In this document: piece by piece, positions 1 to 64,000 of the stretch | Numbering within the stretch: position 1 is the first letter of the stretch | How the letters are laid out: every line of letters begins with the position of its first letter | From: a virus | DNA length: 64,000 nucleotides | Strand: one strand, 5' to 3' | IMG/VR virus record: IMGVR_UViG_3300032214_000528 | Span: 62,001 to 126,000 of that record | Position numbers and translations under genes: made by a program | The notes under the pieces: generated by a model | Database searches by the model: none | The model's input: only the letters and a program-made list of their open reading frames with translations | What the model was told of the DNA's origin: nothing

Positions 1-748
1 GACTTGAGCACAGCGGCGTGCCAGGATGGATCCAGATCTCCGGGAAAAAACAATCTTTTTTGCCAGGGCCGGGATGGAGCTCCTCCAGCCGGGAAATAAT
101 AATTTGACTACAGCGGCTAGGGGACCAACGGGTCCAACAGGACCAATCGGTACAACGGTGGCGGTGGAGGCGGAGGCGGCGTGCTTGCATCAAGCCCGGA
201 AAATATAATACCGAGGAAGACGGATCCGGGTCCCTGGAAAATAAAACATCGGCTTGGGTATACAGCTGCAGCTTGACAACGGCTTGGGATTCAAAGAGCG
301 GCATGGGATAGAGCGCTCGCAATATATAACGGTGTGAGTTGTGGGACGCAGCTTGTAGCTCGATGCTGGGAACTAATAACTTAACGGTGCGTGTAGCTTG
401 ACAAGCATTTGACAGGGTGGTTACACTTTGCGTGCAAGTGCTCGCAAAGCGGACATAACGGTCCCCGGAAATAAAAACTCGACAGCGCATCACAGCTGCA
501 GCTCCAGACGCTGGTCATCAACTTTAAACATATGCATGGTTGTCTACGTTGACTTTCGAAGTGACGGGGACCAGATCTGAATCCTGGAAAATAGAATGTA
601 ACGTTAGGGCCCGCAGCTCCAGTGCGTCAGCCGGGAAAATATAATATCGAGGAAGACCACCCGGATGGCCGCCTCCTCCCGGAACTAATAATTTGTTTGC
701 CCATGACAGCTACAGGTCGACTCACGAAAACTTTCTTGCTGTTAGTGC
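1..748. other. Gene-poor repeat-rich leader region
   Basis: No convincing gene is seen here. A 60-codon frame at 26-208 lacks a good ribosome site and contains GPTGPTGP-type low complexity, so it is not called. The stretch holds nine copies of a CCGGGAA-plus-AT-rich element (listed separately), several GCAGCT/CAGCTGCAG palindromic pieces (about 264, 346, 492, 611) and TTGACA-like hexamers at about 275 and 398. The last has a weak TTACAC partner 17 bases downstream. It looks like a regulatory or untranslated RNA region. Its base use is more GC-rich than that of the genes to its right. Confidence 0.6.
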
Positions 749-778
749 TTGACACAAAAAGAAACTGTGCTCTATGAT
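749..778 (+). promoter_or_regulatory. Sigma70-type promoter
   Basis: TTGACA at 749-754 and TATGAT at 773-778 are separated by 18 bases. The -10 box overlaps an ATG at 774, which rules that ATG out as the start of the following gene and favours 825. Confidence 0.8.
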
Positions 779-824
779 AAATCCTGCAGCAGAAATTACT
801 CTGCTAAATGACGAAGGGAACACC

Positions 825-1268
825 ATGGGTTACACGCACTACTACACAAAGACTGGCACATCAGTCGAAGACTCTCGCCTCTTTGAAATGTTTATGAATG
901 GGGCTCGAACCATTATCGAGTACGCCACTACTGTGGACAAGATTCAACTCGCAGACGGAATGGGTGATCATCTCGGCCAGTGGGAATGCTCAAAAGAAAA
1001 TGTTTGGTTCAACGGCTACGGGCCAGATTCACACGAGACCTTTAACTGGTCCTTGGATTCCTCAGGCTTTGGATTTACAAAGACGGCACGCAAACCATAC
1101 GACGCCGTAGTAACGGCATGCCTCATACATCTCAAAGATGTATACGGAGACTTGGTCAGCATCGGCTCGGACGGCTCGTGGTCTGAGTGGCAAGACGGGG
1201 CAAGGCTTTACCGCAACGCAACGGGCTTGACGGCGAGCGCACCATTCGATTTGGAAGAAGCAATCTAA
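825..1268 (+). CDS. Hypothetical protein (MGYTHYY N-terminus)
   Basis: 147 residues beginning MGYTHYY. The start at 825 follows the leader motif AAATGACGAAGGGA; an in-frame ATG at 774 lies in the promoter -10 box. The protein is rich in aromatic residues and glycine, with a GDHLGQW-like stretch and a C-terminal Trp/Ser/Gly segment. Similar MGYTHYW-type proteins of unknown function occur in phages and plasmids (from memory). It is the first gene after the repeat-rich leader and ends just before a strong terminator, so it is a single-gene early transcript. No enzymatic motif is seen. Confidence 0.85.
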   Translation: MGYTHYYTKTGTSVEDSRLFEMFMNGARTIIEYATTVDKIQLADGMGDHLGQWECSKENVWFNGYGPDSHETFNWSLDSSGFGFTKTARKPYDAVVTACLIHLKDVYGDLVSIGSDGSWSEWQDGARLYRNATGLTASAPFDLEEAI

Positions 1269-1283
1269 AAAACAAATAGATAT

Positions 1284-1340
1284 TACGGCGTGCCCTTTAA
1301 GCCTGTGCAGTGACACGGCAAGGGTGCGCCGTATCTTTTT
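1284..1340 (+). terminator. Intrinsic terminator, long hairpin
   Basis: A 14-bp helix (TACGGCGTGCCCTT with AAGGGTGCGCCGTA, two G-U pairs) encloses a second small stem and is followed by TCTTTTT. It closes the 825-1268 transcript. Confidence 0.8.
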
Positions 1341-1386
1341 AAACAACGGCATGGGATAGCCCCAGCCTCTACGAAAGGACACACGG

Positions 1387-1614
1387 ATGACACGCAAGAT
1401 AGTTACAACAATAGAAATCGAGTTCGACGAAGCTGTGATGCTCGAGGACCGGGAAAATATAATGACGGATGACGAACTTCAGATCTACGCAGCGGAGTTG
1501 TTCTGCGAGGATATCTACAACTTGGTGAAGTACAACGAACTTTATGATGTAGCGGTTGCACGCACAAGAATCGTTGATGCTGCAAATGACCAGTCCCCGG
1601 AACAAATAATTTGA
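1387..1614 (+). CDS. Small acidic hypothetical protein
   Basis: 75 residues starting after ACGAAAGGACACACGG, the same ribosome-site style as its neighbours. The N-terminal half looks like a beta strand plus helix with many Asp/Glu. Two copies of the CCGGGAA repeat lie in it: one encodes the middle (around REN at residues 22-24) and one spans the C-terminus and stop. The reading frame stays open through both. No family is recognised. The repeats suggest recent insertion, or that the DNA serves two roles. Confidence 0.65.
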   Translation: MTRKIVTTIEIEFDEAVMLEDRENIMTDDELQIYAAELFCEDIYNLVKYNELYDVAVARTRIVDAANDQSPEQII

Positions 1615-1761
1615 CGACAGCGAAGACCACCAGGCCCTGGACCGGGAAAAAATAATTCGCTGTCGAGGCCTGGAGGAAATCTATCGCCGGGAACTCACAA
1701 CTTCATTTACCAAGATGTCTAGTGTCTGAAAACCTTAGGCTCAATGATGTCCTAATCTAGA

Positions 1762-1798
1762 AAGGTATGATAAGGTTTTCCTAAATGACGAAAGGGAA
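1762..1798 (+). promoter_or_regulatory. TATGAT promoter plus AAATGACGAAAGG leader
   Basis: AAGGTATGATAAGG (TATGAT at 1766-1771) is followed 12 bases later by AAATGACGAAAGGGA, directly upstream of the start at 1802. No good -35 hexamer is visible at 17 bases. The two-part arrangement recurs in this genome. Confidence 0.65.
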
Positions 1799-1801
1799 AA
1801 A

Positions 1802-2095
1802 ATGCAATACACATTTAGATTCAATGAAATTGCAATGAACCAAGTTTGGTTTGAGGCAAAAGATGATGAAGAGGCGAAGTCTCTTATGAAGCAACTAATG
1901 GAAGATGAAATCAACATCAACGACCTTCCTGAAGTTGGGGAACGCAATAGAGGAATTGACTTGGACTTCAGCGTTTCAATCTTGGAAGATGAAAACTTCC
2001 GAGTGGTCAAAATAGAATGTTGTTCTCACGACTCACATGAAAACTATTGCGAGTGCTGTATGAACTCTTGCAATGACTGTTCTAAATCGCTATAA
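1802..2095 (+). CDS. Hypothetical acidic protein with Cys-rich tail
   Basis: 97 residues. Residues 1-60 look like a compact alpha/beta domain with an acidic helix (DDEEAKSLMKQL). The C-terminus carries a dense Cys/His cluster: CCSHDSHENYCECC followed by NSCNDC. This could bind zinc. The start follows GACGAAAGGGAAAAA. It is first in a run with the next three genes. No family is recognised. Confidence 0.8.
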   Translation: MQYTFRFNEIAMNQVWFEAKDDEEAKSLMKQLMEDEININDLPEVGERNRGIDLDFSVSILEDENFRVVKIECCSHDSHENYCECCMNSCNDCSKSL

Positions 2096-2125
2096 TAAAA
2101 ACTACAAATGACGAAAGGGAAACAA

Positions 2126-2341
2126 ATGGAGTTTTTCAATACGCTTCCTGCAGTTCTGCAGGACATATCAAGACAAGCAAAGATGGAAGAACTTTACGAT
2201 AGTTGGCACGACTCATATATCTCTGAGGCTGGAGATGAGTTCTCTAACTATGTAGAGGAAGCATTACTTAGTTATCAACTTCCAGTTGTTCAAGAACTTG
2301 CAAAGTTGTTCTATGAGAAGCAGGAGAACACAAATGCCTAA
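2126..2341 (+). CDS. Small helical hypothetical protein
   Basis: 71 residues, mostly helical and acidic (MEFFNTLPAVLQDISRQAK start). The start at 2126 is chosen because the in-frame upstream ATG at 2108 belongs to the conserved leader AAATGACGAAAGGG. That ATG would add only MTKGKQ. Its 3' end overlaps the next gene by eight bases, implying translational coupling. No family is recognised. Confidence 0.75.
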   Translation: MEFFNTLPAVLQDISRQAKMEELYDSWHDSYISEAGDEFSNYVEEALLSYQLPVVQELAKLFYEKQENTNA

Positions 2342-2945
2342 CTGGTGCTCAAATACAATAAACATTTCCGGGGACCAAGAGACAGTAAAAAATCTCAAGG
2401 AGTTCGTTGGTCGCCCAATCAAAAGAACTATGGGAGAAACTGTTGAAGAGATTGAAAATCCAATCTTTTCTCTTTACAACATTGTCGCTCCGACAAAAGA
2501 TTCAGAGTCTCGTATGGGTGATGCTTTCAAGTCCCAAGGGGACGAGGACTGGTATCACAACCACATCAACACTTGGGGAACTAAGTGGGATGTTTGCGGT
2601 GAGGACTCATGTTGGTTCAGCGAATCTGATGGCTCACTTTCCTACACTTTTGATTCGGCTTGGTCTCCACCAGATTTAGCGATTGCTCGGCTTGCCGAAA
2701 TCTTCCCTACTCTTTTCATTGAACACAAATACAATGAGACTGGCATGGGCTTCTGGGGAATCACTACCTACAAAGACGGCGAGCAGTTCAGCGAAGATGG
2801 TGGCGAGATTGACCACGCTTGCTGGGCAGAGATGGGCGAGGAGTGTCCATGCGTTGAGGACCCGGAGGAATGTTCCTTCTACTCGGATTGTCCTAACTAC
2901 AAAGAGGACGAGGACGAGGAAGAGGAAGCGGAGGTATCGGCATGA
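2334..2945 (+). CDS. Api92-like ferredoxin-fold protein
   Basis: 203 residues beginning MPNWCSNTINISG, the signature opening of phage and plasmid Api92-like proteins (DUF1281 type, ferredoxin-like fold). Later features match: a WGTKWD segment, SYTFDSAWSPP, and GFWGITTYKDGE. The C-terminus is Cys-containing and strongly acidic (EDEDEEEEAEV). Function is unknown for the family. The start at 2334 overlaps the end of the preceding gene; an in-frame TTG/ATG further upstream would add residues unlike the family. It ends with an ATGA overlap with the next gene. Confidence 0.85.
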   Translation: MPNWCSNTINISGDQETVKNLKEFVGRPIKRTMGETVEEIENPIFSLYNIVAPTKDSESRMGDAFKSQGDEDWYHNHINTWGTKWDVCGEDSCWFSESDGSLSYTFDSAWSPPDLAIARLAEIFPTLFIEHKYNETGMGFWGITTYKDGEQFSEDGGEIDHACWAEMGEECPCVEDPEECSFYSDCPNYKEDEDEEEEAEVSA

Positions 2946-3175
2946 CCCTATTCGTATGCCACACAGGAACGGACACTTGGTTCGCCCTATCGGATACCGC
3001 CTACATCTTTGACGACGAGGACATGAACGGGCTTGACCCAATCTATAAAGCGGAGTTGGAAGAGAGCATGGATAGCGGATACGCCAGCGAGGTCGCACAC
3101 CTAATCGGCATGGAAGTCGGCGAGGACGAACTCAGAAAAATATCCAAGATGCTGAAGAAAGCCCGGAAAAGATAA
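2942..3175 (+). CDS. Small hypothetical protein
   Basis: 77 residues, starting in an ATGA overlap with the Api92-like gene. The N-terminus MTLFVCHTGTDTWFAL is hydrophobic, the middle is acidic, and the C-terminus is basic (KMLKKARKR). The basic tail is encoded by a copy of the CCCGGAAAA dispersed repeat at 3162, which also supplies the stop codon. No family is recognised. Confidence 0.75.
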   Translation: MTLFVCHTGTDTWFALSDTAYIFDDEDMNGLDPIYKAELEESMDSGYASEVAHLIGMEVGEDELRKISKMLKKARKR

Positions 3176-3189
3176 TTAGAGGACGGCGT

Positions 3190-3211
3190 GCCCAGATGCA
3201 AATGTCTGGGC
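3190..3211 (+). other. GC-rich hairpin
   Basis: GCCCAGA and TCTGGGC form a perfect 7-bp stem with an 8-base loop. No T-run follows, so a classical terminator is unlikely. It sits between two genes and may be an RNA processing or pausing site. Confidence 0.4.
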
Positions 3212-3251
3212 GTGCTACCCTAACGGAGTGGGAATACGAGAGAGGTAAAAG

Positions 3252-3539
3252 ATGCGACTGCATTATTTCGACATTGACGGGAACTACGGAAACGCCGACA
3301 AGATCACGGTGATTGGAACTGGTGCTTGGATTCGTGAGGATTTCTTGCTAGTCATGGAAGCCAAAGACGAGGAACGCTATTTAGTTGCTCGTGTGATTTC
3401 CGAGTGGGTTGAAGCTGGACGACCACAAAAAGATAAGGCTATGAATAAAGAGTTTAAGAGATATGGATTAAAACCTCATAAAGCTTTGCCAGTTTTTACC
3501 CCTGACCCTGAAATCGTAAAGGAAATAGATATTTCCTAA
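3252..3539 (+). CDS. Hypothetical protein
   Basis: 95 residues with start context GAGAGGTAAAAGATG. The N-terminus MRLHYFDIDGNYG suggests a beta-rich start, and the C-terminus is basic then acidic. It is followed by a terminator. No motif or family is recognised. Confidence 0.75.
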   Translation: MRLHYFDIDGNYGNADKITVIGTGAWIREDFLLVMEAKDEERYLVARVISEWVEAGRPQKDKAMNKEFKRYGLKPHKALPVFTPDPEIVKEIDIS

Positions 3540-3552
3540 TACGATCAAAATT
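3540..3552 (+). repeat. TACGATCAAAATT repeat, copy 1
   Basis: A 13-base sequence found three times: here, at 5319-5331, and inverted at 7329-7341. The copies lie upstream of, within and downstream of the MoxR/VWA gene group. Confidence 0.6.
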
Positions 3553-3605
3553 TCTGCCTCTACGCTTTTATTCGTCATTTGAGCGTGGGGGCAGATTTAT
3601 TTTTA
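3553..3605 (+). terminator. Intrinsic terminator
   Basis: TCTGCCTCTACGCT pairs with AGCGTGGGGGCAGA (G-U pairs included) and is followed by TTTATTTTT. It separates the small-gene block from the MoxR/VWA group. Confidence 0.75.
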
Positions 3606-3631
3606 CGACACGCTTAGGCTAATTTCGCCTC

Positions 3632-3690
3632 TATGATGTTTTCTGCTAGAGTTGCCTTATCGCACTTTGGGGGTGCGAAAATGACGAAAG
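3632..3690 (+). promoter_or_regulatory. Putative promoter and leader
   Basis: TATGAT at 3632-3637 is followed by a leader ending AAATGACGAAAGGACACCC before the ATG at 3698. No clear -35 is seen. Confidence 0.5.
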
Positions 3691-3697
3691 GACACCC

Positions 3698-4153
3698 ATG
3701 CTAGACAAGACAAAGCAAGTGCAAGGACTCACAGTTTATGCTGAGTTCTCTAAAGAGGGATTTCGCACAGAGTTCTTTATGACTCCCGACGGATTTACTC
3801 CCGAAGGAACACCAGTTCCTGCAAAGGTTTATCGCAGAGTTCTCTCTGCTGATAAGCCAAAGAAGTTGTGGTCTGCCACGACTCTACGACCAGCCACAGA
3901 AATCGCCGAGATTGGCGTAAAGGATTTGGCTGACTCAGATAAAGAAACCTACATTGAGAAGCGCACCGAAAATCTAATGCAGATTTTTGAGGGCTTTATC
4001 TCAGGTGGTTGGACTATTGTAAATGAGCCATTTCTAATCGAAACTTCTCAGAAGGATTTGGTAGAAGTAGCAAAGGGAGAAACACCTATCAAAGTTGTTT
4101 ATCGTATCAACCAAAGCAGAAAAGCATTGGGCTTTCCTGCTGAGATTGCTTAG
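3698..4153 (+). CDS. Hypothetical protein of MoxR/VWA operon
   Basis: 151 residues. It has a mixed alpha/beta pattern with an N-terminal Lys-rich segment, MTPDGFTPEG, and several Trp/Glu-rich helices. It is not recognised as a family. It is first in a block with the MoxR-like ATPase 12 bases downstream and the VWA protein, so it is probably a substrate, adaptor or third component of that remodelling system (inference from order only). Confidence 0.8.
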   Translation: MLDKTKQVQGLTVYAEFSKEGFRTEFFMTPDGFTPEGTPVPAKVYRRVLSADKPKKLWSATTLRPATEIAEIGVKDLADSDKETYIEKRTENLMQIFEGFISGGWTIVNEPFLIETSQKDLVEVAKGETPIKVVYRINQSRKALGFPAEIA

Positions 4154-4165
4154 GGGGCAATAAAA

Positions 4166-5224
4166 ATGGATACAATTACTAAAGACAAGTTGGCTTCTAT
4201 TGGGGGCGACTTTTGGAATATCGTTTCAGAGTGCATAGCGCAAGGTGTGCATGAGGAAACTTCACTACGACTAAATGCAAAGGTATTACCTAGTGGTCGC
4301 TTTGTTGAGCGAGCAAGTGGCGCTGATAGAAAAGCGAGAGAGCGAGCAGGTGCTATGACTCCTAGTGGAGTAGATGTTGCTTCTTTCGAGGCTGATGATT
4401 TCTATGTTCGTCCTAATGGACAAAAGTATTTCACTCGTCAATGGGGAATTCATAAGGACATAGCAGTAATTCGCAAAGCAAGAGAAGCCACCTCAAAATA
4501 TAACTCAGAAGGAATTGGCGACCCACAGTTCGTCCTTCTCTATGGCGCTCCGGGAACTGGAAAAACTGCACTCATTGAGGCTTCATTTTCTGATGAAACT
4601 TTGCATACAATTATTGGAAGTGGAGATACAGAAGTATCTGACTTCTTAGGAAGTTTCGTTCAGACACCTAGTGGAAACTTTGAGTGGATTGACGGAGAAT
4701 TCGTCAAGGCAGTAGAAAATGGTGAGCCACTTCTAATCGACGAAATTGGTTTGATTGACCCTAAAGTTCTTTCATTTGCTTATGGTGCTATGGACGGACG
4801 AAAGGAATTCACAATTCCAATGAACCCTGATAGAGGCACTATCAAAATCCACCCTGACTTTTTCGTAGTGGGTGCGACTAACCCTAACGCTCCGGGAGTT
4901 CGACTTTCAGAGGCGTTGCTATCTCGTTTCGCAATTCAGGCAGAACTAACCACAGATTGGAAACTCGCTGAGAAGTTGGGCGTTCCTAAAACTATGGTGA
5001 GCGTTGCTCAAAATCTCTACAAGAGAAGTCAGGGCGATACTGCTGAAATCTCATGGTCGCCACAGATGAGAGAGTTGCTTGCTTTCCGTTCTACTGCCGA
5101 ACTATTTGGCACAGAGTTTGCGATTGCTAACTTAATCGCCAGCGCACCTGAACTCGACAGAGATGTGGTGGTTGATGTTATTGCTCGGGCGTATGGCGCT
5201 GAGCATAAGCCAGCAAAAATCTAG
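4166..5224 (+). CDS. MoxR/CobS-like AAA+ ATPase
   Basis: 352 residues. Walker A is GAPGTGKT (127-134), Walker B is LLIDEIG (about 189-195), sensor 1 lies in VVGATNPN with N239, and the likely arginine finger is R254 in ALLSRF. The pattern fits the MoxR/CobS branch of AAA+ proteins, which act as ATP-driven remodelers with a von Willebrand A partner. That partner is encoded by the next gene. The N-terminal ~110 residues are a family-unassigned region that may contact the substrate. The target is unknown. Confidence 0.93.
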   Translation: MDTITKDKLASIGGDFWNIVSECIAQGVHEETSLRLNAKVLPSGRFVERASGADRKARERAGAMTPSGVDVASFEADDFYVRPNGQKYFTRQWGIHKDIAVIRKAREATSKYNSEGIGDPQFVLLYGAPGTGKTALIEASFSDETLHTIIGSGDTEVSDFLGSFVQTPSGNFEWIDGEFVKAVENGEPLLIDEIGLIDPKVLSFAYGAMDGRKEFTIPMNPDRGTIKIHPDFFVVGATNPNAPGVRLSEALLSRFAIQAELTTDWKLAEKLGVPKTMVSVAQNLYKRSQGDTAEISWSPQMRELLAFRSTAELFGTEFAIANLIASAPELDRDVVVDVIARAYGAEHKPAKI

Positions 5225-5249
5225 TTCCCTGCTAGATGTTGGCTAGTGG

Positions 5250-5279
5250 GGTGGGGGCTTCATGGGTGTAGCCCTCACC
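5250..5279 (+). other. 10-bp hairpin downstream of MoxR gene
   Basis: GGTGGGGGCT and AGCCCTCACC form a stem with a 10-base loop and no T-run. It may reduce read-through or stabilise the MoxR transcript end. Confidence 0.4.
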
Positions 5280-5318
5280 TACCACTCAGGGGTAAAAGCG
5301 AGGGAAAGCTTTGACTCC

Positions 5319-5331
5319 TACGATCAAAATT
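5319..5331 (+). repeat. TACGATCAAAATT repeat, copy 2
   Basis: Direct copy of the 13-base sequence at 3540. It lies in the gap between the MoxR-like and VWA genes. Confidence 0.6.
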
Positions 5332-5366
5332 CGCAGGACTCACCTAGAGGCAGATAGCCCTAGATG

Positions 5367-5395
5367 TTGCAGGTAGATAGTTAAAAGTGTATGAT
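5367..5395 (+). promoter_or_regulatory. Promoter of VWA gene
   Basis: TTGCAG (5367-5372), a 17-base spacer, then TATGAT (5390-5395). This allows separate expression of the VWA gene. Confidence 0.75.
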
Positions 5396-5442
5396 AAACC
5401 TATCGTTGGACACACGATACAAAAGAGAAAAGGACGAACGAC

Positions 5443-7221
5443 ATGGCACACATTAAGCCACTAGAAACAAAAGGCTCAGGGGTCAAGACACCTACTGAGT
5501 GGCTACCAGTTGGCTACGAAATTGGATTGCTAGTTAATGAGTGGTCTGAGCGAAGCGACATTGTTGCTTGCATTGGCACAGACAAAGGTGAAGGCGCACC
5601 TGCTTGCTTTATCCCTTCACTCGCTGAGGTGCAGGTAAATACGATTGAGGCGTTTGGAGAAGGCATTACTCCTAATCTGATTGACGACCTTACAAAGCCA
5701 AAGAACCAGTTTGAGTTTCCAAAAGCAGTAGGTGCAATTATGCACGAAGCCTTCCACGCAAAGTTTTCTAGTTGGGATATTGCTCAGGCAGGTAAGGAAC
5801 TAAAGCAAGATGAGTTTCAGGCTTTGATGTTGCTAGAGGAAGGTCGCATTGAGGCACAGGGAATTATTGCTATGCCTAGAGCAAAGAACTTTTTGCGAGC
5901 AAGTGCTATGGGTTTAATTATTGACGAAGCAAAAGAAACTTTCGCTGATAACTCTAGCGTTGGGTCTGCTTGCCAGTTGGTGGGATTGGCTCATGCTCGT
6001 ATCGTTGCAGGGTCATTACTAGAAACAGAAGCAACAGATTTAATCAAGGCAGTAAATGATTTTCTAGGTGCTGACCTAGTTGCAAAGTTGATTGCAATTA
6101 TTGAGAAGTTCCAAAGCCACACTCGCCACTCAGATATTTCTGCTTGCTATCCATTAGCGATTGAGTGGGCTGAGTTGGTCAAGGAAGCAAAGAAGGAAAA
6201 GGGAGAACCTACTGCTGAGGAAATGCAGGAGTTCGCAAAGATGATGAGCGAACTTATGGCAGACATGGACTCAGAAGTTTCTGAAAATGTTTCAGATGAA
6301 CTATCAAAGCAACAGGACTCAGAGGCTATGAAAGAGTCTGCTGAAAAGAAGTCAATGAGTTCTAAAGAGCAAAAGAAAAATGAGGAAATCTCTCGTCAAG
6401 TATTCTCAAAGAGTTCAGGTCCCGGAGAATTCCGAACTGCCTCTAAGTTGATTGAGAAGCGAGCGCCTATTGCTTCTGAGAGAAGTGCGACAGTAAAGAT
6501 TGCTAGAGCATTGGAAAAAGCAAAGTATCGTGAGAAGGACATTACAGAAGTAGATAGCATTACACCTCCGGGGCGACTACGCACTAGAGCAATTATTCAG
6601 AGCAAGGCGCTTGCACAAAGAGGAATTCATAAGCAAGCAGAGGCTTTCCGCAAAACAGTTCGCAAGCACACAGACGAACCAACACTTTCAGTTGGAGTCA
6701 TGGTTGATATTTCAGGGTCAATGTCGAGTGCTATGCAACCAATGGCTTCTACTGCATGGATTATGTCTGAGGCAGTTCGTAGAGTTCAGGGTCAATGCGC
6801 TATGGTTTATTACGGCTCAGATGTTTTCCCAACACTCAAAGCAGGTCAGCGACTAAAAGATGTTTCAGTTTATTCTGCACCTGACGGAACAGAAAAGTTC
6901 GACCGAGCATTTCGTGCATTGGACGGCTCACTCAACCTTCTCAATGGAACTGGCGCTCGTTTGCTAGTAGTTGTGTCGGACGGACATTACACAAGTGAGG
7001 AAACCGAAATGGCTCAGCGTTGGCTAAAGGCTTGCACCCGAAATGGCGTTGCAGTTCTATGGCTTCCGATTGGCGACAATGGACGGCAAGCAGAGGAAAT
7101 CTGCAAAGGGGCGAACGCTCAGGTCGTGGCAGGGATTACCAGCCCAACCGAGTCGGCATTAGCGATTGGTCGCACCGCAGAGCGAGTCCTCTCAACCGCA
7201 GGGCAAAGGCAGGTCGCTTGA
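5443..7221 (+). CDS. CobT-like VWA protein with HExxH motif
   Basis: 592 residues. An HEAFH motif at 101-105 is a zincin-type HExxH, seen in the N-terminal domain of metallopeptidase-like VWA proteins. Residues about 260-330 are charged and Lys/Glu/Ser rich, a likely flexible linker. The C-terminal third is a von Willebrand A domain with a complete MIDAS DISGS (422-426) and a later SDG. VWA proteins of this type pair with MoxR/CobS ATPases in metal insertion or protein activation. The start follows AAAGGACGAACGAC. Whether the HExxH is catalytic is not known. Confidence 0.92.
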   Translation: MAHIKPLETKGSGVKTPTEWLPVGYEIGLLVNEWSERSDIVACIGTDKGEGAPACFIPSLAEVQVNTIEAFGEGITPNLIDDLTKPKNQFEFPKAVGAIMHEAFHAKFSSWDIAQAGKELKQDEFQALMLLEEGRIEAQGIIAMPRAKNFLRASAMGLIIDEAKETFADNSSVGSACQLVGLAHARIVAGSLLETEATDLIKAVNDFLGADLVAKLIAIIEKFQSHTRHSDISACYPLAIEWAELVKEAKKEKGEPTAEEMQEFAKMMSELMADMDSEVSENVSDELSKQQDSEAMKESAEKKSMSSKEQKKNEEISRQVFSKSSGPGEFRTASKLIEKRAPIASERSATVKIARALEKAKYREKDITEVDSITPPGRLRTRAIIQSKALAQRGIHKQAEAFRKTVRKHTDEPTLSVGVMVDISGSMSSAMQPMASTAWIMSEAVRRVQGQCAMVYYGSDVFPTLKAGQRLKDVSVYSAPDGTEKFDRAFRALDGSLNLLNGTGARLLVVVSDGHYTSEETEMAQRWLKACTRNGVAVLWLPIGDNGRQAEEICKGANAQVVAGITSPTESALAIGRTAERVLSTAGQRQVA

Positions 7222-7271
7222 CCTAAGATAGGTTTTCTAGTCGGGTATCGTCCTTTTCAGCGTGTGTCCCC

Positions 7272-7316
7272 CCGATTAGGAAAAGAGAAGCCTCACCTAA
7301 TCGGTGGGGCTTTTCG
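7272..7316 (+). terminator. Terminator with alternative fold
   Basis: AAGCCTCACC (7288-7297) pairs with GGTGGGGCTT (7303-7312) and is followed by TT. A competing stem, CCGATTAGG (7272-7280) with CCTAATCGG (7296-7304), uses part of the same sequence. The two helices exclude each other, as in an attenuator. Confidence 0.7.
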
Positions 7317-7328
7317 CTTGTGGGGGTA

Positions 7329-7341
7329 AATTTTGATCGTA
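7329..7341 (-). repeat. TACGATCAAAATT repeat, copy 3 (inverted)
   Basis: Exact inverted copy of the 13-base sequence at 3540 and 5319, just after the VWA gene terminator. Confidence 0.6.
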
Positions 7342-7445
7342 GAAGCTTTACGGCAAGTAGAGTTTTTACTTCCCGATAGCGCTTTTAATTTATTTAATTT
7401 TTGAGCGTGAGGTGCAGGAGCGGAGATAGGAAAAAATAATTCATT

Positions 7446-7479
7446 TTGATACTGGGTTTATTTGGATAGGTATGATAGG
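7446..7479 (+). promoter_or_regulatory. Promoter of 7515 gene block
   Basis: TTGATA at 7446-7451 and TATGAT at 7471-7476 within GGTATGATAGGG; the spacer is 19 bases. An AAGGGAAAGG ribosome site precedes the ATG at 7515. Bases 7317-7445 hold only AT-rich DNA and the inverted 13-mer. Confidence 0.6.
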
Positions 7480-7514
7480 GTTGGGGCATAACAAGAAAAG
7501 GGAAAGGGAAAGAA

Positions 7515-7706
7515 ATGCAGATAAGAATTTTTCACGGCTTGACTTGTGAGGATTGCGATACGCAGAACTCTCTAGTCATAGACACAGGCTCGGATTGGAT
7601 AGATTGGGTTTGCCTTGATTGCCGAAACGAGTCGCACGAACTAATCCACCCTGACGACAGGGACGACATAGATTTGACCAAATTGGTCTATTCGATAGAG
7701 GGGTAA
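7515..7706 (+). CDS. Zinc-ribbon small protein
   Basis: 63 residues with CEDC near residue 11 and CLDC near residue 33, a two-knuckle Cys4 zinc ribbon, then an acidic tail. It ends EG-stop, encoded by GAGGGGTAA, which also acts as the ribosome site for the next gene three bases away. A DNA/RNA-binding or host RNA-polymerase-binding role is possible but not shown. Confidence 0.8.
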   Translation: MQIRIFHGLTCEDCDTQNSLVIDTGSDWIDWVCLDCRNESHELIHPDDRDDIDLTKLVYSIEG

Positions 7707-7708
7707 AA

Positions 7709-7936
7709 ATGGCGGAGATACATTATCTGATTGCATACAACACGGAAACAAAAAAGTGGGTTGCAGCGGACGAGGCTTTAGGTTCTTGGTTTAGGAACGG
7801 CCCGGTCTGGGAAGGTTCTCACGAGGACGGCAAGTGGAGATTTCTTAACTATGATGATGCTATTGAAATGGACACGGAATACGAAGCCAGCGAAACTGTC
7901 GGCAAGATACTCAAGCAACTAAATGGCGAGGGGTAA
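7709..7936 (+). CDS. Small acidic hypothetical protein
   Basis: 75 residues, Trp-rich (KKWVAADEALGSWF, GKWRFLNYDD). It starts three bases after the previous stop through the GGGGTAAAAATG cassette and ends with a second such cassette. No family is recognised. Confidence 0.75.
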   Translation: MAEIHYLIAYNTETKKWVAADEALGSWFRNGPVWEGSHEDGKWRFLNYDDAIEMDTEYEASETVGKILKQLNGEG

Positions 7937-7939
7937 AAA

Positions 7940-8395
7940 GTGGAAGCGGGTCTTTATGACTACTCCATTACTTATCACGGCATGAAACCGCATGATCAGC
8001 GTAGAGAGAGCGTGTTCTTTACTAACGGATTGGTTGCCACAGTAGAGATAGACGGATACGCCATAGACATTTACGCTGAGGGAAACACTCGCCTGAACTA
8101 CGCTAACGGAGATGACATTAGGATTTTTAGCACACCTGATGATTTTATTTATGGCGACTTGGAAACGGACGCAAAGCTTCAAGAGATACAAGATGACGAG
8201 GACTACTACTGGGTCAATAACAACTGGTTCGACCTCTACATAAAGGGAGAGCATTTAGATCAAGTTACCCACACCATTGACGAAGCCATTGAAAGTGCGA
8301 AGGCGATTGTCGCTGAACACATAGTCAATGTTTGCTTCATTGAAAATAACACGAAACCTATTTTGCATAAGGACGGGATTTTTGTAGAGGTATGA
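7940..8395 (+). CDS. Hypothetical protein
   Basis: 151 residues with a GTG start in the AGGGGTAAAAAGTG cassette. It is a beta-rich, acidic protein with a YYWVNNNWFDLYIKGEHLD-like centre. Its stop codon is embedded in the next promoter (TATGAT at 8391-8396). No family is recognised. Confidence 0.75.
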   Translation: MEAGLYDYSITYHGMKPHDQRRESVFFTNGLVATVEIDGYAIDIYAEGNTRLNYANGDDIRIFSTPDDFIYGDLETDAKLQEIQDDEDYYWVNNNWFDLYIKGEHLDQVTHTIDEAIESAKAIVAEHIVNVCFIENNTKPILHKDGIFVEV

Positions 8396-8430
8396 TAGGA
8401 TAGGGTTGTAAGCAAATGACGAAGGGAAAA
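8389..8430 (+). promoter_or_regulatory. TATGAT promoter and leader
   Basis: GGTATGATAGG followed by AAATGACGAAGGGAAAA. The -10 overlaps the stop codon of the preceding gene. The leader contains a five-codon mini-frame (MTKGK, then TAA) just before the GTG start at 8436. Confidence 0.6.
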
Positions 8431-8435
8431 TAAAA

Positions 8436-8927
8436 GTGCATTGTGTTCAGTTATTGTTTGTTGAGGCTGATACTCATCAAGACGCTATCGAGATAGTTGA
8501 TAGCAGACGAGAGGAAGCAGATTGGTCTGATTGGTCTGAGGTTGGTGGGCGTTGGTCAGGGATTTTTGGAGAAGGCGAACCAAACGCAATTCTTTATTCC
8601 AATGACCCTGAGAAGTGGGACAAGATGATAAAAGAGTTTTCTGATTACAGAGTGGCTCACATGAAGGAGTCATTGGCTGAAGTAGAAAAATCAGGTGAGA
8701 GTGTTGCTGAACTAATCAAGCACTACGACCCATTAGCCAATAACTTTGACTTGGGTATGAAGGGTTATTACTTGCGAAGGATTGGTTCACTACTTGCCGA
8801 TTACTGGACAAGCGATAGTGCGGTCTATGACTTAGAGGCTGGCACATCTAACTTGGCTTACTTGGCAGAGCGAACTGCAACAAACCCGAAAAAACAATTT
8901 ATGGTTGCGGTGGATTTCCACCACTAA
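8436..8927 (+). CDS. Hypothetical protein
   Basis: 163 residues, GTG start behind GACGAAGGGAAAA. It has an N-terminal beta strand (CVQLLFVEA), a Trp/Ser/Asp segment with GGRWSGIFG, and a long helical middle. GGRWSG resembles a motif in small phage proteins of unknown function. No enzymatic assignment is made. Confidence 0.75.
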   Translation: MHCVQLLFVEADTHQDAIEIVDSRREEADWSDWSEVGGRWSGIFGEGEPNAILYSNDPEKWDKMIKEFSDYRVAHMKESLAEVEKSGESVAELIKHYDPLANNFDLGMKGYYLRRIGSLLADYWTSDSAVYDLEAGTSNLAYLAERTATNPKKQFMVAVDFHH

Positions 8928-8933
8928 AAATGT

Positions 8934-8965
8934 TATGATAGTTATCCAAATGACGAAGGGAAAGT
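8934..8965 (+). promoter_or_regulatory. TATGAT promoter and leader
   Basis: TATGAT at 8934-8939, then AAATGACGAAGGGAAAG whose ATG opens a mini-frame ending TAA that overlaps the true ATG at 8968. Confidence 0.55.
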
Positions 8966-8967
8966 AA

Positions 8968-9228
8968 ATGGAAAACGAAAGCGAGTTTATTACGGCTGGC
9001 GGTCTTGCCGAGTATCTCTCACAAGAGTATAAGGAAAGCGAGATTGTTTCCTACAATGTATACGGCAAGTCTGATGTTGAGTCCGACTTGGGTTGTGAGA
9101 TTACGGATGAACAATGGAAAGAGTTTATTCGGGAGTGGGAAAATGATGATGTTCTCAATGAAATTCGTGCCCAAAGTTGGATGTTGCTAATAGATAATCT
9201 TCGTCAAGAACTGGGGATTGACGAGTGA
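8968..9228 (+). CDS. Small acidic hypothetical protein
   Basis: 86 residues, very acidic. It contains a short segment, EITDEQWKEFIREWEND, that is also recognisable in the 9496 gene (VTDEEWSEVIERYNNG), so the two may share a domain. It overlaps the following zinc-ribbon gene (GTG start inside its last codons). Confidence 0.8.
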   Translation: MENESEFITAGGLAEYLSQEYKESEIVSYNVYGKSDVESDLGCEITDEQWKEFIREWENDDVLNEIRAQSWMLLIDNLRQELGIDE

Positions 9229-9323
9229 GCCTTTGTGAGATTTGCGAGGCAAACGAAAAAGAGTATGCCGAAGGCAAGTGGTGCGCTTCGTGTAAAGATG
9301 ATTTCAAGGAGAGTGATGACTAA
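9225..9323 (+). CDS. Zinc-ribbon microprotein
   Basis: 32 residues with GTG start overlapping the upstream stop (GTGA). Two knuckles, CEIC (residues 4-7) and CASC (20-23), form a minimal Cys4 zinc ribbon; the C-terminus is acidic. It ends in a TAATG overlap with the next gene. Function unknown. Confidence 0.7.
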   Translation: MSLCEICEANEKEYAEGKWCASCKDDFKESDD

Positions 9324-9499
9324 TGAGGCTTTGTAAGTTTTGTGGCTACGGCATACGGCTAGACAAGGCTGGCTGGTGGGTAGACCTAACGGGTGGAGAT
9401 GTGTGCGGTTGGGACGGCACGAACTCAGCTCACGAACCTAGACTTACTAGGCGAGATACGGCAGGGGTAAAAACGGATCAACGGAAGGAAGTGGCGTGA
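9323..9499 (+). CDS. Small Cys-containing protein
   Basis: 58 residues starting in a TAATG overlap. It begins MRLCKFCGYG, has CGWDG later and a basic C-terminal half. CKFC plus a later Cys/His suggests metal binding. It overlaps the next gene through GTGA. The chain of overlaps from 8968 to 9732 indicates one translational unit. Confidence 0.7.
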   Translation: MRLCKFCGYGIRLDKAGWWVDLTGGDVCGWDGTNSAHEPRLTRRDTAGVKTDQRKEVA

Positions 9500-9732
9500 G
9501 AGTAAAAGATTTGATTGAGCAGTTGAGAGCCTATGACGGAGAGGACGAGTTGATTGTCTGCTACTGGGACAAAGAAACGGTGCATGGATACGGCTCGCCT
9601 GAAGTAACGGACGAGGAGTGGAGTGAGGTCATCGAAAGGTATAACAACGGTGAGTGGCATTTCCAAAGCTCGGCTGCCGAGGATTTTGTAGAGATAGTGC
9701 AAGAAGTGGTTTCCGAACGAATTACCGAGTAA
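9496..9732 (+). CDS. Small hypothetical protein
   Basis: 78 residues, GTG start overlapping the previous stop. The N-terminus RVKDLIEQLRAYDGEDELIV is typical of small phage proteins that open with a helix-strand 'DLIEQLR' segment. It contains VTDEEWSEVIERYNNG, similar to a segment in the 8968 gene. Function unknown. Confidence 0.75.
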   Translation: MRVKDLIEQLRAYDGEDELIVCYWDKETVHGYGSPEVTDEEWSEVIERYNNGEWHFQSSAAEDFVEIVQEVVSERITE

Positions 9733-9741
9733 ATTATAAAA

Positions 9742-9785
9742 GGTATGATAGGCTTGCCTAGCAATACCAAATGACGAAAGGAACA
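9742..9785 (+). promoter_or_regulatory. TATGAT promoter and leader
   Basis: GGTATGATAGG (TATGAT 9744-9749) and AAATGACGAAAGGA precede the ATG at 9791. Confidence 0.6.
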
Positions 9786-9790
9786 GGGAA

Positions 9791-9934
9791 ATGGAAAAGA
9801 CAGTATGGGAGTCCTCAGTTACTGAGGAAATGATTTTTGACGCAGGTTTATCAAAGGCTGATGTAAAGCGTCTAGTAAAAGAGTTAGATGACGCAGTTAT
9901 GGAAATCTGCCAAAACTCAGGGATTGGGGGGTAA
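9791..9934 (+). CDS. Small helical protein
   Basis: 47 residues, helical and acidic (SKADVKRLVKELDD). It starts behind AAAGGAACAGGGAA and ends GG-stop in the GGGGGTAAAAATG cassette that starts the next gene. No family is recognised. Confidence 0.7.
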   Translation: MEKTVWESSVTEEMIFDAGLSKADVKRLVKELDDAVMEICQNSGIGG

Positions 9935-9936
9935 AA

Positions 9937-10122
9937 ATGTTTTTCAATGGTTTCACTTTACTGATGATGATTATTGGGGCCGGGATCGGTTTTAGTTTTT
10001 CCCGTTGGGCTATCTCTACTCCATACCTAGTAGAAGCCCTATCTCAAAGAGTGGGATACGACTACGACAACGAGGGTCAGGTAATTATTTATACTGGACT
10101 CTACGCTGAGGCTGAAAAATAA
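9937..10122 (+). CDS. Small membrane protein
   Basis: 61 residues. Residues about 5-25 form one membrane segment (FTLLMMIIGAGIGFSFS), followed by a short soluble tail with a Tyr/Asp-rich segment. It starts in the GGTAAAAATG cassette. Its tail and stop are encoded by AAAAATAATTTGACG, which resembles the AT tract of the CCGGGAA repeat family. Confidence 0.75.
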   Translation: MFFNGFTLLMMIIGAGIGFSFSRWAISTPYLVEALSQRVGYDYDNEGQVIIYTGLYAEAEK

Positions 10123-10236
10123 TTTGACGACACGCTCACCACGATTTGCACAAAGGTTATGATGAGTGTATTGTTCTACTTGTTCGGGTAAATCGCTCGG
10201 ACTTACAAAATGACTAAGAGAAAAAGGAAACGCCAA

Positions 10237-10626
10237 ATGGCTAACACCGAAGTATCATACGAAGTAGTGCAGGTAAAGGCTACAACAACAACAACAAAGA
10301 AAGCAGTAGTTTTAGATGAAACTAATGCGCTCGCACTAATCGCTAAAAAGAAACTAATCTCAGAAGCGATTGCAACACAAACTGCCGAGTTGGAAAAAAT
10401 CAAGGCAGAGATTTACGCCCTAATGGGTTGGGAAAAAGTCAAGGTCAATAAGAAAGATAAGTGGGTTGGCGAAGCAGAGGTTGGGCTTATCGCTGGCGAG
10501 GAACGAGTCAAGATTGACCTAAGGGAACGCACCGATTTTGACGGAGATGTTTTGTTCAATGACTACCGAGAGATTTACGACTTGGTGGCAAAGAAGTCAG
10601 AGTATCCCGTCCTAACCGCAAAGTAA
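10237..10626 (+). CDS. Hypothetical DNA-metabolism-like small protein
   Basis: 129 residues. The start at 10237 (MANTEVSY) is chosen over an in-frame ATG at 10210, which lies in a variant of the conserved leader (AAATGACTAAGAG). A Thr/Lys linker is followed by a helix (LIAKKKLISEAIATQTAELEK) and a beta-rich C-terminus. The helix-strand layout resembles small phage proteins that bind nucleic acid, but no motif proves it. A TATGAT at 10158-10163 is the likely -10; a terminator follows. Confidence 0.75.
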   Translation: MANTEVSYEVVQVKATTTTTKKAVVLDETNALALIAKKKLISEAIATQTAELEKIKAEIYALMGWEKVKVNKKDKWVGEAEVGLIAGEERVKIDLRERTDFDGDVLFNDYREIYDLVAKKSEYPVLTAK

Positions 10627-10650
10627 TCTCCCTATTACTTAGCAAGAGAA

Positions 10651-10680
10651 AAGCCCTCACCGAAAGGTGGGGGTTTTTTC
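10651..10680 (+). terminator. Intrinsic terminator
   Basis: AAGCCCTCACC, GAAA tetraloop, GGTGGGGGTTTTTT. Confidence 0.9.
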
Positions 10681-10773
10681 TTTTGTGGCGAGGGGTAAAA
10701 AGCGAACGGCCGGGGATCAAGCTGGAGGGCCCGGAAAAAAGAATACGAGGTTCAAGAGCCCTAAATGCAGAAA

Positions 10774-10818
10774 GGTATGATAGGATTACCTTGTTCAGAC
10801 AAACTAGGGAAAGGCAAG
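10774..10818 (+). promoter_or_regulatory. GGTATGATAGG promoter
   Basis: AATGCAGAAAGGTATGATAGG with TATGAT at 10776-10781; no strong -35. AGGGAAAGGCAAGAC is the ribosome site for 10822. A CCCGGAA repeat copy lies just upstream at 10730. Confidence 0.6.
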
Positions 10819-10821
10819 ACA

Positions 10822-11208
10822 ATGGACATAATGGAAAAGCACACGGTTGAATTGACTAGCGATTGCACTTGCACCAATGAGGACGGCACGCCTAGCACCG
10901 ATTGTTTTGATTGCTGGGACGACTCGGTATGGTTGTTCAAGGACTTGATGAACACTTGGCGTAAGACGGTCGGAGTAAATTGGAACACGGTTAGAATTAC
11001 TGGCCGGGGTATGGGTTGGCAACGCACTAGCGGAGAAGCCGTAGTGTCTTTCGATAAAGTGTTGGACGCACTAAAGATAAACGGGGACTTTACTTTACGG
11101 TTCAAGCAAGAGGGCTTAGTCCTTACGGCAACACGGTCAAGCCACGATGAGCCTACGGGTGCAGGGTTTTCTTTCACCCTTATCAAAGATGAAGAGGGAG
11201 AGGGGTAA
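10822..11208 (+). CDS. Hypothetical protein with Cys motifs
   Basis: 128 residues. An N-terminal CTC...CFDC arrangement (DCTCTNEDG, DCFDCWDD) could hold a metal. The rest is alpha/beta with VNWNTVRITGRGMGW and a C-terminal FTLRFKQEGLVLTATRSSHDEPTGA. The start at 10822 is chosen because in-frame codons upstream overlap the promoter. It ends GEG-stop in a GGGGTAAAAAGTG cassette. No family is recognised. Confidence 0.75.
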   Translation: MDIMEKHTVELTSDCTCTNEDGTPSTDCFDCWDDSVWLFKDLMNTWRKTVGVNWNTVRITGRGMGWQRTSGEAVVSFDKVLDALKINGDFTLRFKQEGLVLTATRSSHDEPTGAGFSFTLIKDEEGEG

Positions 11209-11211
11209 AAA

Positions 11212-11355
11212 GTGGGGAAAGATTATCTATCTATACTTATGGAGTGGAAGCCCGAGGGGGACTTTACCGAAGCTGATCTCTGGGACGCTATCGCTGAAGC
11301 CGAAGGCGTAGATGTAAGCGAGATAAGTGATAGGGACTTGACCGAGTTTATCTAG
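11212..11355 (+). CDS. Small acidic protein
   Basis: 47 residues, GTG start in the GGGGTAAAAAGTG cassette. It is acidic, with two short helices (DLWDAIAEAEG, ISDRDLTEFI). No family is recognised. Confidence 0.6.
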   Translation: MGKDYLSILMEWKPEGDFTEADLWDAIAEAEGVDVSEISDRDLTEFI

Positions 11356-11370
11356 CGGTTCGATTGTGAA

Positions 11371-11391
11371 AGTGCAGAAAGGTATGATAGG
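11371..11391 (+). promoter_or_regulatory. Promoter upstream of structured leader
   Basis: AGTGCAGAAAGGTATGATAGG: TATGAT at 11383-11388, with TTGTGA at 11365-11370. Transcription would begin almost at the first base of the helix described next. Confidence 0.6.
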
Positions 11392-11395
11392 ATAA

Positions 11396-11484
11396 AGGTA
11401 TCTCGGTGGGGGGAAGTCGCTGGTCACCTGAACGACCTGAAACCTAGGGGGTCGGAAACAATACGACTCCCCACCGAGTCTATA
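11396..11484 (+). ncRNA. Candidate structured RNA / 5' leader
   Basis: CTCGGTGGGG (11402-11411) pairs with CCCCACCGAG (11469-11478) and AGTCG (11415-11419) with CGACT (11464-11468), a 15-bp helix with one 3-base bulge. The 44-base interior offers two competing 4-bp stems (GGTC 11422 with GACC 11434, or GACC 11434 with GGTC 11450). It lies directly behind a promoter and carries no reading frame. It could be a regulatory leader for 11503 or a small RNA. Confidence 0.45.
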
Positions 11485-11502
11485 ACTAGGGAGAGGTAAA
11501 AA

Positions 11503-11622
11503 ATGAAAATAACGGACGATTATGATTACGCTAAAGATGTATGGCTAATAAAATGCGTAGAGTGTGGCGTAAGTATGAGCCGTGAAGCATACGCTTACGG
11601 ACACGATTGCGAGGTGGCGTAA
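11503..11622 (+). CDS. Zinc-finger microprotein
   Basis: 39 residues. CVEC at residues 18-21 and HDC near the C-terminus make a possible C2HC site. It starts at GAGAGGTAAAAAATG and ends in a TAATG overlap with the HTH gene, so the two are translationally coupled. Confidence 0.65.
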   Translation: MKITDDYDYAKDVWLIKCVECGVSMSREAYAYGHDCEVA

Positions 11623-11888
11623 TGGGTATGAGAGGTGAGGTAGGTCGGTTTGATTTACAACAAGAAAAGATAACCGAGCTTAGATTGGCTAAGGCTAGAT
11701 TAGAGGATGCTCAAAAAGTTTTTTGGGAGTGTTTGCTAGGTTCTAGTAAAGCAGGAGTAACACACAGAGAGATTGCGGAAGCTACTGGATTTAGTCGTGC
11801 CAATGTAATGTATCACTTAAGAAAGATACAAGATAATAATCCTTTCTTTATAGGAGATGCCAATGCGAATAGGGGTAAAAAGAAATGA
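11622..11888 (+). CDS. Helix-turn-helix protein
   Basis: 88 residues. A helix-turn-helix is visible at about 48-75: VTHREIAEATGFSRANVMYH, with the typical A-x3-G turn. The C-terminus is basic (NRGKKK). The start at 11622 overlaps the previous stop. Probably a small DNA-binding regulator for this early region; its target is unknown. It overlaps the next gene's ATG. Confidence 0.8.
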   Translation: MGMRGEVGRFDLQQEKITELRLAKARLEDAQKVFWECLLGSSKAGVTHREIAEATGFSRANVMYHLRKIQDNNPFFIGDANANRGKKK

Positions 11889-12211
11889 ACGATCAAGACT
11901 CGATAAGCTGGGGAGAGCTGGCGGAATTGACTCACGCTACGCAGGTGGAACGATTTGGTTTTTGTATGTGTGAGGACAATGAAGGGAACGAAAACCCTTA
12001 TGCCGATTGTAATAAATACTACTCAACCGATTTATCTATCTCTATTGTGGAGATAAAGGCAGATAGCAAAGAACAAGCTGAAGCGATTATGCAAGAGTTT
12101 ATAGACAAGATTGCACCGATTATGGACGACAAGATTAGGTGGGACGAAGCTAACTGGGAGATTGAGGAAAGTGTCCTAGATAAGAAAGCTGGGGAGTGGA
12201 TAACAAACTAA
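11885..12211 (+). CDS. Hypothetical acidic protein
   Basis: 108 residues, overlapping the HTH gene by four bases. A CMCEDN segment is followed by a strand-helix unit (SISIVEIKADSKEQAEAIMQEF), a pattern like the 1802 gene (beta strand then acidic helix). No family is recognised. Confidence 0.8.
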   Translation: MNDQDSISWGELAELTHATQVERFGFCMCEDNEGNENPYADCNKYYSTDLSISIVEIKADSKEQAEAIMQEFIDKIAPIMDDKIRWDEANWEIEESVLDKKAGEWITN

Positions 12212-12229
12212 GACTCACCGAGGCTTGAT

Positions 12230-12258
12230 TTGAAAATGTCAGGATAATCAAATACAAT
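12230..12258 (+). promoter_or_regulatory. Promoter with TGTCAGGA spacer element
   Basis: TTGAAA (12230-12235), 17 bases, TACAAT (12253-12258). The spacer carries ATGTCAGGA, the element shared with other promoters in 12-20 kb. Confidence 0.7.
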
Positions 12259-12311
12259 AAAGCTACTCGGTTACAGTAGCCGATTAACTAGGGAAAGAGT
12301 CAAATAAATAA

Positions 12312-12404
12312 ATGAGAACACTCCAAGAAAAACTAGATGCCGTGGCAAAAGATTTAGATGTTGTTATGGCTGATTTGTTAGATGAGCTTGGTCTAAATGA
12401 CTAA
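12312..12404 (+). CDS. Helical microprotein
   Basis: 30 residues, a single amphipathic acidic helix (TLQEKLDAVAKDLDVVM). It sits alone between a promoter (12230) and a terminator (12418), which supports it being a real transcript. The ribosome site is AGGGAAAGAG about 12 bases upstream. Confidence 0.55.
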   Translation: MRTLQEKLDAVAKDLDVVMADLLDELGLND

Positions 12405-12417
12405 GTAGTCAGAGAGA

Positions 12418-12450
12418 AGCCCCCGCTAAAAGGCGGGGGTTTCTTTCTTT
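12418..12450 (+). terminator. Intrinsic terminator
   Basis: GCCCCCGC, TAAAAG loop, GCGGGGGTTTCTTTC. Confidence 0.9.
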
Positions 12451-12490
12451 ATAGGATAAACTTATAGGGGTAAAAAGAAAGGGAAAAGTT

Positions 12491-12796
12491 ATGGATCAGA
12501 TTATGGATACACGAACCGTTATGTTTATTGGAGATTATTTTTCAATGATGGTTACGGTAGGCGTTCCCGAAGAAGCGGTAAAAGAGGGCGAGATCTATGA
12601 AGATGCCTGTCTTAGAGTAGCTGGGACTTTAATGAAAGAACACTACGGCTGGGATGTTGTTGCCGTAAGTAATCACATAGGGGTTTTAGATGAGGGAGAC
12701 CCTAACTGCGAAACTTGTTATGGGGCTGGAAAGATGAAAGCCGAGGTAGCTGGTGTGGCAAGAGATGTAGAGTGCCCCGATTGTTTTAATGGTTAG
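12491..12796 (+). CDS. DnaJ-type zinc-finger-like small protein
   Basis: 101 residues. The C-terminus carries CETCYGAG and CPDC, the CxxCxGxG / CPxC pattern of DnaJ-type zinc fingers. The N-terminal ~65 residues are an unassigned alpha/beta domain. It may bind unfolded protein or nucleic acid; neither is shown. The start follows AAAGGGAAAAGTT. The stop lies in a TAGGGGTAAAAA cassette. Confidence 0.75.
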   Translation: MDQIMDTRTVMFIGDYFSMMVTVGVPEEAVKEGEIYEDACLRVAGTLMKEHYGWDVVAVSNHIGVLDEGDPNCETCYGAGKMKAEVAGVARDVECPDCFNG

Positions 12797-12820
12797 GGGT
12801 AAAAAGTAGACTTACCGATT

Positions 12821-12935
12821 ATGATAAGATTAGGTCACCGGGTCGAGCGAACTTCCCTTTCTGCTCCCCGTTGAGATAAGCACTTGTGCTTATCGCACCG
12901 CCCCTTGCTCTCCCTAGCAGGGGTGCGGTGTGTCT
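12821..12935 (+). ncRNA. Candidate structured RNA
   Basis: After a TATGAT (12821-12826), two strong hairpins occur: GATAAGCAC (12875) with GTGCTTATC (12886), and CACCGC plus CCCTTGCT (12896-12909) with AGCAGGGG plus GCGGTG (12916-12930), a 14-bp helix with one bulge. No reading frame fits. The gene at 12995 follows about 60 bases later. It could be a small RNA or a regulatory leader. Confidence 0.4.
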
Positions 12936-12994
12936 AATTGTAATTATTATAGAGATTAGATAAGCTAGATCTAAATCGACAAGAGGGGTAAAAA

Positions 12995-13252
12995 ATGACA
13001 AACAACACAATTCAACTCACCGAGTATTTAAATAAAGAGTGGGGACAATTAATAGGGGCAAAACTTTTAAGTATTAGAAGCGCTACCGAAGATGAAGCAG
13101 ATGAGATGATGGGCTGGGACTTTAGCAACCATCACGCTGTGCCGATTTTAGAGTTTGACAATGGGCTAAGCCTAATTCTTTCTCAAGATGAAGAAGGTAA
13201 TGGCGCAGGGTTTGCGTTTCTAGTTGAGGAAAGTCAGGAAGGTGTGTTATAG
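12995..13252 (+). CDS. Hypothetical protein
   Basis: 85 residues starting at GAGGGGTAAAAAATG. It includes a beta-strand rich C-terminus (LEFDNGLSLILSQDEEGNGAG) similar in style to the C-terminus of the 10822 protein (TGAGFSFTLIKDEEGEG). The two may be distant relatives. No family is recognised. Confidence 0.75.
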   Translation: MTNNTIQLTEYLNKEWGQLIGAKLLSIRSATEDEADEMMGWDFSNHHAVPILEFDNGLSLILSQDEEGNGAGFAFLVEESQEGVL

Positions 13253-13290
13253 TTATCCTACTCGCAGGGAGCGAGAGAAAAAGAGGGAAA

Positions 13291-13626
13291 ATGAAAACAG
13301 CCGTGAAAGTTACAACAGAGGGAACAGTCTCTGTGATTGACCTACAAGCAGACAGCAACGAGTTGGGAACTTTACAGAGTGCCGTTGGTGGTTTGATTGA
13401 GGTAGCAACTCTACAAAGTGGATACACAATGTTTATGAACGAAGAAGGAAAAATCCACGAACTTCCAATCAACGAGAAAGCCACCGCAATTTGGTTGGCT
13501 AACTTCCCTAACTTCCCTGATGTAATCTTGGGAGATGTTGTTCTAGCAGGAGCAACAGACGAAGAAGGAGAACAACTAGGGCTAGACCCCGACTACGCAC
13601 AACGCTTGGTCGAACTTCTAGCATAA
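13291..13626 (+). CDS. DUF3846 family protein
   Basis: 111 residues. The sequence around GGLIEVATLQ, FMNEEGKIHELPINEKATAI and ILGDVVLAGATDEEGE matches the DUF3846 pattern, common in phages and plasmids of Actinobacteria and Firmicutes. Function is unknown. A TTATAG-like -10 at about 13246 lies upstream, GAGGGAAA is the ribosome site, and a terminator follows. Confidence 0.85.
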   Translation: MKTAVKVTTEGTVSVIDLQADSNELGTLQSAVGGLIEVATLQSGYTMFMNEEGKIHELPINEKATAIWLANFPNFPDVILGDVVLAGATDEEGEQLGLDPDYAQRLVELLA

Positions 13627-13638
13627 AAGTAGTAGAGG

Positions 13639-13668
13639 AACCCCTGCCGAGAGGTGGGGGTTTTTCTA
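13639..13668 (+). terminator. Intrinsic terminator
   Basis: AACCCCTGCC, GAGA loop, GGTGGGGGTTTTT. Confidence 0.85.
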
Positions 13669-13718
13669 TTGTATAGGGGTAAAAATCAGGGTTCACCGAT
13701 CAAGGTATCTTTAGAGGT

Positions 13719-13961
13719 ATGCAAATAGTTCAGAAGGTTTATCACCCTAACGGGAGTTCAGCTCCGTTTGTTGTGGCAATAGTTGATGACCCTGCCGAGG
13801 CAGATACTAAATTAGTTATTATGTTTGAAGAACCCGAGTGCACTGCGGTTTTCTCTTTAGATGGTCTTATTCAAGATGAAGACATTTCAGAGAAAAACTC
13901 TAGTCACGCCGAGCGTTATGAATACGCTTTGCGTGATGAGCTGTGGGATAATCGTTACTAG
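13719..13961 (+). CDS. Small hypothetical protein
   Basis: 80 residues; alpha/beta, acidic. The ribosome site is weak (TTTAGAGGT directly before the ATG). Its stop is part of the TAGGGGTAAAAA cassette leading to the Ntn hydrolase gene, so it is coupled to it. Function unknown. Confidence 0.7.
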   Translation: MQIVQKVYHPNGSSAPFVVAIVDDPAEADTKLVIMFEEPECTAVFSLDGLIQDEDISEKNSSHAERYEYALRDELWDNRY

Positions 13962-13973
13962 GGGTAAAAAACT

Positions 13974-14543
13974 ATGACAACAATAGCGAGTGTTCAAGGT
14001 GATGGCTGGGCTGTTGTTGGTTATGACTCAAGAGTTACCGAGGAAGATGGCAGAACTTATACCTTGCCGAAAGAAGCAGGAAAAGTTTTTAAGAGTGGTA
14101 ATTACATAATTGGTGTTGCGGGAGATGTTAGAGCAATCAATTTAATGACTCACGTTTTTAAGGCACCGCCTTGCACAGGATCAACTTTAGGGGTAAAACT
14201 AGATAAGTTTATGACTGCGGTCTTTATCCCGGAACTAAAGAAATGTTTTGAGGAAGCCTCTTACTCAAAAGATGGCGACCAAGAAAGTCAGATTATGATT
14301 TTAATAAATGGAACTATCTACGAGATAGGCGAAGATTATTCTTGGTGCCACGACATTGCGGGTATCTATGCTATTGGTTCAGGTGCCGACTTTGCTTTAG
14401 GTGCGCTCAATGCTTTATCAGAGGGCAAGAACAGAACTCTTACTACTGCAAGAGCAACGATCAAAACTGCGCTCGCCGTCTCAGCTAAGTTCGATAATAA
14501 GACTTCCGAACCTTTTTACCTCTTGACTCAATACCGAGACTAG
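13974..14543 (+). CDS. Proteasome beta/HslV-like Ntn hydrolase
   Basis: 189 residues. The protein starts M-TTIASVQGDG; removal of Met exposes a threonine, the Ntn nucleophile of HslV and proteasome beta subunits. Asp18 of GYDSR falls at mature position 17, the conserved Asp. A lysine in EAGKVF is near the expected Lys33 site. YAIGSGADFALGA matches the GSG strand motif. No propeptide is present, as in HslV. Likely a phage protease core or a relative of the family. No cognate ATPase is adjacent; MoxR is 9 kb away and is not an unfoldase of this type. Confidence 0.87.
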   Translation: MTTIASVQGDGWAVVGYDSRVTEEDGRTYTLPKEAGKVFKSGNYIIGVAGDVRAINLMTHVFKAPPCTGSTLGVKLDKFMTAVFIPELKKCFEEASYSKDGDQESQIMILINGTIYEIGEDYSWCHDIAGIYAIGSGADFALGALNALSEGKNRTLTTARATIKTALAVSAKFDNKTSEPFYLLTQYRD

Positions 14544-14647
14544 CAATCCCCACAAACTGCGCCATTGGTGTAGTGGTCTTGATTGATTTGGAACTTCTGC
14601 CCACACTTCCAACAGTTGATGTAAATCATTACTGCTTTTCTAGCCAT
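14540..14647 (-). CDS. Zinc-ribbon microprotein, leftward
   Basis: 35 residues on the minus strand. CWKC (residues 12-15) and CGDC (32-35) give a Cys4 ribbon; the chain ends immediately after the last Cys. GGGAGAAACATA is a ribosome site of the same type as the 18-19 kb leftward genes. A TATGAT -10 lies at 14679-14684. It overlaps the 3' end of the Ntn hydrolase gene by four bases. Confidence 0.7.
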   Translation of the reverse strand: MARKAVMIYINCWKCGQKFQINQDHYTNGAVCGDC

Positions 14648-14678
14648 TATGTTTCTCCCTTGTTTGGCTTGTAGGATT

Positions 14679-14707
14679 ATCATAACAGATTTTCCTGACA
14701 AACTCTA
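14679..14707 (-). promoter_or_regulatory. Putative leftward promoter
   Basis: TATGAT (complement of 14679-14684) with TGTCAGGAA just upstream on that strand. The -35 (TAGAGT) is poor. Confidence 0.5.
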
Positions 14708-14721
14708 AGACACGCCGAGAG

Positions 14722-14750
14722 TTGCAAAGTGCAGGAAGGTCTGTTATTAT
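14722..14750 (+). promoter_or_regulatory. Promoter with AGTGCAGGAAGGT spacer
   Basis: TTGCAA (14722-14727), 17-base spacer beginning AGTGCAGGAAGGT, TATTAT (14745-14750). Confidence 0.8.
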
Positions 14751-14776
14751 TTTCTTATAGGGAAAGGAAAACAAAA

Positions 14777-14983
14777 ATGTGGGGATTACCTGATAGCGCA
14801 ATCTTGGGAACTATCAAAAGCCTAAAGAGTCATAAGGGCGGAAGAAAAAGTAGTGCCGTATCAAAGCCAAGCAGAGAGATAACTCTTGCTCAATCTTGGG
14901 AGTGTTTTGACCAAGACTCTAGAAGCCTAGAGGAACTACTTGCTATGGCTCGCCTAACTATAAAGAAGCAACACGCCGAATAA
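14777..14983 (+). CDS. Small basic hypothetical protein
   Basis: 68 residues with start behind GGGAAAGGAAAAC. The middle is basic (KSLKSHKGGRKSS), followed by an acidic helix (SLEELLAMARLTIKKQ). It may bind nucleic acid. Upstream in-frame codons lie in the promoter and are excluded. Confidence 0.7.
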   Translation: MWGLPDSAILGTIKSLKSHKGGRKSSAVSKPSREITLAQSWECFDQDSRSLEELLAMARLTIKKQHAE

Positions 14984-14992
14984 GCAGGGAAG

Positions 14993-15021
14993 TTGCAAAG
15001 TGCAGGAAGGTCGTGTAGTAT
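14993..15021 (+). promoter_or_regulatory. Promoter with AGTGCAGGAAGGT spacer
   Basis: TTGCAA (14993-14998), 17 bases beginning AGTGCAGGAAGGT, TAGTAT (15016-15021). It reads into 15062. Confidence 0.8.
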
Positions 15022-15061
15022 TTACTTATTGGCTAAGGGAGCCAAAGAAAGCAGGGAGAAA

Positions 15062-15217
15062 ATGAAAACACAAGCAAAGTTTATTCGTCGCAGAATTGCC
15101 GTTGGAGTTATTGCGCTCGCCCTTATCGCTTGGGCGTTTGACGCTACAACACCTGAAATGTGCAAAGTTCCAACAGAGCAGATGAACCAATTCTGCCTAG
15201 ACCTGTTGTATCCATAA
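15062..15217 (+). CDS. Small secreted or membrane protein
   Basis: 51 residues. Basic start (KTQAKFIRRR), then a hydrophobic segment (IAVGVIALALIAWAF) and a short outside tail with two Cys. Ribosome site GCAGGGAGAAA. It could be a membrane-anchored peptide; function unknown. Confidence 0.7.
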   Translation: MKTQAKFIRRRIAVGVIALALIAWAFDATTPEMCKVPTEQMNQFCLDLLYP

Positions 15218-15229
15218 GGGGGAGAGCAA

Positions 15230-15466
15230 ATGCCTAGACTTAGAAAACCTCAACCGATTTTGTTAAATGATGATGAACTCTATGCGCTTATGCTAGCCAC
15301 ATTTAAACACCCTAAAGTTCCTAAATGGAAGCCAACAGGTTATGAACTAGGGCTACTAAAAGACGCTTACGAAAAAATTGCTACAGAGTATTACGCTCGA
15401 GCCGAAGAACAACAACGCATTGACGAGGAACTACGACTAATAAGAGCAGAATACGAGGGGGTTTAA
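15230..15466 (+). CDS. Small hypothetical protein
   Basis: 78 residues, with a helical C-terminal half (YARAEEQQRIDEELRLI). Ribosome site GGGGGAGAGCAA. Part of an uninterrupted run from 15062 to 16396. No family is recognised. Confidence 0.7.
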   Translation: MPRLRKPQPILLNDDELYALMLATFKHPKVPKWKPTGYELGLLKDAYEKIATEYYARAEEQQRIDEELRLIRAEYEGV

Positions 15467-15468
15467 GT

Positions 15469-15675
15469 ATGAGCGAAGAAGGTTCAGAGTCATACAACAA
15501 AGCAAAACAAAGATGGGGTAAGGGAGAAGAACTTACAGACCAAGAGTTCGCCTGTCTTTTAATGAGGTCTTGCGGAGTCTCTAATTTAGTTGGGGCTTTA
15601 GGTTATGGACACGCTAACGAGTGCGGTTTTTGTGATGGGTCTAAACAAGTAGACCCTAGAAGTTATAGGGGGTAA
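15469..15675 (+). CDS. Small hypothetical protein
   Basis: 68 residues; ends RG-stop in the GGGGGTAAAAAGATG cassette. A segment NECGFCDGS gives one Cys knuckle and a SCGV Cys lies earlier. Function unknown. Confidence 0.65.
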   Translation: MSEEGSESYNKAKQRWGKGEELTDQEFACLLMRSCGVSNLVGALGYGHANECGFCDGSKQVDPRSYRG

Positions 15676-15679
15676 AAAG

Positions 15680-15871
15680 ATGATGTTTGATCTTGGCTTT
15701 GGGCTACCGACTTATTTAGCTCATCTAACTATTGGGGTTGGTCGCTACACCCTTTGGCTCAACATTGTGGCTACTAACTGGAGAACCTTTCACTTTGGCA
15801 AAAGGTGGGGCGACTGGGTTGGTTGTTTCTCTGTCTTTACTTTTGCTTACACTATAAAAGAGAGGGGGTAA
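15680..15871 (+). CDS. Small hydrophobic protein
   Basis: 63 residues, aromatic and hydrophobic (TYLAHLTIGVGRYTLWLNIV, CFSVFTFAYT), probably membrane-associated. Starts in the GGGGGTAAAAAGATGATG cassette and ends ERG-stop in another. Confidence 0.65.
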   Translation: MMFDLGFGLPTYLAHLTIGVGRYTLWLNIVATNWRTFHFGKRWGDWVGCFSVFTFAYTIKERG

Positions 15872-15873
15872 AA

Positions 15874-16050
15874 ATGTATTTAGATACGGGAACCTTGTTT
15901 GCAATAGTGATTGCGCTCGCTGGCTCATGCTTTGTTATGGTAGTTGGTATCAGAGCGCAGGGTCAGTTGCACCGAGTCATTAACCAAAAGAACGAGAAGA
16001 TCAGATTTCTCCAAGCCGAACTACTAAAAGAAAAGAGAGTAACTCAATAG
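15874..16050 (+). CDS. Small membrane protein with coiled tail
   Basis: 58 residues. One membrane segment (about 7-27, FAIVIALAGSCFVMVVGI) precedes a basic helical tail (NQKNEKIRFLQAELLKEKR). The layout resembles small spanin- or Rz-like or holin-associated proteins, but the sequence is not diagnostic. ATG in the GGTAAAAATG cassette. Confidence 0.7.
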   Translation: MYLDTGTLFAIVIALAGSCFVMVVGIRAQGQLHRVINQKNEKIRFLQAELLKEKRVTQ

Positions 16051-16244
16051 TGAAGATTGAAAAGATTACAGATGAGGCAGTTCGCCTTTACGAAGGTGGG
16101 CTATCTCTAGAGGCAGTAGCCAAAGAACTAGGCGTTGCCTACCGAACCGCAAGAAAGGCTGTCTACGGGGCTGGAGTGGTCGTTAGAGACCCCTCTAATC
16201 GTTTAGTGGGCAGAACTAGACCTGATAAGAGAGTGAGCGCATGA
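16050..16244 (+). CDS. Helix-turn-helix protein
   Basis: 64 residues, GTG start overlapping the previous stop. A resolvase/Hin-type HTH is clear: GLSLEAVAKELGVAYRTARK at about 15-34. Basic C-terminus (RPDKRVSA). A small DNA-binding protein. Ends in an ATGA overlap with the next gene. Confidence 0.75.
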   Translation: MKIEKITDEAVRLYEGGLSLEAVAKELGVAYRTARKAVYGAGVVVRDPSNRLVGRTRPDKRVSA

Positions 16245-16396
16245 ATACCAACAACATAGTTTGGACAGCAGTCGTATCCCTAGCCCTTGGCTTGGCTTGC
16301 CTTGTGGCAGGTTATCAAGGTAATGACTCAATGGCGCTCGCCTTTGGGTTAACCTCAGTAGCCTCAGCAACTCTATCTGCTAGAGAGAAGCGATAA
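16241..16396 (+). CDS. Small two-helix membrane protein
   Basis: 51 residues. Two hydrophobic segments (VVSLALGLACLVAGYQ; MALAFGLTSVASATLSA) separated by GNDS. It starts in an ATGA overlap and is followed by a terminator. Confidence 0.7.
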   Translation: MNTNNIVWTAVVSLALGLACLVAGYQGNDSMALAFGLTSVASATLSAREKR

Positions 16397-16711
16397 AGCT
16401 TTAAGGCTTTCTAAGTGCGGGAAGGTAGGAAAAACCTGCCTTCCTGCATTTTTTATGGAGCATTTAGGTTTTATTATAGATTTAAGGCTGTCAGCAGGGG
16501 ATTTACGCTTAGAGTGTGAAATAAACCTCAATCTGATAGGCTAAAAAAGTGTCGGATTAACCTGACATTGCGGTATAGTTTATCCAAGCAAGACAAGTGA
16601 CATAAGGAGATCTACGGATTAGACACTTGAAGTAAGGCTGTCCCCAAGAGCGGGGTGGCAAGGCTGTTAACACTTATAGCCTGTCCCTGTCCCCTAACAA
16701 AGGAAAACCAA
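16397..16711 (+). other. Intergenic region before lysis genes
   Basis: Contains the terminator at 16414-16455, AT-rich DNA, a TATAGT -10 at about 16574-16579 downstream of GATTAACCTGACATTG, and an endolysin leader with a small CCCC/GGGG hairpin near 16643. No gene is seen. Confidence 0.5.
16414..16455 (+). terminator. Terminator sharing the GCGGGAAGGT element
   Basis: TGCGGGAAGGTAGG, AAAAA loop, CCTGCCTTCCTGCA, then TTTTTT. The 5' arm (AAGTGCGGGAAGGT) closely matches the spacer element of the TTGCAA promoters, so the stem may derive from that element. Confidence 0.8.
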
Positions 16712-17284
16712 ATGAAGCAATCTCTAAAGCAACGCCATTTGCAGGAGTTGATAGCACTAATGTCTTTGACAGTAGTTCTAGCCTCTACCGCAGTAGCAGT
16801 AGCGCAGAGTCCAGAGCAAATGGAACCAGTTCAACAAGTTGTAGTAGTTCCAGAAGTAGTAGAAGTAAAACCGAAGCTTTCAGACTTTGAGAACAAAACC
16901 TCTCTCACCGATACAGAATTGAGAGATCTTCTCATTGCAGTTGGCTTTGAAGGCAAAGCCCTTCGCATTGCGTGGGCTATTGCAAAGAAGGAGTCCAATG
17001 GTCGCCCGCTTGCTTTCAATGGCAACGCAAAAACAGGCGATAGTTCCTACGGTGTCTATCAAATCAACATGATTGGTGACTTAGGCCCGGATCGAAGAAT
17101 TAAGTTTTCACTTGATTCAAACTCAGACCTTTTCAATCCAGTAATCAACGCTCAAATTGCTCACCACATGAGCAAGGGTGGAGAAGATTTTTCCGCATGG
17201 AAGATCTCCAAGAGCGACTATAATAGTGCTACGGCGGAACCTAAGTTTCAAATGTGGCTTAAGAAGTTCCCCGAAGGAAAGTAG
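16712..17284 (+). CDS. Secreted lysozyme/transglycosylase-like endolysin
   Basis: 190 residues. The N-terminus has a signal-peptide look (basic KQSLKQRH, then LIALMSLTVVLASTAVAVA). The mature part has IAKKESNGRP with E94 as the likely catalytic acid, then SSYGVYQINM and an IAHHMS segment. This is the SLT/lysozyme layout of phage peptidoglycan hydrolases. Ribosome site AAAGGAAAACC. It sits before a peptidoglycan-binding protein and a holin, so a host-lysis role is favoured; a signal-arrest or Sec-exported endolysin is possible. Confidence 0.87.
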   Translation: MKQSLKQRHLQELIALMSLTVVLASTAVAVAQSPEQMEPVQQVVVVPEVVEVKPKLSDFENKTSLTDTELRDLLIAVGFEGKALRIAWAIAKKESNGRPLAFNGNAKTGDSSYGVYQINMIGDLGPDRRIKFSLDSNSDLFNPVINAQIAHHMSKGGEDFSAWKISKSDYNSATAEPKFQMWLKKFPEGK

Positions 17285-17289
17285 GAAAC

Positions 17290-17712
17290 ATGAGCGAAGA
17301 ACTCAGACCCCTAGTAGGTTCAATAGTTCCGCCTGTGGTGACACCTGCGGAAGAGCCAAAGCCAACCCCTGCGCTCGCAGTTGAGCCAAAGGTTGAAGAG
17401 GTCAAAGAAGTAAAGAAGGAAATCAAGTCAGCCCCAAAGGTTAAGAGAGATGCCAACACAATTATTTCTCTTTCTGCTTTGAAGGTTGGTGCTATGGCTG
17501 GTAACTCTTCTTCTGTTCAGACTGTTCAGTTGCGTCTTAAAGACCTAGGTTTTGACGCAGTTGTTCGAGATAAGTTTGGCAGACTAGGAGAAGGAAGTGT
17601 TGAAGCGATCAACGCTTACCGAAAGTCAGTAGGCTTAGAAGAGTGCGGTTGCTTTAATGAAGAAGTTCTCGCTTATCTCTTTGACGGTCTAGATGTAGGA
17701 GTTGGAGCGTAG
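17290..17712 (+). CDS. Peptidoglycan-binding domain protein
   Basis: 140 residues. A Pro/Glu/Lys linker (about 15-60) is followed by a PG-binding_1-like domain (VQTVQLRLKDLGFDAVVRDKFG, then EGSVEAINAYRKSVGL). It likely binds the cell wall and works with the adjacent endolysin. It lacks a signal peptide or catalytic residues. Confidence 0.8.
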   Translation: MSEELRPLVGSIVPPVVTPAEEPKPTPALAVEPKVEEVKEVKKEIKSAPKVKRDANTIISLSALKVGAMAGNSSSVQTVQLRLKDLGFDAVVRDKFGRLGEGSVEAINAYRKSVGLEECGCFNEEVLAYLFDGLDVGVGA

Positions 17713-17737
17713 TAGCTACCTTTCCAATTTCTATCAG

Positions 17738-17773
17738 CGCCCAGTTGCTCAAGTAAAATTGAGAGGCTGGGCG
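17738..17773 (+). other. Hairpin between PG-binding and holin genes
   Basis: GCCCAGTTGCTCAA pairs imperfectly with TTGAGAGGCTGGGC; no T-run. It could be a weak terminator or an RNA stabiliser. Confidence 0.45.
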
Positions 17774-17820
17774 TTGGTATTTCTAGCGCCTAAGTGCGGG
17801 ACATTGAAAGGACAGCACTC

Positions 17821-18102
17821 ATGGCAGTAATCAAGAAAGAAAAGAACAAGCAGTTCGAGAAAACTAAGATGATTGTTTCAAGAGTCATTGCGGTTTTCGC
17901 TGCGTCAGGATTATCAGTAGTCGGTGCTGGCTCTATTGTCGGTATTGAACTAACTCAAGCAGTAACCCTTGCGGGTGCTCTTGGTGTTGCTACTGTCTTG
18001 GAAGCGTTGGCTCGTGCCTACCTTGCAGACGGAAAATTAACTACTGCCGAAATCGATCAAGCCTTTGCTTTGGTTGATAAGGGTAGAAGTTCTTCTTCTT
18101 AA
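17821..18102 (+). CDS. Holin
   Basis: 93 residues. Basic N-terminus (MAVIKKEKNKQFEKTK), two hydrophobic helices (about 20-40 and 48-68), then ADGKLTTAEIDQAFALVDKG, a tail seen in many actinophage holins. It follows the endolysin and PG-binding genes and ends at a terminator. The start at 17821 is used; a GTG at 17794 lies in an AAGTGCGGGACATTG element like the promoter spacer motif. Confidence 0.85.
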   Translation: MAVIKKEKNKQFEKTKMIVSRVIAVFAASGLSVVGAGSIVGIELTQAVTLAGALGVATVLEALARAYLADGKLTTAEIDQAFALVDKGRSSSS

Positions 18103-18117
18103 TTCTGAAAAGCAAAG

Positions 18118-18151
18118 AACCCCCCAACCTTTGCGGTTGAGGGGTTTTTTG
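18118..18151 (+). terminator. Intrinsic terminator
   Basis: AACCCCCCAACC, TTTGC, GGTTGAGGGGTTTTTT ends the lysis module. Confidence 0.88.
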
Positions 18152-18161
18152 TTTGACGGAT

Positions 18162-18302
18162 TTACTTAGAGTTCTTTAGTTCTGTTAGCCACATTTCTAG
18201 AAGTTCAGCCCTTGCGGTGTTGCCTTCCGATAGTGCCTCTAGAAGTTGTTTTGTTATTTGTTCAATTGTTCTGTCGTTGATCAGTTGTGAAGTTGAAGCC
18301 AT
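18162..18302 (-). CDS. Small helical protein, leftward
   Basis: 46 residues; helical (RTIEQITKQLLEALSEGNTA). Start at 18302 behind AGGAAGTAGGGAA. Last gene of a leftward unit (18518 to 18162) that converges on the lysis module. No family is recognised. Confidence 0.65.
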   Translation of the reverse strand: MASTSQLINDRTIEQITKQLLEALSEGNTARAELLEMWLTELKNSK

Positions 18303-18306
18303 TTCC

Positions 18307-18396
18307 CTACTTCCTTTCTTGTTCGATTGGGTCTTGAAGTAATGCAATTGCAGTTCCTAGAACCCCTGCGATTATTGCTACGGTTGCTATTAACAT
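18307..18396 (-). CDS. Membrane micropeptide, leftward
   Basis: 29 residues: one hydrophobic helix (IATVAIIAGVLGTAIALL) and a short charged tail. Its ATG overlaps the stop of the upstream gene (ATAATG), and GGGGGC is its ribosome site. Confidence 0.6.
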   Translation of the reverse strand: MLIATVAIIAGVLGTAIALLQDPIEQERK

Positions 18397-18518
18397 TATG
18401 CCCCCAAAATAAAACATAGAGCGATTGCAACTGCTACACCAACAAAAGCGCCAATAGGTGCGCCAACATCAGCGTTTTCATCAAGCCAGTCAATTACTGC
18501 GGTGAATGGATTTGTCAT
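18396..18518 (-). CDS. Membrane micropeptide, leftward
   Basis: 40 residues with a short acidic segment (WLDENADVG) and a C-terminal membrane helix (GAFVGVAVAIALCFILGA). Start at 18518 follows AAGGGAGAAACAAA. First gene after the promoter at 18559-18587. Confidence 0.65.
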   Translation of the reverse strand: MTNPFTAVIDWLDENADVGAPIGAFVGVAVAIALCFILGA

Positions 18519-18558
18519 TTTGTTTCTCCCTTTTGGTTCTCCCTGAACCATTGATAAA

Positions 18559-18587
18559 ACTATAAACCTTCTTCCTGACATTTGCAA
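18559..18587 (-). promoter_or_regulatory. Leftward promoter, TGTCAGGAAG spacer
   Basis: On the minus strand: TTGCAA (18587-18582), 17 bases beginning ATGTCAGGAAGAAGG, TATAGT (18564-18559). Confidence 0.75.
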
Positions 18588-18600
18588 GAGACACGCCCAA

Positions 18601-18630
18601 CAAAAAACCCCCCGATTTCTCGAGGGGTTC
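18601..18630 (-). terminator. Leftward terminator
   Basis: On the minus strand: ACCCCTCG, AGAAAT, CGGGGGGTTTTTTG. It closes the 18913-18647 gene. Confidence 0.75.
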
Positions 18631-18646
18631 TTCGGGGAGTTGGTCA

Positions 18647-18913
18647 TTAAACCTCTGTAGCCCTGCCGTCCTCAACTTGCTTGAGGAAGTCTTGAACTAT
18701 CTCTAGTGCGTCCTTTCGTCCTTGAAGTCCTCTGAACTTTGGAAGTCCGATTTGATCTCCGATAAGTCTTGCAAAAGTGCGGAGAGCAGGTTCTGAAGTC
18801 ATTTGCATTTTACTTCCGCCGTATGTCTTGATTTCAAGTTCTAGTGACATTTTGATTAGTTCAAGTTGGATAGGGCTAACTGCTAACTCTACGGTCATTG
18901 GTGATGTTGTCAT
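18647..18913 (-). CDS. Hypothetical protein, leftward
   Basis: 88 residues; alpha-helical with a beta N-terminus (TVELAVSPIQLELIKM). Start at 18913 follows AGGGAGAAACAAA. It has its own promoter and terminator, so it is an isolated leftward unit. No family is recognised. Confidence 0.75.
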   Translation of the reverse strand: MTTSPMTVELAVSPIQLELIKMSLELEIKTYGGSKMQMTSEPALRTFARLIGDQIGLPKFRGLQGRKDALEIVQDFLKQVEDGRATEV

Positions 18914-18960
18914 TTTGTTTCTCCCTTTTGTTTTTCGGTTCTCCCTGAACCGTTAGGAAA

Positions 18961-18990
18961 AGAATACATGACCTTCCTGACATTTGTCAA
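18961..18990 (-). promoter_or_regulatory. Leftward promoter, TGTCAGGAAGGT spacer
   Basis: Minus strand: TTGACA (18990-18985), 18-base spacer beginning AATGTCAGGAAGGT, TATTCT (18966-18961). Confidence 0.75.
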
Positions 18991-19028
18991 GATAAGATCA
19001 AAAAGCTTTTACGGCGTGTCGGGAAAAG

Positions 19029-19060
19029 AAAAACCCCCCCGAGGGAAGTCAGGGGGGTTA
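19029..19060 (-). terminator. Leftward terminator
   Basis: Minus strand: AACCCCCC, TGACTTCCCT, CGGGGGGGTTTTT. Confidence 0.75.
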
Positions 19061-19071
19061 GTTCTTTGCGG

Positions 19072-19344
19072 TTACTTGGTAAGGAGAAGTTCCAAGATTT
19101 CGCCGTCAGTAAGTTCTTTGTAACTACCGTTGAAAGGACTTGTGTAAGAACCTTTATTCTCATCTGTTACGGCAACCTTTACAACTTCTGCATTCATTCC
19201 CTTTGCATTCTTTGCGGTTTCAGTAATCAGGCTACTTGCACCTTGTGCGGTATCAACATGGAAGTTGTAGTTTGTTTCCTTTGTGATTGTTCCTGTTGAT
19301 GTTGTCTCTGAATACTTTACTGTGATTGATACTCCGTATGACAT
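19072..19344 (-). CDS. Hypothetical Thr-rich protein, leftward
   Basis: 90 residues: MSYGVSITVKYSETTSTGT, a beta-rich start, then a helical segment (ASSLITETAKNAKGMNAEVV) and ending ELLLTK. The start at 19344 follows GGGAGAAACAA. The opening MSYGVSITVKY suggests a small beta-barrel or tail-like fold. Function unknown. Confidence 0.75.
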   Translation of the reverse strand: MSYGVSITVKYSETTSTGTITKETNYNFHVDTAQGASSLITETAKNAKGMNAEVVKVAVTDENKGSYTSPFNGSYKELTDGEILELLLTK

Positions 19345-19975
19345 TTGTTTCTCCCTTTGTTTGTATTGGAACTCCCTGCTCCAATAAGATAAAGATACAT
19401 GACCTTCCTGCACTTTGCAAGTTATAATAGGCAGATGACTAGTCATACTTTCTGACCTAGATTTCTGACCACTATCAAGACATGAGCCTAAGTTACTAGG
19501 TAGTAACTAGGTAGGCAAGTAGATGACTAGTCTTGTATCGAGTGACTTATCTAGACTGTCTATGACTGGTCATTTAAGTTCATAGACTTTAGACATTGAG
19601 AAGATGTAAGAAGAGTATCCAAGATGATAGATGATAGATGTAAATCATAACTAACATAAAGCTTTTTTGTCTACAAAGGATAAATGTATGTATGCCTTTT
19701 TTGATCATTTTTGAAAGAAAATAAAAACAAAAGGGCACATAGGCACTTCTAAATCTGTAAAAAATTTAAAATACAGATAAAAATAAAAAGTTTTTTGAAG
19801 TTGCAAAACTAAAAGAAAAAAGGCCCGGAACGATTTTGAAAATGTCAAAAACTATACGTACCCTTCTCACAGGCCAAAAGCAATTTATGTAAAGGTTCAT
19901 CTTTTCTTCTTTGCCGTACAAGATTTCATCTCCTTTTCTTTGTACGACCTCTTGAACTTCAAGTACAATAAGCAT
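19345..19975. other. AT-rich divergent region with inverted repeats
   Basis: No gene is seen in 631 bases. Left part: ATGACTAGTCAT (19435-19446), GTTACTA-GG-TAGTAAC (19492-19507), GTCTATGA...TCATAGAC (about 19558-19587) and six CTAG tetranucleotides in about 120 bases. Right part (19640-19850): strongly A/T-rich with A-tracts and TCTGTA...TACAGA (about 19754-19777). A CGTACAA...TTGTACG pair lies at about 19915-19946. It separates leftward from rightward (head) genes. Candidate replication origin, operator cluster or DNA-end/packaging site. Confidence 0.55.
19392..19420 (-). promoter_or_regulatory. Leftward promoter, AGTGCAGGAAGGT spacer
   Basis: Minus strand: TTGCAA (19420-19415), 17 bases beginning AGTGCAGGAAGGT, TATCTT (19397-19392). 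Confidence 0.75.
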
Positions 19976-20476
19976 ATGATTAACCAGCCTCGACTCCCTT
20001 TAGATGAAGTCACCTACATTGCCTCTCTCCCTCGTGCTGAGTTGGAATCACGCCTACGGGCGCTGTGGAATGCTGGCTGGTCCCTCGCAATTATTGGAGA
20101 TTCTCTAAATCCGCCTCGTCCAAAAACAACTATCCACTTCTGGGTCCGTAGAGCTGAAGATGTAAAGCAGTTTAGGAACATCCCTGTTCCCCCTCCAAAG
20201 TCTCTTACTACTTCCGTGCCTACCAAGAATGCTCCTCGTCTGAGATCCATTTCTCCGGGCGTCCCTACCGATATAAGGCTTAGACTTAGAGAGCTGTCTA
20301 TTCTCTCAAAGCGCTATCGTGCTAAGACATCCCCCGAGAGTCCTTTAGCCAGAGCAAATGTTGAGCTAACACAGATTGCCAAAGAATTAAGAAGCAGAGG
20401 CGTTCCTACCGCTGCCATAGCTGAAGCCGCAGGAGTCACCTACCGAGCTATGGCAAGACGACTCTCAAATGGCTAG
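19976..20476 (+). CDS. HTH DNA-binding protein at head-module start
   Basis: 166 residues. Two helix-turn-helix-like segments: N-terminal RALWNAGWSLAIIGDSLN and C-terminal GVPTAAIAEAAGVTYRAMAR. The middle is Pro/Ser/Arg rich. Start 19976 is favoured over an upstream TTG at 19940. Position ahead of the head genes suggests a small-terminase-like or operon-regulator role, but no family is recognised. It overlaps the next ATG. Confidence 0.75.
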   Translation: MINQPRLPLDEVTYIASLPRAELESRLRALWNAGWSLAIIGDSLNPPRPKTTIHFWVRRAEDVKQFRNIPVPPPKSLTTSVPTKNAPRLRSISPGVPTDIRLRLRELSILSKRYRAKTSPESPLARANVELTQIAKELRSRGVPTAAIAEAAGVTYRAMARRLSNG

Positions 20477-20810
20477 AACTTATAAAACAGCTTCTGGCGT
20501 CTACAGCGAAGAAGATCTAGCCGTAGTTATCTGGGTTAACCCTAAAATCACTAAGCGCCCACAATCTCGACGCCTTGAGACTATGACTTCTCCTAACTCT
20601 AGATATCCAATGGCATTCCCCATTGCTCACTTAACTTCTCACCATGCTTGGAAGACTTTTAAAGTTACAAAAAATTCCGAAGACATTGACTCTCTAATAG
20701 GCAGAACATCAAGACAATCCCCTATACTGGTTCCATTGCCTCTAGCTAAGTCTTATTTGGGCTGGGACGAGTTTTATATACCCACCGAATACACCAATTT
20801 AGGAGATTAA
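20469..20810 (+). CDS. Hypothetical protein
   Basis: 113 residues, overlapping the HTH gene by eight bases. Mixed sequence with PMAFPIAHLTSHHAWK and a C-terminal GWDEFYIPTEY. No family is recognised; it lies in the head-module opening. Confidence 0.75.
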   Translation: MARTYKTASGVYSEEDLAVVIWVNPKITKRPQSRRLETMTSPNSRYPMAFPIAHLTSHHAWKTFKVTKNSEDIDSLIGRTSRQSPILVPLPLAKSYLGWDEFYIPTEYTNLGD

Positions 20811-20812
20811 CA

Positions 20813-21181
20813 GTGCGTTCTCTTGCAGATGTCTTTCCAGCGGTCGCTTGGATTGCCCCACCTAACTCTGTAGCTCTCTCCGAGCTTGCTACAAGTGGTC
20901 CAAGCCCTGCAGGAACCCGCAAAGTAGATAGAGTTCGAGTTGTGTTGCTGGGAAACAACATTCTTATCGCTCAAGACTCTCCAGAAGGCCCTAAGTTGGT
21001 TTTTAAGGAGGGTTTCATCTCTCGCCTAGTAAATGGCAAGACCACGACGGTTAAAACCGATACAGGCAAGACCATCGCCTTTACCAAGGATGAGAATTGC
21101 GGATGTGGATCACGCCTACGCACTTGGAACCCATATGGACAGAACAATTCAGTCTTCTCCACATCGGATCCAACCGAATGA
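20813..21181 (+). CDS. Hypothetical protein
   Basis: 122 residues, GTG start. Contains VRVVLLGNNILIAQDSPEG, IAFTKDENCGCGSRLRTW with a CGCG cluster. A structural or small neck-like role is possible but not shown. It overlaps the next gene through ATGA. Confidence 0.7.
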   Translation: MRSLADVFPAVAWIAPPNSVALSELATSGPSPAGTRKVDRVRVVLLGNNILIAQDSPEGPKLVFKEGFISRLVNGKTTTVKTDTGKTIAFTKDENCGCGSRLRTWNPYGQNNSVFSTSDPTE

Positions 21182-21474
21182 GCGACTTCTCAACTCTTCA
21201 GATCGCTCTTTTAGGTCTTGCTACCTATCGCACAACTCGCTTCTTTACTAGAGACACTCTCTTCAACCCTATCCGTAATTGGATTTGGAAGAAGCGTCCG
21301 CCAGAGAAGTCTTTTATCGGATATCTATTCACCTGCGAATGGTGTACCTCAGTTTGGATAGCATCAGGTTATGTATTATCCGCTATCATTATTCCTGAAG
21401 TAACCTACATAGTCATAACCATTTCAGCGTTATCGGCTATTGCAGGATTGTTGACCGCATATGAGGATAAGTGA
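21178..21474 (+). CDS. DUF1360 family membrane protein
   Basis: 98 residues: an N-terminal segment (LQIALLGLATYRTTRFFTRD), then FTCEWCTSVWIA with CxxC and a C-terminal hydrophobic tail. This FxCxWCxSxW pattern fits the DUF1360 family, commonly found next to portal/terminase genes in actinophages. Function is unknown. Start 21178 overlaps the previous stop. Confidence 0.82.
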   Translation: MSDFSTLQIALLGLATYRTTRFFTRDTLFNPIRNWIWKKRPPEKSFIGYLFTCEWCTSVWIASGYVLSAIIIPEVTYIVITISALSAIAGLLTAYEDK

Positions 21475-21514
21475 CAGCCCTCATGTTCCGCAGCAGAATT
21501 GACGAGGAGTAAAC

Positions 21515-23215
21515 ATGGGTATTTTCACCAACGACGATTCCACACCAGTCACACCCGCTCCTAAAAAATCTGCCCCGTCAGCTTTATCTACTATTTTTAC
21601 ATCTAACGCACAAACAGTTGCCTACTCAACTCCTCGGGCACTTACTGCTGCAGCAGCGCAGTTAAAAGTTAATGACAAGGGAGAATACGAACAGTTTAGA
21701 ATTCGTCGCTCTGCAGGTTCATCTGCATGGCAAGCCGAAGCTTGGGAGTACTACGACGCAATCGGTGAAGTTAAATATGCTTTTAATCTTGTAGCATCAG
21801 TTGTTTCACGAATTAGAATTTATGCAGCAGTAATTGATGATCCAGCAGAGGCACCAGTATCAGTTCGCAACTCAGACAAAGTCGATGATCGTCTTGCACA
21901 AGCAGCAGAACGTGCATTAGATAGGTTAAACTCTGCATATGGTGGACAAGCAGGATTACTTAAAGATGCAGCTCTCAATCTTTCAGTTGCGGGTGAGTGC
22001 TATCTCGTACAAATGCCCGCTCGTCCAGGACACGGTCTTCCTGAGTCTTGGGATATTCGTTCTGTTGACGAAGTAACAACAGATCCAAAAGGTGGCTTCA
22101 ATGTCATTGGTCGCCGTGAGCAGGGATCTAACTCACAAAGCTCTAACACTAATTTAAATACAAAGCTTGGTAAAAATGCATTTATAGGACGCATCTGGCG
22201 TTCACATCCTCGTTATTCAGATGAAGCAGATAGCTCTTTAAGAGGTTTGCTTGATCTTTGTGCTGAACTTCTTCTATTGAATAGGACATTCCGTGCGACT
22301 GCTCGTTCTCGCCTTAATGCTGGCGCTCTTTATCTCCCAGATGGTCTTTCGGTTGCGGCGCAAGCGGATCCAGACTACCCCTACGATTCTGAGGATGGTA
22401 TCGGCCCAAACTTTACTGCTGAAGAAGCAGAGGACGAATTCGAAGAACAATTAATGGATGCGATGACGACTCCAATCAGAGATGAAGAGTCTGCATCAGC
22501 AGTTGTCCCACTTATCATTCGTGGCCCAGCGGAACTTGGCGACAAGATTAAGCAGTTTAAGTTTGAGCGTTCATTCGACCCAGCACTTGCACAACGTGCT
22601 GACCGTGTTCTCGAGCGCATTCTTCAGGGACTAGATGTTCCAAAGGATGTTGTAACAGGTCTTGCAAATGTTAAGTACTCAAACGCACTTCAAATCGATG
22701 AAACTCTCTATAAATCACATATAGAACCTTTGATGCTGCTTATTGCAGATGCACTAACTGTTGTTTATCTTCGTCCTTATCTTATTGCAAGTGGTTTCAC
22801 TGAAACAGATGTAAATCGTCTTGTTGTTTGGTATGACCCATCAGCAATTGCAACTCGTAATGACCGTGCATCAGATGCTGATTCAGGATTTGATCGTGGA
22901 GCAGTTTCATACGACACATGGCGTCGTGCTCATGGCTTCTCGGATCAAGATGCACCAACTCCAACAGAGATGGCAATCCGTATGCTTTCAGAGCGTGGAG
23001 TGCTTACACCAGAGCTTACAGAAGCAATGCTTGGAGCAGTTGCACCAGATGTTATGGCTGCAATACGTACTGCACAACAAGAAGCATCTGTTGCCCCGCT
23101 ACCCCCAGAGGTTGAGCAAGCACTTCAGCAAGCATCTGCAGGTGCAGAGGCAACAGGAAATGTTGCTGAATCCCCAGATGCAGAGACAGCACCTGAGGGA
23201 ACAGAGAATGTCTGA
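21515..23215 (+). CDS. Portal protein
   Basis: 566 residues. Portal-like layout: an N-terminal disordered part (residues 1-48, Thr/Ala rich), then WEYYDAIGEVKYAFNLVASVVSRIRIYA, SVAGECYLVQMP, WDIRSVDEVTTD and a helical stem near KDVVTGLANVKYSNALQIDE. It forms the dodecameric vertex channel. The Ala-rich TAAAA at 44-48 is a candidate cleavage site. Ribosome site GACGAGGAG. The order portal, then protease-like genes, then capsid supports the call. Confidence 0.9.
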   Translation: MGIFTNDDSTPVTPAPKKSAPSALSTIFTSNAQTVAYSTPRALTAAAAQLKVNDKGEYEQFRIRRSAGSSAWQAEAWEYYDAIGEVKYAFNLVASVVSRIRIYAAVIDDPAEAPVSVRNSDKVDDRLAQAAERALDRLNSAYGGQAGLLKDAALNLSVAGECYLVQMPARPGHGLPESWDIRSVDEVTTDPKGGFNVIGRREQGSNSQSSNTNLNTKLGKNAFIGRIWRSHPRYSDEADSSLRGLLDLCAELLLLNRTFRATARSRLNAGALYLPDGLSVAAQADPDYPYDSEDGIGPNFTAEEAEDEFEEQLMDAMTTPIRDEESASAVVPLIIRGPAELGDKIKQFKFERSFDPALAQRADRVLERILQGLDVPKDVVTGLANVKYSNALQIDETLYKSHIEPLMLLIADALTVVYLRPYLIASGFTETDVNRLVVWYDPSAIATRNDRASDADSGFDRGAVSYDTWRRAHGFSDQDAPTPTEMAIRMLSERGVLTPELTEAMLGAVAPDVMAAIRTAQQEASVAPLPPEVEQALQQASAGAEATGNVAESPDAETAPEGTENV

Positions 23216-24185
23216 CGCAAAAGCCCCTAAGAAAGATCAAATCAAAGGTTCTAAGAAAAACGCTAAAGGATCTGCATCAGGTTCTCGTAAAGTAGTTTTT
23301 TCTAAAGCAGTTGAAAAATCTCTTGCAGATAAAGTAGCAACTCACAACGAGAAAGCTAGAGAAGGCCGTCGTGCAACTCTAGGAATGCTCAAGGCTGTCT
23401 ATCGCCGTGGTGCAGGTGCTTACAGCACTTCACATCGTCCCGGTATGACTCGCAACCAATGGGCTATGGCTCGTGTTAATGCATTTTTGAAGATGCTCAA
23501 GTCTGGTAAGCCAGCGAACTCAGCTTACAAGTCAGATAATGACTTGCTCCCAGCAAAGCATCCTCGTTCAACAAAGAAGAACAACTCAATCACTGCTTCG
23601 GCTGGATTAGTTCCAGAAGAATCAGACCTAGCTAATGCTCTCATTGAGATCGCTGAGAAGTATGGAAAGTTCAACGAAGATGCAACAGGAATTTGGGCAG
23701 GATACACCCCAGCCGCAGAAAATAAATACAAAGGAATCGGAGTCAAGTGCTCTAGCTGTGTTCTATACATGGGTAACGGCTCGTGCAGAATCATCGAAAC
23801 AGAAGTCGAAGACGAAGGTAAGTGTCGTTTCGCGGTTATCCCAGATGGGGTCGTTGATGTCGGAGTTCTCGAAGGCGAAAAACTCGGAAACGAAATCCAA
23901 TCCTTAGAAGAGCTTGCACAGATTGCTGAAGAATATAGATTTGAACAAGAGTTGGCAGTAGAGATACTTCCTGAAGAAGAATACGACTCACCAGAACACG
24001 CTATTCTTTCTTTAGCAGAGTTTTCAGGGTTTGGTTATGAAGCAGAGCATGCAGTTCGTGCATCTTGGCTTCGTGGAGTTCGCAGCGGTGACGATCCATT
24101 CAAAAGAGCATCTAATTTTGCAATACTAGGTTATGAAAGCTTAGATTCAGATTTGTTACCTAAAAAGGGAGAAGATAATGTCTAA
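23208..24185 (+). CDS. Head-module protein with Cys-box and DLLP motif
   Basis: 325 residues, starting in an overlap with the portal stop. Basic, Lys-rich N-terminus (residues 1-50), then a helical region (RATLGMLKAVYRRGAG, MARVNAFLKMLKSG), a motif NDLLPAKHPRST followed by NSITASAG (126-133), an acidic region, and a Cys box (CSSCVLYMGNGSC). The DLLPxxHPRST-TASA combination recurs in the giant downstream protein. Likely a virion or scaffold-associated protein; no enzymatic call. Confidence 0.8.
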   Translation: MSDAKAPKKDQIKGSKKNAKGSASGSRKVVFSKAVEKSLADKVATHNEKAREGRRATLGMLKAVYRRGAGAYSTSHRPGMTRNQWAMARVNAFLKMLKSGKPANSAYKSDNDLLPAKHPRSTKKNNSITASAGLVPEESDLANALIEIAEKYGKFNEDATGIWAGYTPAAENKYKGIGVKCSSCVLYMGNGSCRIIETEVEDEGKCRFAVIPDGVVDVGVLEGEKLGNEIQSLEELAQIAEEYRFEQELAVEILPEEEYDSPEHAILSLAEFSGFGYEAEHAVRASWLRGVRSGDDPFKRASNFAILGYESLDSDLLPKKGEDNV

Positions 24186-27100
24186 GAAGAATCAGAGACA
24201 GCTTCACGTTCTCTCTCAAAGCGAGACTACATACAGCACTCGTCAACAAGCACGTCTAATCCGTAACGAAGCACTACAAATGATTGAGGCAGCTAATGAA
24301 TTTACAACTAACACCCGTAGAGTTAATCGTCGCTCAGCTTTCCGTGTCATTTCTCGCTCTCTTCATTCTTCTGAAGGTCTCCCATTTTCAGTTCGTAAGC
24401 ACCAAGCGCTCACAGAACTCTCAAACTACATCTCACTTGCAAAACACAACAAGGTAGTTGGCTTAACAGCATTTAACACCGATCTTCTTCCACTTACACA
24501 CCCACGTTCGACTCGTGAACACTCTATGACGGCTTCAGCGATGATTCGTTCACATATTCAATGGGTTACAGATGATCCACGAATCACAGATGAGAACGCT
24601 AAGGCACTTATTGCATCTGCAATGCTTGCTCCAGCTAACTCTCCAGAAAAACTTTATGCACTTACACGCTTAGAGAACCTTCCACAAGGCCATGTTCCAC
24701 TAGAAGCAATGACTGCAGCATATGGTGGAGGAAACTCTGCTGCTGCAAAGCGTGCTCGTGTTGCTCTCCAGCTCCGCGACCGTTTGGGCCGCTGGGTTGA
24801 GATGTTTGGTGGCCTTGGTATCAAGGTAAAGCGTCGTGACGGAAGCACAGCAGCTCTTACAGGTCGTGCAGTAGGGCAGAACATCTTTAGTCCACAACTT
24901 GCAGATGTCGAATTAGAAGATGGACGCATTGTTGCAGTACCAATTCGTCAAGCACGAGGTGCAACATTCCTTCCAAGCCCTGCAGCAAAGAAAGATGGCT
25001 TTACACCTGCTGGTTCAACAGCAGATGACATGGATGACCCAATTATCGATGAAGCAGATCTTACATTTATGGAAAGTCCTAGCTCATTTGAGAAAGATGA
25101 GAGAGGAAGCAAGCAGGGAACAACAAAATATACTGATCAAGCCTACGATGTAGTTAAGTTTGATGATAACAAGCGTGCTCTTGCAGATTTAAGTGAGACA
25201 AACAAACTTAGAGCAGAGCGTGACTTAGACGATGCAGCAGTTGATAAGCAAGGCGAGACAGATCCAGACTCAGGTAAGCAATTTTGGGATCCAGAGAAGC
25301 CAATCTATGCAGTCTCACGTCGTGGCGGAACTCCTTTTGCATATACACAGAACTGGAACGATGCACAGCAAAGAATTCAAGCAGATCAAAGATTCCTTGA
25401 TGAAGAAGAGGGTCGTACACCTCTTGCGAGAATTACTCAGGATGACAACACTCCTGAAGACGAGACTCCACTTGTAGATCAGCAAGATAAGTTTAAGAAG
25501 GAAGAGATCGCACGTCTTCCAGAACAAGAAACAACAAAAGCTCCATCTGATTTTAAATACAAAGTTCCAGAAGATACTTATGAAGTATCTGATCCAACAG
25601 CGCCATACCGCTCCGTATCTGAGTATGACGATCCTGCATCTCTTGCAAATATGTTCCAAGGTGATGAGCTCATTGATGGTCTTGATGATGCAATGGATAC
25701 TGGTCTTGGTCGCCTCACATTCCCAGATGGAACAGATTCAGATGGAGAACCTACTGGTGGAGAGCAAGAAGTTCCAGCAGAAGCAATTCTTAAAGCAATT
25801 GATGAAAAGGGCGGGGATGCAGAACTTGCACTTGCTCAAGCATACGATAAGCGTCTAGGGACAACAGAAAATGAAGACGCACTTGCTGCAAAGCGTGAAG
25901 CAGATAGAGGAGCAAAGGTTGGCGAGCCAAAGAAGCTCGGCGAAGTATTCGACGAAGTAACAAAGGCTCCAGAGCCAGAAGCAGAAGCACCAGTTGAAGA
26001 AACTCCTGTTGCAGAGATCCCAGAGATTACTGAAGATGCAGAGCCATCCACATATCCAGCTCTAATTGATGGACTTACAGAAGAAGAGCAAGCAGAGTTT
26101 GAGAAGAGCAAAGACTACACTCCATATCTCACAGAAGATGCTCCAGTCGAGTGGCCAGAAGGTTTTACACCGCCACAAAATAGAATTCTTAGCGAAAAAG
26201 AGCGTGCACAAGCTTTAGAAATTGCTAGCTCAGATATTCCTGACGAAGATCTAGCCGAGTCATACAACGGTGCAATCAAAAATAAATATGACGAAGATGG
26301 TTATGCACCATTTGGTGATTTAGACGAGAACAACGAAGTGCAGACAATTCAAGTACCAAGTGAAGTTCTTCGTGATGCAATGAAGCTTCGCAACTTTGAC
26401 ATGGACGAAACTAATCAACAGGTTGTTGACGGAACTTGGGATGAAGTAGACCCAGAAGATGAAGTTGCATTGGAAGAAGAACCTGTAGCAGAGATTCCTA
26501 CACCAAAGACTCCAGATGAAGGCAAGGGAACTAAGTCTGGCAAAGATCCTCTCAAGGAAGGTTGGGGATCGGAAGACTGGATTGACGAAACATCTAAGGA
26601 TCCTCGTTTCCACGAGATGCTTAAGAAGAATAAAGATTTTGCAAGACTTACTGGTTTCTTTAACGATCCAACATTCGATAGCCCTCTTCTCTCTGACTAC
26701 CAAGACAAAGATATGGAAGGCTTTGAGTCTGGCAGTGAAGTAGAGGCAATCGATCTTGGCGAGTATGGGTTTGAACCAGGACCTTCAGCCCGTGTTCAGT
26801 ATGCACTTGATATTTTGCAAGATCCTACACAATCAGCTCGTGCTGGTTTCAAGGACTGGAGAACTGGTGAGCGCTCAGCAGAGAACGAAAGAAATATTCT
26901 CAAGGCAGCAGATGAGCAACTAGATCTTGCTAAGCAGGATCTCTCTGAAAAAGATGTTATTGAAAACAAAGCAATTGATTCTGTCCGTGCAACTCTTGCA
27001 AAAGAAATTGCAAAGCTTGACAAGCAGATCGAGAAAGATAAGAAGGCTGAGGAAGAAGCAAAGATTGCTCCTCAGGTTTCTTACAAACTAAGAGGAGATC

Positions 27101-30100
27101 GCTTAGAGCTTCGCTCTGGTAAGAAGGCTCCATTCAGAAGACAAGATGTAAAAGACTTTTTAGATGATAATGGTTTTGATTGGAACCCAGATGCTAAGGC
27201 TGAAACAAAATCTGGTATGGATGAAGCAAGCGCTAAGAAGTTCCTTCGTGATTTAAGAGATAAATATGGTATTGATCTTCTTCCAAGAGAAGGACAGCCA
27301 CCAATCGACCTTGAATCAAAGGACGAAGTAATTGAAGCTCCTTCAACTCCTGAAACTCCATCTGCAAAGCCAAAAGAAAAGTCTCTCAAAGAAAGAGAAG
27401 AAGAAGAGTTCGGTAAGTTCTTACCTCTTCCAGATCCCTTACCTGAAGGTTGGGTAAAAGATGAAGAGCGTGGATTCAACGAAGTTTATTACATGCAAGC
27501 TGTTGAAAACGAAAACGGCGATAGAATTGTTGGAACATACGGTAAGGATGGAAGTAGAGACCCATACTGGACAGTAAGCGCTGACTTTGACTCGCCAGAA
27601 TCATTTAAGTCTTTTGAAGATGCACTTGATTTCTATAACAAAAATTCTGGAAAGCAAACAGAAGACAGTGCCGAACCAGAGACTTCTGAAGACACAACAC
27701 CTGTTGAAGATGTAGTTGAGCTATCCCCTACTCTAAACGAAAAATTACTAAAGCGTGATGGCATCCAGATGGTAAAGATCACTGGCCCAAATGGAGAAGA
27801 GATTGAGACACCAGTCTTTAATCTTCGTGGTCGCCCTATGGTTTTAATCAATGTTAATGGTGTACGCATACCGTTCTACATTAGCTCGGGTAAAGGCGGT
27901 AAAGCAGGTGTTCCTGTTGGAAAGTGGTATCCAATCTTTGGAATCGGTACCGATGGCTGGTTTAATAAGGGCAACGAAGAAGAGATTAACAACTACTTCG
28001 ATAGTCCAGAGCTAAGAGAGGTAGCTGAATGGCTTAACTCTAATATTGGAGATATCCGTAAAGAAGATATGCCAGAGTCTGACGAAGTCACTGACGAGCT
28101 TCGTGCACAGATAAACCAAGACCTATCTCCAGGTCGTTACTATGAAAACGCTGTTGTCTACGGAAATAGAGCTCTTGCCCTTGCAAAAATTAGGGGAGAT
28201 GAAGAAGCAGTAAAACAAGAAGAAGCAATTCTTAAAAAATACCTAGACGATATAGCAAAATTTGAAGCTGAAAAGAAAAAGCAAGAAGAAGAAGGACAGG
28301 AAGAGCCAACTGTAGAAGAAGTAGTTCCTGAAGAAGAAGAAGTAAAAGAGCCTGTTGCTGAAGAACCTGCGGCAAAAAGGAATATCTTCCAAGAATCACT
28401 TGACATAATTCAAGAGGGACTTCTTGATGCATTGTCAGAAGAAGGTCCTAACATAACTGTCTCAGAGTTAGTAGATAGACTGAAGCGTAAGCTAAAGGGT
28501 GATGACAAAGTTGTAGGAGATTATGGCACTAGAGGTGACATGATTAGCAAGCTCATGTGGGCTAAGTGGGGCGCTGGTTTCTGGAGAAACGAATCTCCAT
28601 ACATTAGAAGATCCATGAGCGAATACAAGTCTGAATTAAAGAAGCTCTCAGACGAAGAACTTATTGCATTAGTTGATATGTATTACGACGAGATTGATGC
28701 TCGTCTTGAAGCTGAGAGAGAAGCATCACGACCAGTTGAACCAACGCCGCTTACTCCTGAAGAAGCTGCGGAAGTAGAGAGAAAGCGTAGAGTTAAAGAG
28801 CTTCGTGATAAGAAGCGCAGAGAGCGTGAAGACAAGCTTCTAGAAGAAGATGATAAGGCTAAGGAAGAAGAAGAAAAGCCAACCCCTGCAACCCCTGCAA
28901 CCCCTGCAACCCCTGCAACCCCTGCAACCCCTGCGAAGCCAACTCCTACAACCCCAGAAAAGCCTAAGCCATCTGATTACGAAGAAGACACTCCTGATGG
29001 ATTTGTTTATGTTGACAAGAGCGACAATGACGTTAAAGATGGAGATGAAATTAATCTCCCTAGTGTTGGCTGGGTAAAAGTTAAGAGAAAGGTTTTCCTT
29101 CCTGGTAGAACCACTGCAGATGTTGTCTATGAAGATGAAAATGGTAATGAAGGTACTGGTTTCTTACCTAGAACAGTTGAGACTCGTGCTAAGCAAGCTC
29201 CTGCTGAAGAACGCAATCGTAAGACTCCAGCAAAGCTTAGAGTCGGAGAAGAAGTCTATCTTGTTGATAAAGATGGAGATGGTCCTGGCTGGGTAAAGGT
29301 TCTAGAAGTAAAAAAGAGAAATTGGAATTCAGGGAACAGTAAAGGCGACCAAACCACATGGGAAATATGGTACGAAGATGCAAATGGAAAGCGTAGTCTT
29401 TGGACATATAACTACTGGAGCAGTAGCAGTTGGGGCGGAGACGGTCAAACTGGTAAGTTCCCTACTCGTCCTGCAACATCTAAAGCACCAGAACCTGTAG
29501 AAGAACCTTCAGTAACAGTTACGCCTCGCATTGCTGCATCTAGAACAACAGATCTTAAGCCAGGCGATGTTATGACTAAGGACTTCTTTACAGTCACAAA
29601 TGTAGAGCAAGGATTCGAGAAGAAGCGTGATGGAGAAATGGTTCCAGCTTCTCGTGTCACTGGTTACTATCCTGGCGGAGTAGAGCAGTCAAGCAAGCTT
29701 TGGGCAGACGACGTTTTATTTGATGTATATCGTGATGTAACTCCTCCTGCAAAGGGAGATCTTCCAGAACTTAATCAGCCAAAGATGGGTGATTATGGAA
29801 AGCTCACAAAGGTCAATGGCGAATGGGAGCTAAAAGACCCAGCTGAGCAAAAGCAATTTGAACAAGACATGGAAAAGTATCAGGAGCAACTATCCACACA
29901 GAAGGCTCTTTGGGAAGCTCCAGTTGTTGAAGTTCCTGTAAAGGAATTTACACCTGAAAACACTCTCCACGTTGTCAACGCACTTGGTAAAGATCTCAAG
30001 CCAAACGATATTGCATTCCGTCGTGACGAGAATGGTGAGCTCAGCGAGTTTTTCGTTATTGAAGAAGTTCTTCCAGGCACAGTTATGGTCCCTCGTGCAG

Positions 30101-33100
30101 ATGGAAAGCCAGCAGAAGAGAAGGTTCAAATCCGTGGATACTATCCAGGACACGAATCACAAGTTAAGTCTTGGAAGACTGGCACATCTGTTGAAGTTCT
30201 CCGTGGGGAACAAGCAGCAAACATTCCTGCAAAGGGTGATAAGCCAGCAATCGATAGCATCGAGCCAGGAACTCTCAAGGGTCAGGCATACAAAGATAAG
30301 AACGCAGAAATTTCAGCATTAAGAAAAGAAGCTGGCAAGGCATACACACCTGATCTAACAGCCTCAGAGATTCCTGCAGTACTTGTAGAAAGACCTAATA
30401 GCTTTAATCGTGGAAACCGCCCAGCGTTCTTTGGCAAGGCTGCAGAACTTGCAAACCTCAAAGATGGTAAAGCAATCTCTGATGCTCTTAAGGGCAAGCG
30501 AGTTGTCTACTTCGACTTTGAAACAGTAGGAACTGGAAAGTTTGATAACGACAATCCTGATGCACCAATTCAGGTTGCAGCATCTGTCTGGGAAGGTGGA
30601 GAAAAGGTTGGAGAGATCAACCTATTCATTAACCCAGGAGAGCCTCTTGGGGACTATTACTATAAAGAAGATGAAAACGGAAACAAAGTTCTTGATCCAG
30701 AAAAGCTTCTCAGCTCAGACGGGCAGACAGTTGATGATGCATTCTTAGCATCTCAACCATCTATTGAAGATCAGCTTCGTGCATTTGCAGAGTTTGCTGG
30801 ACAAGATGCAATCTTTGTTGCACACAATGCAGAGTTTGATACAAACACATTCGAGAAGTGGGCTCAGAAGCTAGGTATTGACTACAACATGGATGGTGTT
30901 ATCGATACTCTTGAATTAGCAAAGAGCATGACACCAAAGGGCAACAAGCTCGGTCAAGTTGCTAAGCGCTACGGTATTGAGAAGACAGATGAAGAGTGGC
31001 ACGATGCTAGAACTGACTCTGAGGTTCTCCCAGCAATCCTAGAAGGTTTGCTTGGAGATATGAAGCCTGACAATAGAGAGTTTGATCCTGCAACTCGTCT
31101 TGCAGAGTTTGAAGCTAAGCGTTCTTCTTACAATGAAAAGCTAGAAGCATTTAAGAAGCAAGAAGCAGATCTTGCTATGGCTGAAGCAGTCAAGCGTGGT
31201 ATGGCTGGAGAGCCTGTATCTATTGATGAAATGCTTGGCAAGACCAAGACAACATCTGGCTTTGGTTCTGAAGGAAGCACAGACTCTGCTGAAGAGTATG
31301 CATATGAATCAATCTTTGGTGGAAAGATTAACAACTCTTGGATCGAAGATGATGAAAACACATTCGTTGTTGACGAAGGTGCAGCAACTGTAGGAGATAT
31401 TAAGATTGGTGACTTCGTACCTGCTGAGGGTGGCGGATACCATGAAGTTGTTGACCTGCTTGCAGACCCAGAAGATCCAAACGGAACTATCGTTGTTCGT
31501 AAGATTGTATCTAGCGGTTTGCTATACAGCACACGAGTTACAGAGAAGAAGTCTCCAGGAATTGGTTGGTCTAACGGCAAGGTTCTTAAGGGAACTCTCC
31601 GTCGTCGTAACGAACTAGCTGGTAAGACACCTGCAGAAGTTAAAGCTTTAGTATCTAAGCCAGTAGTAGTTGCTCCAGAACCTACAACAAAGGAAAAGAC
31701 TCCTACACCTAAGGGTAAGAAGTCAATCACTCCAGAAGAGACACAAAGTGTCGTCTCGGATGCGATTGAGGCAATTACATCTGGTGCTAAGTCAGATTCA
31801 TCTGTTGAAGATGCGGTAAAGGGTCTTCCACTTGATGACACCACTAAGTCTGCAGTTCTTGCAGATCGTGAAGATGCATCTATTAATCACCTATCAGCAG
31901 ACGGTGTTGCTCTTAAGGTTGGCGACAAGGTTCGCAACGTAAAGAATGGCCGCATGGGTGAGGTAAGAGCAATTCTTACAACATACGGACCTCGTGGATA
32001 CAAGAATTACGTCAAGGTTAAGTTTGACGATGCTGCAAAGCGTGAAAATGTTTCAGCAGGTTCACTACAGATCATTAATCCTGATGACGGTGGCGGTTTC
32101 TTCACAGATCCAACTCCTCCTGCAACTGGAGAGCCAGTAAACCCTAACGAGACACCAAAGTCTGCAGAAGAATTAACTTCACTTCTTACTGGAGATGTTA
32201 CAGATAACACTCCTGCAGTTGAAGTTCCAGAAGAGCCTGTAGTTATGGATGCTGAAGATCGAACAAGAATTTGGAAAGAAAACGAAGAAAAGAGAATGAA
32301 GTACGCTCTTGATCTTAACTATCGCCAAGTAAGCCCTGAAGCATTAGAGGCACTTACAGCAGCAGTTCAAGATATATCTCAATATGACAAGGGTCATCAA
32401 AGATCTGTTACAGCATTTATGCCAAGTCTTTCTACTGGATTGCCAGTAGAAAGAACATTTACGTTTGTAAAGCCAAGTAAAAAAGATCTTGAGCGTCGTG
32501 AGGACATGGAAGCAGACGATATTATCGTTATGATTGGTCCTCGCAATACTGAAGCAATTATTAAGTCAGATGGAAGAATTCTTTATTTTGATAATCCATC
32601 TGTTCCAAACTGGAACTTTAGTGTTAGATCTCCAGATCTATACTCAGCTATTGAAAAATCAGACGAGGTCACTTTTCCTTTAGGGGAAAATCCTGATCTT
32701 CAAAATATGGGAATGATTTCAAATAATCAAGAGTTCCCTAAAGATGCTCTTGGAAGTCCAGATGAGATAGAAGATCCAGATTTTGTTGTAGATAGCCCTG
32801 ATGCAGAGCCAAAGGGAATCAAGCCAACCAAGCAACAGCAAGCAGTTATAGATGCTGTAGTTGCTGGCAAGGATGTAATTGTTCAAGCTCTTGCTGGAAC
32901 AGGTAAGACCAGCACACTGAAAATGGCTGCAAAAGCTGTTGCAGAAAAAGATCCAGACAAAACTATTCTTTACATTGCATTTAACAAGGCTGTAGCTGCA
33001 GAACTTAATGCAGATCCAGATCGTCCTTCAAATATGATTGCACGAACCAATACTCAGGTTGCTTGGCACCATTCACCTAAGTGGATGCAAAAGCGTAGCT

Positions 33101-36100
33101 TTGACAAAACACTGCTTTCACTGCCAACTGATGTAGCTGATCATCTCGAGATCGGACCAGTTAAGGTTACAGAGATTAAGAAAGACGGATCAAAGGTAGA
33201 AGCAACTCTTTCAAGTAAAGATGTCGTTGGAGTAATTCGTCAGGCAGTAACAGCATTTGCACAGAGTGCAGATGAAAAGATTATGCCTCAGCACTTCACA
33301 GATAACTTTGTAGACATTCCTGAAGTGTTTATTGACTACGCAAACCGCTGGTGGGACGACATCTCAAGCCCTAAGGGTAAGCTAGCGATGAATCAGTCTT
33401 ACCCAGAAAAATATGTTCAGCTAAATGGCATAGATGTAACAATGTCTCCAAGTGAAGCGGGTGCAAACCCAGCAACAATGATCCCTGCAGCAGACATTAT
33501 CTTCTTTGATGAAGCACAAGATATTAATGATGTTGCTGGCGATTGGGTTCGTAAGCAAACTGTACAAAAAGTATTCGTTGGCGATGGAAATCAATCTATC
33601 TATGGTTTCCGTGGAGCAAAGGATCAACTAGATACTCTTGAAGGAGCAGATAAGCTTCAAATCACAGAGTCGTTCCGCTTCGGTCCAAACATTGCAGCAC
33701 CTGCCAACCGTTTCCTTGCTGTTGCTGGAAAGCCAGAAAGAGTTGTTGGAGCTGGAAAAGATCAAGGTAAAGTTGTAGAAAGCCTTGACGAGATGCCAGA
33801 TCCAGATGCAGTTCTTGTCCGCACAAACGGTGGTGGATTTAAGGCAATGCTTGAGTATCTTGAGCAAGGAAAGACTGTCGGAATTAGTCAATCAACTAAG
33901 ACAAGACTTGAAGAAGTTATTGACACAACAAGTTGGCTCATGGGCGGAAAGAAGGGCTCAAAGCCAGCTAAGTACAACGCAGAAATTGGAATGTACGACT
34001 CTTGGGAAGAACTCTCAACTGCAGTACGAGAAGGAAAAGCTCGTCCAGTTAAGGCTTTCTATGACTTAGTCACTCAAAACGGAATGCAAAGTATCCGTGA
34101 CATCCTAGATCGTGTTGTCGTAGAGCGTGAAGAGACTGAAGAAAGTAAGGCAGCTCGTAAATCTTACGTCCCTATTAAAATAGATGATGCATTAGATGGA
34201 TCTACAGGATCTTTAGGTTCTGGATTAAAGTACGAGGTTAAAGGTAATACGATAGTTGTAACTGGATTTACAACACCAGACCTTGCAGAAAAACTTCGTA
34301 ATGCAGGTATTCCAGCTAGAAAAACTGGAAACAAGGTTAAAAACTCTAAGGGCGAGCTTAAAGACGAATGGGTCAGAGATAAAGTAATTGAAGATGACCT
34401 TGAGAGAACAGATAAACTAAATAACATTAAAAAGGCAGTTGCTGGAATTATAGATTCAGCTTCAGCAGATGTAGTTGTAACAACAGCACATCAGTCAAAG
34501 GGTCTGCAGTGGAACAAGGTTCGTATTTATGATGACTTCTGGGGTCCAAAGTTTAATAAGGAAACTGGCGAGATTGATATGCCATCACCAGAAGAACTTC
34601 GTCTTGCATATGTAGCAGTAACTCGTGCTCAGAAAGAAGTCTACTTAGGTCCTCTAAGCTGGGTTAACGATTACACATCTGATGAAGATGAGCAAGCTTC
34701 GTTCTCTCTGGAATCAATGAATAATATTGAAACAGACCCAGTTCCTGTAACACCAGAAGAGTTTGGTGATGAAGTACAGGAAACTGCAAAGAAGATCGAT
34801 CCAGCCACTCAAAAGATTGCAGATGCAATTATTGCAGCCCTTGAAGCAGGAACTGCTCCTTGGCGTAAGCCTTGGACTGGCGGGGGATTCCTCCCAACTA
34901 GCGTTGCAACTGGCAAGATGTATGAAGGAACAAACGTTCTCGTACTCTGGGCTGCTCAAGAGCGCAATGGTTGGTCAGATAATCGCTGGCTTACATACAA
35001 GCAAGCAGAAAAGCTTGGCGGAAACATTAAGCGTGGCGAGAAGGCAACTTCAATTATTCACTGGACTCCAAAGTTCAAGGATGTCAAGCAGCCAGATGGA
35101 ACTATCGAAAAGGTATTCGTTTACACACCTCCAAAGATCATCAATGTTTTTAACGTAGAGCAAGCAGAAGGAATTAATCTTCCTCCACTTGTTAAGGGTG
35201 ATCCAATTCCAGTAAGCCAAGCAGAGCAAACTCTTCTTGACACATACAAGGATCGTCCAGAGATTTTCTACAAGTCCCAAGACAGTGCTTACTACTCTCC
35301 AGTAACTGACACAATTCACTTGCCGCTCCGTGAGCAGTTCGGTGCAGAGCAAGACATCTTTGAAACCCTAGTTCACGAACTTGCACACAGCACAGGACAC
35401 ACATCTCGTGTGAACCGCAAAGATCTTACAGATAACTACGGAACTCACAAGGCTAGCCGTGGTGAAGAAGAACTTATTGCAGAGATCTCTGTAGCATTAG
35501 TTGCTGCTCGTCTCGGCGTTGAGATTGACTTTGGAAATGTTGCTGCATACGCAAAGTCATGGCTACCAGCCGTAAAGAATGACCCAACAATGATTATCAA
35601 GGCAGCCAAGCAAGCACAAAAAGCTGTAGACCACATGCTAGGAAAGCAAGAAGAGCCAGCAAAGTTTGATGAAGACGGAAACTCAACTGAGCCTGTTGGC
35701 GAAGGTGTTGGTAGCGAAGGTTTAACTGGAGAAGAGATCTCAGAAGAGGCGGACTCAAGTGAAAAACCTAATAGTAGAGGCTATGTCCGATCAGAAATAG
35801 ATCCTACCGATTTAAAGGTTGGAGATAGATTAGATATCTCTGGGAAGAAAAGAGTCGTAGCTGTTAATGCTAGAGAAGATAAGGTTCTTGTATCTACCAA
35901 AGTTATAGGTTCTAGAGGTGGCGGGTTCGAATCTTTTGATAAAGATAAAAAAATATATGTTTGGAGAAAACCAGAAAGCGTTGGTAGCGAAGGTAAGACT
36001 GGCGACGAGATTGCAGAAGATGCAGGACTTAAGCCAGAGTCAACTCCTGAACCTAATGTAGGAGAGCAGGGTAGAACTGGAGAAGAGATTGCTCTAGAAG

Positions 36101-36780
36101 GTGATATAAAACCTGCTGGTACAAAAGGTGGACATGATCTTAGCCCTAGAGAAGTATTTAACAATAATTCAGCCCGTAGTGATCGAGATGTTAAAAAAGT
36201 ATATGGTGCAGAAGAAAAATGGACGCCTCAAATACAAAAACCTTTTAAACGACCTGTTGCCCCTAAACGTGCAGATTTTCCAGATTCAGACTCATATGTA
36301 GCAGCTTATAAAAAATACTCTAAAGAGTTTGATAACGCCTACCGTGAAAGCTCAACATATATTGAATCTCCAATAGGAGAAAAAAACCTAGACGGGTCTG
36401 CAAAAGGTGTTAAAAACTATGTAGAAGATATAATCACTGCTGATTGGTTTGTAGAAGCCTTTGGTGACGGAGGACAAATGGGCAGACCCCCAGTCAGTTT
36501 GATCACTAGTAAAAAAGCAGGTGGTAAATATACTTATGGCTTTAAAAATGGTAAATATATGTCATCACTAAAAATTAACAGCCTTTTATCAACAAATGAA
36601 CCAGCTATTCTTCACGAGATTGCTCATTTTGCTACAGCAATTAGCGTGGCAGAGGGATTTGATGCTCATGGTGTAGAGTACAGAATGAATTATATCTATA
36701 TCACTGATAAAGTACTTGGTCGTGAAGCTGCAGAAAATCTTAAAGACGCTTACAGAAAGGACAATCTAAATGTCGGATGA
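24178..36780 (+). CDS. Giant polyvalent head-module protein
   Basis: 4200 residues. N-terminal [11 protein letters not shown] and HSMTASAM (115-122), then a LRDRLGRW small domain (about 200-262), and long acidic linkers with KOW/SH3-like modules (two LKPGD.../LKPND... copies near 1790 and 1940). A DEDDh exonuclease has D2113/E2115, H2216-D2221 and H2275-D2280. An SF1 helicase has GTGKT (2907-2911), FFDEAQD (3109-3115) and a C-terminal AVTRAQ near 3480. ArdC-N (about 3538-3666) is followed by a zincin HELAH (3733-3737), three VGSEG-type repeats and a second zincin HEIAH (4146-4150). It overlaps genes at both ends. Likely packaged and delivered with DNA to process or protect it. Confidence 0.88.
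28881..28934 (+). repeat. Tandem 9-bp coding repeat (AACCCCTGC x6)
   Basis: Six perfect copies of AACCCCTGC encode TPA x6 in the linker of the giant protein, between charged and Pro-rich segments. A likely site of slippage in copy number that keeps the frame. Confidence 0.9.
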
Positions 36781-36883
36781 TTTCGAGTATGAAATTGTGG
36801 ATCCTCTAGGACCTGACTACAACCCAGAGCCTTCTGAAGAACCTATTCCTGAAGAAAACGAAGACCAAGAAGAGACGGTATAA
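36770..36883 (+). CDS. Acidic micropeptide
   Basis: 37 residues, nearly all acidic with a Pro/Glu tail (PEPSEEPIPEENEDQEE). Start overlaps the giant gene's stop. It could be a packaged acidic partner of basic head proteins; unproven. Confidence 0.65.
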   Translation: MSDDFEYEIVDPLGPDYNPEPSEEPIPEENEDQEETV

Positions 36884-36885
36884 TA

Positions 36886-37011
36886 ATGGCTAAGTCAGAT
36901 AAAGAGCAATACAACGATGCCGTCGTTGCTGCTTATCGCAAGATTATCGAGCTAGCAGAGGTTGACCCTAATGCTGACTCTTATGAGCCTGAGGATGAGG
37001 AAAAGCTATGA
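36886..37011 (+). CDS. Small acidic protein
   Basis: 41 residues with a helix (AVVAAYRKIIELAEVD) and an acidic tail. Starts two bases after the previous stop and ends in an ATGA overlap with the next gene. Confidence 0.7.
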   Translation: MAKSDKEQYNDAVVAAYRKIIELAEVDPNADSYEPEDEEKL

Positions 37012-37730
37012 GACTATCTAACGCTAAGTCCTATCCACTTGAGGGTATGTCTCTAATATATGCAAACGGTGAGAATGTTGTTTACCAAGCTGTATTTTCT
37101 ACAGAGAAGTTTGGTACTTTTACAAGAGTAGATGGCCAATGGCTTGCCTTATCTCCAGAAGATACTAGCCTTGAAAACCTTTCAATCATGGATATCCTCC
37201 CTGCAGACTACAAAGTAGTCACAGATATGTTTGATGCGGCTCAAAAGGCAAAGACTTATCTTAAGTATGATCAGGTAAAAGATTACGAAGTTGCATACTC
37301 TTTTGAAGAAAGCGGGAAGTCTATGACTGCCGCAGTTGAGACATCTGAGGGATGCCCTCCTGCTACATCAGACATTGCAGTCAATCTAGCAAACAGAGAA
37401 AATGCTATTAAAACTGCTGGTTATGGGCCAATGAATCCAGCACTTCCAAATAACAAGTTTTGGCAAGCAAAGACAGACCGTTGGTCTGTACCAGTAGAAG
37501 ACGCTAAGAAATCCTTGTGTGGAAACTGCGCTGTATTCATTCAAACACCAAAAATGCTTGACTGTATTGCTTCTGGACTTGGAAACGAAGCTGGAAATGA
37601 TGCTTGGGGCTCAATCGAGGCTGGCGATCTAGGGTATTGTGAAGCATTCGACTTTAAATGTGCAGCTTCTAGAACATGCGATGCATGGGTAGCTGGCGGA
37701 CCAGTAACTGAGGAGTCAGGAAAAGTATGA
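37008..37730 (+). CDS. Head-module Cys-box protein
   Basis: 240 residues. A Trp/Asp-rich N-terminal half, then KSMTAAVET (104-112), then a Cys-rich domain: LCGNCAVF, CIASGLG, CEAFDFKCAAS, CDAW. The Cys spacing resembles the iron-sulfur or zinc-like CGNC...C...C box sometimes carried by phage head proteins near the protease. The two halves joined by a candidate cleavage peptide suggest processing. Overlaps the next ATG. Confidence 0.78.
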   Translation: MRLSNAKSYPLEGMSLIYANGENVVYQAVFSTEKFGTFTRVDGQWLALSPEDTSLENLSIMDILPADYKVVTDMFDAAQKAKTYLKYDQVKDYEVAYSFEESGKSMTAAVETSEGCPPATSDIAVNLANRENAIKTAGYGPMNPALPNNKFWQAKTDRWSVPVEDAKKSLCGNCAVFIQTPKMLDCIASGLGNEAGNDAWGSIEAGDLGYCEAFDFKCAASRTCDAWVAGGPVTEESGKV

Positions 37731-40700
37731 TGCAATTCATTGGTCGTAATGGAACTAGAGCCCTTTTTGTTTCAGAAGACAAAGGCGTTGTTGTTGACGA
37801 CTCTGTAAACATTGTTACTGCTCTAGACATTAAAGAACCTCTTCTAGCATCTTTTGAGTGGGATTCAAAGGGAGCTCGACCAACTGACACAGCAGTAGAG
37901 CTTGCAGCCGCTGCTTTAACATCTCTTGATATCAAAGTATTTTCAAATAATGACCGCATGTATACAATCCCAGACTCTGTTATTGCAGAGGCAAAGCGTG
38001 GACTTGCATGGCGTAAGGAAGAAGATCGTGGTGGTACTTCAGTAGGTCTCAATACTGCTCGCACACTTGCTCGTGGTGGACAGATTGGTATTCGTAAGGT
38101 TCGTCATATTGCAAAATACTTCCCGCGTCATCAAGTAGATAAAAAGGGAACTGGCTATAAGCCGGGACAAAAGTCTTATCCATCTAACGGCCGTATTGCT
38201 TGGGCACTTTGGGGTGGAGATGCCGCAGAGCGTTGGGCATCAGCAATCGTAGAGCGTGAAAATAAAGCAGCAAAGTCAAATGCAATGCTTGCTTATGGAT
38301 ACGAGTCATACGAGCATGAAATGCCTAAAGCAGTTGATTATGACTCATTTATTACTTCTAAGACAATGCCTGAAGATAATGTAATTGAATTTTTTGTTCG
38401 TATTCGTATGGATGGTTCTGGTATTGATCGCCTTTACCGTATTGAGCCAAACGGCTTGATGTATGTATGGGATGACGGCAACTGGGACGATATGGGAAAT
38501 CCAGACAACGACCATGGTAGCTATGACAAGATGTTGGATGATATTGAGGATACTGTTCCTAAGACACACATGCCAGTTGATACAGAAACAGCACTTCTTA
38601 TTGCTGCTCTTCTAGACAACGAGCCTTTGATTGCTCACAGAATTGACAAGATTCAACCAGAAGAGCATAAGATGATTGTTGATGCTCAACCAGAAATCGA
38701 CTGGGAATTAATGGATGAAATTATCATGCCAGATGAAGAAGCATTTATGTGGGACATGGATGACTCGCTAACTGCAGCAGGAGAGGCTCCAACAAATCAA
38801 GATGGAGAATATACACCTGAAGAGCGCTCAGCAAATGCTGGTGCACAGCTTCGTGATAAGACAGGCAAGTTTGCCAAGATGGGTGGCCGAGTAGTGATCG
38901 GTGGTCGTCCTAACTATCAAGGAAATATTCGTTCTATTGACAATGTAACAGGTAATGTAAAAATTGAATTAGATAACGGAAATACTGTTGATGTAAGTGC
39001 AAAACTTACAGAGCCATTAGATACTTATGTACCTATTCCTCAAGGATTTGCTGAAGGCGAGCTAGATACAAATGGAATCCTTGGAGAGCCTCGCACTCCT
39101 ATGGATTCTCCAATCCGTATGCCAGGAACTTTACCTTCACTTAATGCTGAAAGCTTAAATAAAGTACTTACTGATTACCCGTCTTGGGTGTCTGATCAAA
39201 GACTTTCTCCAGACGTTGCAGCTAAGCCAAGCGGTATAGATATGTCTGGTCCTGCTGCTAAAAGTGCAAATCCTTTAGAGAAGTACTATTCAAAAGTTAG
39301 TCCTTCTGATATGCCTAGAAAAGCAGTAAATGCTTACAACATTCCTATTCTTAAAAAATGGCTTGAATCAGGTCCAGAATATAGAAGAGCCCGCAATCCA
39401 CTACTAAATCCCTACACAGATGCAAAGGGAGCAGATAGTCCTTTCTTGGATAAAAAAGGAAATCCTCTAAAAGCTTCGGCTGAAAAGTCAACACAAATAA
39501 CTCCAACAACATCTGATGTTCCAGTTATTCACTTGGCAGTAGTTTCTCCAGATGACCCGCAAGCTGTTATGGATTTAGTTGCCTTAGTACCAACAACAAA
39601 CTCTTCAACAGAGCCAACTACTTTTACTCGTAAAGACGGTAAGTGGATTCCAGAACCACAAATTCTTTCAGACCTTCGTAGCGCAACTCCGCCTCCAGTA
39701 GTAGTTCTAGACGACACCAATCTTGTGGATGTCTTAGAGCAGGTAGATGGTAAGAAGTCTATTACAGCAGCAGGTGGAGCAGACCGTAATCGTGGACAAG
39801 CAGAGAAGCTTCGTCGCTACTGGACTTACGGCAAGGGTGCAGCAAAGATTCGTTGGAAGACTCCAGGAGATTGGACTCGCTGCTACAAGCAACTTGCTAA
39901 ATACATGGGTCCTCGTGCTAAGGGCTATTGCGCCTTGCGTCACAAGGAGATGAATGGCTACTGGCCAGGAGATCGTAAGAATCAAGAGACTTCTAACTTT
40001 TCTGTCAATACTATGCGTTCTTATGACGAACTTCTGAGCACTTTTGTTATGAGAGCCAAAGCAGCAGATGCTAAGGCTAGAGTCTTAACAGCTGGTGGAT
40101 ATGAGTCAGACGAGACTGCAAAATCTAAGGGTTCAGAGTTTCTAATCCCTCTTGTCATCCCTGAGGGCATGGAGTCTGGCGACGGAAGAATTATGAGAAA
40201 GGGTGCTCTTGATATTAGAGAACTTCCTCTACCTCTTCTATGGCAGATTAAAACAGGCGAAGGACATGACGGTTCTGTCGTAGTTGGTCAGATTACTAGT
40301 ATGGAAAGAACTGACGATGGCATTGGAAATGCTAAGGGTCACTTCGATACTGGCGAATATGGTAAGGAAGCCGAGCGCTTAGTGCGTGGTGGTTTCATTA
40401 GAGGAGTATCAGCTGACCTAGATCAGTTCGAGGCCGATGATGAGCGCAAAGAGGAAGAAAACGGATCTGACACTAAGGTAGATGCGGGTAAAATTACTAT
40501 CACAAAAGCACGAGTCATGGCTGTGACTATCGTGCCTAAACCTGCTTTCCAAGAGTGCACAATTCAGCTTGCAGATGATGCAAGCGTTGAGGAGGATGAA
40601 GTGAATATTCCTGACGGAGTTTACGTCGAGGGAGTTAATGCTCTGGAAGCTTCGGCTCTTGTTGCATGTGGAATGATTGCTGGAGCAATTCCAGTAACAC

Positions 40701-42457
40701 CACCAACCGAGTGGTTTAACGATCCACAACTTAAGGGACCTACACCTCTAACTGTAGATGACGATGGCCGAGTATTCGGACACATTGCTGCATGGCACGT
40801 CGACCACATTGGTATGACAGCAGGGACTAAACCTCCTCGTAGCCGTAGCAAATATGCCTACTTCCATACTGGAGTAGTTCGCACCGATAACGGAACAGAT
40901 GTTCCTGTCGGACAATTAACTCTTGCGGGGGGACACGCTGGACTAGAAGCATCAGCTTCCGAAGCAGTTCGTCACTACGACGACACAGCATCTGCTATTG
41001 CAGATGTCCATGCTGGAGAAGATGCTTATGGTATTTGGGTAGCTGGATCAGTTCGTCCAGGATCAACCCCAGAACAAATTCGTGCGCTTCGTGCATCAGC
41101 ACCATCAGGTGACTGGCGCCCAATTAAGAATTCCCTTGAACTGGTTGCCGTATGTCAGGTAAATGTTCCAGGATTCCCAATTGCTCGTGCTCGTGTGGCA
41201 TCAGGTCAGGTAATGGCTTTGGTTGCAGCAGGTGCAAGCACTCTTGCAATGCTTAAGAACGACCCACTTGCAGAACTTAATGCTCGTATTGCCGATCTTG
41301 AAGGCGATAAGAAGATGGCGCTAGTTGCTTCTGCTAACGATGTCCGTGCTCGCTTCGAGACAAACCGTATGGAAGTTCTTGCTGCTAAGAAGCTAGAGCT
41401 TGCTGCAAAAGTTAAAAAAGTTAAAGAAGACGCAGATCAAGATATTGACTACATGATCCAGATGATGGATGATGATCCAGAAAATGAAATGGCAGTTATT
41501 TCCCGCCGTGTTCGTGAACGCCTAGCTCAAGAAGGTAAGGCTCTAAACGACGGTTCATTCCCTATTAGAAATACTGGAGATTTAAAAAACGCTATCCGTG
41601 CTTATGGCCGTGCAAAGCCGGGAAGCCGTGGCAAGGTAAAGCGCCACATTATGAAGCGTGCTATTGGTCTTGGTAAGGAAGAGCTAATTCCAGAAAACTG
41701 GAAGGGTGCTGCTTCAAATCTAGATGAGATTGTTGCATCAATGAAGTTCCGCACTGAAGAGTTTGGAGCTCGCCTTGGAGCAGAGTTTGCAACCAATTCT
41801 GAAGCAGTTTTTGCAGAACAAATTACAGAGGAAATTGTCGACTTAAGCCCTGAAGAAATTGAAGTTTTGAAGCAAGAAGCCAAGGCTCGTGAAGAAGGTA
41901 GAGCAACCGATGGTGAAGCTCCTCCAGAAAGAGATGCTGACGGCCGTATTAAGTACACAGCCGAAACCCAACCTCGTGATGCAACTGGAAAATTTAGAAC
42001 AGTTCTAGCCCGTATCAAACAGGACCTCGGAACCTCTGGTTTGCAGAATGTATTGGATAAGGTTAAAGAAGCAGAGAACTTTGATAGCACTGGCGACTAC
42101 GCTGGAGCAGCCAAAGCAGCAGGAGATTTGATCTCAATTATTGATCGATTGGACTCTGGAGCGCTAAATGCTGAATCTTTAGAGAATGTCCGAAATAGCG
42201 CAGGTGAGCTTGGAAAGGTTATTGCTAACCTACCGTTTGCTTTTGGCGAGGAAGCTCAGAAGATTCGCTTCTCAGATGTTCCACCAGCTCTTCGTGATCT
42301 TATGGAAGATATGATTAAAAAGGTAGAAGCAAAGATTGGCAAGGAAGATGCCGATATTGCCACTGCTGAACTCAAGACATTCATCTCAGGAAGCGAGCTC
42401 TATAACCAATCAGAGATCTCATCCCAGATGGCAAAGCTTCTTAGGTTACTTACCTAA
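37727..42457 (+). CDS. Fused capsid-maturation protease polyprotein
   Basis: 1576 residues. N-terminal ~100 residues are followed by LARGGQIGIRKVRHIAKYF and an alpha/beta module. Acidic linkers contain DSLTAAGE (346-353), SITAAGG (678-684) and LTAGG (787-791). The protease region (about 800-950) has LPLLWQ, GHDGSVVVGQI (likely catalytic His), RGVSADLD (likely Ser) and ITKARVMAVTIVPKPAF, the HK97/S78-like prohead protease pattern. After it come an AAWHVDH.../GLEASASEAVRHYDD domain, GDWRPIKNSLELVAVCQVNVPGF and a coiled, scaffold-like C-terminus with RDATGKF. It cleaves head proteins during maturation. Confidence 0.88.
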   Translation: MMQFIGRNGTRALFVSEDKGVVVDDSVNIVTALDIKEPLLASFEWDSKGARPTDTAVELAAAALTSLDIKVFSNNDRMYTIPDSVIAEAKRGLAWRKEEDRGGTSVGLNTARTLARGGQIGIRKVRHIAKYFPRHQVDKKGTGYKPGQKSYPSNGRIAWALWGGDAAERWASAIVERENKAAKSNAMLAYGYESYEHEMPKAVDYDSFITSKTMPEDNVIEFFVRIRMDGSGIDRLYRIEPNGLMYVWDDGNWDDMGNPDNDHGSYDKMLDDIEDTVPKTHMPVDTETALLIAALLDNEPLIAHRIDKIQPEEHKMIVDAQPEIDWELMDEIIMPDEEAFMWDMDDSLTAAGEAPTNQDGEYTPEERSANAGAQLRDKTGKFAKMGGRVVIGGRPNYQGNIRSIDNVTGNVKIELDNGNTVDVSAKLTEPLDTYVPIPQGFAEGELDTNGILGEPRTPMDSPIRMPGTLPSLNAESLNKVLTDYPSWVSDQRLSPDVAAKPSGIDMSGPAAKSANPLEKYYSKVSPSDMPRKAVNAYNIPILKKWLESGPEYRRARNPLLNPYTDAKGADSPFLDKKGNPLKASAEKSTQITPTTSDVPVIHLAVVSPDDPQAVMDLVALVPTTNSSTEPTTFTRKDGKWIPEPQILSDLRSATPPPVVVLDDTNLVDVLEQVDGKKSITAAGGADRNRGQAEKLRRYWTYGKGAAKIRWKTPGDWTRCYKQLAKYMGPRAKGYCALRHKEMNGYWPGDRKNQETSNFSVNTMRSYDELLSTFVMRAKAADAKARVLTAGGYESDETAKSKGSEFLIPLVIPEGMESGDGRIMRKGALDIRELPLPLLWQIKTGEGHDGSVVVGQITSMERTDDGIGNAKGHFDTGEYGKEAERLVRGGFIRGVSADLDQFEADDERKEEENGSDTKVDAGKITITKARVMAVTIVPKPAFQECTIQLADDASVEEDEVNIPDGVYVEGVNALEASALVACGMIAGAIPVTPPTEWFNDPQLKGPTPLTVDDDGRVFGHIAAWHVDHIGMTAGTKPPRSRSKYAYFHTGVVRTDNGTDVPVGQLTLAGGHAGLEASASEAVRHYDDTASAIADVHAGEDAYGIWVAGSVRPGSTPEQIRALRASAPSGDWRPIKNSLELVAVCQVNVPGFPIARARVASGQVMALVAAGASTLAMLKNDPLAELNARIADLEGDKKMALVASANDVRARFETNRMEVLAAKKLELAAKVKKVKEDADQDIDYMIQMMDDDPENEMAVISRRVRERLAQEGKALNDGSFPIRNTGDLKNAIRAYGRAKPGSRGKVKRHIMKRAIGLGKEELIPENWKGAASNLDEIVASMKFRTEEFGARLGAEFATNSEAVFAEQITEEIVDLSPEEIEVLKQEAKAREEGRATDGEAPPERDADGRIKYTAETQPRDATGKFRTVLARIKQDLGTSGLQNVLDKVKEAENFDSTGDYAGAAKAAGDLISIIDRLDSGALNAESLENVRNSAGELGKVIANLPFAFGEEAQKIRFSDVPPALRDLMEDMIKKVEAKIGKEDADIATAELKTFISGSELYNQSEISSQMAKLLRLLT

Positions 42458-42619
42458 GTTGATCAAAAATCGTACAAATAACTAAATAAGAAGTAATGTA
42501 ATATATAACTAGGTGGAGTGCCTCCACGCATCTAATGCGTCTGTGAGTCCCTCGGCCTTTGACTGATAAGCGAGACAGATTATTACTATCTGTCGCAACT
42601 GACCCGGAGGAGGGACAGT
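42458..42619 (+). promoter_or_regulatory. Capsid gene leader: promoter and tandem hairpins
   Basis: Three stems occur: GTGGAG-TGC-CTCCAC (42513-42527), ACGCAT-CTA-ATGCGT (42526-42540, sharing AC) and GACAGAT...ATCTGTC (42574-42594). A possible promoter is TTGACT (42559) with TATTAC (42581), spacer 16. GGAGGAGGGAC is a strong ribosome site for 42620. Confidence 0.6.
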
Positions 42620-44707
42620 ATGGACCAAATCAAAGACATGATGGACCAGTTAGCAGATCTCGATAGCGATCAAGTTACCGACCTGCAAAACTCAATCATC
42701 AAGGAATTTGAGTCCGTTGAGAAAGAAGATCCAACTCCCCAGACAGTTGATGCAATGTCGTCATTAGCCGACATGCTTGACACCGTTCGCGGTGAATTCA
42801 AGCGACGTGAGGCAGCAGCACAGGAGCTCGCACAACGAGCAGCCGAGGCAGCTTCTCGTGTACATGGCAATGACGGTGAAAAGGATATGGAATCCGATTC
42901 CGAGAAGAAGGAAGAAATGCCAGCAGAAACTGAAGCAATGGCAGAAATGCCAGTTGAAGAAGAGAAGCCAGCAGATATGCCTTCAGAGGAAGTTCCCGCA
43001 GCCGAAGCTCCTGTAGCAGAAGAAATGCCAGCAGAAGAAGAAGCACCATCAGAAGCGATGGACGAGGAAAAGAAAAAGGAAGAGGAAAAAATGTCTGAAG
43101 CGTCAACCGAAGCGGATAAGACCGCAGAGTTCTCAACAGAATCAAATCTTACCGAAGCTGCAGCCGTAGCTGAGGATGCTGTTGTTGCAGATGGCTCAGA
43201 GCCAGAAGCAGTAGCAGAAGCAGAAGTTGTTGCAGATGCAGCAGCAGAAGCAGCTCCAGTATCAGAAGCAGTAGAAGCAGAAGCAGTTGTCGCAGATGAA
43301 GCAGTAGCTTCTGATGTTGCAGATGCAGCAGCTGACGTTGCTGATGGTGCTGAAGCATCAGTAGTAACCCCAGAAGAAATCCCAACAGAGTCAATGACTC
43401 AAGAAAGTATGGAGGCACCCGTGACTGCAAGCGCAGATAACCTCAACATTGAGGTCCCGGCTGATCGTCGTCCTATCACAGAGACTTCTGCCGCAGCTGT
43501 GGCAATCACAGCGGGCGCAGACATTCCTGGATATACGGCTGGAAGCTCAATGGACTCAATGTCCGATGTATCAGTAGCGATGGAAAAGCGTCTACACGCT
43601 CTTCGTCGTGTTAATGGTGGAGATGGAGAGCAGCACATTGTTGCATCTATCACTACACAATACCCAGAAGGCCGCACTCTTACACAAGATGCAGAGTCAA
43701 ACTGGGCAAAGGTTCAGGCTGTAACTGGTCCAGAAGCACTTGTTGCTTCAGGTGGCCACTCAGCACCATTCGAAGTTAAGTACGACATTTTTGGACTTGG
43801 CACAACTGCTCGTCCACTTCGTGACGCACTTCCTCGATTCCAAGCAGACCGTGGCGGTATCCGCTTCGTAACTCCACCAGTACTTAGCTCATACGCTAAC
43901 GCTGTTGGCGTCTGGACTGCAGCAAACGATTCAGCAGAAACACCAAGCCCATCTTCAAAGTTGAGCCTAACTGTTTCAGCAGCTTCAGAGCTAACAGTCG
44001 CAACAGATGCAGTTACATTGCAACTACAGTTCGGTAACTTGATGTCTCGTGCATACCCAGAATTGATCGCTCGCCACAATGAGCTTGGTCTAATTCAGCA
44101 TGCTCGTGAAGCAGAAGGCCAAATCCTTACACGTTTGACAGCTTTGTCAACTGCTGTAACTTCAACATCTCTAATCGGTGTAGCTCGTGACTTCCTTGTA
44201 ACACTTGGTCGTGCAGCAGCTAACTACCGTGGACGTCACCGTCTAGAGGCAGATGCACCACTTCGTGTTATTGCTCCAGCATGGATCAAGGACGCAATGG
44301 TTGCAGATCTTGCTCTCGCAATGCCTGGCGACAACACACTCAATGCAGTGGCAGAGATTGATGGCTTCATCGCTTCACGCAACATCAACATCACATACCA
44401 CCTCGATGATTTCACAGACGCTCAGGGTGCATCAGCACTTAACGAGTTTGCTGATACATTCGTTTGGTACATGTTCGCTGAAGGAACATTCTTGTTCCTA
44501 GATGGCGGTACATTGGATCTTGGTGTTATCCGTGACTCAACCCTCGTTGGTACAAACGACTACAAGATGTTCGTTGAAACCTTCGAAGGTGTTGCAAAGA
44601 TTGGCGTTGAGTCTCTCAAGGTCACATCAACCATCTCAGTGAACGGTGTAGCAGCAGCTCTCCGTGACACAACAGGTGCTGCAACAGCTGCGGCTATCGA
44701 GTACTAA
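42620..44707 (+). CDS. Major capsid protein precursor (hexamer type)
   Basis: 695 residues. Residues 1-~265 are an acidic Ala/Glu/Val-rich delta domain acting as a built-in scaffold. APVTASADN (about 266-274) marks a candidate maturation cleavage. The remaining ~425 residues have the HK97 capsid look: VKYDIFGLGTTARPLRDALP, FVTPPVLSSYA, LRVIAPAWIKDAMVADLAL, and an axial-domain WYMFAEGTFLFLDGG. It forms the shell. Strong ribosome site and own leader point to high expression. Confidence 0.92.
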   Translation: MDQIKDMMDQLADLDSDQVTDLQNSIIKEFESVEKEDPTPQTVDAMSSLADMLDTVRGEFKRREAAAQELAQRAAEAASRVHGNDGEKDMESDSEKKEEMPAETEAMAEMPVEEEKPADMPSEEVPAAEAPVAEEMPAEEEAPSEAMDEEKKKEEEKMSEASTEADKTAEFSTESNLTEAAAVAEDAVVADGSEPEAVAEAEVVADAAAEAAPVSEAVEAEAVVADEAVASDVADAAADVADGAEASVVTPEEIPTESMTQESMEAPVTASADNLNIEVPADRRPITETSAAAVAITAGADIPGYTAGSSMDSMSDVSVAMEKRLHALRRVNGGDGEQHIVASITTQYPEGRTLTQDAESNWAKVQAVTGPEALVASGGHSAPFEVKYDIFGLGTTARPLRDALPRFQADRGGIRFVTPPVLSSYANAVGVWTAANDSAETPSPSSKLSLTVSAASELTVATDAVTLQLQFGNLMSRAYPELIARHNELGLIQHAREAEGQILTRLTALSTAVTSTSLIGVARDFLVTLGRAAANYRGRHRLEADAPLRVIAPAWIKDAMVADLALAMPGDNTLNAVAEIDGFIASRNINITYHLDDFTDAQGASALNEFADTFVWYMFAEGTFLFLDGGTLDLGVIRDSTLVGTNDYKMFVETFEGVAKIGVESLKVTSTISVNGVAAALRDTTGAATAAAIEY

Positions 44708-44777
44708 ACCGTACACGAATAACCCTTAGTAGTTAATTACCCGAGTCGACACTCAGAAGAAAGAAGGAAAATCAAAA

Positions 44778-45659
44778 ATGGCGTTTAGAGGAATTTATCC
44801 AGCACCAGATTTGACCCCTGCCCCTTGTGGCCTTCTGAGTGTCGCTCGTGTAATGTCACACGGTGGCGCAGACTACGATGAGCGCTGGGTTCGTGGCTTT
44901 AGCTATGAATTCGACTCTCAGCCAGAAGTTGAAATTTTTACAGTAAATGATGCAACAGTTACTGGTGGAACAGTTGGAACTTCAACACTTCCTCAGTTCA
45001 AGGAATATGATCCTTTCTTTATCCAAGTAACAGACACTCGCTCAGCGTTTGGTTTGACTGGAGAAGATCGCTATAAAGTTGCACTTACTCAACTAGATGT
45101 AGTAACACAGAAGGCAGTGGAGCTTGAGCTATGGGAAGGCGTAGCATCACTAGCCGAAACTAATGGGAATGATTTTTTAAGAAAAGCAGCAGCAGCAACC
45201 GTTGTAAATAGCGGTGCTCTAGCTCCAGCAACAGCTTTAATGCTGTTAGAACAAGCGATTTCTAGTTCACCTGCAGGTATTAATGGAGTCATCCATATGA
45301 CTCGTGATGTTGCATCGATCCTTGGATCACGCCTCATCTACTCACCAGCAGATGGCGGAAAAACAGGCAAGGCTATGACTCGTTTAGGTACAGAGGTAGT
45401 TATTGGTTCTGGTTACACAGGTGCGGGTCGTATTGACGACTCAAACACCACAGCGTCTGCTTCAAACAAGTGGATGTTTGCAACTGGACCTATTGACGTA
45501 CATCTAAGCAAGCCTGAAGTTGTAAACGAAAACCTTGGACAAGGCTTCACAGTAAGTACGAATACCAATGACTTAACCGTCAAAGCCGTTCGTGCAGCTG
45601 CGGTATACTTTGATCCATCGATTCATTACACAGTACGACTAGCACTACCAACCACCTAA
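44778..45659 (+). CDS. Second capsid protein (probable pentamer type)
   Basis: 293 residues. MAFRGIYPAPDLTPAPCGLL, then a VEIFTVNDA segment, HMTRDVASILGSRL and AVYFDPSIHYTVRL at the C-terminus. The arrangement and the YFDP-terminal motif match the capsid 'pentamer' protein found after the hexamer capsid gene in some actinophages (from memory). No delta domain or cleavage peptide is seen. A decoration or neck protein is the main alternative. Confidence 0.72.
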   Translation: MAFRGIYPAPDLTPAPCGLLSVARVMSHGGADYDERWVRGFSYEFDSQPEVEIFTVNDATVTGGTVGTSTLPQFKEYDPFFIQVTDTRSAFGLTGEDRYKVALTQLDVVTQKAVELELWEGVASLAETNGNDFLRKAAAATVVNSGALAPATALMLLEQAISSSPAGINGVIHMTRDVASILGSRLIYSPADGGKTGKAMTRLGTEVVIGSGYTGAGRIDDSNTTASASNKWMFATGPIDVHLSKPEVVNENLGQGFTVSTNTNDLTVKAVRAAAVYFDPSIHYTVRLALPTT

Positions 45660-45687
45660 GCAAAAACAATAGAAGGAGAACACTGGA

Positions 45688-46734
45688 ATGGCCACTCAAG
45701 AATACGCGGCTAGCGTCCAAGGTGTGTCGATCCGAGTCACCAGACTGGACGCCGCTGGCAATCTGCTCAATGGAGCAGGAGACAGCTACACAACCTCGGC
45801 GTTCCTCCGCACATCTTTTACACCCGAATATGAAGAGGGTGACGAAATTGTAGAGAAGTCAGCTGACGGCACTGTATGTGTATCATACAAAGCCCCTGAC
45901 ACTCTTAAGCGCATCACAATGGAACTCGCAATTTGCGAACCAGATACAGAACTTTCACAGCTAATCTCAGGCGGTTTGTTGCTTCGTAAGAACTTCGGTT
46001 CTTTCGCATCACCAAACAACAAGTCTGTCGGTTGGGCTGCACCATCTGTTGGCGATGACCCAACAGGTAACGGCGTGGCACTAGAAGTTTGGTCATTTGC
46101 TGTTGCAGACGGACGTCGTGCAGCAACAAACCCTTACTTCCATTGGGTATTCCCATATGTCAAGCTACGTCAATCAGGTGACCGTGTAATTGAAAACGGT
46201 ATGCTTGCAACAACATTCGAAGGTTACGGCCTTGGAAACGTTGCATTTGGTTCAGGTCTAGACGGCCGCTGGGAGTTCCCAGTAGCATCTGAGCGTTCAT
46301 ACTCATATGCTCGTGCTTCATGGGCTCCAACAGGTCTTAAGGGCTTCTACCGCTGGTTTGATGAAGCAACTAACACAATCTCAAACAAGTCCCTTACATC
46401 AGATGTTGCTACTTTGACAACAGGAACCGCACACGGTTTCCTCGCTGGTCAGAGCGTGACTGTAGCTGGCGTGGATAGCACCTTCAACGGTACTTACACA
46501 ATCACTGCAGTTCCAACACCAACAACATTCCGTTTTGCAAAGACCGCTACAGATGTTACATCTACAGCAGTCTCACCAACAGGCACAGTACTTCGTAACC
46601 GTGGATATCTATCGGTTTCAGACTTTGCTTCACAAGGATCAACTTCAACCTACAACGTACCTGGTAACTCAGACTACAATGCAGACAATGCAATTGACTT
46701 CATTATTGCATCAACTGAGGATCCATCAGCGTAA
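45688..46734 (+). CDS. Major tail tube protein
   Basis: 348 residues. A beta-rich N-terminal tube domain (VSIRVTRLDAAGNLLNG, FLRTSFTPEYEEGDEIVEK) is followed by KLRQSGDRVIENGML and a C-terminal insertion of one E1-FCCH-like repeat (ATLTTGTAHGFLAGQSVTVA ... FNGTYTI ... TTFRFA). It ends in a terminator. The order after the capsid, and the repeat shared with tail-tip proteins, support tail-tube identity. Confidence 0.85.
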   Translation: MATQEYAASVQGVSIRVTRLDAAGNLLNGAGDSYTTSAFLRTSFTPEYEEGDEIVEKSADGTVCVSYKAPDTLKRITMELAICEPDTELSQLISGGLLLRKNFGSFASPNNKSVGWAAPSVGDDPTGNGVALEVWSFAVADGRRAATNPYFHWVFPYVKLRQSGDRVIENGMLATTFEGYGLGNVAFGSGLDGRWEFPVASERSYSYARASWAPTGLKGFYRWFDEATNTISNKSLTSDVATLTTGTAHGFLAGQSVTVAGVDSTFNGTYTITAVPTPTTFRFAKTATDVTSTAVSPTGTVLRNRGYLSVSDFASQGSTSTYNVPGNSDYNADNAIDFIIASTEDPSA

Positions 46735-46747
46735 TTAGATAAGAGAA

Positions 46748-46799
46748 GGCGGGCAGCGTACCGATGGTATATACCGTTGACACGTTGCCCGCCTTTTTT
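46748..46799 (+). terminator. Intrinsic terminator after tail-tube gene
   Basis: GGCGGGCAGCGT pairs with ACGTTGCCCGCC, with a GGTATATACC palindrome in the loop, then TTTTTT. Confidence 0.88.
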
Positions 46800-46819
46800 A
46801 TTAGAGACGGGAAGAGTTT

Positions 46820-47953
46820 ATGAGTAACTTATGGGTAACCCCAGAAGAACTTGGCGCATATGGGGATTCTGACTATGCCTATGATGCCGTAAAGACTGCT
46901 TCTTATCTTTTATGGGGAATGTCAGGTCGTAAATTTTCAGGGATAACAACTGTTACAGAGCGTTATGTATCTTCTTTTGACCCGTATTTAAGAACATCTG
47001 GTACAGATTTTAATTATTCTCCAGTACTTGTTGATGGAAACGTAGAAAATGTTCCATATGCAGGATTTGGATATGATAAAGATTATCAAGGAGACGGAAC
47101 AACCTCTTCATCTCGCCTAAGGCTACGTGGCCGCAAGGTTGTAAAAATACATACCGTTAGAAATTTAGACGGAGATATTATTGATCCAAGTAAGTACTAT
47201 CTTGCAGATCATTCAACTCTTATTGGAGTTTCAGGAGCTAATTGGTTCTCATCTCGTGTTGAGGTTACATACACCTATGGAAGCCCTCCACCAACTGCTG
47301 GAAGGGCTGCTGCTCGTGTTTTAGCTACCGAGTTAGTTAAACTATATGAGGGTGATGATACATGCGCCCTACCGCAACGTGTGACTTCTATTTCTCGTCA
47401 AGGTGTCTCGTACACTCTTCTTGACAGCCAAGATTTTATTGATGAACTTCGTACTGGCATCTATGCCATTGATCTATTTCTTAAGACAGCTAACCCAGAT
47501 AAGGCTCGTGCTCGCTCCCGTGTCTTTTCCCCAGATATTCCTCGTGCTCGCCGTATCACTGGCGCATCACCTCTTTATCCTCTTAGTGCAAACGATCTTT
47601 ATGTTGGCGCAGATGGAACATCTAACATTTATTATTTCTCAGAGATTGCCGCTGACTTCTTAGATGGAGATAGCGCATGGACAATTCTTACAGAGGTTTC
47701 AGATATCAATAACAATACAACTACTGAAATCCCTAACGCTGCTGTCATTGATCGTGTAGAAAACACTATTAGAATAAGCGCTACTTACTCTCAAATTAAT
47801 AGCATTGTTGGTCCTCGTGATCCAGGAGTGTTAGATCTCTATGCAGTGCGCCCAAGTCTTGCAAATCCAGCAGTAAACGAAGTTGTTCACCTTGTCTCCA
47901 GCAATGTAATCATTCAGCTGGGGGAAAGAACAATACCGATCTATACTGTATAG
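46820..47953 (+). CDS. Head-tail adaptor protein
   Basis: 377 residues. The N-terminal helical part (MSNLWVTPEELGAYGDSDYAYDAVKTAS) has the gp6/gp15-like connector look. A beta domain and a helical region follow, and the C-terminus reads RTIPIYTV. It lies straight after the terminator. Adaptor/neck assignment rests on position and the N-terminal pattern. Confidence 0.72.
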   Translation: MSNLWVTPEELGAYGDSDYAYDAVKTASYLLWGMSGRKFSGITTVTERYVSSFDPYLRTSGTDFNYSPVLVDGNVENVPYAGFGYDKDYQGDGTTSSSRLRLRGRKVVKIHTVRNLDGDIIDPSKYYLADHSTLIGVSGANWFSSRVEVTYTYGSPPPTAGRAAARVLATELVKLYEGDDTCALPQRVTSISRQGVSYTLLDSQDFIDELRTGIYAIDLFLKTANPDKARARSRVFSPDIPRARRITGASPLYPLSANDLYVGADGTSNIYYFSEIAADFLDGDSAWTILTEVSDINNNTTTEIPNAAVIDRVENTIRISATYSQINSIVGPRDPGVLDLYAVRPSLANPAVNEVVHLVSSNVIIQLGERTIPIYTV

Positions 47954-47980
47954 CACTACAAACTAAAGACAAGAGGACAT

Positions 47981-48490
47981 ATGCCTACACCTATTAATAC
48001 AGCAACTGTAGATGACGCAGCTAAAAATTTGGCTGCCCTTATGCAGGGAGTCCTTGACTCGGTAATCAGTACATATGCATCATATACGATGCCACTTCCA
48101 GGTCGCAGATATTGGACACTCGGAAACCCTTCTGTGGATTGTGAGCAAGTTGTAGTTTCAATGCTACAAATGTATATCGGATCTCCTGGAGATGAAGCAA
48201 CAGAGCCACGACGCTGCAACGATCCACGCAGTGCAACTCTTCTTGTTTCTGTATCTAGAGAAGTTCCTACAGTTTCTATGAACGGTAAAGCTCCAGCAGC
48301 AGACGACATTCAAGCTTTTTCAGAAATATCTGCATATGATGCATGGATTCTTCTTGATAGCTCTAGGGCCTTAGACCAGTGGTCAACAGGTGGCTCTTTT
48401 GGTATGGGTGTTATTGCAACTGTTGAGACAGGTGCTCCTGAAGGTGGTTTTCAAACAGTTACGATGACACTAACTGTAGCGGTCCCATAA
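47981..48490 (+). CDS. Head-tail connector (probable tail terminator)
   Basis: 169 residues, ribosome site GAGGACAT. Contains a PRRYWT-type stretch and EQVVVSMLQMYIG, with a beta C-terminus (FQTVTMTLTVAVP). Position between the adaptor and the gp10-like gene fits a neck or tail-terminator protein. Exact role uncertain. Confidence 0.6.
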   Translation: MPTPINTATVDDAAKNLAALMQGVLDSVISTYASYTMPLPGRRYWTLGNPSVDCEQVVVSMLQMYIGSPGDEATEPRRCNDPRSATLLVSVSREVPTVSMNGKAPAADDIQAFSEISAYDAWILLDSSRALDQWSTGGSFGMGVIATVETGAPEGGFQTVTMTLTVAVP

Positions 48491-48873
48491 TGGCAAAGGT
48501 TATTTATTATCCTGGAGCTTTAGATAGACTGCTCAATCAGGAAGGTGGCCCAGTCGGGCAATACCTAAAACGTAAGGGAAATGAAATTCTTATATCTGCT
48601 CGTGCTCGAGTAGGTGTAAGGACAGGTGCATTAAGGGCATCTCTACATATGAGACATATGAGAGATCCTAGAGGGCAGCAAATCTGGATTGGTTCAGATC
48701 TTAACTATGCATTAGCACATCACGAAGGAACAAAGCCTCATGTAATAACACCTAAAAAAGCAAAAATGCTTAGGTTTGTTTCAAGAGGAACCGTCGTATA
48801 TGCCCATGCGGTTAACCATCCAGGCACTAAAGCAAACAGATATCTAGCTGACGCTCTCAGAGACAAGCTATAA
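48490..48873 (+). CDS. HK97 gp10-like head-tail joining protein
   Basis: 127 residues, GTAATGG overlap start. VRTGALRASLHMRH, then IGSDLNYALAHHEGTKPHVI and PHVITPKKAKMLRF, then AHAVNHPGTKANRYLADAL. These are the hallmark blocks of the HK97 gp10 family of neck proteins. Confidence 0.87.
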   Translation: MAKVIYYPGALDRLLNQEGGPVGQYLKRKGNEILISARARVGVRTGALRASLHMRHMRDPRGQQIWIGSDLNYALAHHEGTKPHVITPKKAKMLRFVSRGTVVYAHAVNHPGTKANRYLADALRDKL

Positions 48874-48928
48874 TTAACTAACAATAAACTGTGAAAATAG
48901 TTTATAAACGACAGAATAGGAATAATAG

Positions 48929-49279
48929 ATGACAACACGATTTAAGGATTTTGGAAGTGGTGGAGAGGTTAATTTAGCTCCACTGTCTTTTAAACTTCAC
49001 GGAGAAGAGTTTCATTGCAAGCCTAGTCTTCAAGGAAAAGCCTTGCTAGATATGGTTGCTAATGCAAAAAGTGGAGAAGCAGAGGATGTTTCTCACACTA
49101 TTACAAGCTTTTTTTCTAAAGCTATGATTCAAGAAAGCTACGACAGATTTCTTGTACTACTAGATTCTCCAGATAAAATTGTAACTATTGAATCTCTTGG
49201 AGAGATCACTGGTTGGCTAGTGGAGGAGTATTCAGGCCGCCCTACGTCGGGGCCAGAGCAATCTCTGAGTGGGCAGTAG
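48929..49279 (+). CDS. Tail assembly chaperone (gpG-like)
   Basis: 116 residues. Location directly before the tape measure and the acid/helical composition match gpG-type tail assembly chaperones. It ends at a TAG at 49277-49279. A second frame continues past this stop (next entry). A GGGG run at 49249-49252 (TCG GGG CCA in frame) is the candidate slip site for a -1 shift. Confidence 0.85.
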   Translation: MTTRFKDFGSGGEVNLAPLSFKLHGEEFHCKPSLQGKALLDMVANAKSGEAEDVSHTITSFFSKAMIQESYDRFLVLLDSPDKIVTIESLGEITGWLVEEYSGRPTSGPEQSLSGQ

Positions 49280-49659
49280 AACTCTGGCCGTATGTAAATG
49301 GAAAAGCTATAGTGAGCGGACTCCGATTGTCTGAGTTAGAAATGTCTGACATGTTAGATGTTATGCATTTTTATATGGAAGAAGATTTTTCTCAATCATC
49401 TTCCGCTGAGCAGAGTGAGGCCAAAGATAAGGCTAGAGAGTTAATCTATAAATCTCTCTATAACCGAACCTACACTTTTGGCAGATCAAGCAAGGACTAT
49501 AAAACAGCTAACTCAAGTGGAGAATTCTACGATGATGAAGAAATAGTCCCAGTAGATCCTTTAAAGGAGCCTACAAAGTCCTATGTTCCCGCAACGGACT
49601 TTAACCCAGAATCATCAAAACCCTTTGGTGATTTACTAGATGCCCCTATCGGGCACTAA
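49213..49659 (+). CDS. Tail assembly chaperone frameshift extension (gpT-like)
   Basis: The -1 frame is open from before 49213 to the stop at 49659. It lacks a convincing own start and ribosome site. A shift in the 49249-49252 G-run would join it to the 48929 protein. Extension content: AISEWAVELWPYVNGKA, LSELEMSDMLDVMHFYMEED, then an acidic linker. The gpG/gpGT arrangement is conserved in siphoviruses. Confidence 0.75.
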   Translation: MASGGVFRPPYVGARAISEWAVELWPYVNGKAIVSGLRLSELEMSDMLDVMHFYMEEDFSQSSSAEQSEAKDKARELIYKSLYNRTYTFGRSSKDYKTANSSGEFYDDEEIVPVDPLKEPTKSYVPATDFNPESSKPFGDLLDAPIGH

Positions 49660-49689
49660 GTTTATTAGAAGCATTGGAGGTGATGGCGC

Positions 49690-52600
49690 ATGGCATTAGT
49701 TGGTGAAGCACACATACTTGTTAAAGCCATCACCACTGGTGTTCAAGATGATATTGATAAAGCATTTGGTGGAGCTGACTCTGCTGGCGATAAAGCTGGT
49801 AATAAAGCTGGAAAAGCTTTTTCTAGAGGATTCCAGAACAATACTGATGGAATGGTTATTTTTAGAAAATTCTATACTAACAAGGAAATAGGAGTATTTA
49901 AAAAAGCAAGACAAGATTTCTTAGATCTTGCAGCAAAAGGATATTTATTAGGAGCTGCCTTTACAGCGGCAGGTGGTGCAATTGGAGCATTGATTGGTGG
50001 TTTAGGTGTTCTAGCTGTGACAGTGGGGGCTGCTCTAGCTCCTGCCCTACTTGGGTTACTAGGGATTTTAGGTTCAGTTATAGTTGCTGCAGGAGTTCTT
50101 AAGGCTGTATTTGGTGGAGTTGGGGATGCATTAAAGGCTCAAAGTAAAGCAACTGAAGGAGCGGCAGAAAGAGAAAAAGCTCTTGCTCGTGCTACTAGAG
50201 ACTTAGAAGATGCAAAATATAATTATAACGAAACCGTAAAACAAACTCAAAAAGCAACAAAAGATGCTGCAGATGCAATAACAGATGCTGCAGATGCCGA
50301 AGTAGATGCAAGAAGAGCAGTTGAAAGCGCCGAGCGTTCGTATCAAGACTCGGTTGATGCAACTGCTGAAGCTCTTGATGATGTCACTAAAGCTCGTGAA
50401 GATGCTAAAGAAGCAATCCAGCAACTTCGCTTTGAGCTTGAAGGCGGGGTCATCTCAGAAAAAAAAGCACGCCTTGAGTTTGAAAAAGCTCGTGAGTCTT
50501 TACAGCGTGTTCAAGACCTTCCACCAAACTCTCGTGCTCGCCGTGAGGCTGAGCTTGCTTTTGCTGAAGCAGATCTTAATCTTCGTCGCGCTATTGATAA
50601 AAATGGCGATCTACGAAAGAAAACCGCTCAAGCAAATAAAGAAGGCATTGACGGAAACAAAAACGTTATTAATGCTGAAAAATCTTTACTAAAAGCTCGT
50701 CAAAATCAAAATGACGCTGAGGTAGCTGCATTCAAAGCAACAAAAGACCTAACAAAGGCAACTGAGGCGCTTAATGCTGCAAAAGAATATGCAAAAGCAA
50801 ACGGGGAGTTAGAAAAAAAGAATTTAAGAGCTCTTGAACTTGCTAATAGAGCTGTAACAGATGCTATAGCGGCACAAAAAGAAGCTATGAAGTCTGGTGG
50901 ACTTAGCGAGTACGAGAAAGCAATGGCTAAGCTCTCTCCAGAGGCTCAAAAATTTGTTGAAGCAATGAAGCCTATAAAAGCAGAACTAAAAGAGCTTAAG
51001 AAAGAAATGCAAGACGAGTTCTTCGTAGGGTTTACAGAGGCTGTAACTGGACTTGCTGAGGTCTATATACCTCTCCTAAGAACTCCTTTAAAGAACATAG
51101 CTGGAGAATTAGGTGATGTAGCTAAAAGATTTAAAGATGCTTTTGTCACTCCTGAAAAACAAGCAGAGATAAAAAAGATATTTGATGACATGGCTCCTAT
51201 TATTAGGAATCTTGGGGATGCTTTTATTGCCTTTGCTTCAGCGATGACAACACTTCAAGCTGCATTTTCTCCATATGTAGTGGAGTTTTCAGAGTTTGCT
51301 AAAAAGAAAGCAGAAGCTTTTAAAAACTCTGTAGAAGAGAAAAAGAAATCAGGAGAGCTAAACGAAACTTTTGAAAAAGGAACGGGGGTTCTTAGAGACC
51401 TTTCTGCTGCTTTTGGAAACACCTTCTCTACTATTGGAAATCTTCTAGATGCAGCAACTGGTCCAGGATCTGGAGGTCAGCTATTCCTAGATTACTTAAA
51501 GGAGACTACCGCAGGGTGGGAAGCATTTACTGCTGGCGGAGATGAGAATGCTCCTCTAAAACAACTTCTTCTCGATATAGCCACAAACGCTACTAAATTA
51601 CTAGATGTAATAGGTCTACTAATTGTAGAGCTAGTAAAGGTAGCGGCAAGTGAGGGCTTTGGGAAGTTCATGGACAAGCTTAAAGAAGCCATACCTATCA
51701 TTGGTGATGTTGCTCAGAATATTACAGAAGCTTTACCTGCCTTTGGTGATTTTATTATCTCTCTTGCAAAATTCTTAAAGCTTGTTGTGGACGCTGCCCC
51801 AATCCAGCTCTTCTTTAACATTCTCAAGGGTGCGTTGGATGCTCTTGTATTTGTTCTCAATAACCCTATTGGTAAAGCATTCCTAGCCTTCTCTGGTCTC
51901 CTGCTTGCTGCCTCTGTTGGTTTCAATAAAGTTGCTAAAGGTGTTATTTTCTATAAAAACTCTGTAATGGGGTCTATTGCCACCATTAAAAGTTTTGGTG
52001 CAAAAATCGCAGCAAGTACCGTATTTGTTAAAGCAAAATCAATAGCTATAAGAGTATTAAATGGAGTTATAAAAGCTGCTGCAGTGGTCTTTAGAGTTCT
52101 TAACACTGTTCTACTTGCTAACCCAATAGGTTTGATCATAACCCTCATTGCTCTCTTTATTGGAGGATTAGTTCTTCTCTATAAAAACAGCGATAAAGCT
52201 AGAGAAATAATTGATGCTGCATTTAAGAAGATTAAAGAAGTAATTCAAGTTGTTTGGAATTGGATTAAGGAAAACTGGCCTCTCCTCCTAGCTATCCTCA
52301 CTGGTCCTATTGGCCTAGCAGTCCTTGCTATTGTTAAAAACTGGGATGAGATAGTTGCATTTGTAAGAGCAATACCAGGAAGAATTGCAGAAATTGCTAG
52401 CCGAATGTGGACAGCAGTTACTGATCGCTTCTCAGAAATGTGGCAAGGTCTTCAAAAGCGATGGGATGATCTTGTCACATGGGTAACTGCAATCCCTGGG
52501 CGTATAAGAACTGCTGCGTCAGCTATTTGGTCATGGATTGGTGATCGTTTCTCTGACATGCGTACTGATATTGAAAGTAGATGGACTGCTCTTGTTACTT

Positions 52601-53178
52601 GGGTTACTGGAGTTCCAGGTCGCATTAGAACTGCTGCTTTAGCTATCTGGTCATGGATTGGTGATCGTTTCTCTGACATGCGTACTAATATTGAAAGCAG
52701 ATGGGACTCTCTTGTCGCATGGGTCCGTGGTCTTCCTAGTCGTATAGCATCTGCAGCGAGTGGCCTGTGGGATGGGTTTAGAGATGGTTTTAGAGATGCT
52801 CTTAATTGGATTATTACAAGATGGAATAGTTTTAGAATTGAAGCAAAATTCCCTGATGACTTTTTTATTCCATATCTTCGAGGTAGAGGGTTTACTTTAG
52901 ATACACCTAATATTCCTCCTCTTGCAAAAGGTGGAATTGTTCCAGCTACTTCAGGCGGAATGCTTGCAATGATTGGTGAAGCTGGTCGACCAGAGCGTGT
53001 CGAGCCTCTTGATCCAGACGGGCTATCCAAGCGTGATAAGGCTATGATTAGCATGCTTGCAGGTCCTGCTGGCGGTATTAATATCACAGTTAACCCAGCG
53101 CCGGGTATGGACGAGCGTGAGCTTGCTGCACTTGTATCTCGTCAACTTGCTTTCCAACTTCGTAAAGGTGCCGCATAA
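49690..53178 (+). CDS. Tape measure protein
   Basis: 1162 residues, length and position typical of a tape measure. N-terminal GEAHILVKAITTGVQDDIDKA, an early membrane-like segment, long coiled-coil (about 160-430), another hydrophobic block near 740-790, and a repeat zone (about 910-1020) with WSWIGDRFSDMRT.. copies. The repeat is also visible in DNA at 52528-52580 and 52645-52697 (117-base period). The C-terminus has GGIVPATSGGMLAMIGEAG. It sets tail length and may carry DNA-ejection functions. Confidence 0.9.
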   Translation: MALVGEAHILVKAITTGVQDDIDKAFGGADSAGDKAGNKAGKAFSRGFQNNTDGMVIFRKFYTNKEIGVFKKARQDFLDLAAKGYLLGAAFTAAGGAIGALIGGLGVLAVTVGAALAPALLGLLGILGSVIVAAGVLKAVFGGVGDALKAQSKATEGAAEREKALARATRDLEDAKYNYNETVKQTQKATKDAADAITDAADAEVDARRAVESAERSYQDSVDATAEALDDVTKAREDAKEAIQQLRFELEGGVISEKKARLEFEKARESLQRVQDLPPNSRARREAELAFAEADLNLRRAIDKNGDLRKKTAQANKEGIDGNKNVINAEKSLLKARQNQNDAEVAAFKATKDLTKATEALNAAKEYAKANGELEKKNLRALELANRAVTDAIAAQKEAMKSGGLSEYEKAMAKLSPEAQKFVEAMKPIKAELKELKKEMQDEFFVGFTEAVTGLAEVYIPLLRTPLKNIAGELGDVAKRFKDAFVTPEKQAEIKKIFDDMAPIIRNLGDAFIAFASAMTTLQAAFSPYVVEFSEFAKKKAEAFKNSVEEKKKSGELNETFEKGTGVLRDLSAAFGNTFSTIGNLLDAATGPGSGGQLFLDYLKETTAGWEAFTAGGDENAPLKQLLLDIATNATKLLDVIGLLIVELVKVAASEGFGKFMDKLKEAIPIIGDVAQNITEALPAFGDFIISLAKFLKLVVDAAPIQLFFNILKGALDALVFVLNNPIGKAFLAFSGLLLAASVGFNKVAKGVIFYKNSVMGSIATIKSFGAKIAASTVFVKAKSIAIRVLNGVIKAAAVVFRVLNTVLLANPIGLIITLIALFIGGLVLLYKNSDKAREIIDAAFKKIKEVIQVVWNWIKENWPLLLAILTGPIGLAVLAIVKNWDEIVAFVRAIPGRIAEIASRMWTAVTDRFSEMWQGLQKRWDDLVTWVTAIPGRIRTAASAIWSWIGDRFSDMRTDIESRWTALVTWVTGVPGRIRTAALAIWSWIGDRFSDMRTNIESRWDSLVAWVRGLPSRIASAASGLWDGFRDGFRDALNWIITRWNSFRIEAKFPDDFFIPYLRGRGFTLDTPNIPPLAKGGIVPATSGGMLAMIGEAGRPERVEPLDPDGLSKRDKAMISMLAGPAGGINITVNPAPGMDERELAALVSRQLAFQLRKGAA

Positions 53179-55763
53179 TGAGCGAAATTTATAACCAAGC
53201 ACAGGAAAACTTTTATGTAGATAGAGGCTTAACAAAGCTACCTCAACCTCATTTGACTGGAATGAAGCTCCAAGCAGATATAGTTCTTGGAGACTTTGTA
53301 TTTAACACCATCGATGAGTTTGGTGTTACTTGGGTTGTTACTGATATTGATGGATGGTGGAGTCATCCAGAGCCAGATATGCCATCAATTCCTCGTGGTT
53401 TTGGTGATGGTGATTACGATATTAAAGGAAGATATCAGGCAAGAATTGTTACTCTTACTGGAGTATTTTTAACTCCAACTCCTGATCTTGTTGAGGCAGC
53501 TCGAGATCGTCTAATTGCAGCTACTGATCTTGTCTATAAAGGAGCATGGCTTAAAACTGGTTTAGATGGAAAGCGTTCTTCATTTGTGCGTTTGAGCGGT
53601 ACTCCTCAAATTCAAACAGTAAATGCAAGAGGTAGAACAGAATTTTCTATTGGATTAAAAGCCGCTAACCCACTTAAATTTTCTTGGAATGATGCTGAAC
53701 CAGACGGATACGATGTTATCGAGCTTCCAGCAAAAAATCGTGAAACTTCTTCTGATGGAATTTTAGTTATTACAAATAATGGAAATGTCTCGACACCTGT
53801 CGAGTTAGAAATTAATGGACCTATTACGGGACCTGCACGAGTTTATAATAGAACTACCGACAAGCTTTTATATATTGTTTCCTCTTTAAGAGGAAGACTC
53901 AACTCTTCTATAGTAAATAAGCAAACTACTTTTAATCCAGATACCTTAGAGGACATAGCTACACTTACGACTAGAACTAACCACGGGCTTCTTGTTGGAG
54001 ATATTGTAGAAGTAAGCGGTCTTTCTGAAGATTACCTAAATGGTGATTTTGAAGTTACATCTATCCCTACAAATACAACATTTACCTTCAGCATTTTTCC
54101 AAACGTGTCTTCCATTGAAACTATTGTGTCAAAAAAGCTTTTGAATAATGTTGCAACAATTACAACCAGAACAGATCACAACTTTTTGCAAGGACAGTCT
54201 GTTCTTATTCAAGATGTAGATACAGTATTTAATGGTACATACACCATAGCTTCTACACCTACTGCAACAAGTTTTACATATTCTAAAAATAGAATCCCTC
54301 CACGAGTGGTCACTGGATGTATTTTAATTTCTAATATTGCAACTCTTACATGTAGCGAGGCTCATCAGTTTATTGAAGGAGAGTCTGTTACTATCTCTGG
54401 TATTGATATCAACTTTAATGGAACTTACGTAATCAGTAGCATCGACTCTCCTACAACATTTAGCTATGCTCTTACAAGAACAAACAGTAAAGCAGTAACT
54501 AATAAACAAATGTCTCTTGATATTGCTACTATTACTATGGGATCTGATCATGGATTTGTAGCCAATGAAAATGTTGGCATATCTGGACTTGATGATACTT
54601 TTGACGGTGTATATAAGATAGTTTCTACACCTTCATCTACAACATTTACATATAAAATTCAAAGAGTGACTCAAAATGCGGTTTCAGTAAGGTCTCTTTT
54701 TTCTTCTATTGCTACTTTAACTCTTGCAGAAGATCACGGGCTAAGTTTAGGGGAGCAAGTTGTTGTGTCTGATGTTGGGTCTAGCTACAACGGTACTCAT
54801 ACAGTTACTGGAATACCTTCAAGCACCACGTTTAGCTACTCTATATCTAATCCAGATGAGACAGCTATCGCTACAACCACTGGAACTGTAATTCCTATTA
54901 AAAGAGCTGTAGTTGCAAAACAGCTTATTGGAGGAGTAGTAACTCTATCTACATCTTCTACGCACGGTTTTCTTACTGGAGAAACAGTTGTTGTTTCATC
55001 TTTAGGATCCCCGTTCGACGGGTCTTACGTAATTACATCAGTTCCTAGCACAAATACGTTTACATACAGTAAAACAGGTGGAAATGTAGCTTATGGTGTT
55101 GCTGGATCTACAGTTTCCTTAAGATCTAGAACTGGTAGCACAGCGACTATAACCACAACAAGTCCTCATAACTTTGTCAACGGTCAATATGCAACAATAA
55201 ATAATATGGATTCAGCTGCTGCCTCTTTAAACGGTACATATATTATATCTGTAACATCTGGAACTACTTTTACATATACCACTGCAGTAAGTGGAGTTAT
55301 TGCTTCGGCTGCTCCAGAGGGTGCTAGCCCATATGTGACAGGTGGTTTTGCCGCTGCTTCTAGGTCAATCCCTTCTACAGCTGATACTGGTTCTGCCGTT
55401 GTTTCTGGAAGTCTTCCATTTGCTGCTGTAAATGGAAATGCTTCGGTGTCAGCAGATATTGTAAGCAGTATAGGCGGAGATATTGAAACAGCTGGAGTTG
55501 CTATTAAAAAGACAGAGCTTGCGTTTACACCAGGTATTACTGGTGCTTCCGTAGACTTTGGCCCAGATTTACTAGAAATAAACACTCTCACTAGGGACGT
55601 ATTTTTAAATGGAAACTACGATGGTGGAAGAGCAAAGCTCGATGTTCTCACTGACTTCTTCTTTTTAGCGCCTGGAGATAATCAGATAGAATTTCTTGAT
55701 GACAACAATTCAGTTAGCACGTCGCTAGTTAAAGTATTTTATAGGTCTGCTTGGCTAGGGTAA
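53178..55763 (+). CDS. Distal tail protein (Dit) with inserted FCCH repeats
   Basis: 861 residues. N-terminal part (about 1-200) is the Dit fold region (LVEAARDRLIAATDLVYKGAW, FVRLSGTPQIQTVNARGRTEFSI). A galectin-type domain starts at ILVITNNGNVSTPVELEING and its terminal strands appear only near the C-terminus (LLEINTLTRDVFLNGN, FFFLAPGDNQIEF). Between them lie at least seven FCCH-like repeats (HGF/HNF...G-V-I...FNGTY...TTFTY). It binds the tail tip and organises the baseplate. Confidence 0.82.
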   Translation: MSEIYNQAQENFYVDRGLTKLPQPHLTGMKLQADIVLGDFVFNTIDEFGVTWVVTDIDGWWSHPEPDMPSIPRGFGDGDYDIKGRYQARIVTLTGVFLTPTPDLVEAARDRLIAATDLVYKGAWLKTGLDGKRSSFVRLSGTPQIQTVNARGRTEFSIGLKAANPLKFSWNDAEPDGYDVIELPAKNRETSSDGILVITNNGNVSTPVELEINGPITGPARVYNRTTDKLLYIVSSLRGRLNSSIVNKQTTFNPDTLEDIATLTTRTNHGLLVGDIVEVSGLSEDYLNGDFEVTSIPTNTTFTFSIFPNVSSIETIVSKKLLNNVATITTRTDHNFLQGQSVLIQDVDTVFNGTYTIASTPTATSFTYSKNRIPPRVVTGCILISNIATLTCSEAHQFIEGESVTISGIDINFNGTYVISSIDSPTTFSYALTRTNSKAVTNKQMSLDIATITMGSDHGFVANENVGISGLDDTFDGVYKIVSTPSSTTFTYKIQRVTQNAVSVRSLFSSIATLTLAEDHGLSLGEQVVVSDVGSSYNGTHTVTGIPSSTTFSYSISNPDETAIATTTGTVIPIKRAVVAKQLIGGVVTLSTSSTHGFLTGETVVVSSLGSPFDGSYVITSVPSTNTFTYSKTGGNVAYGVAGSTVSLRSRTGSTATITTTSPHNFVNGQYATINNMDSAAASLNGTYIISVTSGTTFTYTTAVSGVIASAAPEGASPYVTGGFAAASRSIPSTADTGSAVVSGSLPFAAVNGNASVSADIVSSIGGDIETAGVAIKKTELAFTPGITGASVDFGPDLLEINTLTRDVFLNGNYDGGRAKLDVLTDFFFLAPGDNQIEFLDDNNSVSTSLVKVFYRSAWLG

Positions 55764-55790
55764 AAAACTATGGAAAAGAGACAATAGACA

Positions 55791-57860
55791 ATGGCATTAG
55801 ATGCTGGACTTACAGACGTAACATATAGGTACTTTCTTACTGATTTAGTGAGTAACTCTATAATTGCGGAGCTCCCTTTTACTGGGGTTTCATATCAGAG
55901 AGTTTTAAGAAAAGCAGGGAGCTTTAGCGGCACTATTCCTCTTATCGCTGCAACAAGTAAATTAAATATCTACGATGCAACTATGCCTGGAAGAACAGGT
56001 GTATATGTTATGCGTAACGATGTTTGTGTTTGGGGAGGTATTATTTGGGGTAGGAAGTACGAAGAATCCAGTAAATCTTTAACCATAGATGCATCTGAAT
56101 TTACAAGTTATTTTTATCATAGACACGTTTGGCAGACTCTTCTCTATGGATCTGATTACATTGGAATTTCATCTTTCTCTATTACAAATAAGATTGCCAC
56201 TGTCGTAACAGAACAGCCTATTACTATAGATCCAAATAGGTTTAGAGTAGATAATTTTGTAAAAATTACATATACAAGCCCCCTTGTGGACGGTACCCAT
56301 AAAGTTTTGAGTATTCCTTCCGCTAATAGTTTTACTTTTGCAGTTGATTATGCCAATGTCTCAGCCACTGCTATTACTAGTGGAGCCGTTAGAAAACTCA
56401 TTGACACATATGATTTTGTTAGAGATCTTATGTTTCAACTGTCTACAGATATGTCTGGTTTGAGTTTTGCAAATGACATTATAGAACCAGCACAAACTCT
56501 GGAAGTATCTGTTATATCTAAAAAAAGGGATAATGGAAGAGTTTTACTTACAACGTTAGATGATCATACTTTAGTCCCGGGTCAGGAATTTGAAATTGTT
56601 GAGGTTGGATCTGGACTAGATGGATACCACACTGTAACAAGCGTTCCAGACTCAAAATCAATTGGTTTCGAGCTTTCTGGTTCGAATATCTCTACTACAA
56701 GTCTGCCAGGAATTAAAACCTTATACGTAACAAAAAAGAAGCTTGTTAATAATGTAGCAACACTGACTACTCACCTACCACACGGAGCAACCCAAGGTCA
56801 AGTTGTAGTTATTAATAATGTTGATTCTTTTTTTAGTGAGAGACTGGACGAGAACTTTAATGGAAGATACGTAATAAAATCAACACCTACACCTACTACT
56901 TTTACTTACGATCAGCCAAGCCCAGAGGGAAGATTGTATCCAGACATTGAAGAAATTACTGTTGCTGGAGGAACTGTTACATTAGGTAGTAAGGCAATTT
57001 ATGGCACGTATGGTCCATACACTGCTAACTCTGATCTAGGTATTACAGTCGGGTCAAATAAAACAAGCGGTCTATATCAAGATACTCAAGTACTTAGAGG
57101 TTATGAACTTAAAAGCTTTGGAGAAATTTTAGAAGACTACTCGAACAACCTTAATGGTTTTGAATACCGTGTAGATTGTGACTATGACTTTACTACAGCT
57201 TCATTTACTAGAACTTTAGTGCTTTTAAATATAGAAAACCCTAATGAAATAACAGAAAGTGCACAGATGAGTGATGAAGAGCGTTTAGGCTACAACACTC
57301 TTGTCTTCGAGTATCCTGGATCTATCTCTACGTTTACTGTAGAAGAAAGTGCTGAAGATGCTGCAACTAGATTTTTTGTAGAAGGCAACATCACTGATCT
57401 ATCTGATGCTGCAAGCCAACCATATGCTGTTGCTGCTGACAGCGGTCTTTTAAATAATCCTGTAGGCAAAAGCTGGCCACTACTTGATCAAGTAGAGATA
57501 ATAAATAACACAGCAGACGAAGAAATTTTAACTTCATATGCATTTGAATACTTATACGAGTCAAAGCCTCCAATGGGAGACTTTAATGTATCTGTTAATG
57601 GATCTCTCAATCCTGTAGTTGGCACATATTTTCCCGGCCAGTGGTGTTCATTAGTTATTGATGACCCTTTTGTGCTTGCTAGATTAGCTAGCGATCAGGA
57701 ACCAAGAAACGACATCATTGTAAGAAAAATTGACGGTTACAAAGTATCTGTGCCAGATAATCCTTCTTTCCCAGAAACAGTCGATTTAGAACTTGTTACC
57801 GACTGGAAAGTGGACAAGTCTGGTGAAGAATCTGGTTTAAACACAACAGGAGGACAATAA
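55791..57860 (+). CDS. Tail hub / minor tail protein with FCCH repeats
   Basis: 689 residues. Position after Dit fits the tail-hub (Tal/gp37-like) protein. N-terminal LTDLVSNSIIAELPFTGVSYQRVLRKAGSF segment is a siphovirus hub pattern, then three FCCH-like repeats in the middle (about 120-400), then a late EIINNTADEEILTSYAFEY and DWKVDKSGEESG. The N-terminal and C-terminal parts flank the repeats as in an insertion. Confidence 0.75.
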   Translation: MALDAGLTDVTYRYFLTDLVSNSIIAELPFTGVSYQRVLRKAGSFSGTIPLIAATSKLNIYDATMPGRTGVYVMRNDVCVWGGIIWGRKYEESSKSLTIDASEFTSYFYHRHVWQTLLYGSDYIGISSFSITNKIATVVTEQPITIDPNRFRVDNFVKITYTSPLVDGTHKVLSIPSANSFTFAVDYANVSATAITSGAVRKLIDTYDFVRDLMFQLSTDMSGLSFANDIIEPAQTLEVSVISKKRDNGRVLLTTLDDHTLVPGQEFEIVEVGSGLDGYHTVTSVPDSKSIGFELSGSNISTTSLPGIKTLYVTKKKLVNNVATLTTHLPHGATQGQVVVINNVDSFFSERLDENFNGRYVIKSTPTPTTFTYDQPSPEGRLYPDIEEITVAGGTVTLGSKAIYGTYGPYTANSDLGITVGSNKTSGLYQDTQVLRGYELKSFGEILEDYSNNLNGFEYRVDCDYDFTTASFTRTLVLLNIENPNEITESAQMSDEERLGYNTLVFEYPGSISTFTVEESAEDAATRFFVEGNITDLSDAASQPYAVAADSGLLNNPVGKSWPLLDQVEIINNTADEEILTSYAFEYLYESKPPMGDFNVSVNGSLNPVVGTYFPGQWCSLVIDDPFVLARLASDQEPRNDIIVRKIDGYKVSVPDNPSFPETVDLELVTDWKVDKSGEESGLNTTGGQ

Positions 57861-59275
57861 TGGCAACTCGCCGTAGATCTAGAAGAAAAAGTATTGCTGG
57901 AAACATCACTGATGTCCAGAAGCGACTTAGATACCTAGAGACTCGTCCTGCACCCACTAAGCTTGCTTCCAAAGTCGTTGTGTCTAAAAATATAGCACCC
58001 CGTGCTGTAGGACAAGAACTCATTTCTGACTCAGCTATAACACGTAGAAGTCTAACTGCAGGTGTAGTAGGAACTGGTCAAATAGAGACTGATGCTATTA
58101 CACAAGATCTACTAGCAACAAACTCTGTAGGAACAGATCAAATACAGCAAGATTCTGTAACTGCCAATGAGATTGCACCTTCAACTATTACCTCAACCGA
58201 GCTGGCAACTGACTCTGTGACTTCTGCTCAGATTCTAGGTGGAGCTGTTGGAACTACAGAGCTTGCTGGCGGAATTCCTGATGAAAAAATTGCAGGTATG
58301 TCTTCTTCAAAACTTATTGGAAATGTGTTAGATAGTCAACTTACTTCTATATCTGCTTCAAAAGTTAGCGGAGTCCTTGCCGATGGAAATATTCCGAGTT
58401 TAAGCACATCTAAAATTACCTCTGGAACATTTGCAGATTCTTTTATCCCAAACTTAGCTGCAGGTAAAATTACCTCTGGAGTGTTTTCTGATGCCCGTAT
58501 TCCAGCAATAACTTCAGATAAAATACCGTCATTAGATGCTTCTAAGATAGGTAGTGGAACATTCCCAACATCTCGTATTCCAAGTTTACCTGCATCTCAG
58601 ATTACTAGCGGAACGTTTTCTACATCATTAATCCCGTCAATCACCAATGCCATGCTAGCTGGTGGTATTACTAATGGAAAAATTTCCAGTGTAAGTGGAG
58701 ATAGCATTACAACAGGAACTATCAGTATAAATAGACTCCCGTCTGGTCTTATAACTAGCCTTTCTGGATCAAGCCCTATTTCAGTGTCTGGAAGCGGTAG
58801 CTCTAGAACCGTCTCAATTAGCTCTACAGCTTTTGCAACTGCGACTCACACACACTCGGGATACGCTACCTCTGGTCATGGTCACGGTCGTGTAGATACT
58901 TCTTTTGCTGGTGGCCACGTCGGTCACGGTGGTCACACTCACTTTTCAAACATCACCTCTTCTAGAAAACTTAAGAAAGAGATTTCTGACTATTCTATGG
59001 ATCTAGATAAACTTTTCCTACTTAAGCCGAAAAAATTTAAGTACCGCAATCAAGCAAGAATGGCTAGCAAAAACCGCGAATGGGACTACGGATATATTGC
59101 TGAAGAAGCAGTCGAGATGGGTGTTGAAGAAATTGTTGGATACGATGAAAAAGGAGAAGTGGATAGTATTAATTATGGGCTTCTTTCTGTTTTTGTTTTA
59201 GAGCTAGTCAAGAAACAACAAAGTGAGATAGACTTACTTTCAGAAGAGATTAAGCGACTTAAGGAGAATCTATGA
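57860..59275 (+). CDS. Tail fibre with S74 chaperone domain
   Basis: 471 residues. Basic N-terminus (TRRRSRRKSI), then a beta-helical repeat region built of KITSGTF/IPSL/DSVTSAQ units (about 50-290), a His-rich tip (THTHSGYATSGHGHG, about 328-360) with HxH metal sites, and a C-terminal intramolecular chaperone (SSRKLKKEISDY ... YGYIAEEAVEMGV). The S74-type end is cleaved after trimer folding in related fibres. Host receptor binding is likely. Confidence 0.85.
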   Translation: MATRRRSRRKSIAGNITDVQKRLRYLETRPAPTKLASKVVVSKNIAPRAVGQELISDSAITRRSLTAGVVGTGQIETDAITQDLLATNSVGTDQIQQDSVTANEIAPSTITSTELATDSVTSAQILGGAVGTTELAGGIPDEKIAGMSSSKLIGNVLDSQLTSISASKVSGVLADGNIPSLSTSKITSGTFADSFIPNLAAGKITSGVFSDARIPAITSDKIPSLDASKIGSGTFPTSRIPSLPASQITSGTFSTSLIPSITNAMLAGGITNGKISSVSGDSITTGTISINRLPSGLITSLSGSSPISVSGSGSSRTVSISSTAFATATHTHSGYATSGHGHGRVDTSFAGGHVGHGGHTHFSNITSSRKLKKEISDYSMDLDKLFLLKPKKFKYRNQARMASKNREWDYGYIAEEAVEMGVEEIVGYDEKGEVDSINYGLLSVFVLELVKKQQSEIDLLSEEIKRLKENL

Positions 59276-59658
59276 TAACTTATTCAGCCTTGTACGAGGT
59301 CGGAAAAAGACCTCTAATTAGAAAAACTGTAGAAGCTATTGACGGTTCTATGATTGACACTGGTATTAATTTTTATAACGAAGAAGAACGAGAGTTTCTC
59401 ACTGATGAAATTATCCAACAACATCTTCTAAACCTACATACTTATTTTAAAGATTTATCATCCCTATCTACTCTAATGCCTACAGGTACCCCTCTAACAA
59501 CATATATCATTCCTGAATGGGATTCTTTAAACGAGATCTTTCAAGAAATGAATGCATGGTGGAATTTAATAACGTTTAGACCAGAGATAGATGAACCACA
59601 TGATGACAGTCTTCACAGCCATGATCCAGAGACAGGGGAAGAAATCCCAAATGCATGA
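59272..59658 (+). CDS. Tail-associated hypothetical protein
   Basis: 128 residues. Overlaps the fibre stop (ATGA). Helical middle with ending DEPHDDSLHSHDPETGEE. It may be a fibre-assembly chaperone or attachment protein; unproven. Confidence 0.7.
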   Translation: MITYSALYEVGKRPLIRKTVEAIDGSMIDTGINFYNEEEREFLTDEIIQQHLLNLHTYFKDLSSLSTLMPTGTPLTTYIIPEWDSLNEIFQEMNAWWNLITFRPEIDEPHDDSLHSHDPETGEEIPNA

Positions 59659-60121
59659 AGTTAAAGATGGATCACGAACACTTCAATTTAATGGACGCCT
59701 ATTAGGAGAGTCAACTTCTTGGCGTCGTGGATCTACACGTTGGATTGAGTTCAAGCTTTTTAAAACAGAAAACGGTTCATATGTTCTTTCCCGTGTCGGA
59801 GTTTCACTTATTTTTCATGGTGCGGCGTGTCCACTTGTAAAGAGATACTATTTAAAGGAAGATAGTGCAGATGTATTGAAAGAAGACTCTTTACCATGCG
59901 AGGAATGTAATCCTTCTAAAGATCTTCCTGTTATATTCCCAGAAACAGACCGCAACTGGGCTCAGGTAAGCGAGGACCCAGCTGCTGTACTAGATGCACT
60001 TTACAAATATGACCAAGGTGGGGCAAGATACCTTACTAACGTTGCTCAAAGGCTTCTCGAAAGATCGGCTCCGAATGACGAAAGGATAGATTCCATCTAC
60101 AGAGTGGAAATGATCCCTTAA
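59651..60121 (+). CDS. Hypothetical protein
   Basis: 156 residues; start at 59651 (ATG overlapping the previous stop) is preferred over an upstream in-frame ATG. A first half with RWIEFKLFKTENGSYVLSRV, then CPLVKRYY and PCEECNPSKD. Single CxxC-type knuckle. Function unknown. It sits between the tail genes and the DNA polymerase. Confidence 0.7.
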   Translation: MHEVKDGSRTLQFNGRLLGESTSWRRGSTRWIEFKLFKTENGSYVLSRVGVSLIFHGAACPLVKRYYLKEDSADVLKEDSLPCEECNPSKDLPVIFPETDRNWAQVSEDPAAVLDALYKYDQGGARYLTNVAQRLLERSAPNDERIDSIYRVEMIP

Positions 60122-60137
60122 ACAAAGTTAGGAAAGA

Positions 60138-61976
60138 ATGAGCGACAACCAAACGACGCAAGGACTAGGTGATGTAAAACTTCACCTTGTTGATTCTGTA
60201 GAAAAAGCTGGCCAATTTCTTACTTGGTTAGGTGAAAGACGTCCTTACGACGCAATTGCAATTGACACCGAGACTGGTGAACGCCCCGGCGGTCAGCGGT
60301 CTGATGCACTATCTCCTTGGCACGGCGATCTTCGTCTTGTTCAAGTTGGAGATGGAATGCAGGGATGGTCTATTCCTTGGGATGAATGGAATGGTGTCTT
60401 TTATGAATCAATGAGAAAGTTTCATGGACCTATTGTGTGTCACAATATTGCATTTGAAGCTAAATGGTTTGCAGTTAAATCTAAGTGGGATCTTCCTTGG
60501 CAGCGTGCACACGACACAATGATTATGGCTCACATCATCGATCCACTAGGTGTCGGCGGTCTTAAGCCACTTGCTGCTCGCTATGTAGATGGTAAAGCAG
60601 TAGCAATGCAGGAGAGTCTTGATTTAGGTCTTGTTGAGAATGGTTGGACTTGGGGAACTGTCCCAACTAACTATGAACCATATTGGATTTACGGTGCTCT
60701 CGATACTGTGTTGACTATGCGTCTGTGGGAACAGTTTTATCAAAAATGCGGGCCAAATGGTCCATACAACAAAGCATATGAACTTGAAATGGCTACACGC
60801 AAGATTGTTACTCGTATGGAGATTAACGGTGCTCGTGTTGATCTTGACTACTCTAAACAGAAGTACAACGAACTTCTTTCTTACGCAGAGTCTGTTAAAG
60901 AGTGGGCAGCTAAAACTTATGGTGGTGCAAGTATTACTAGTAACATTCAATTAGTTAGATTATTTGAAAAGCTTGGTGCAGACATTACAGAGACAACTCC
61001 ATCTGGAGCAAAGTCTGCCAGCAAAGATCAACTTAAACTTTTAACAATTAATGGTAATGAAGAGGTAAAGAACCTAGCTGAGATTGTGCTTAAGCAGCGC
61101 AAGGCAGACAAGTTAGCTAATACCTACTTCCTAAACTTTATTAATAAAAATGTAGATGGACTTCTTCATCCCTCGGTAAAAACTCTAGGTGCTCGTACAT
61201 CTCGTATGTCTATTACTGATCCAGCTTTACAGACTCTTCCTAAGGGAGACGAAACAGTACGCAGAGCGTTTTTACCTCGTGACCCTGACCATGTGATTAT
61301 TTCTTCCGACTTAGATCAGGTTGAGTTCCGTATGTTTGCATCTTTATCTCAAGATCCAAACCTCATCTCTCTATTTCATAAGGCAGATGCAACTGGCTCT
61401 GATCCATTTACTGAGATTGGTCGTCAGGTCTATCAAGAACCAGATATGCAAAGATCAGACAAGCGTCGTAACCTCATCAAGGGTGTTGTCTACGGACGAC
61501 TCTATGGTGCTGGTGTTGCTAAGCAAGCTTTGACTGCTGGAGTATCAGAACCTCAGATGCGGTCTGTGTCTGACTCATTTGATGCTAACTATCCCGGCAT
61601 GATGATGTTTCAGAAACATATTGAAAATATTGGAATGAATAGATTGCGTACAGAAGGGCAGGGATATGTTCATACTTGGACTGGTCGTCGTATCCCTTGC
61701 GATGAAGAGCGTGTCTACACTCTTGTTAACTATCTAATTCAAGGTGGTGCTGCTGAAGTATTTAAAAGCAACCTCGTTAAGTTGGATCAAGCAGATCTCA
61801 CCGAACACCTAATTGTTCCAGTGCACGATGAAATTGTTTTACAAGCACCAAAAGATCAAGTCGAAGAGTTCAAGAGAACTGTTCAAGAGTGTATGACCAC
61901 CACCGAAGGCTGGGCTGTTCCACTAACCTCTGGCATAGATGGTCCAATGGAAAACTGGGGGGAAAAGTACGCATGA
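60138..61976 (+). CDS. Family A DNA polymerase with 3'-5' exonuclease
   Basis: 612 residues. Proofreading domain: DTE (43-45), H102-N and Y185...D189, a DEDDy set. Polymerase: motif A is SSDLDQVEF (389-397, D391), motif B is RRNLIKGVVYG (443-453, K448 and Y452), motif C is HDE (563-565). Y452 replaces the usual Phe of the O-helix. No 5'-nuclease domain. The replicative polymerase of the phage. Confidence 0.95.
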   Translation: MSDNQTTQGLGDVKLHLVDSVEKAGQFLTWLGERRPYDAIAIDTETGERPGGQRSDALSPWHGDLRLVQVGDGMQGWSIPWDEWNGVFYESMRKFHGPIVCHNIAFEAKWFAVKSKWDLPWQRAHDTMIMAHIIDPLGVGGLKPLAARYVDGKAVAMQESLDLGLVENGWTWGTVPTNYEPYWIYGALDTVLTMRLWEQFYQKCGPNGPYNKAYELEMATRKIVTRMEINGARVDLDYSKQKYNELLSYAESVKEWAAKTYGGASITSNIQLVRLFEKLGADITETTPSGAKSASKDQLKLLTINGNEEVKNLAEIVLKQRKADKLANTYFLNFINKNVDGLLHPSVKTLGARTSRMSITDPALQTLPKGDETVRRAFLPRDPDHVIISSDLDQVEFRMFASLSQDPNLISLFHKADATGSDPFTEIGRQVYQEPDMQRSDKRRNLIKGVVYGRLYGAGVAKQALTAGVSEPQMRSVSDSFDANYPGMMMFQKHIENIGMNRLRTEGQGYVHTWTGRRIPCDEERVYTLVNYLIQGGAAEVFKSNLVKLDQADLTEHLIVPVHDEIVLQAPKDQVEEFKRTVQECMTTTEGWAVPLTSGIDGPMENWGEKYA

Positions 61977-62440
61977 TTAAATATGTTTTAGCTGTAGATC
62001 CAGGAAAAGCAACAGGTGTTGTATTTATGTCGTGGAATGGGTCTGACCCAGTACCCAACGTAATACTTTCAAAAGAGGTTCAACCAGAAGAGTTTGCATT
62101 AGTAGTTGACACAATTTTAAATACCCAGAAGCAAGAAGAAAACTTTACTGTTGTATGCGAGCGCTTTACTATCAATGCTCAGACAGTCCGTAACTCTCAG
62201 GCTCCGTACTCCCTTGAGCAGATTGGTGTCCTCAAGCACCTATGTCGCACCAATATGTATGACCCAGAAAAGATCGTTTTGCAGTCTCCAGCAGATGCCA
62301 AGAATATGTTCCCCAACCCAGTCCTGAAGAAGCTTGGGACTTGGCATATAGGGGGCGAAGGGCATGCAAATGATGCAATGAGACACGCCTTACTAAGGCT
62401 AGTTAAAACTGGCTGGGTTCCAAGAACTCTGCTAGACTAA
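61973..62440 (+). CDS. RuvC-like Holliday junction resolvase
   Basis: 155 residues starting in an ATGA overlap with the polymerase. Fold pattern: VDPG (D9), CERF (E63) and GHANDAMRHA (D134), the three acidic positions expected of RuvC-like nucleases. It may resolve replication or recombination junctions before packaging. Confidence 0.85.
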   Translation: MIKYVLAVDPGKATGVVFMSWNGSDPVPNVILSKEVQPEEFALVVDTILNTQKQEENFTVVCERFTINAQTVRNSQAPYSLEQIGVLKHLCRTNMYDPEKIVLQSPADAKNMFPNPVLKKLGTWHIGGEGHANDAMRHALLRLVKTGWVPRTLLD

Positions 62441-62525
62441 AGATACTATTTAAAAACTTTTAGTTTGCAATATCTTCAGTAGTATGTTTTACTTGATGTA
62501 GTGACGCTAAGGAGTAGGTGGGAAA

Positions 62526-64000
62526 ATGGCAGTAACAGTAGATATAAACCCAGACAAGAACAACATCCTCATAACCGCTGACTGGCGCTTTAAAGAGCTC
62601 TGTAAGAGCCTTCCAGGGGCTTCCTGGAGCCCTAAGGAGCAGGTCTGGACTGTTCCACTTAGCTGGACAACTTGCCTTGCTCTACGGTCAACCTTCAAGG
62701 AAGACCTGTTTGTAGGACCTGCTTTAACAGAGTGGGCGACTAATGAGCTCAATAATAGAATTGCTCCTGCTAATGCTCTTAGAGAGCTTGAGACCTATGA
62801 GGGTGATGAAGACCTTTTTCCACATCAGCGGGCTGGCGTAGCCTTTCTTAGCACTGCTAAGCGAGCCCTTCTTGCAGACGAACCGGGCCTTGGTAAGACT
62901 GCTCAGGCTATTCGTGCTCTTAAAAAACTTCAGGACAATGGAGAAGATGTTTTCCCAGCGCTTATTGTTTGCCCTAACACTTTGAAGAAGAATTGGGCTA
63001 GAGAGTTTGAAAGATGGTGGCCGGGAGTAAAGACTCAGGTTATCAAGGGTTCTGCTGTGCAGCGCAAGAAGCAGTTTGCTAACGAAGAAGCACAGGTATT
63101 TATTATTAACTGGGAATCACTTCGCTCTCACTCAAGACTGTCTGGCTATGGCTCTATTGCTTTGGTCAAATGTGTTGCAATGGGCGGGCAGGACCCTGCT
63201 GTGACAGAGGCTCGTTGTGAAGTCACTCCACGAGAACTTAACAAAATTGATTTTCAAGCCGTAGTAGCAGATGAAATTCACCGTTCTAAAGAACCAAAAT
63301 CAAAGCAGACTCGTGCTCTTTGGGCTGCAACTGGCGATGCTCCTATCCGCTTTGCACTTACTGGAACTCCAATCGCTAAAGATGTTGTTGACCTGTGGTC
63401 AATTCTTCACTGGTTATCTCCTATCGACTGGCCATCAAAGACAAAGTGGATTGATCGAATGATTGACATCATGCTCAATGCGTTTGGTGGAATGATGGTT
63501 ATTGGTGTTAAGCCACATATGGAAGATGAGTTCCATAAGAGCGTTAACCCTGTAATGCGTCGTATGCTCAAGAAGGTAGTGCTCCCTTGGCTTCCACCAG
63601 TTATGAATGAGCGTCGTGATGTTGAAATGTCAACTAAGCAGAAGAAAGCTTATGACCAGATGCGTGACACAATGATTGCTGAGTTGGAAAATGGAGATGC
63701 GGTTACTGCCCCATCAATCCTAACTCAGACAACTCGCTTACTTCAGTTTGCTAGTTCTTACGCAACTATGGAAGTTGATGAGTCAACTGGGGAGATGAAG
63801 ACAGTTCTTGCAGGTCCATCTTGTAAGGTTGATTCACTTATGGATGATATTAAGAATGGCGACTTTGGAGACGACTCTGTAGCCGTTTGTGCCGTATCTC
63901 GTCAGCTTATTGATCTTCTTAGCGCAGAACTAACTAAGGCTGGTATTAAGCACGGGCTAATTACTGGTGCTCAAGATGAAGATGAGCGTCAGAGAGCCGT
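62526..64000 (+). CDS. SNF2-family helicase, truncated by window end
   Basis: About 490 residues seen; no stop before 64000. N-terminal ~100 residues are an unassigned region with a SPKEQVWTVPL element. Walker A GLGKT (121-125), DEIH (249-252) and a GTPIA motif follow, then the start of the C-terminal ATPase lobe. SNF2/SWI2-type proteins in phages remodel DNA-bound proteins or act in replication. Ribosome site is weak (AGGAGTAGGTGGGAAA); it is likely in the replication operon. Confidence 0.88.
   Translation, partial: MAVTVDINPDKNNILITADWRFKELCKSLPGASWSPKEQVWTVPLSWTTCLALRSTFKEDLFVGPALTEWATNELNNRIAPANALRELETYEGDEDLFPHQRAGVAFLSTAKRALLADEPGLGKTAQAIRALKKLQDNGEDVFPALIVCPNTLKKNWAREFERWWPGVKTQVIKGSAVQRKKQFANEEAQVFIINWESLRSHSRLSGYGSIALVKCVAMGGQDPAVTEARCEVTPRELNKIDFQAVVADEIHRSKEPKSKQTRALWAATGDAPIRFALTGTPIAKDVVDLWSILHWLSPIDWPSKTKWIDRMIDIMLNAFGGMMVIGVKPHMEDEFHKSVNPVMRRMLKKVVLPWLPPVMNERRDVEMSTKQKKAYDQMRDTMIAELENGDAVTAPSILTQTTRLLQFASSYATMEVDESTGEMKTVLAGPSCKVDSLMDDIKNGDFGDDSVAVCAVSRQLIDLLSAELTKAGIKHGLITGAQDEDERQRA

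Follow-up and report, generated by a model that had tools for sequence, protein, structure and literature searches.

A proteasome-type Ntn hydrolase encoded by a WhiB-carrying phage, with a conserved upstream gene as its proposed partner

The window, i.e., the whole stretch of 64,000 nucleotides analysed here (positions 62001-126000 in a viral record of 135,031 bases that may be incomplete), contains a gene that the first-pass annotation described as a phage-encoded proteasome/HslV-like hydrolase without an adjacent unfoldase. This raises the question of what kind of peptidase the gene encodes, and with which partner, if any, the enzyme would work. Phage homologues of the proteasome, AAH and PPH, were published in 2021 (Fuchs, Alva and Lupas, PMC8665760), and other phage members are mentioned in single-genome reports (PMC7823757, PMC8953757, PMC11841896). 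As judged by predicted fold, aligned residues and profile, the open reading frame (ORF) encodes a proteasome-type Ntn hydrolase, and is a new member of an already known kind. The features discussed are collected in Table 1.

Table 1. Positions of the protease gene, its active-site codons and associated genes
Feature	Position	Strand	Basis or remarks
Proteasome-like Ntn (threonine) peptidase, P0001	13974..14543	+	ATG to TAG, 189 aa, complete
Thr2 codon (Thr1 nucleophile after predicted Met removal)	13977..13979	+	Model residues 2..189 align with BPH 1..189; aligned with HslV Thr1
Asp18 codon (putative catalytic Asp17)	14025..14027	+	Kept in 92/92 relatives, 11/11 deposited phage members, E. coli HslV
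Lys37 codon (putative catalytic Lys33)	14082..14084	+	Kept in 92/92 relatives, 11/11 deposited phage members, E. coli HslV
Gly-Ser-Gly 135-137, GSG strand	14376..14384	+	G135, G137 in 92/92
P80, 80-aa acidic protein of an unnamed family, proposed protease partner	13719..13961	+	Gene neighbourhood
P80 stop TAG overlapping likely Shine-Dalgarno AGGGG of protease	13959..13964	+	Sequence reading ...TACTAGGGGTAAAAAACTATG
101-aa ORF upstream, the sense-strand neighbour conserved most after the pair itself	12491..12796	+	Relatives in 8/14 dereplicated P80 loci; outside proposed mechanism
Second proteasome-like protease, 176 aa	C1:38720-39250 (L002:1501-2031), outside window		Profile and fold

The ORF begins M-T-T-I exactly at its ATG, as had been claimed, and residues 1-185 matched the PHROG_1040 'peptidase HslV family' profile (E 8.7e-26). 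The only Pfam match up to E 10 was PF00227, with a score of 17.4 bits against a gathering cut-off of 22.4 (E 0.0037), so that the protein falls below the threshold for a 20S beta subunit; the S78 prohead-protease profile was not matched. By single-sequence phmmer, the best solved relative was BPH (5ovu, E 8.9e-6). An AlphaFold2 model of the protease (me0656d129a10; input alignment of 46 window and viral sequences) had a pLDDT of 92.7 and a pTM of 0.88, and BPH again ranked first among its structure matches (5ovt_A; Z 20.6, 2.6 A, 175 aligned residues with VIA-align; Foldseek E 9e-13). HslV, 20S beta subunits and Anbu were also among the matches, Z was at least 8 in 1000/1000 aligned chains, and the best BFVD match was an uncultured Caudovirales protein named HslV (TM 0.95). 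By the terms of the first-pass annotation, a predicted fold unlike Ntn hydrolases or catalytic residues missing from the alignment would have overturned its reading. Neither was seen: the predicted fold is that of the proteasome/HslV/BPH Ntn hydrolases, and the catalytic residues align with those of HslV and other relatives.

Relatives of the protease were collected by two pattern scans. One, a viral scan, found 543 encoding stretches, of which the best 80 were used, and its patterns contain the MTT start or the GSG strand; the other used six patterns, two of which contain Lys37 or Asp174 and none of which contains Thr2. The 115 places found for protease-anchored loci were reduced to 94 unique loci by removal of identical proteins, the window's own protease (L001) standing outside the 94. 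Residues were counted in 92 relatives, with two fragments excluded; apart from a pair of deposited phages, a single MAG contig and the second copy in the window's record, these come from viral contigs, and the 94 loci and the 92 relatives draw in part on the best 80 of the 543. Thr2, Asp18, Lys37, Gly50, Gly135, Gly137 and Asp174 were identical in all 92 relatives, a count for which, at Thr2, the patterns of one scan partly select whereas those of the other do not. Position 136 was Ser in 61 and Thr in 31. Asp174 and Thr177 agree with the region of Asp166 and Ser169 in the beta subunits of proteasomes. Lys37 (mature position 36) aligns with the Lys at position 33 of mature E. coli HslV, and Gly50 with the Gly of the HslV oxyanion region. 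The active site of the superfamily, given as Thr1/Ser1, Asp17, Lys33 and oxyanion Gly47 in the available text of PMC8665760, is thereby matched by T2, D18, K37 and G50 in the alignment, which also includes E. coli HslV. The Asp at mature position 17, the catalytic Lys and the GSG-type strand of the first-pass annotation were all located where Table 1 places them.

Eleven phage members from deposited records were checked in the same way; the 92 relatives include two of these. Asp18 and Lys37 were present in 11/11, Thr2 in 10/11 (the pT24 member has Ser in its place), and Gly50 and Asp174 in 7/11, the members from MTATph1, E3, 121Q and phiTY18 having no equivalents of the latter two. Because of these four members and the Ser of pT24, the chemistry of the wider family may vary. 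For the window's protease, dN/dS was 0.09-0.21 against six relatives, which indicates purifying selection. Together with the intact catalytic set and the 543 relative-encoding stretches found in one viral scan, these values (about 0.1 to 0.2) leave virtually no room for the idea that the ORF is a decayed or chance reading frame with no function, in favour of which nothing was seen.

The description 'HslV-like' is fair, though the protein is not HslV. It scored far under the HslV equivalog cut-offs (26.6 of 137 bits for NF003964, 24.2 of 157.75 for TIGR03692), and no HslU or ClpX-type AAA+ protein was found in the 135-kb record. The protein and HslV share the T-T-I start, Asp17, Lys33, GSG and the fold, and differ in the H1-H2 linker, which by alignment has 12 residues in the phage protease and five in HslV. 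The protein resembles AAH and PPH in being phage-encoded, with a Thr nucleophile predicted right after Met, no propeptide and no AAA+ partner found. Identity with PPH was rejected, since PPH has about 140 residues and no helix H2 whereas the window's protease has 189 and contains H2. By tblastn its relatives include Geobacillus and Tenacibaculum phages, a result compatible with AAH membership. A chromosomal bacterial origin was also considered and rejected as far as Pseudomonadota were sampled. This group was chosen by way of the phage-type contig of locus L118, and 17 of its 398 genomes matched at E<=1e-8, one of them through that very contig. The strongest match in the remaining 16 had an E-value of 2.5e-22, weaker than those of the viral relatives, which with a comparable profile were 8e-49 or better. 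A scan of genome contigs gave one relative among 16 pattern matches, on a gammaproteobacterial MAG contig with a phage-type neighbourhood.

BPH (5ovs, 5ovt, 5ovu) is the closest solved structure by both sequence and fold, and, as for the window's protease, no partner unfoldase is reported for it. The likeness extends to only 18% identity over the structure, and the window's protease, in contrast to BPH, is encoded by a phage. BPH is described as a tetradecamer with a long, highly acidic inner pore loop. The model of the phage protease has four helices (52-60, 73-94, 138-148, 156-173), and the loop that connects H2 to the strand after it comprises 11 residues, three acidic and one basic (11-23 residues in the 92 relatives; the alignment with HslV is too loose here for a comparison). 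The enzyme might also be a narrow-specificity Ntn amidase, an isopeptidase or a connectase-like protein ligase rather than a degradative protease. Proteasome homologues do include the ligase connectase (PMC8665760, available text), and according to the accessible parts of a 2017 report (PMC5777263), BPH and Anbu had structures but no in vitro activity, and the partner of BPH was not known. The model, however, has no helix before residue 52, so the two-helix insert that connectase carries between strands 3 and 4 is absent, and in structure the protein stands nearest to BPH, HslV and the 20S beta subunits. We consider a non-degradative enzyme of this kind improbable.

If the protein is a degradative protease, the next question is what would deliver its substrates. 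The claim that no unfoldase partner is adjacent held, and for the HslU/ClpX type the search covered the whole record: AAA_2 (PF07724), the domain of HslU and ClpX, had no match at E<=1 in the 135,031 bases, and the same search matched 14/14 control genomes. Because no HslU/ClpX-type unfoldase was found in the record, ATP-free action is most likely. Searches with PF00004 and PF07728 placed the nearest AAA+ gene, an AAA_5 ATPase of MoxR/CobS type, at 4166-5224; it is followed by a VWA protein (CoxE-like, weak), the two genes spanning 4166-7221 (+). AAA_5 matches occurred in 14/23 records, and in ten of these the AAA_5 gene precedes the protease by roughly 6-12 kb, both having the same orientation. 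As an unfoldase, the AAA_5/VWA pair was set aside, since its distance from the protease is too great to argue pairing.

The record contains three WhiB matches above cut-off. WhiB is described as exclusive to Actinobacteriota in the available text of PMC10202952. At E<=0.001 only Corynebacterium matched among 14 control genomes; at E<=1 five of the 14 did, one of them over cut-off. Because of the three WhiB genes, the host of the phage is very likely an actinobacterium. WhiB was also present in 20/23 protease-bearing related records (own included) and in 12/17 further records, including 10/10 of those bearing a protease. Annotated relatives occur in the deposited actinophages DSL-LC01, Hum25, Pumpernickel and LeeroyJenkins. 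Those of Arthrobacter phage Hum25 (gene 81) and Microbacterium phage LeeroyJenkins (gene 16), both with a named host in culture, are distant (about 30% identity), and no P80 was found beside the Hum25 gene. In a search of 50,697 deposited phage records, the top hit was WJZ48484 of DSL-LC01, an Actinomycetia phage (OQ999401); it is annotated as 'ATP-dependent protease subunit HslV' and shares 49% identity over 98%. This protein differs in having 229 aa with a basic tail and in being a single copy in its record. Its gene is followed directly by WhiB, and no P80 was found ahead of it; the main text of the DSL-LC01 paper (PMC10611076) does not contain the words HslV or protease. In its available text, the 2021 survey described no gene context that was informative as to function, and no AAH in a phage specific to Actinobacteria (PMC8665760), whereas the phage studied here has three WhiB genes and a conserved gene next to the protease. 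Phage proteasome homologues are thus extended to WhiB-carrying phages, which does not prove that the protein is an AAH.

A second proteasome-like protease is encoded 37 kb away in the same record. It shares 37% identity with the first over 151 residues (33-34% in other alignments), has the catalytic set, and gave a model (pLDDT 93.0) whose first match was again BPH (E 6e-11). As it falls in a different branch of a tree with long branches, a recent duplication is improbable. Two protease-profile matches were found in 4/23 and 2/17 records, 33-38 kb apart in all six. The accessible text on the Salmonella jumbo phage pSal-SNUABM-04 (PMC7823757) likewise describes two HslV genes and no HslU; that phage differs in being a proteobacterial jumbo phage for which that text mentions no partner gene. 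Immediately upstream of the second protease, on the opposite strand, lie two ORFs that look HNH-like by eye (L143:7464-8662). Elsewhere the record encodes a tryptophan halogenase (PF04820, E 1.6e-106; L143:13165-14733 = C1:43165-44733), with ThyX on the opposite strand to it (L143:4330-5040), and a 4200-aa polyvalent protein (24178-36780, +) with RNase_T exonuclease, UvrD helicase, ArdC N-terminal and zincin metallopeptidase domains.

The conserved neighbour of the window's protease is P80, a protein with 17 D/E and 6 K/R residues. The overlap of its stop codon with the likely Shine-Dalgarno sequence of the protease gene suggests that the two are translationally coupled, and dN/dS of 0.10-0.13 against three relatives indicates that P80 is under purifying selection. 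The window's P80 had no Pfam match up to E 1 and a best PHROG match of E 0.059, and no match was found in deposited (isolate) phages. A profile search of PDB gave a best E-value of 0.32, and searches with several P80 members gave best values of 0.025 against Pfam (15 members) and 0.018 against PHROGs (3 members). In one P80 scan, 30/94 pattern matches were not relatives. Scans with P80's own sequence and with an alignment together gave 108 viral loci encoding 65 distinct proteins, a set that leans towards closer relatives because one scan contributes the best 80 of 147. With that scope, the protease followed P80 on the same strand in 101/108 loci, the gap being under the 75-nt limit (-4 to 67 nt) in 91 of the 108 and 0.46-1.6 kb in 10, and P80 was the upstream gene, on the same strand, in 101/101 loci having both.

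As a control for shared surroundings, 14 dereplicated P80 loci were compared, among which P80 identity stays below 75% and averages 54%. Of these, 13/14 contain the protease, and the families that come next in frequency on the sense strand occur in 8, 6 and 5 of the 14; families of minus-strand ORFs (9, 8 and 5 of 14) were omitted as antisense shadows of P80, the protease or a neighbour, judged by position. These counts argue that the pair is kept beyond its surroundings, which are themselves partly kept, so that some of the linkage reflects shared ancestry (8/14). Converging on the protease gene and overlapping its stop codon is a 35-aa ORF (14540-14647, -) with two CxxC pairs, zinc-ribbon-like by eye; a similar family was seen in 4/14 of the dereplicated loci.

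The protease might nevertheless act on proteins of the host or the phage by itself, or together with factors from the host, with P80 being just a co-transcribed neighbour that has another job. P80 can exist without the protease, as none was found in seven of the 108 P80 loci or in their whole records (9-127 kb); two of these records, G027 (L199; 127 kb) and G031 (L252; 117 kb), have P80 and WhiB and no protease-profile match. Conversely, P80 adjoins the protease in just 21/94 unique protease-anchored loci, and because the other 73 have no adjacent P80, it is not required by the whole protease family. A further neighbour, as noted, is also partly conserved (8/14). Against independence stand the 13/14 dereplicated loci with the protease, more than for any other neighbour, and the fixed gene order and spacing of the larger set. 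On balance we regard a protease acting without P80 as possible, if rather unlikely.

Other branches of the family pair differently, with a metallophosphoesterase and/or WhiB. Among the 94 unique loci, a metallophosphoesterase lies within 500 bp of the protease in 43, WhiB lies downstream within 1.3 kb in 21 (e.g., L039:12001-12954), and 25 have none of P80, metallophosphoesterase, WhiB or portal. The metallophosphoesterase (phrog_20266), first seen in 33 loci (e.g., L107:61-1242), occurs on either side of the protease, spaced within 5 nt or by a one-base overlap in 21 of the 33. P80 and metallophosphoesterase co-occurred in 0/122 unique proteins; by phrog_20266 the latter was absent from the window's record and present in 4/23 records. 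Partner labels track the protease tree closely (18 changes, compared with 73.8 on average after shuffling), whose deep order, like the placement of the second copy, is unsure because of many long branches. According to the available text of PMC12287305, a mycobacteriophage metallophosphoesterase is reported to act as a counter-defence factor.

These contexts bear on a further reading, i.e., that the protein matures the capsid as an Ntn-fold substitute for the usual serine prohead proteases. A portal gene does follow the protease within 1.9 kb in 23/94 unique loci, 0.31-0.38 kb downstream in 15/18 measured cases, and in 12 loci a coiled-coil-like ORF past the portal was read as scaffold (no family match). 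All 23 also have the metallophosphoesterase, however, so the portal-adjacent cases belong to that branch and not to the window's. In the window, the portal-like ORF (21515-23215; weak PF04860 match, E 7e-4, below cut-off) is 7 kb away, a 1576-aa ORF (37727-42457, +) has a weak S78 match of its own (E 7e-4, 20.2 of 21 bits), and the second copy in the record sits in a different setting. We judge a role in prohead maturation very unlikely.

The reading we favour, with about even confidence, is that of a threonine protease which needs no unfoldase and which P80 regulates or supplies with substrate, this role of P80 being suggested by gene neighbourhood. Host methionine aminopeptidase would remove Met1 and free Thr2 as the nucleophile; Lys37 and Asp18, assigned by alignment, would activate it, with Gly50 at the oxyanion hole. 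The fold suggests that, as in BPH and HslV, the subunits form a closed ring that encloses the active sites. Such a ring would act without ATP on proteins that are unfolded, disordered in part or delivered to it by special means. P80, translated just ahead of the protease, would most likely be a regulator or adaptor: it may open or activate the ring, bring substrate, or restrain the enzyme until the right stage.

A precedent for such a partner comes from BPH, the Thr1 of which binds epoxomicin although no protease activity was seen in vitro, and for which the authors gave 'an as yet unknown cofactor' as one of the explanations (PMC5777263, 2017, available text). The same text names no P80-type partner for BPH. 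Nor was any mention of one found in the available text of the papers on phage members (PMC8665760, PMC7823757, PMC8953757, PMC11841896), in a search for which P80 offered no name and outside which most subscription papers and bioRxiv fell. By analogy, P80 would be a natural candidate, in its own branch, for the missing cofactor. More tentatively, and with some doubt on our part, it could serve a group I proteasome homologue as a dedicated cofactor without being an ATPase, binding the ring to switch on, load or gate it; it would then be the first such within the literature searched.

New in this analysis are the P80 linkage, the second, divergent protease, the alternative partners by branch and the three WhiB genes. 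Proteasome-like proteases are hereby documented in phages bearing WhiB, an actinobacterial marker, and P80 is a concrete candidate partner for one branch of the superfamily, open to direct test by co-expression. With its conserved pair of genes, the system merits such a test. If the proposal is true, this family of phages would have built ATP-free two-component proteasomes, other branches having recruited metallophosphoesterase and/or WhiB instead of P80, and this phage would run two different proteasome-type proteases simultaneously.

Follow-up and report, generated by a model that had tools for sequence, protein, structure and literature searches.

The window analyzed here is a 64,000-nucleotide stretch of viral DNA, spanning bases 62001 to 126000 of a virus record that is 135,031 bases long, and it carries a head operon in which a giant gene sits between the portal gene and the capsid maturation protease gene. 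The genes of this operon are:

21515-23215, plus strand: portal protein (phrog_776, E 5e-111; 70% identical to the portal of phage DSL-LC01)
23220-24185, plus strand: portal-adjacent protein, 321 aa (Pfam DUF5824)
24178-36780, plus strand: giant protein, by its Pfam domains a polyvalent protein (single ORF of 4,200 aa, frame intact in most relatives)
37008-37730, plus strand: cysteine-containing 240-aa protein of the same operon (46% identical to DSL-LC01 WJZ48512)
37727-42457, plus strand: capsid maturation protease polyprotein, 1,576 aa (phrog_18402, phrog_3244)
42620-44707, plus strand: major capsid protein with an acidic delta domain and HK97 fold (phrog_777)

The terminase gene lies away from the head operon, and the sampled genome also encodes a Prim-Pol/D5 primase-helicase and a B12-dependent ribonucleotide reductase. 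A preliminary description of this DNA had read the giant as one long frame overlapping its neighbours, and both points hold. The start of the frame overlaps the upstream portal-adjacent gene by 8 nt, the ATG of the next frame lies at 36770, 11 nt before the giant's end, and a purine-rich, ribosome-binding-like sequence precedes the giant frame. Given this arrangement, the giant looks translationally coupled to the head genes. The same description had named frameshifts in independent isolates as a sign against the protein. That test came out largely in its favour, since most relatives' frames are intact and interruptions are confined to a few contigs (G004/L100, L025, L033 and L057); in G004 and L033 the sequence on both sides of the break is still conserved. 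Scanning viral contigs with the helicase region recovered seven loci whose giant frames stay open over 3,548-4,258 codons; two of these loci are apparently identical in sequence.

Selection on the chain is uneven. Comparing the window's giant with six relatives by the Nei-Gojobori method, we obtained dN/dS values of 0.04-0.13 (exonuclease), 0.09-0.21 (helicase), 0.03-0.16 (ArdC) and 0.06-0.19 (N-terminus). The catalytic domains (0.03-0.21) are under purifying selection, far beyond chance. The linker at residues 826-1800 is relaxed (0.27-0.52) and hypervariable, with many indels, and the giant also contains low-complexity acidic stretches and repeats.

Domain searches place the following enzymatic and repeat features within the giant:

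29548-30267, plus strand: two tandem repeats, possibly SH3-like, at about residues 1791-2030 (profile map; weak AlphaFold/Foldseek matches)
30505-31029, plus strand: DEDDh 3'-5' exonuclease, residues 2110-2284 (PF00929 RNase_T, E 9e-15; PolC/DnaQ matches in the PDB)
32818-34647, plus strand: SF1 UvrD/FBH1-like helicase, residues 2881-3490 (phrog_1967, E 3e-72; FBH1 9xzj, E 1.5e-23)
34804-35070, plus strand: ArdC N-terminal ssDNA-binding domain, residues 3543-3631 (PF08401 ArdcN, E 2e-29; ArdC 6i89, E 1.5e-47)
35272-35613, plus strand: MPTase-PolyVal zincin of ArdC, with HELAH at 3733 (PF18818, residues 3699-3812, E 3e-28)
36475-36777, plus strand: second, C-terminal zincin-like segment, with HEIAH at 4146 (motif conservation in relatives)

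PHROGs and Pfam agree on these calls, and the catalytic motifs of the window's giant are intact. The exonuclease, the SF1 helicase and the ArdC-like domain, all of which had been proposed from the letters of the DNA, are thereby borne out. FDFET, HNAEFD and HDARTD match the DEDDh motifs DxE, D and HxxxxD, while in some distant relatives the second or third pattern is not matched as written. Pfam resolves the helicase into UvrD-helicase (2885-3148) and UvrD_C (3426-3490), its SF1A motifs (Walker A, DExxD, motif III and the C-terminal motif VI) are present, and its closest types in the PDB by sequence are FBH1 and UvrD. Homology to ArdC is full-length (6i89_A residues 10-284; E ~1e-47 for 6i89 and 6sna), and the zincin motifs HELAH and EELIAE are both present. 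The earlier claim of two zincins stands for the ArdC zincin, and the second is a candidate at the level of the HEIAH motif: a Pfam search of the C-terminal segment gave no family match, and the motif is conserved in relatives, some of which carry a different HEIAH version instead. Several SH3-like modules had also been proposed. An AlphaFold model of one tandem repeat (residues 1781-2095, pLDDT 78) forms beta barrels whose best Foldseek neighbours in the PDB are eIF5A/EF-P (probability 0.9-0.99, E > 0.05), which is suggestive of an SH3-like fold. We rejected a link to an anti-phage defence system, as the PADLOC matches reflect generic DEDDh and GajB-type UvrD similarity rather than a defence locus.

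By every sequence criterion we tested, the giant classes as a polyvalent protein (Iyer et al., 2017). Pfam, PHROGs and PDB searches place at least two unrelated activities in one chain, the hub domains ArdC-N and MPTase are both found, and the gene lies among virion genes (portal, protease, major capsid protein) of a portal-terminase phage that encodes a terminase as well. This class, and the idea that its members are injected, were published in 2017 (PMC5512222). The giant resembles the published proteins in its many disparate domains, in ArdC-N beside an MPTase zincin, in its place among virion genes and in its predicted injection. It differs from them in combining a DEDDh exonuclease and an FBH1-like SF1 helicase with ArdC, and in a two-part N-terminal region common to the protease polyprotein and the portal-adjacent protein. 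The features of this region, with its counterpart in the protease polyprotein, are:

24235-24729, plus strand: N-terminal helical domain, residues 20-184, candidate capsid-address region (AlphaFold pLDDT mostly 80-94; 44/44 portal loci)
24526-24540, plus strand: MTASA, residues 117-121, candidate maturation-protease site (motif class common to other head proteins)
24730-24963, plus strand: 75-aa head module, residues 185-262 (HMM E 7e-30)
38819-39013, plus strand: second copy of the 75-aa head module, within the protease polyprotein (HMM E 4e-21)

Residues 36-121 of the giant are homologous to residues 39-128 of the portal-adjacent protein (hhalign E 2.8e-6), and an HMM of the giant's N-terminus matches the portal-adjacent protein in about 75 loci (E 1e-6 to 1e-9). 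The alignment stops in both proteins at the TASA motif, which reads ITASA in the portal-adjacent protein. We ran an HMM of the 75-aa module over whole records and, in the window's genome record, found it in the giant and the protease polyprotein only. The module occurs exactly twice in 13 of the 14 single-operon records that have it (11 virus records, Microbacterium phage Pumpernickel and Arthrobacter phage Racecar), the copies lying in the giant and the protease polyprotein; in Racecar they lie in gp78 and gp80, the latter just before the protease gene. DSL-LC01 has three copies, all in the head operon, and a contig with two head operons has four. In every record that has it, the module is confined to the head operon; in Gordonia phage Forza the whole-record search did not find it. 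The giant's N-terminal ~260 residues are thus made of two modules common only to neighbouring head proteins. Searched with Foldseek, the N-terminus gave nothing significant against the PDB and weak neighbours among viral models, including XkdF, ChaB and prohead-protease proteins (E 0.03-0.3, probability 0.91-1.0). We rejected naming the fold from matches this weak.

The N-terminus is constant, and what follows it varies. A portal-profile scan yielded 80 loci, of which 44 were distinct and had at least 3 kb of sequence after the portal; at all 44, a giant with the same N-terminal domain and 75-aa module lies directly downstream. Across 27 virus records searched with domain models, the helicase, ArdC-N and zincin were present in 15 and the exonuclease in 25. 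One lineage keeps the exonuclease, the SH3-like repeats and other shared regions and is without helicase or ArdC. G010 and G024 have none of exonuclease, helicase, ArdC-N or zincin, and one of the two has a weak PI3/PI4-kinase-like match, as does Pumpernickel gp82. The search did not find the exonuclease in DSL-LC01 either, and we rejected the notion of one enzyme common to all giants. In Racecar and Pumpernickel the exonuclease is a separate gene, and the Racecar giant shares only the 75-aa module and a homologous helicase with that of the window. The protein encoded in this interval in Forza combines an ADP-ribosyltransferase domain with a region resembling RNA ligases. Related phages keep the N-terminus and swap the cargo. 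The nearest named counterparts, Racecar gp78 and DSL-LC01 WJZ48510, are giant genes in the same place with the 75-aa module, DSL-LC01 having the whole N-terminus; they are annotated only as 'DNA helicase' or hypothetical, and in them we found no ArdC or RNase_T exonuclease.

The TASA motif belongs to a motif class, [ILMV]TA[AGS][AG], that recurs in the head proteins. The major capsid protein has VTASA (268) and ITAGA (296) at its delta/HK97-fold junction, where the motifs are conserved across all close lineages. The protease polyprotein has LTAAG, ITAAG and LTAGG at 348, 679 and 787, just ahead of three conserved blocks, and the class also occurs in the portal and portal-adjacent proteins. Non-capsid head proteins carry 6 copies in 6,663 residues versus 5 in 29,529 residues elsewhere in the sampled genome (Fisher p ~0.008 for a motif chosen post hoc). 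Of 34 giants, 20 have the motif, in strict or relaxed form, where the alignment places it. TASA is absent from this aligned site in the exonuclease-only lineage, and we rejected a universal cleavage site. We hypothesize that the window's giant is trimmed at MTASA, and put the idea no higher because we chose the motif with the data already in view and one giant lineage is without it.

These features invite comparison with known packaged proteins. P1 DarB is a 250 kDa anti-restriction protein whose ORF lies beside the portal and prohead protease genes and which is packaged through an N-terminal signal (PMC9024508). The giant is like it by description: a very large, putatively anti-restriction protein, its gene likewise placed, with a predicted N-terminal capsid-targeting signal. 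In DarB, however, that signal spans at most 30 residues and has no consensus among Dar proteins (PMC9024508), whereas the giant's region is ~260 residues long and common to head proteins. In the T4 internal proteins and Alt, and in the ejection proteins of SPN3US and phiKZ-like phages, an N-terminal propeptide targets the cargo to the prohead and is removed by the prohead protease; in SPN3US inner-head proteins it measures 124-127 residues (PMC5694885). The likeness is again by description, and the cleavage sites reported there end in E (PMC5694885), in contrast to the candidate motif TA[SAG][AG] of the giant. By analogy with the T4 and P1 targeting sequences, the N-terminal region fits a capsid address on exchangeable cargo.

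We consider it probable, at roughly 70%, that the giant is a head-packaged and injected polyvalent protein. The preliminary description had derived packaging and injection from the gene's position between portal-associated and protease genes; the proposal is now better grounded, because the N-terminus is built of head-operon modules and is present at 44 of 44 loci. More tentatively, and at somewhat short of even odds, we propose a modular capsid address system, in which a transferable N-terminal region of ~260 residues, comprising a protease-trimmed helical propeptide and the 75-residue module also found in the protease polyprotein, would load multi-enzyme cargo that can be interchanged, some 1,600-4,200 residues long, into the virus heads across a large clade of actinobacterial phages, most of them uncultured. 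In the most economical reading, the N-terminal modules would attach the giant to the protease/scaffold core as the prohead assembles and bring it in alongside the protease, in the manner of the capsid-targeting sequences of T4, SPN3US and P1. The maturation protease may then cut at MTASA, removing the first ~120 residues. The remainder would stay with the DNA and be ejected with it into the next host, perhaps after cleavage by its own zincins, and its enzymes would act before phage gene expression. There the ArdC part could coat exposed ssDNA and blunt restriction, while the FBH1/UvrD-like helicase and the DEDDh exonuclease could work on the genome ends by unwinding, trimming or repairing them, and might also displace recombination proteins of the host.

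Of the two functions suggested earlier, DNA protection agrees with the ArdC homology; a role in replication is less direct, because the phage encodes its own Prim-Pol/D5 primase-helicase. The analogy with ArdC delivery also needs a caveat. The ArdC proteins of plasmids pSa and R388 (6i89, 6sna) resemble the giant's ArdC part in full-length homology and in pairing ssDNA binding with a zincin, but each is a stand-alone plasmid product required in the recipient cell, neither fused to other enzymes nor a part of virions. For R388, expression in the recipient is required, expression in the donor is no help, export is neither needed nor excluded, and peptidase activity is dispensable (PMC7213743). 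By analogy, that study supports action in the receiving cell and a dispensable peptidase. We counted against packaging and injection that R388 ArdC is active when the recipient itself produces it, that a 4,200-aa chain must cross portal and tail unfolded or be cut, that TASA is missing in the exonuclease-only lineage, that a few frames are interrupted, and that a structural head role explains the shared N-terminal modules equally well. A literature search found no published virion proteomics for these phages.

Such a structural role would make the giant mainly a scaffolding protein, with long acidic linkers and SH3-like repeats filling the prohead core and the enzymes as passengers. The acidic stretches, the repeats and the sharing of the 75-aa module with the protease polyprotein agree with this, but we judge it very unlikely, in view of the intact active sites, the strong purifying selection on the catalytic domains and the hypervariability of linker 826-1800. 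Alternatively, the giant might be a late intracellular factor for DNA metabolism or packaging that is not injected; acting at the portal, its helicase, exonuclease and ssDNA-binding domains would resolve concatemers or trim them. Head-operon location and shared head modules fit action at the portal, and exonuclease and helicase are DNA-end enzymes. Many relatives are without helicase and ArdC, however, which argues against a conserved packaging role; the terminase gene is elsewhere in the genome, and ArdC-type anti-restriction and polyvalent-type zincins would be expected at entry rather than during packaging. We regard this reading as unlikely.

The two HEXXH sites and the TASA motif could also point to a polyprotein that the maturation protease and the zincins split late in infection into individual enzymes serving the same cell; self-processing of polyvalent proteins by their zincins has been proposed (PMC5512222). 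Yet by the time a dying cell made such enzymes, they would presumably no longer be of use against restriction, and the window's giant has a TASA-type motif once, with none between its enzyme domains, leaving this the least probable of the readings.

Although polyvalent phage proteins have been predicted to be injected since 2017, how chains of thousands of residues are chosen for the head is a gap in the field. No common signal was found among the P1 Dar proteins (PMC9024508), whereas here a homologous signature links the giant cargo, the portal-adjacent protein and the maturation protease. Shared within one operon, this signature is a direct, testable candidate loading signal, and searching for the address instead of the cargo could bring more injected effectors of uncultured phages to light. 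As far as we have checked, the shared two-part candidate address region, the finding that it is confined to proteins of the head operon, and the pattern of constant address and variable cargo in this clade are new.

Among named phages, the closest are Actinomycetia phage DSL-LC01, which was assembled from a Dishui Lake metagenome (PMC10611076), and phages of Microbacterium, Arthrobacter and Gordonia, so the host is probably a freshwater actinobacterium.

The interval that the giant polyvalent protein occupies in the window is filled differently in Gordonia phage Forza (L005), where two medium-sized genes (15693-21225) take its place, one of which codes for an ADP-ribosyltransferase domain together with an RNA-ligase-like region. 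That Forza carries these genes instead of the giant suggests a general role for the interval as a cargo locus.

Across the window copy and its relatives, the C-terminal zincin-like segment of the giant (window 36475-36777) occurs in two dissimilar HEIAH versions, which swap at one position of the protein; the relatives concerned are virus records G002, G006, G015 and G018-G020. CxxC cysteine clusters are found in both the portal-adjacent protein (window 23580-24185) and the 240-aa protein of the same head operon (window 37008-37730), and possibly bind metal or an Fe-S cluster. The homologue of the 240-aa protein in the Actinomycetia phage DSL-LC01 is annotated as a high-potential iron-sulfur protein.

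The 160.7-kb contig of IMGVR_UViG_3300047564_003843 (G007) carries two differing portal-giant-protease operons (loci L047 and L061) close to its opposite ends, either because the assembly is chimeric or because two phages have been joined.

Elsewhere in the window, an AAA+ ATPase gene (MoxR/dynein-type) adjoins a VWA/CoxE-like gene (4166-7221), resembling a MoxR-VWA pair. Outside the window, the same phage record encodes a complete flavin-dependent tryptophan halogenase-like gene (G000:C1:43156-44730, equivalent to L114:3156-4730; PF04820, E 1.6e-106), an uncommon find in phage.
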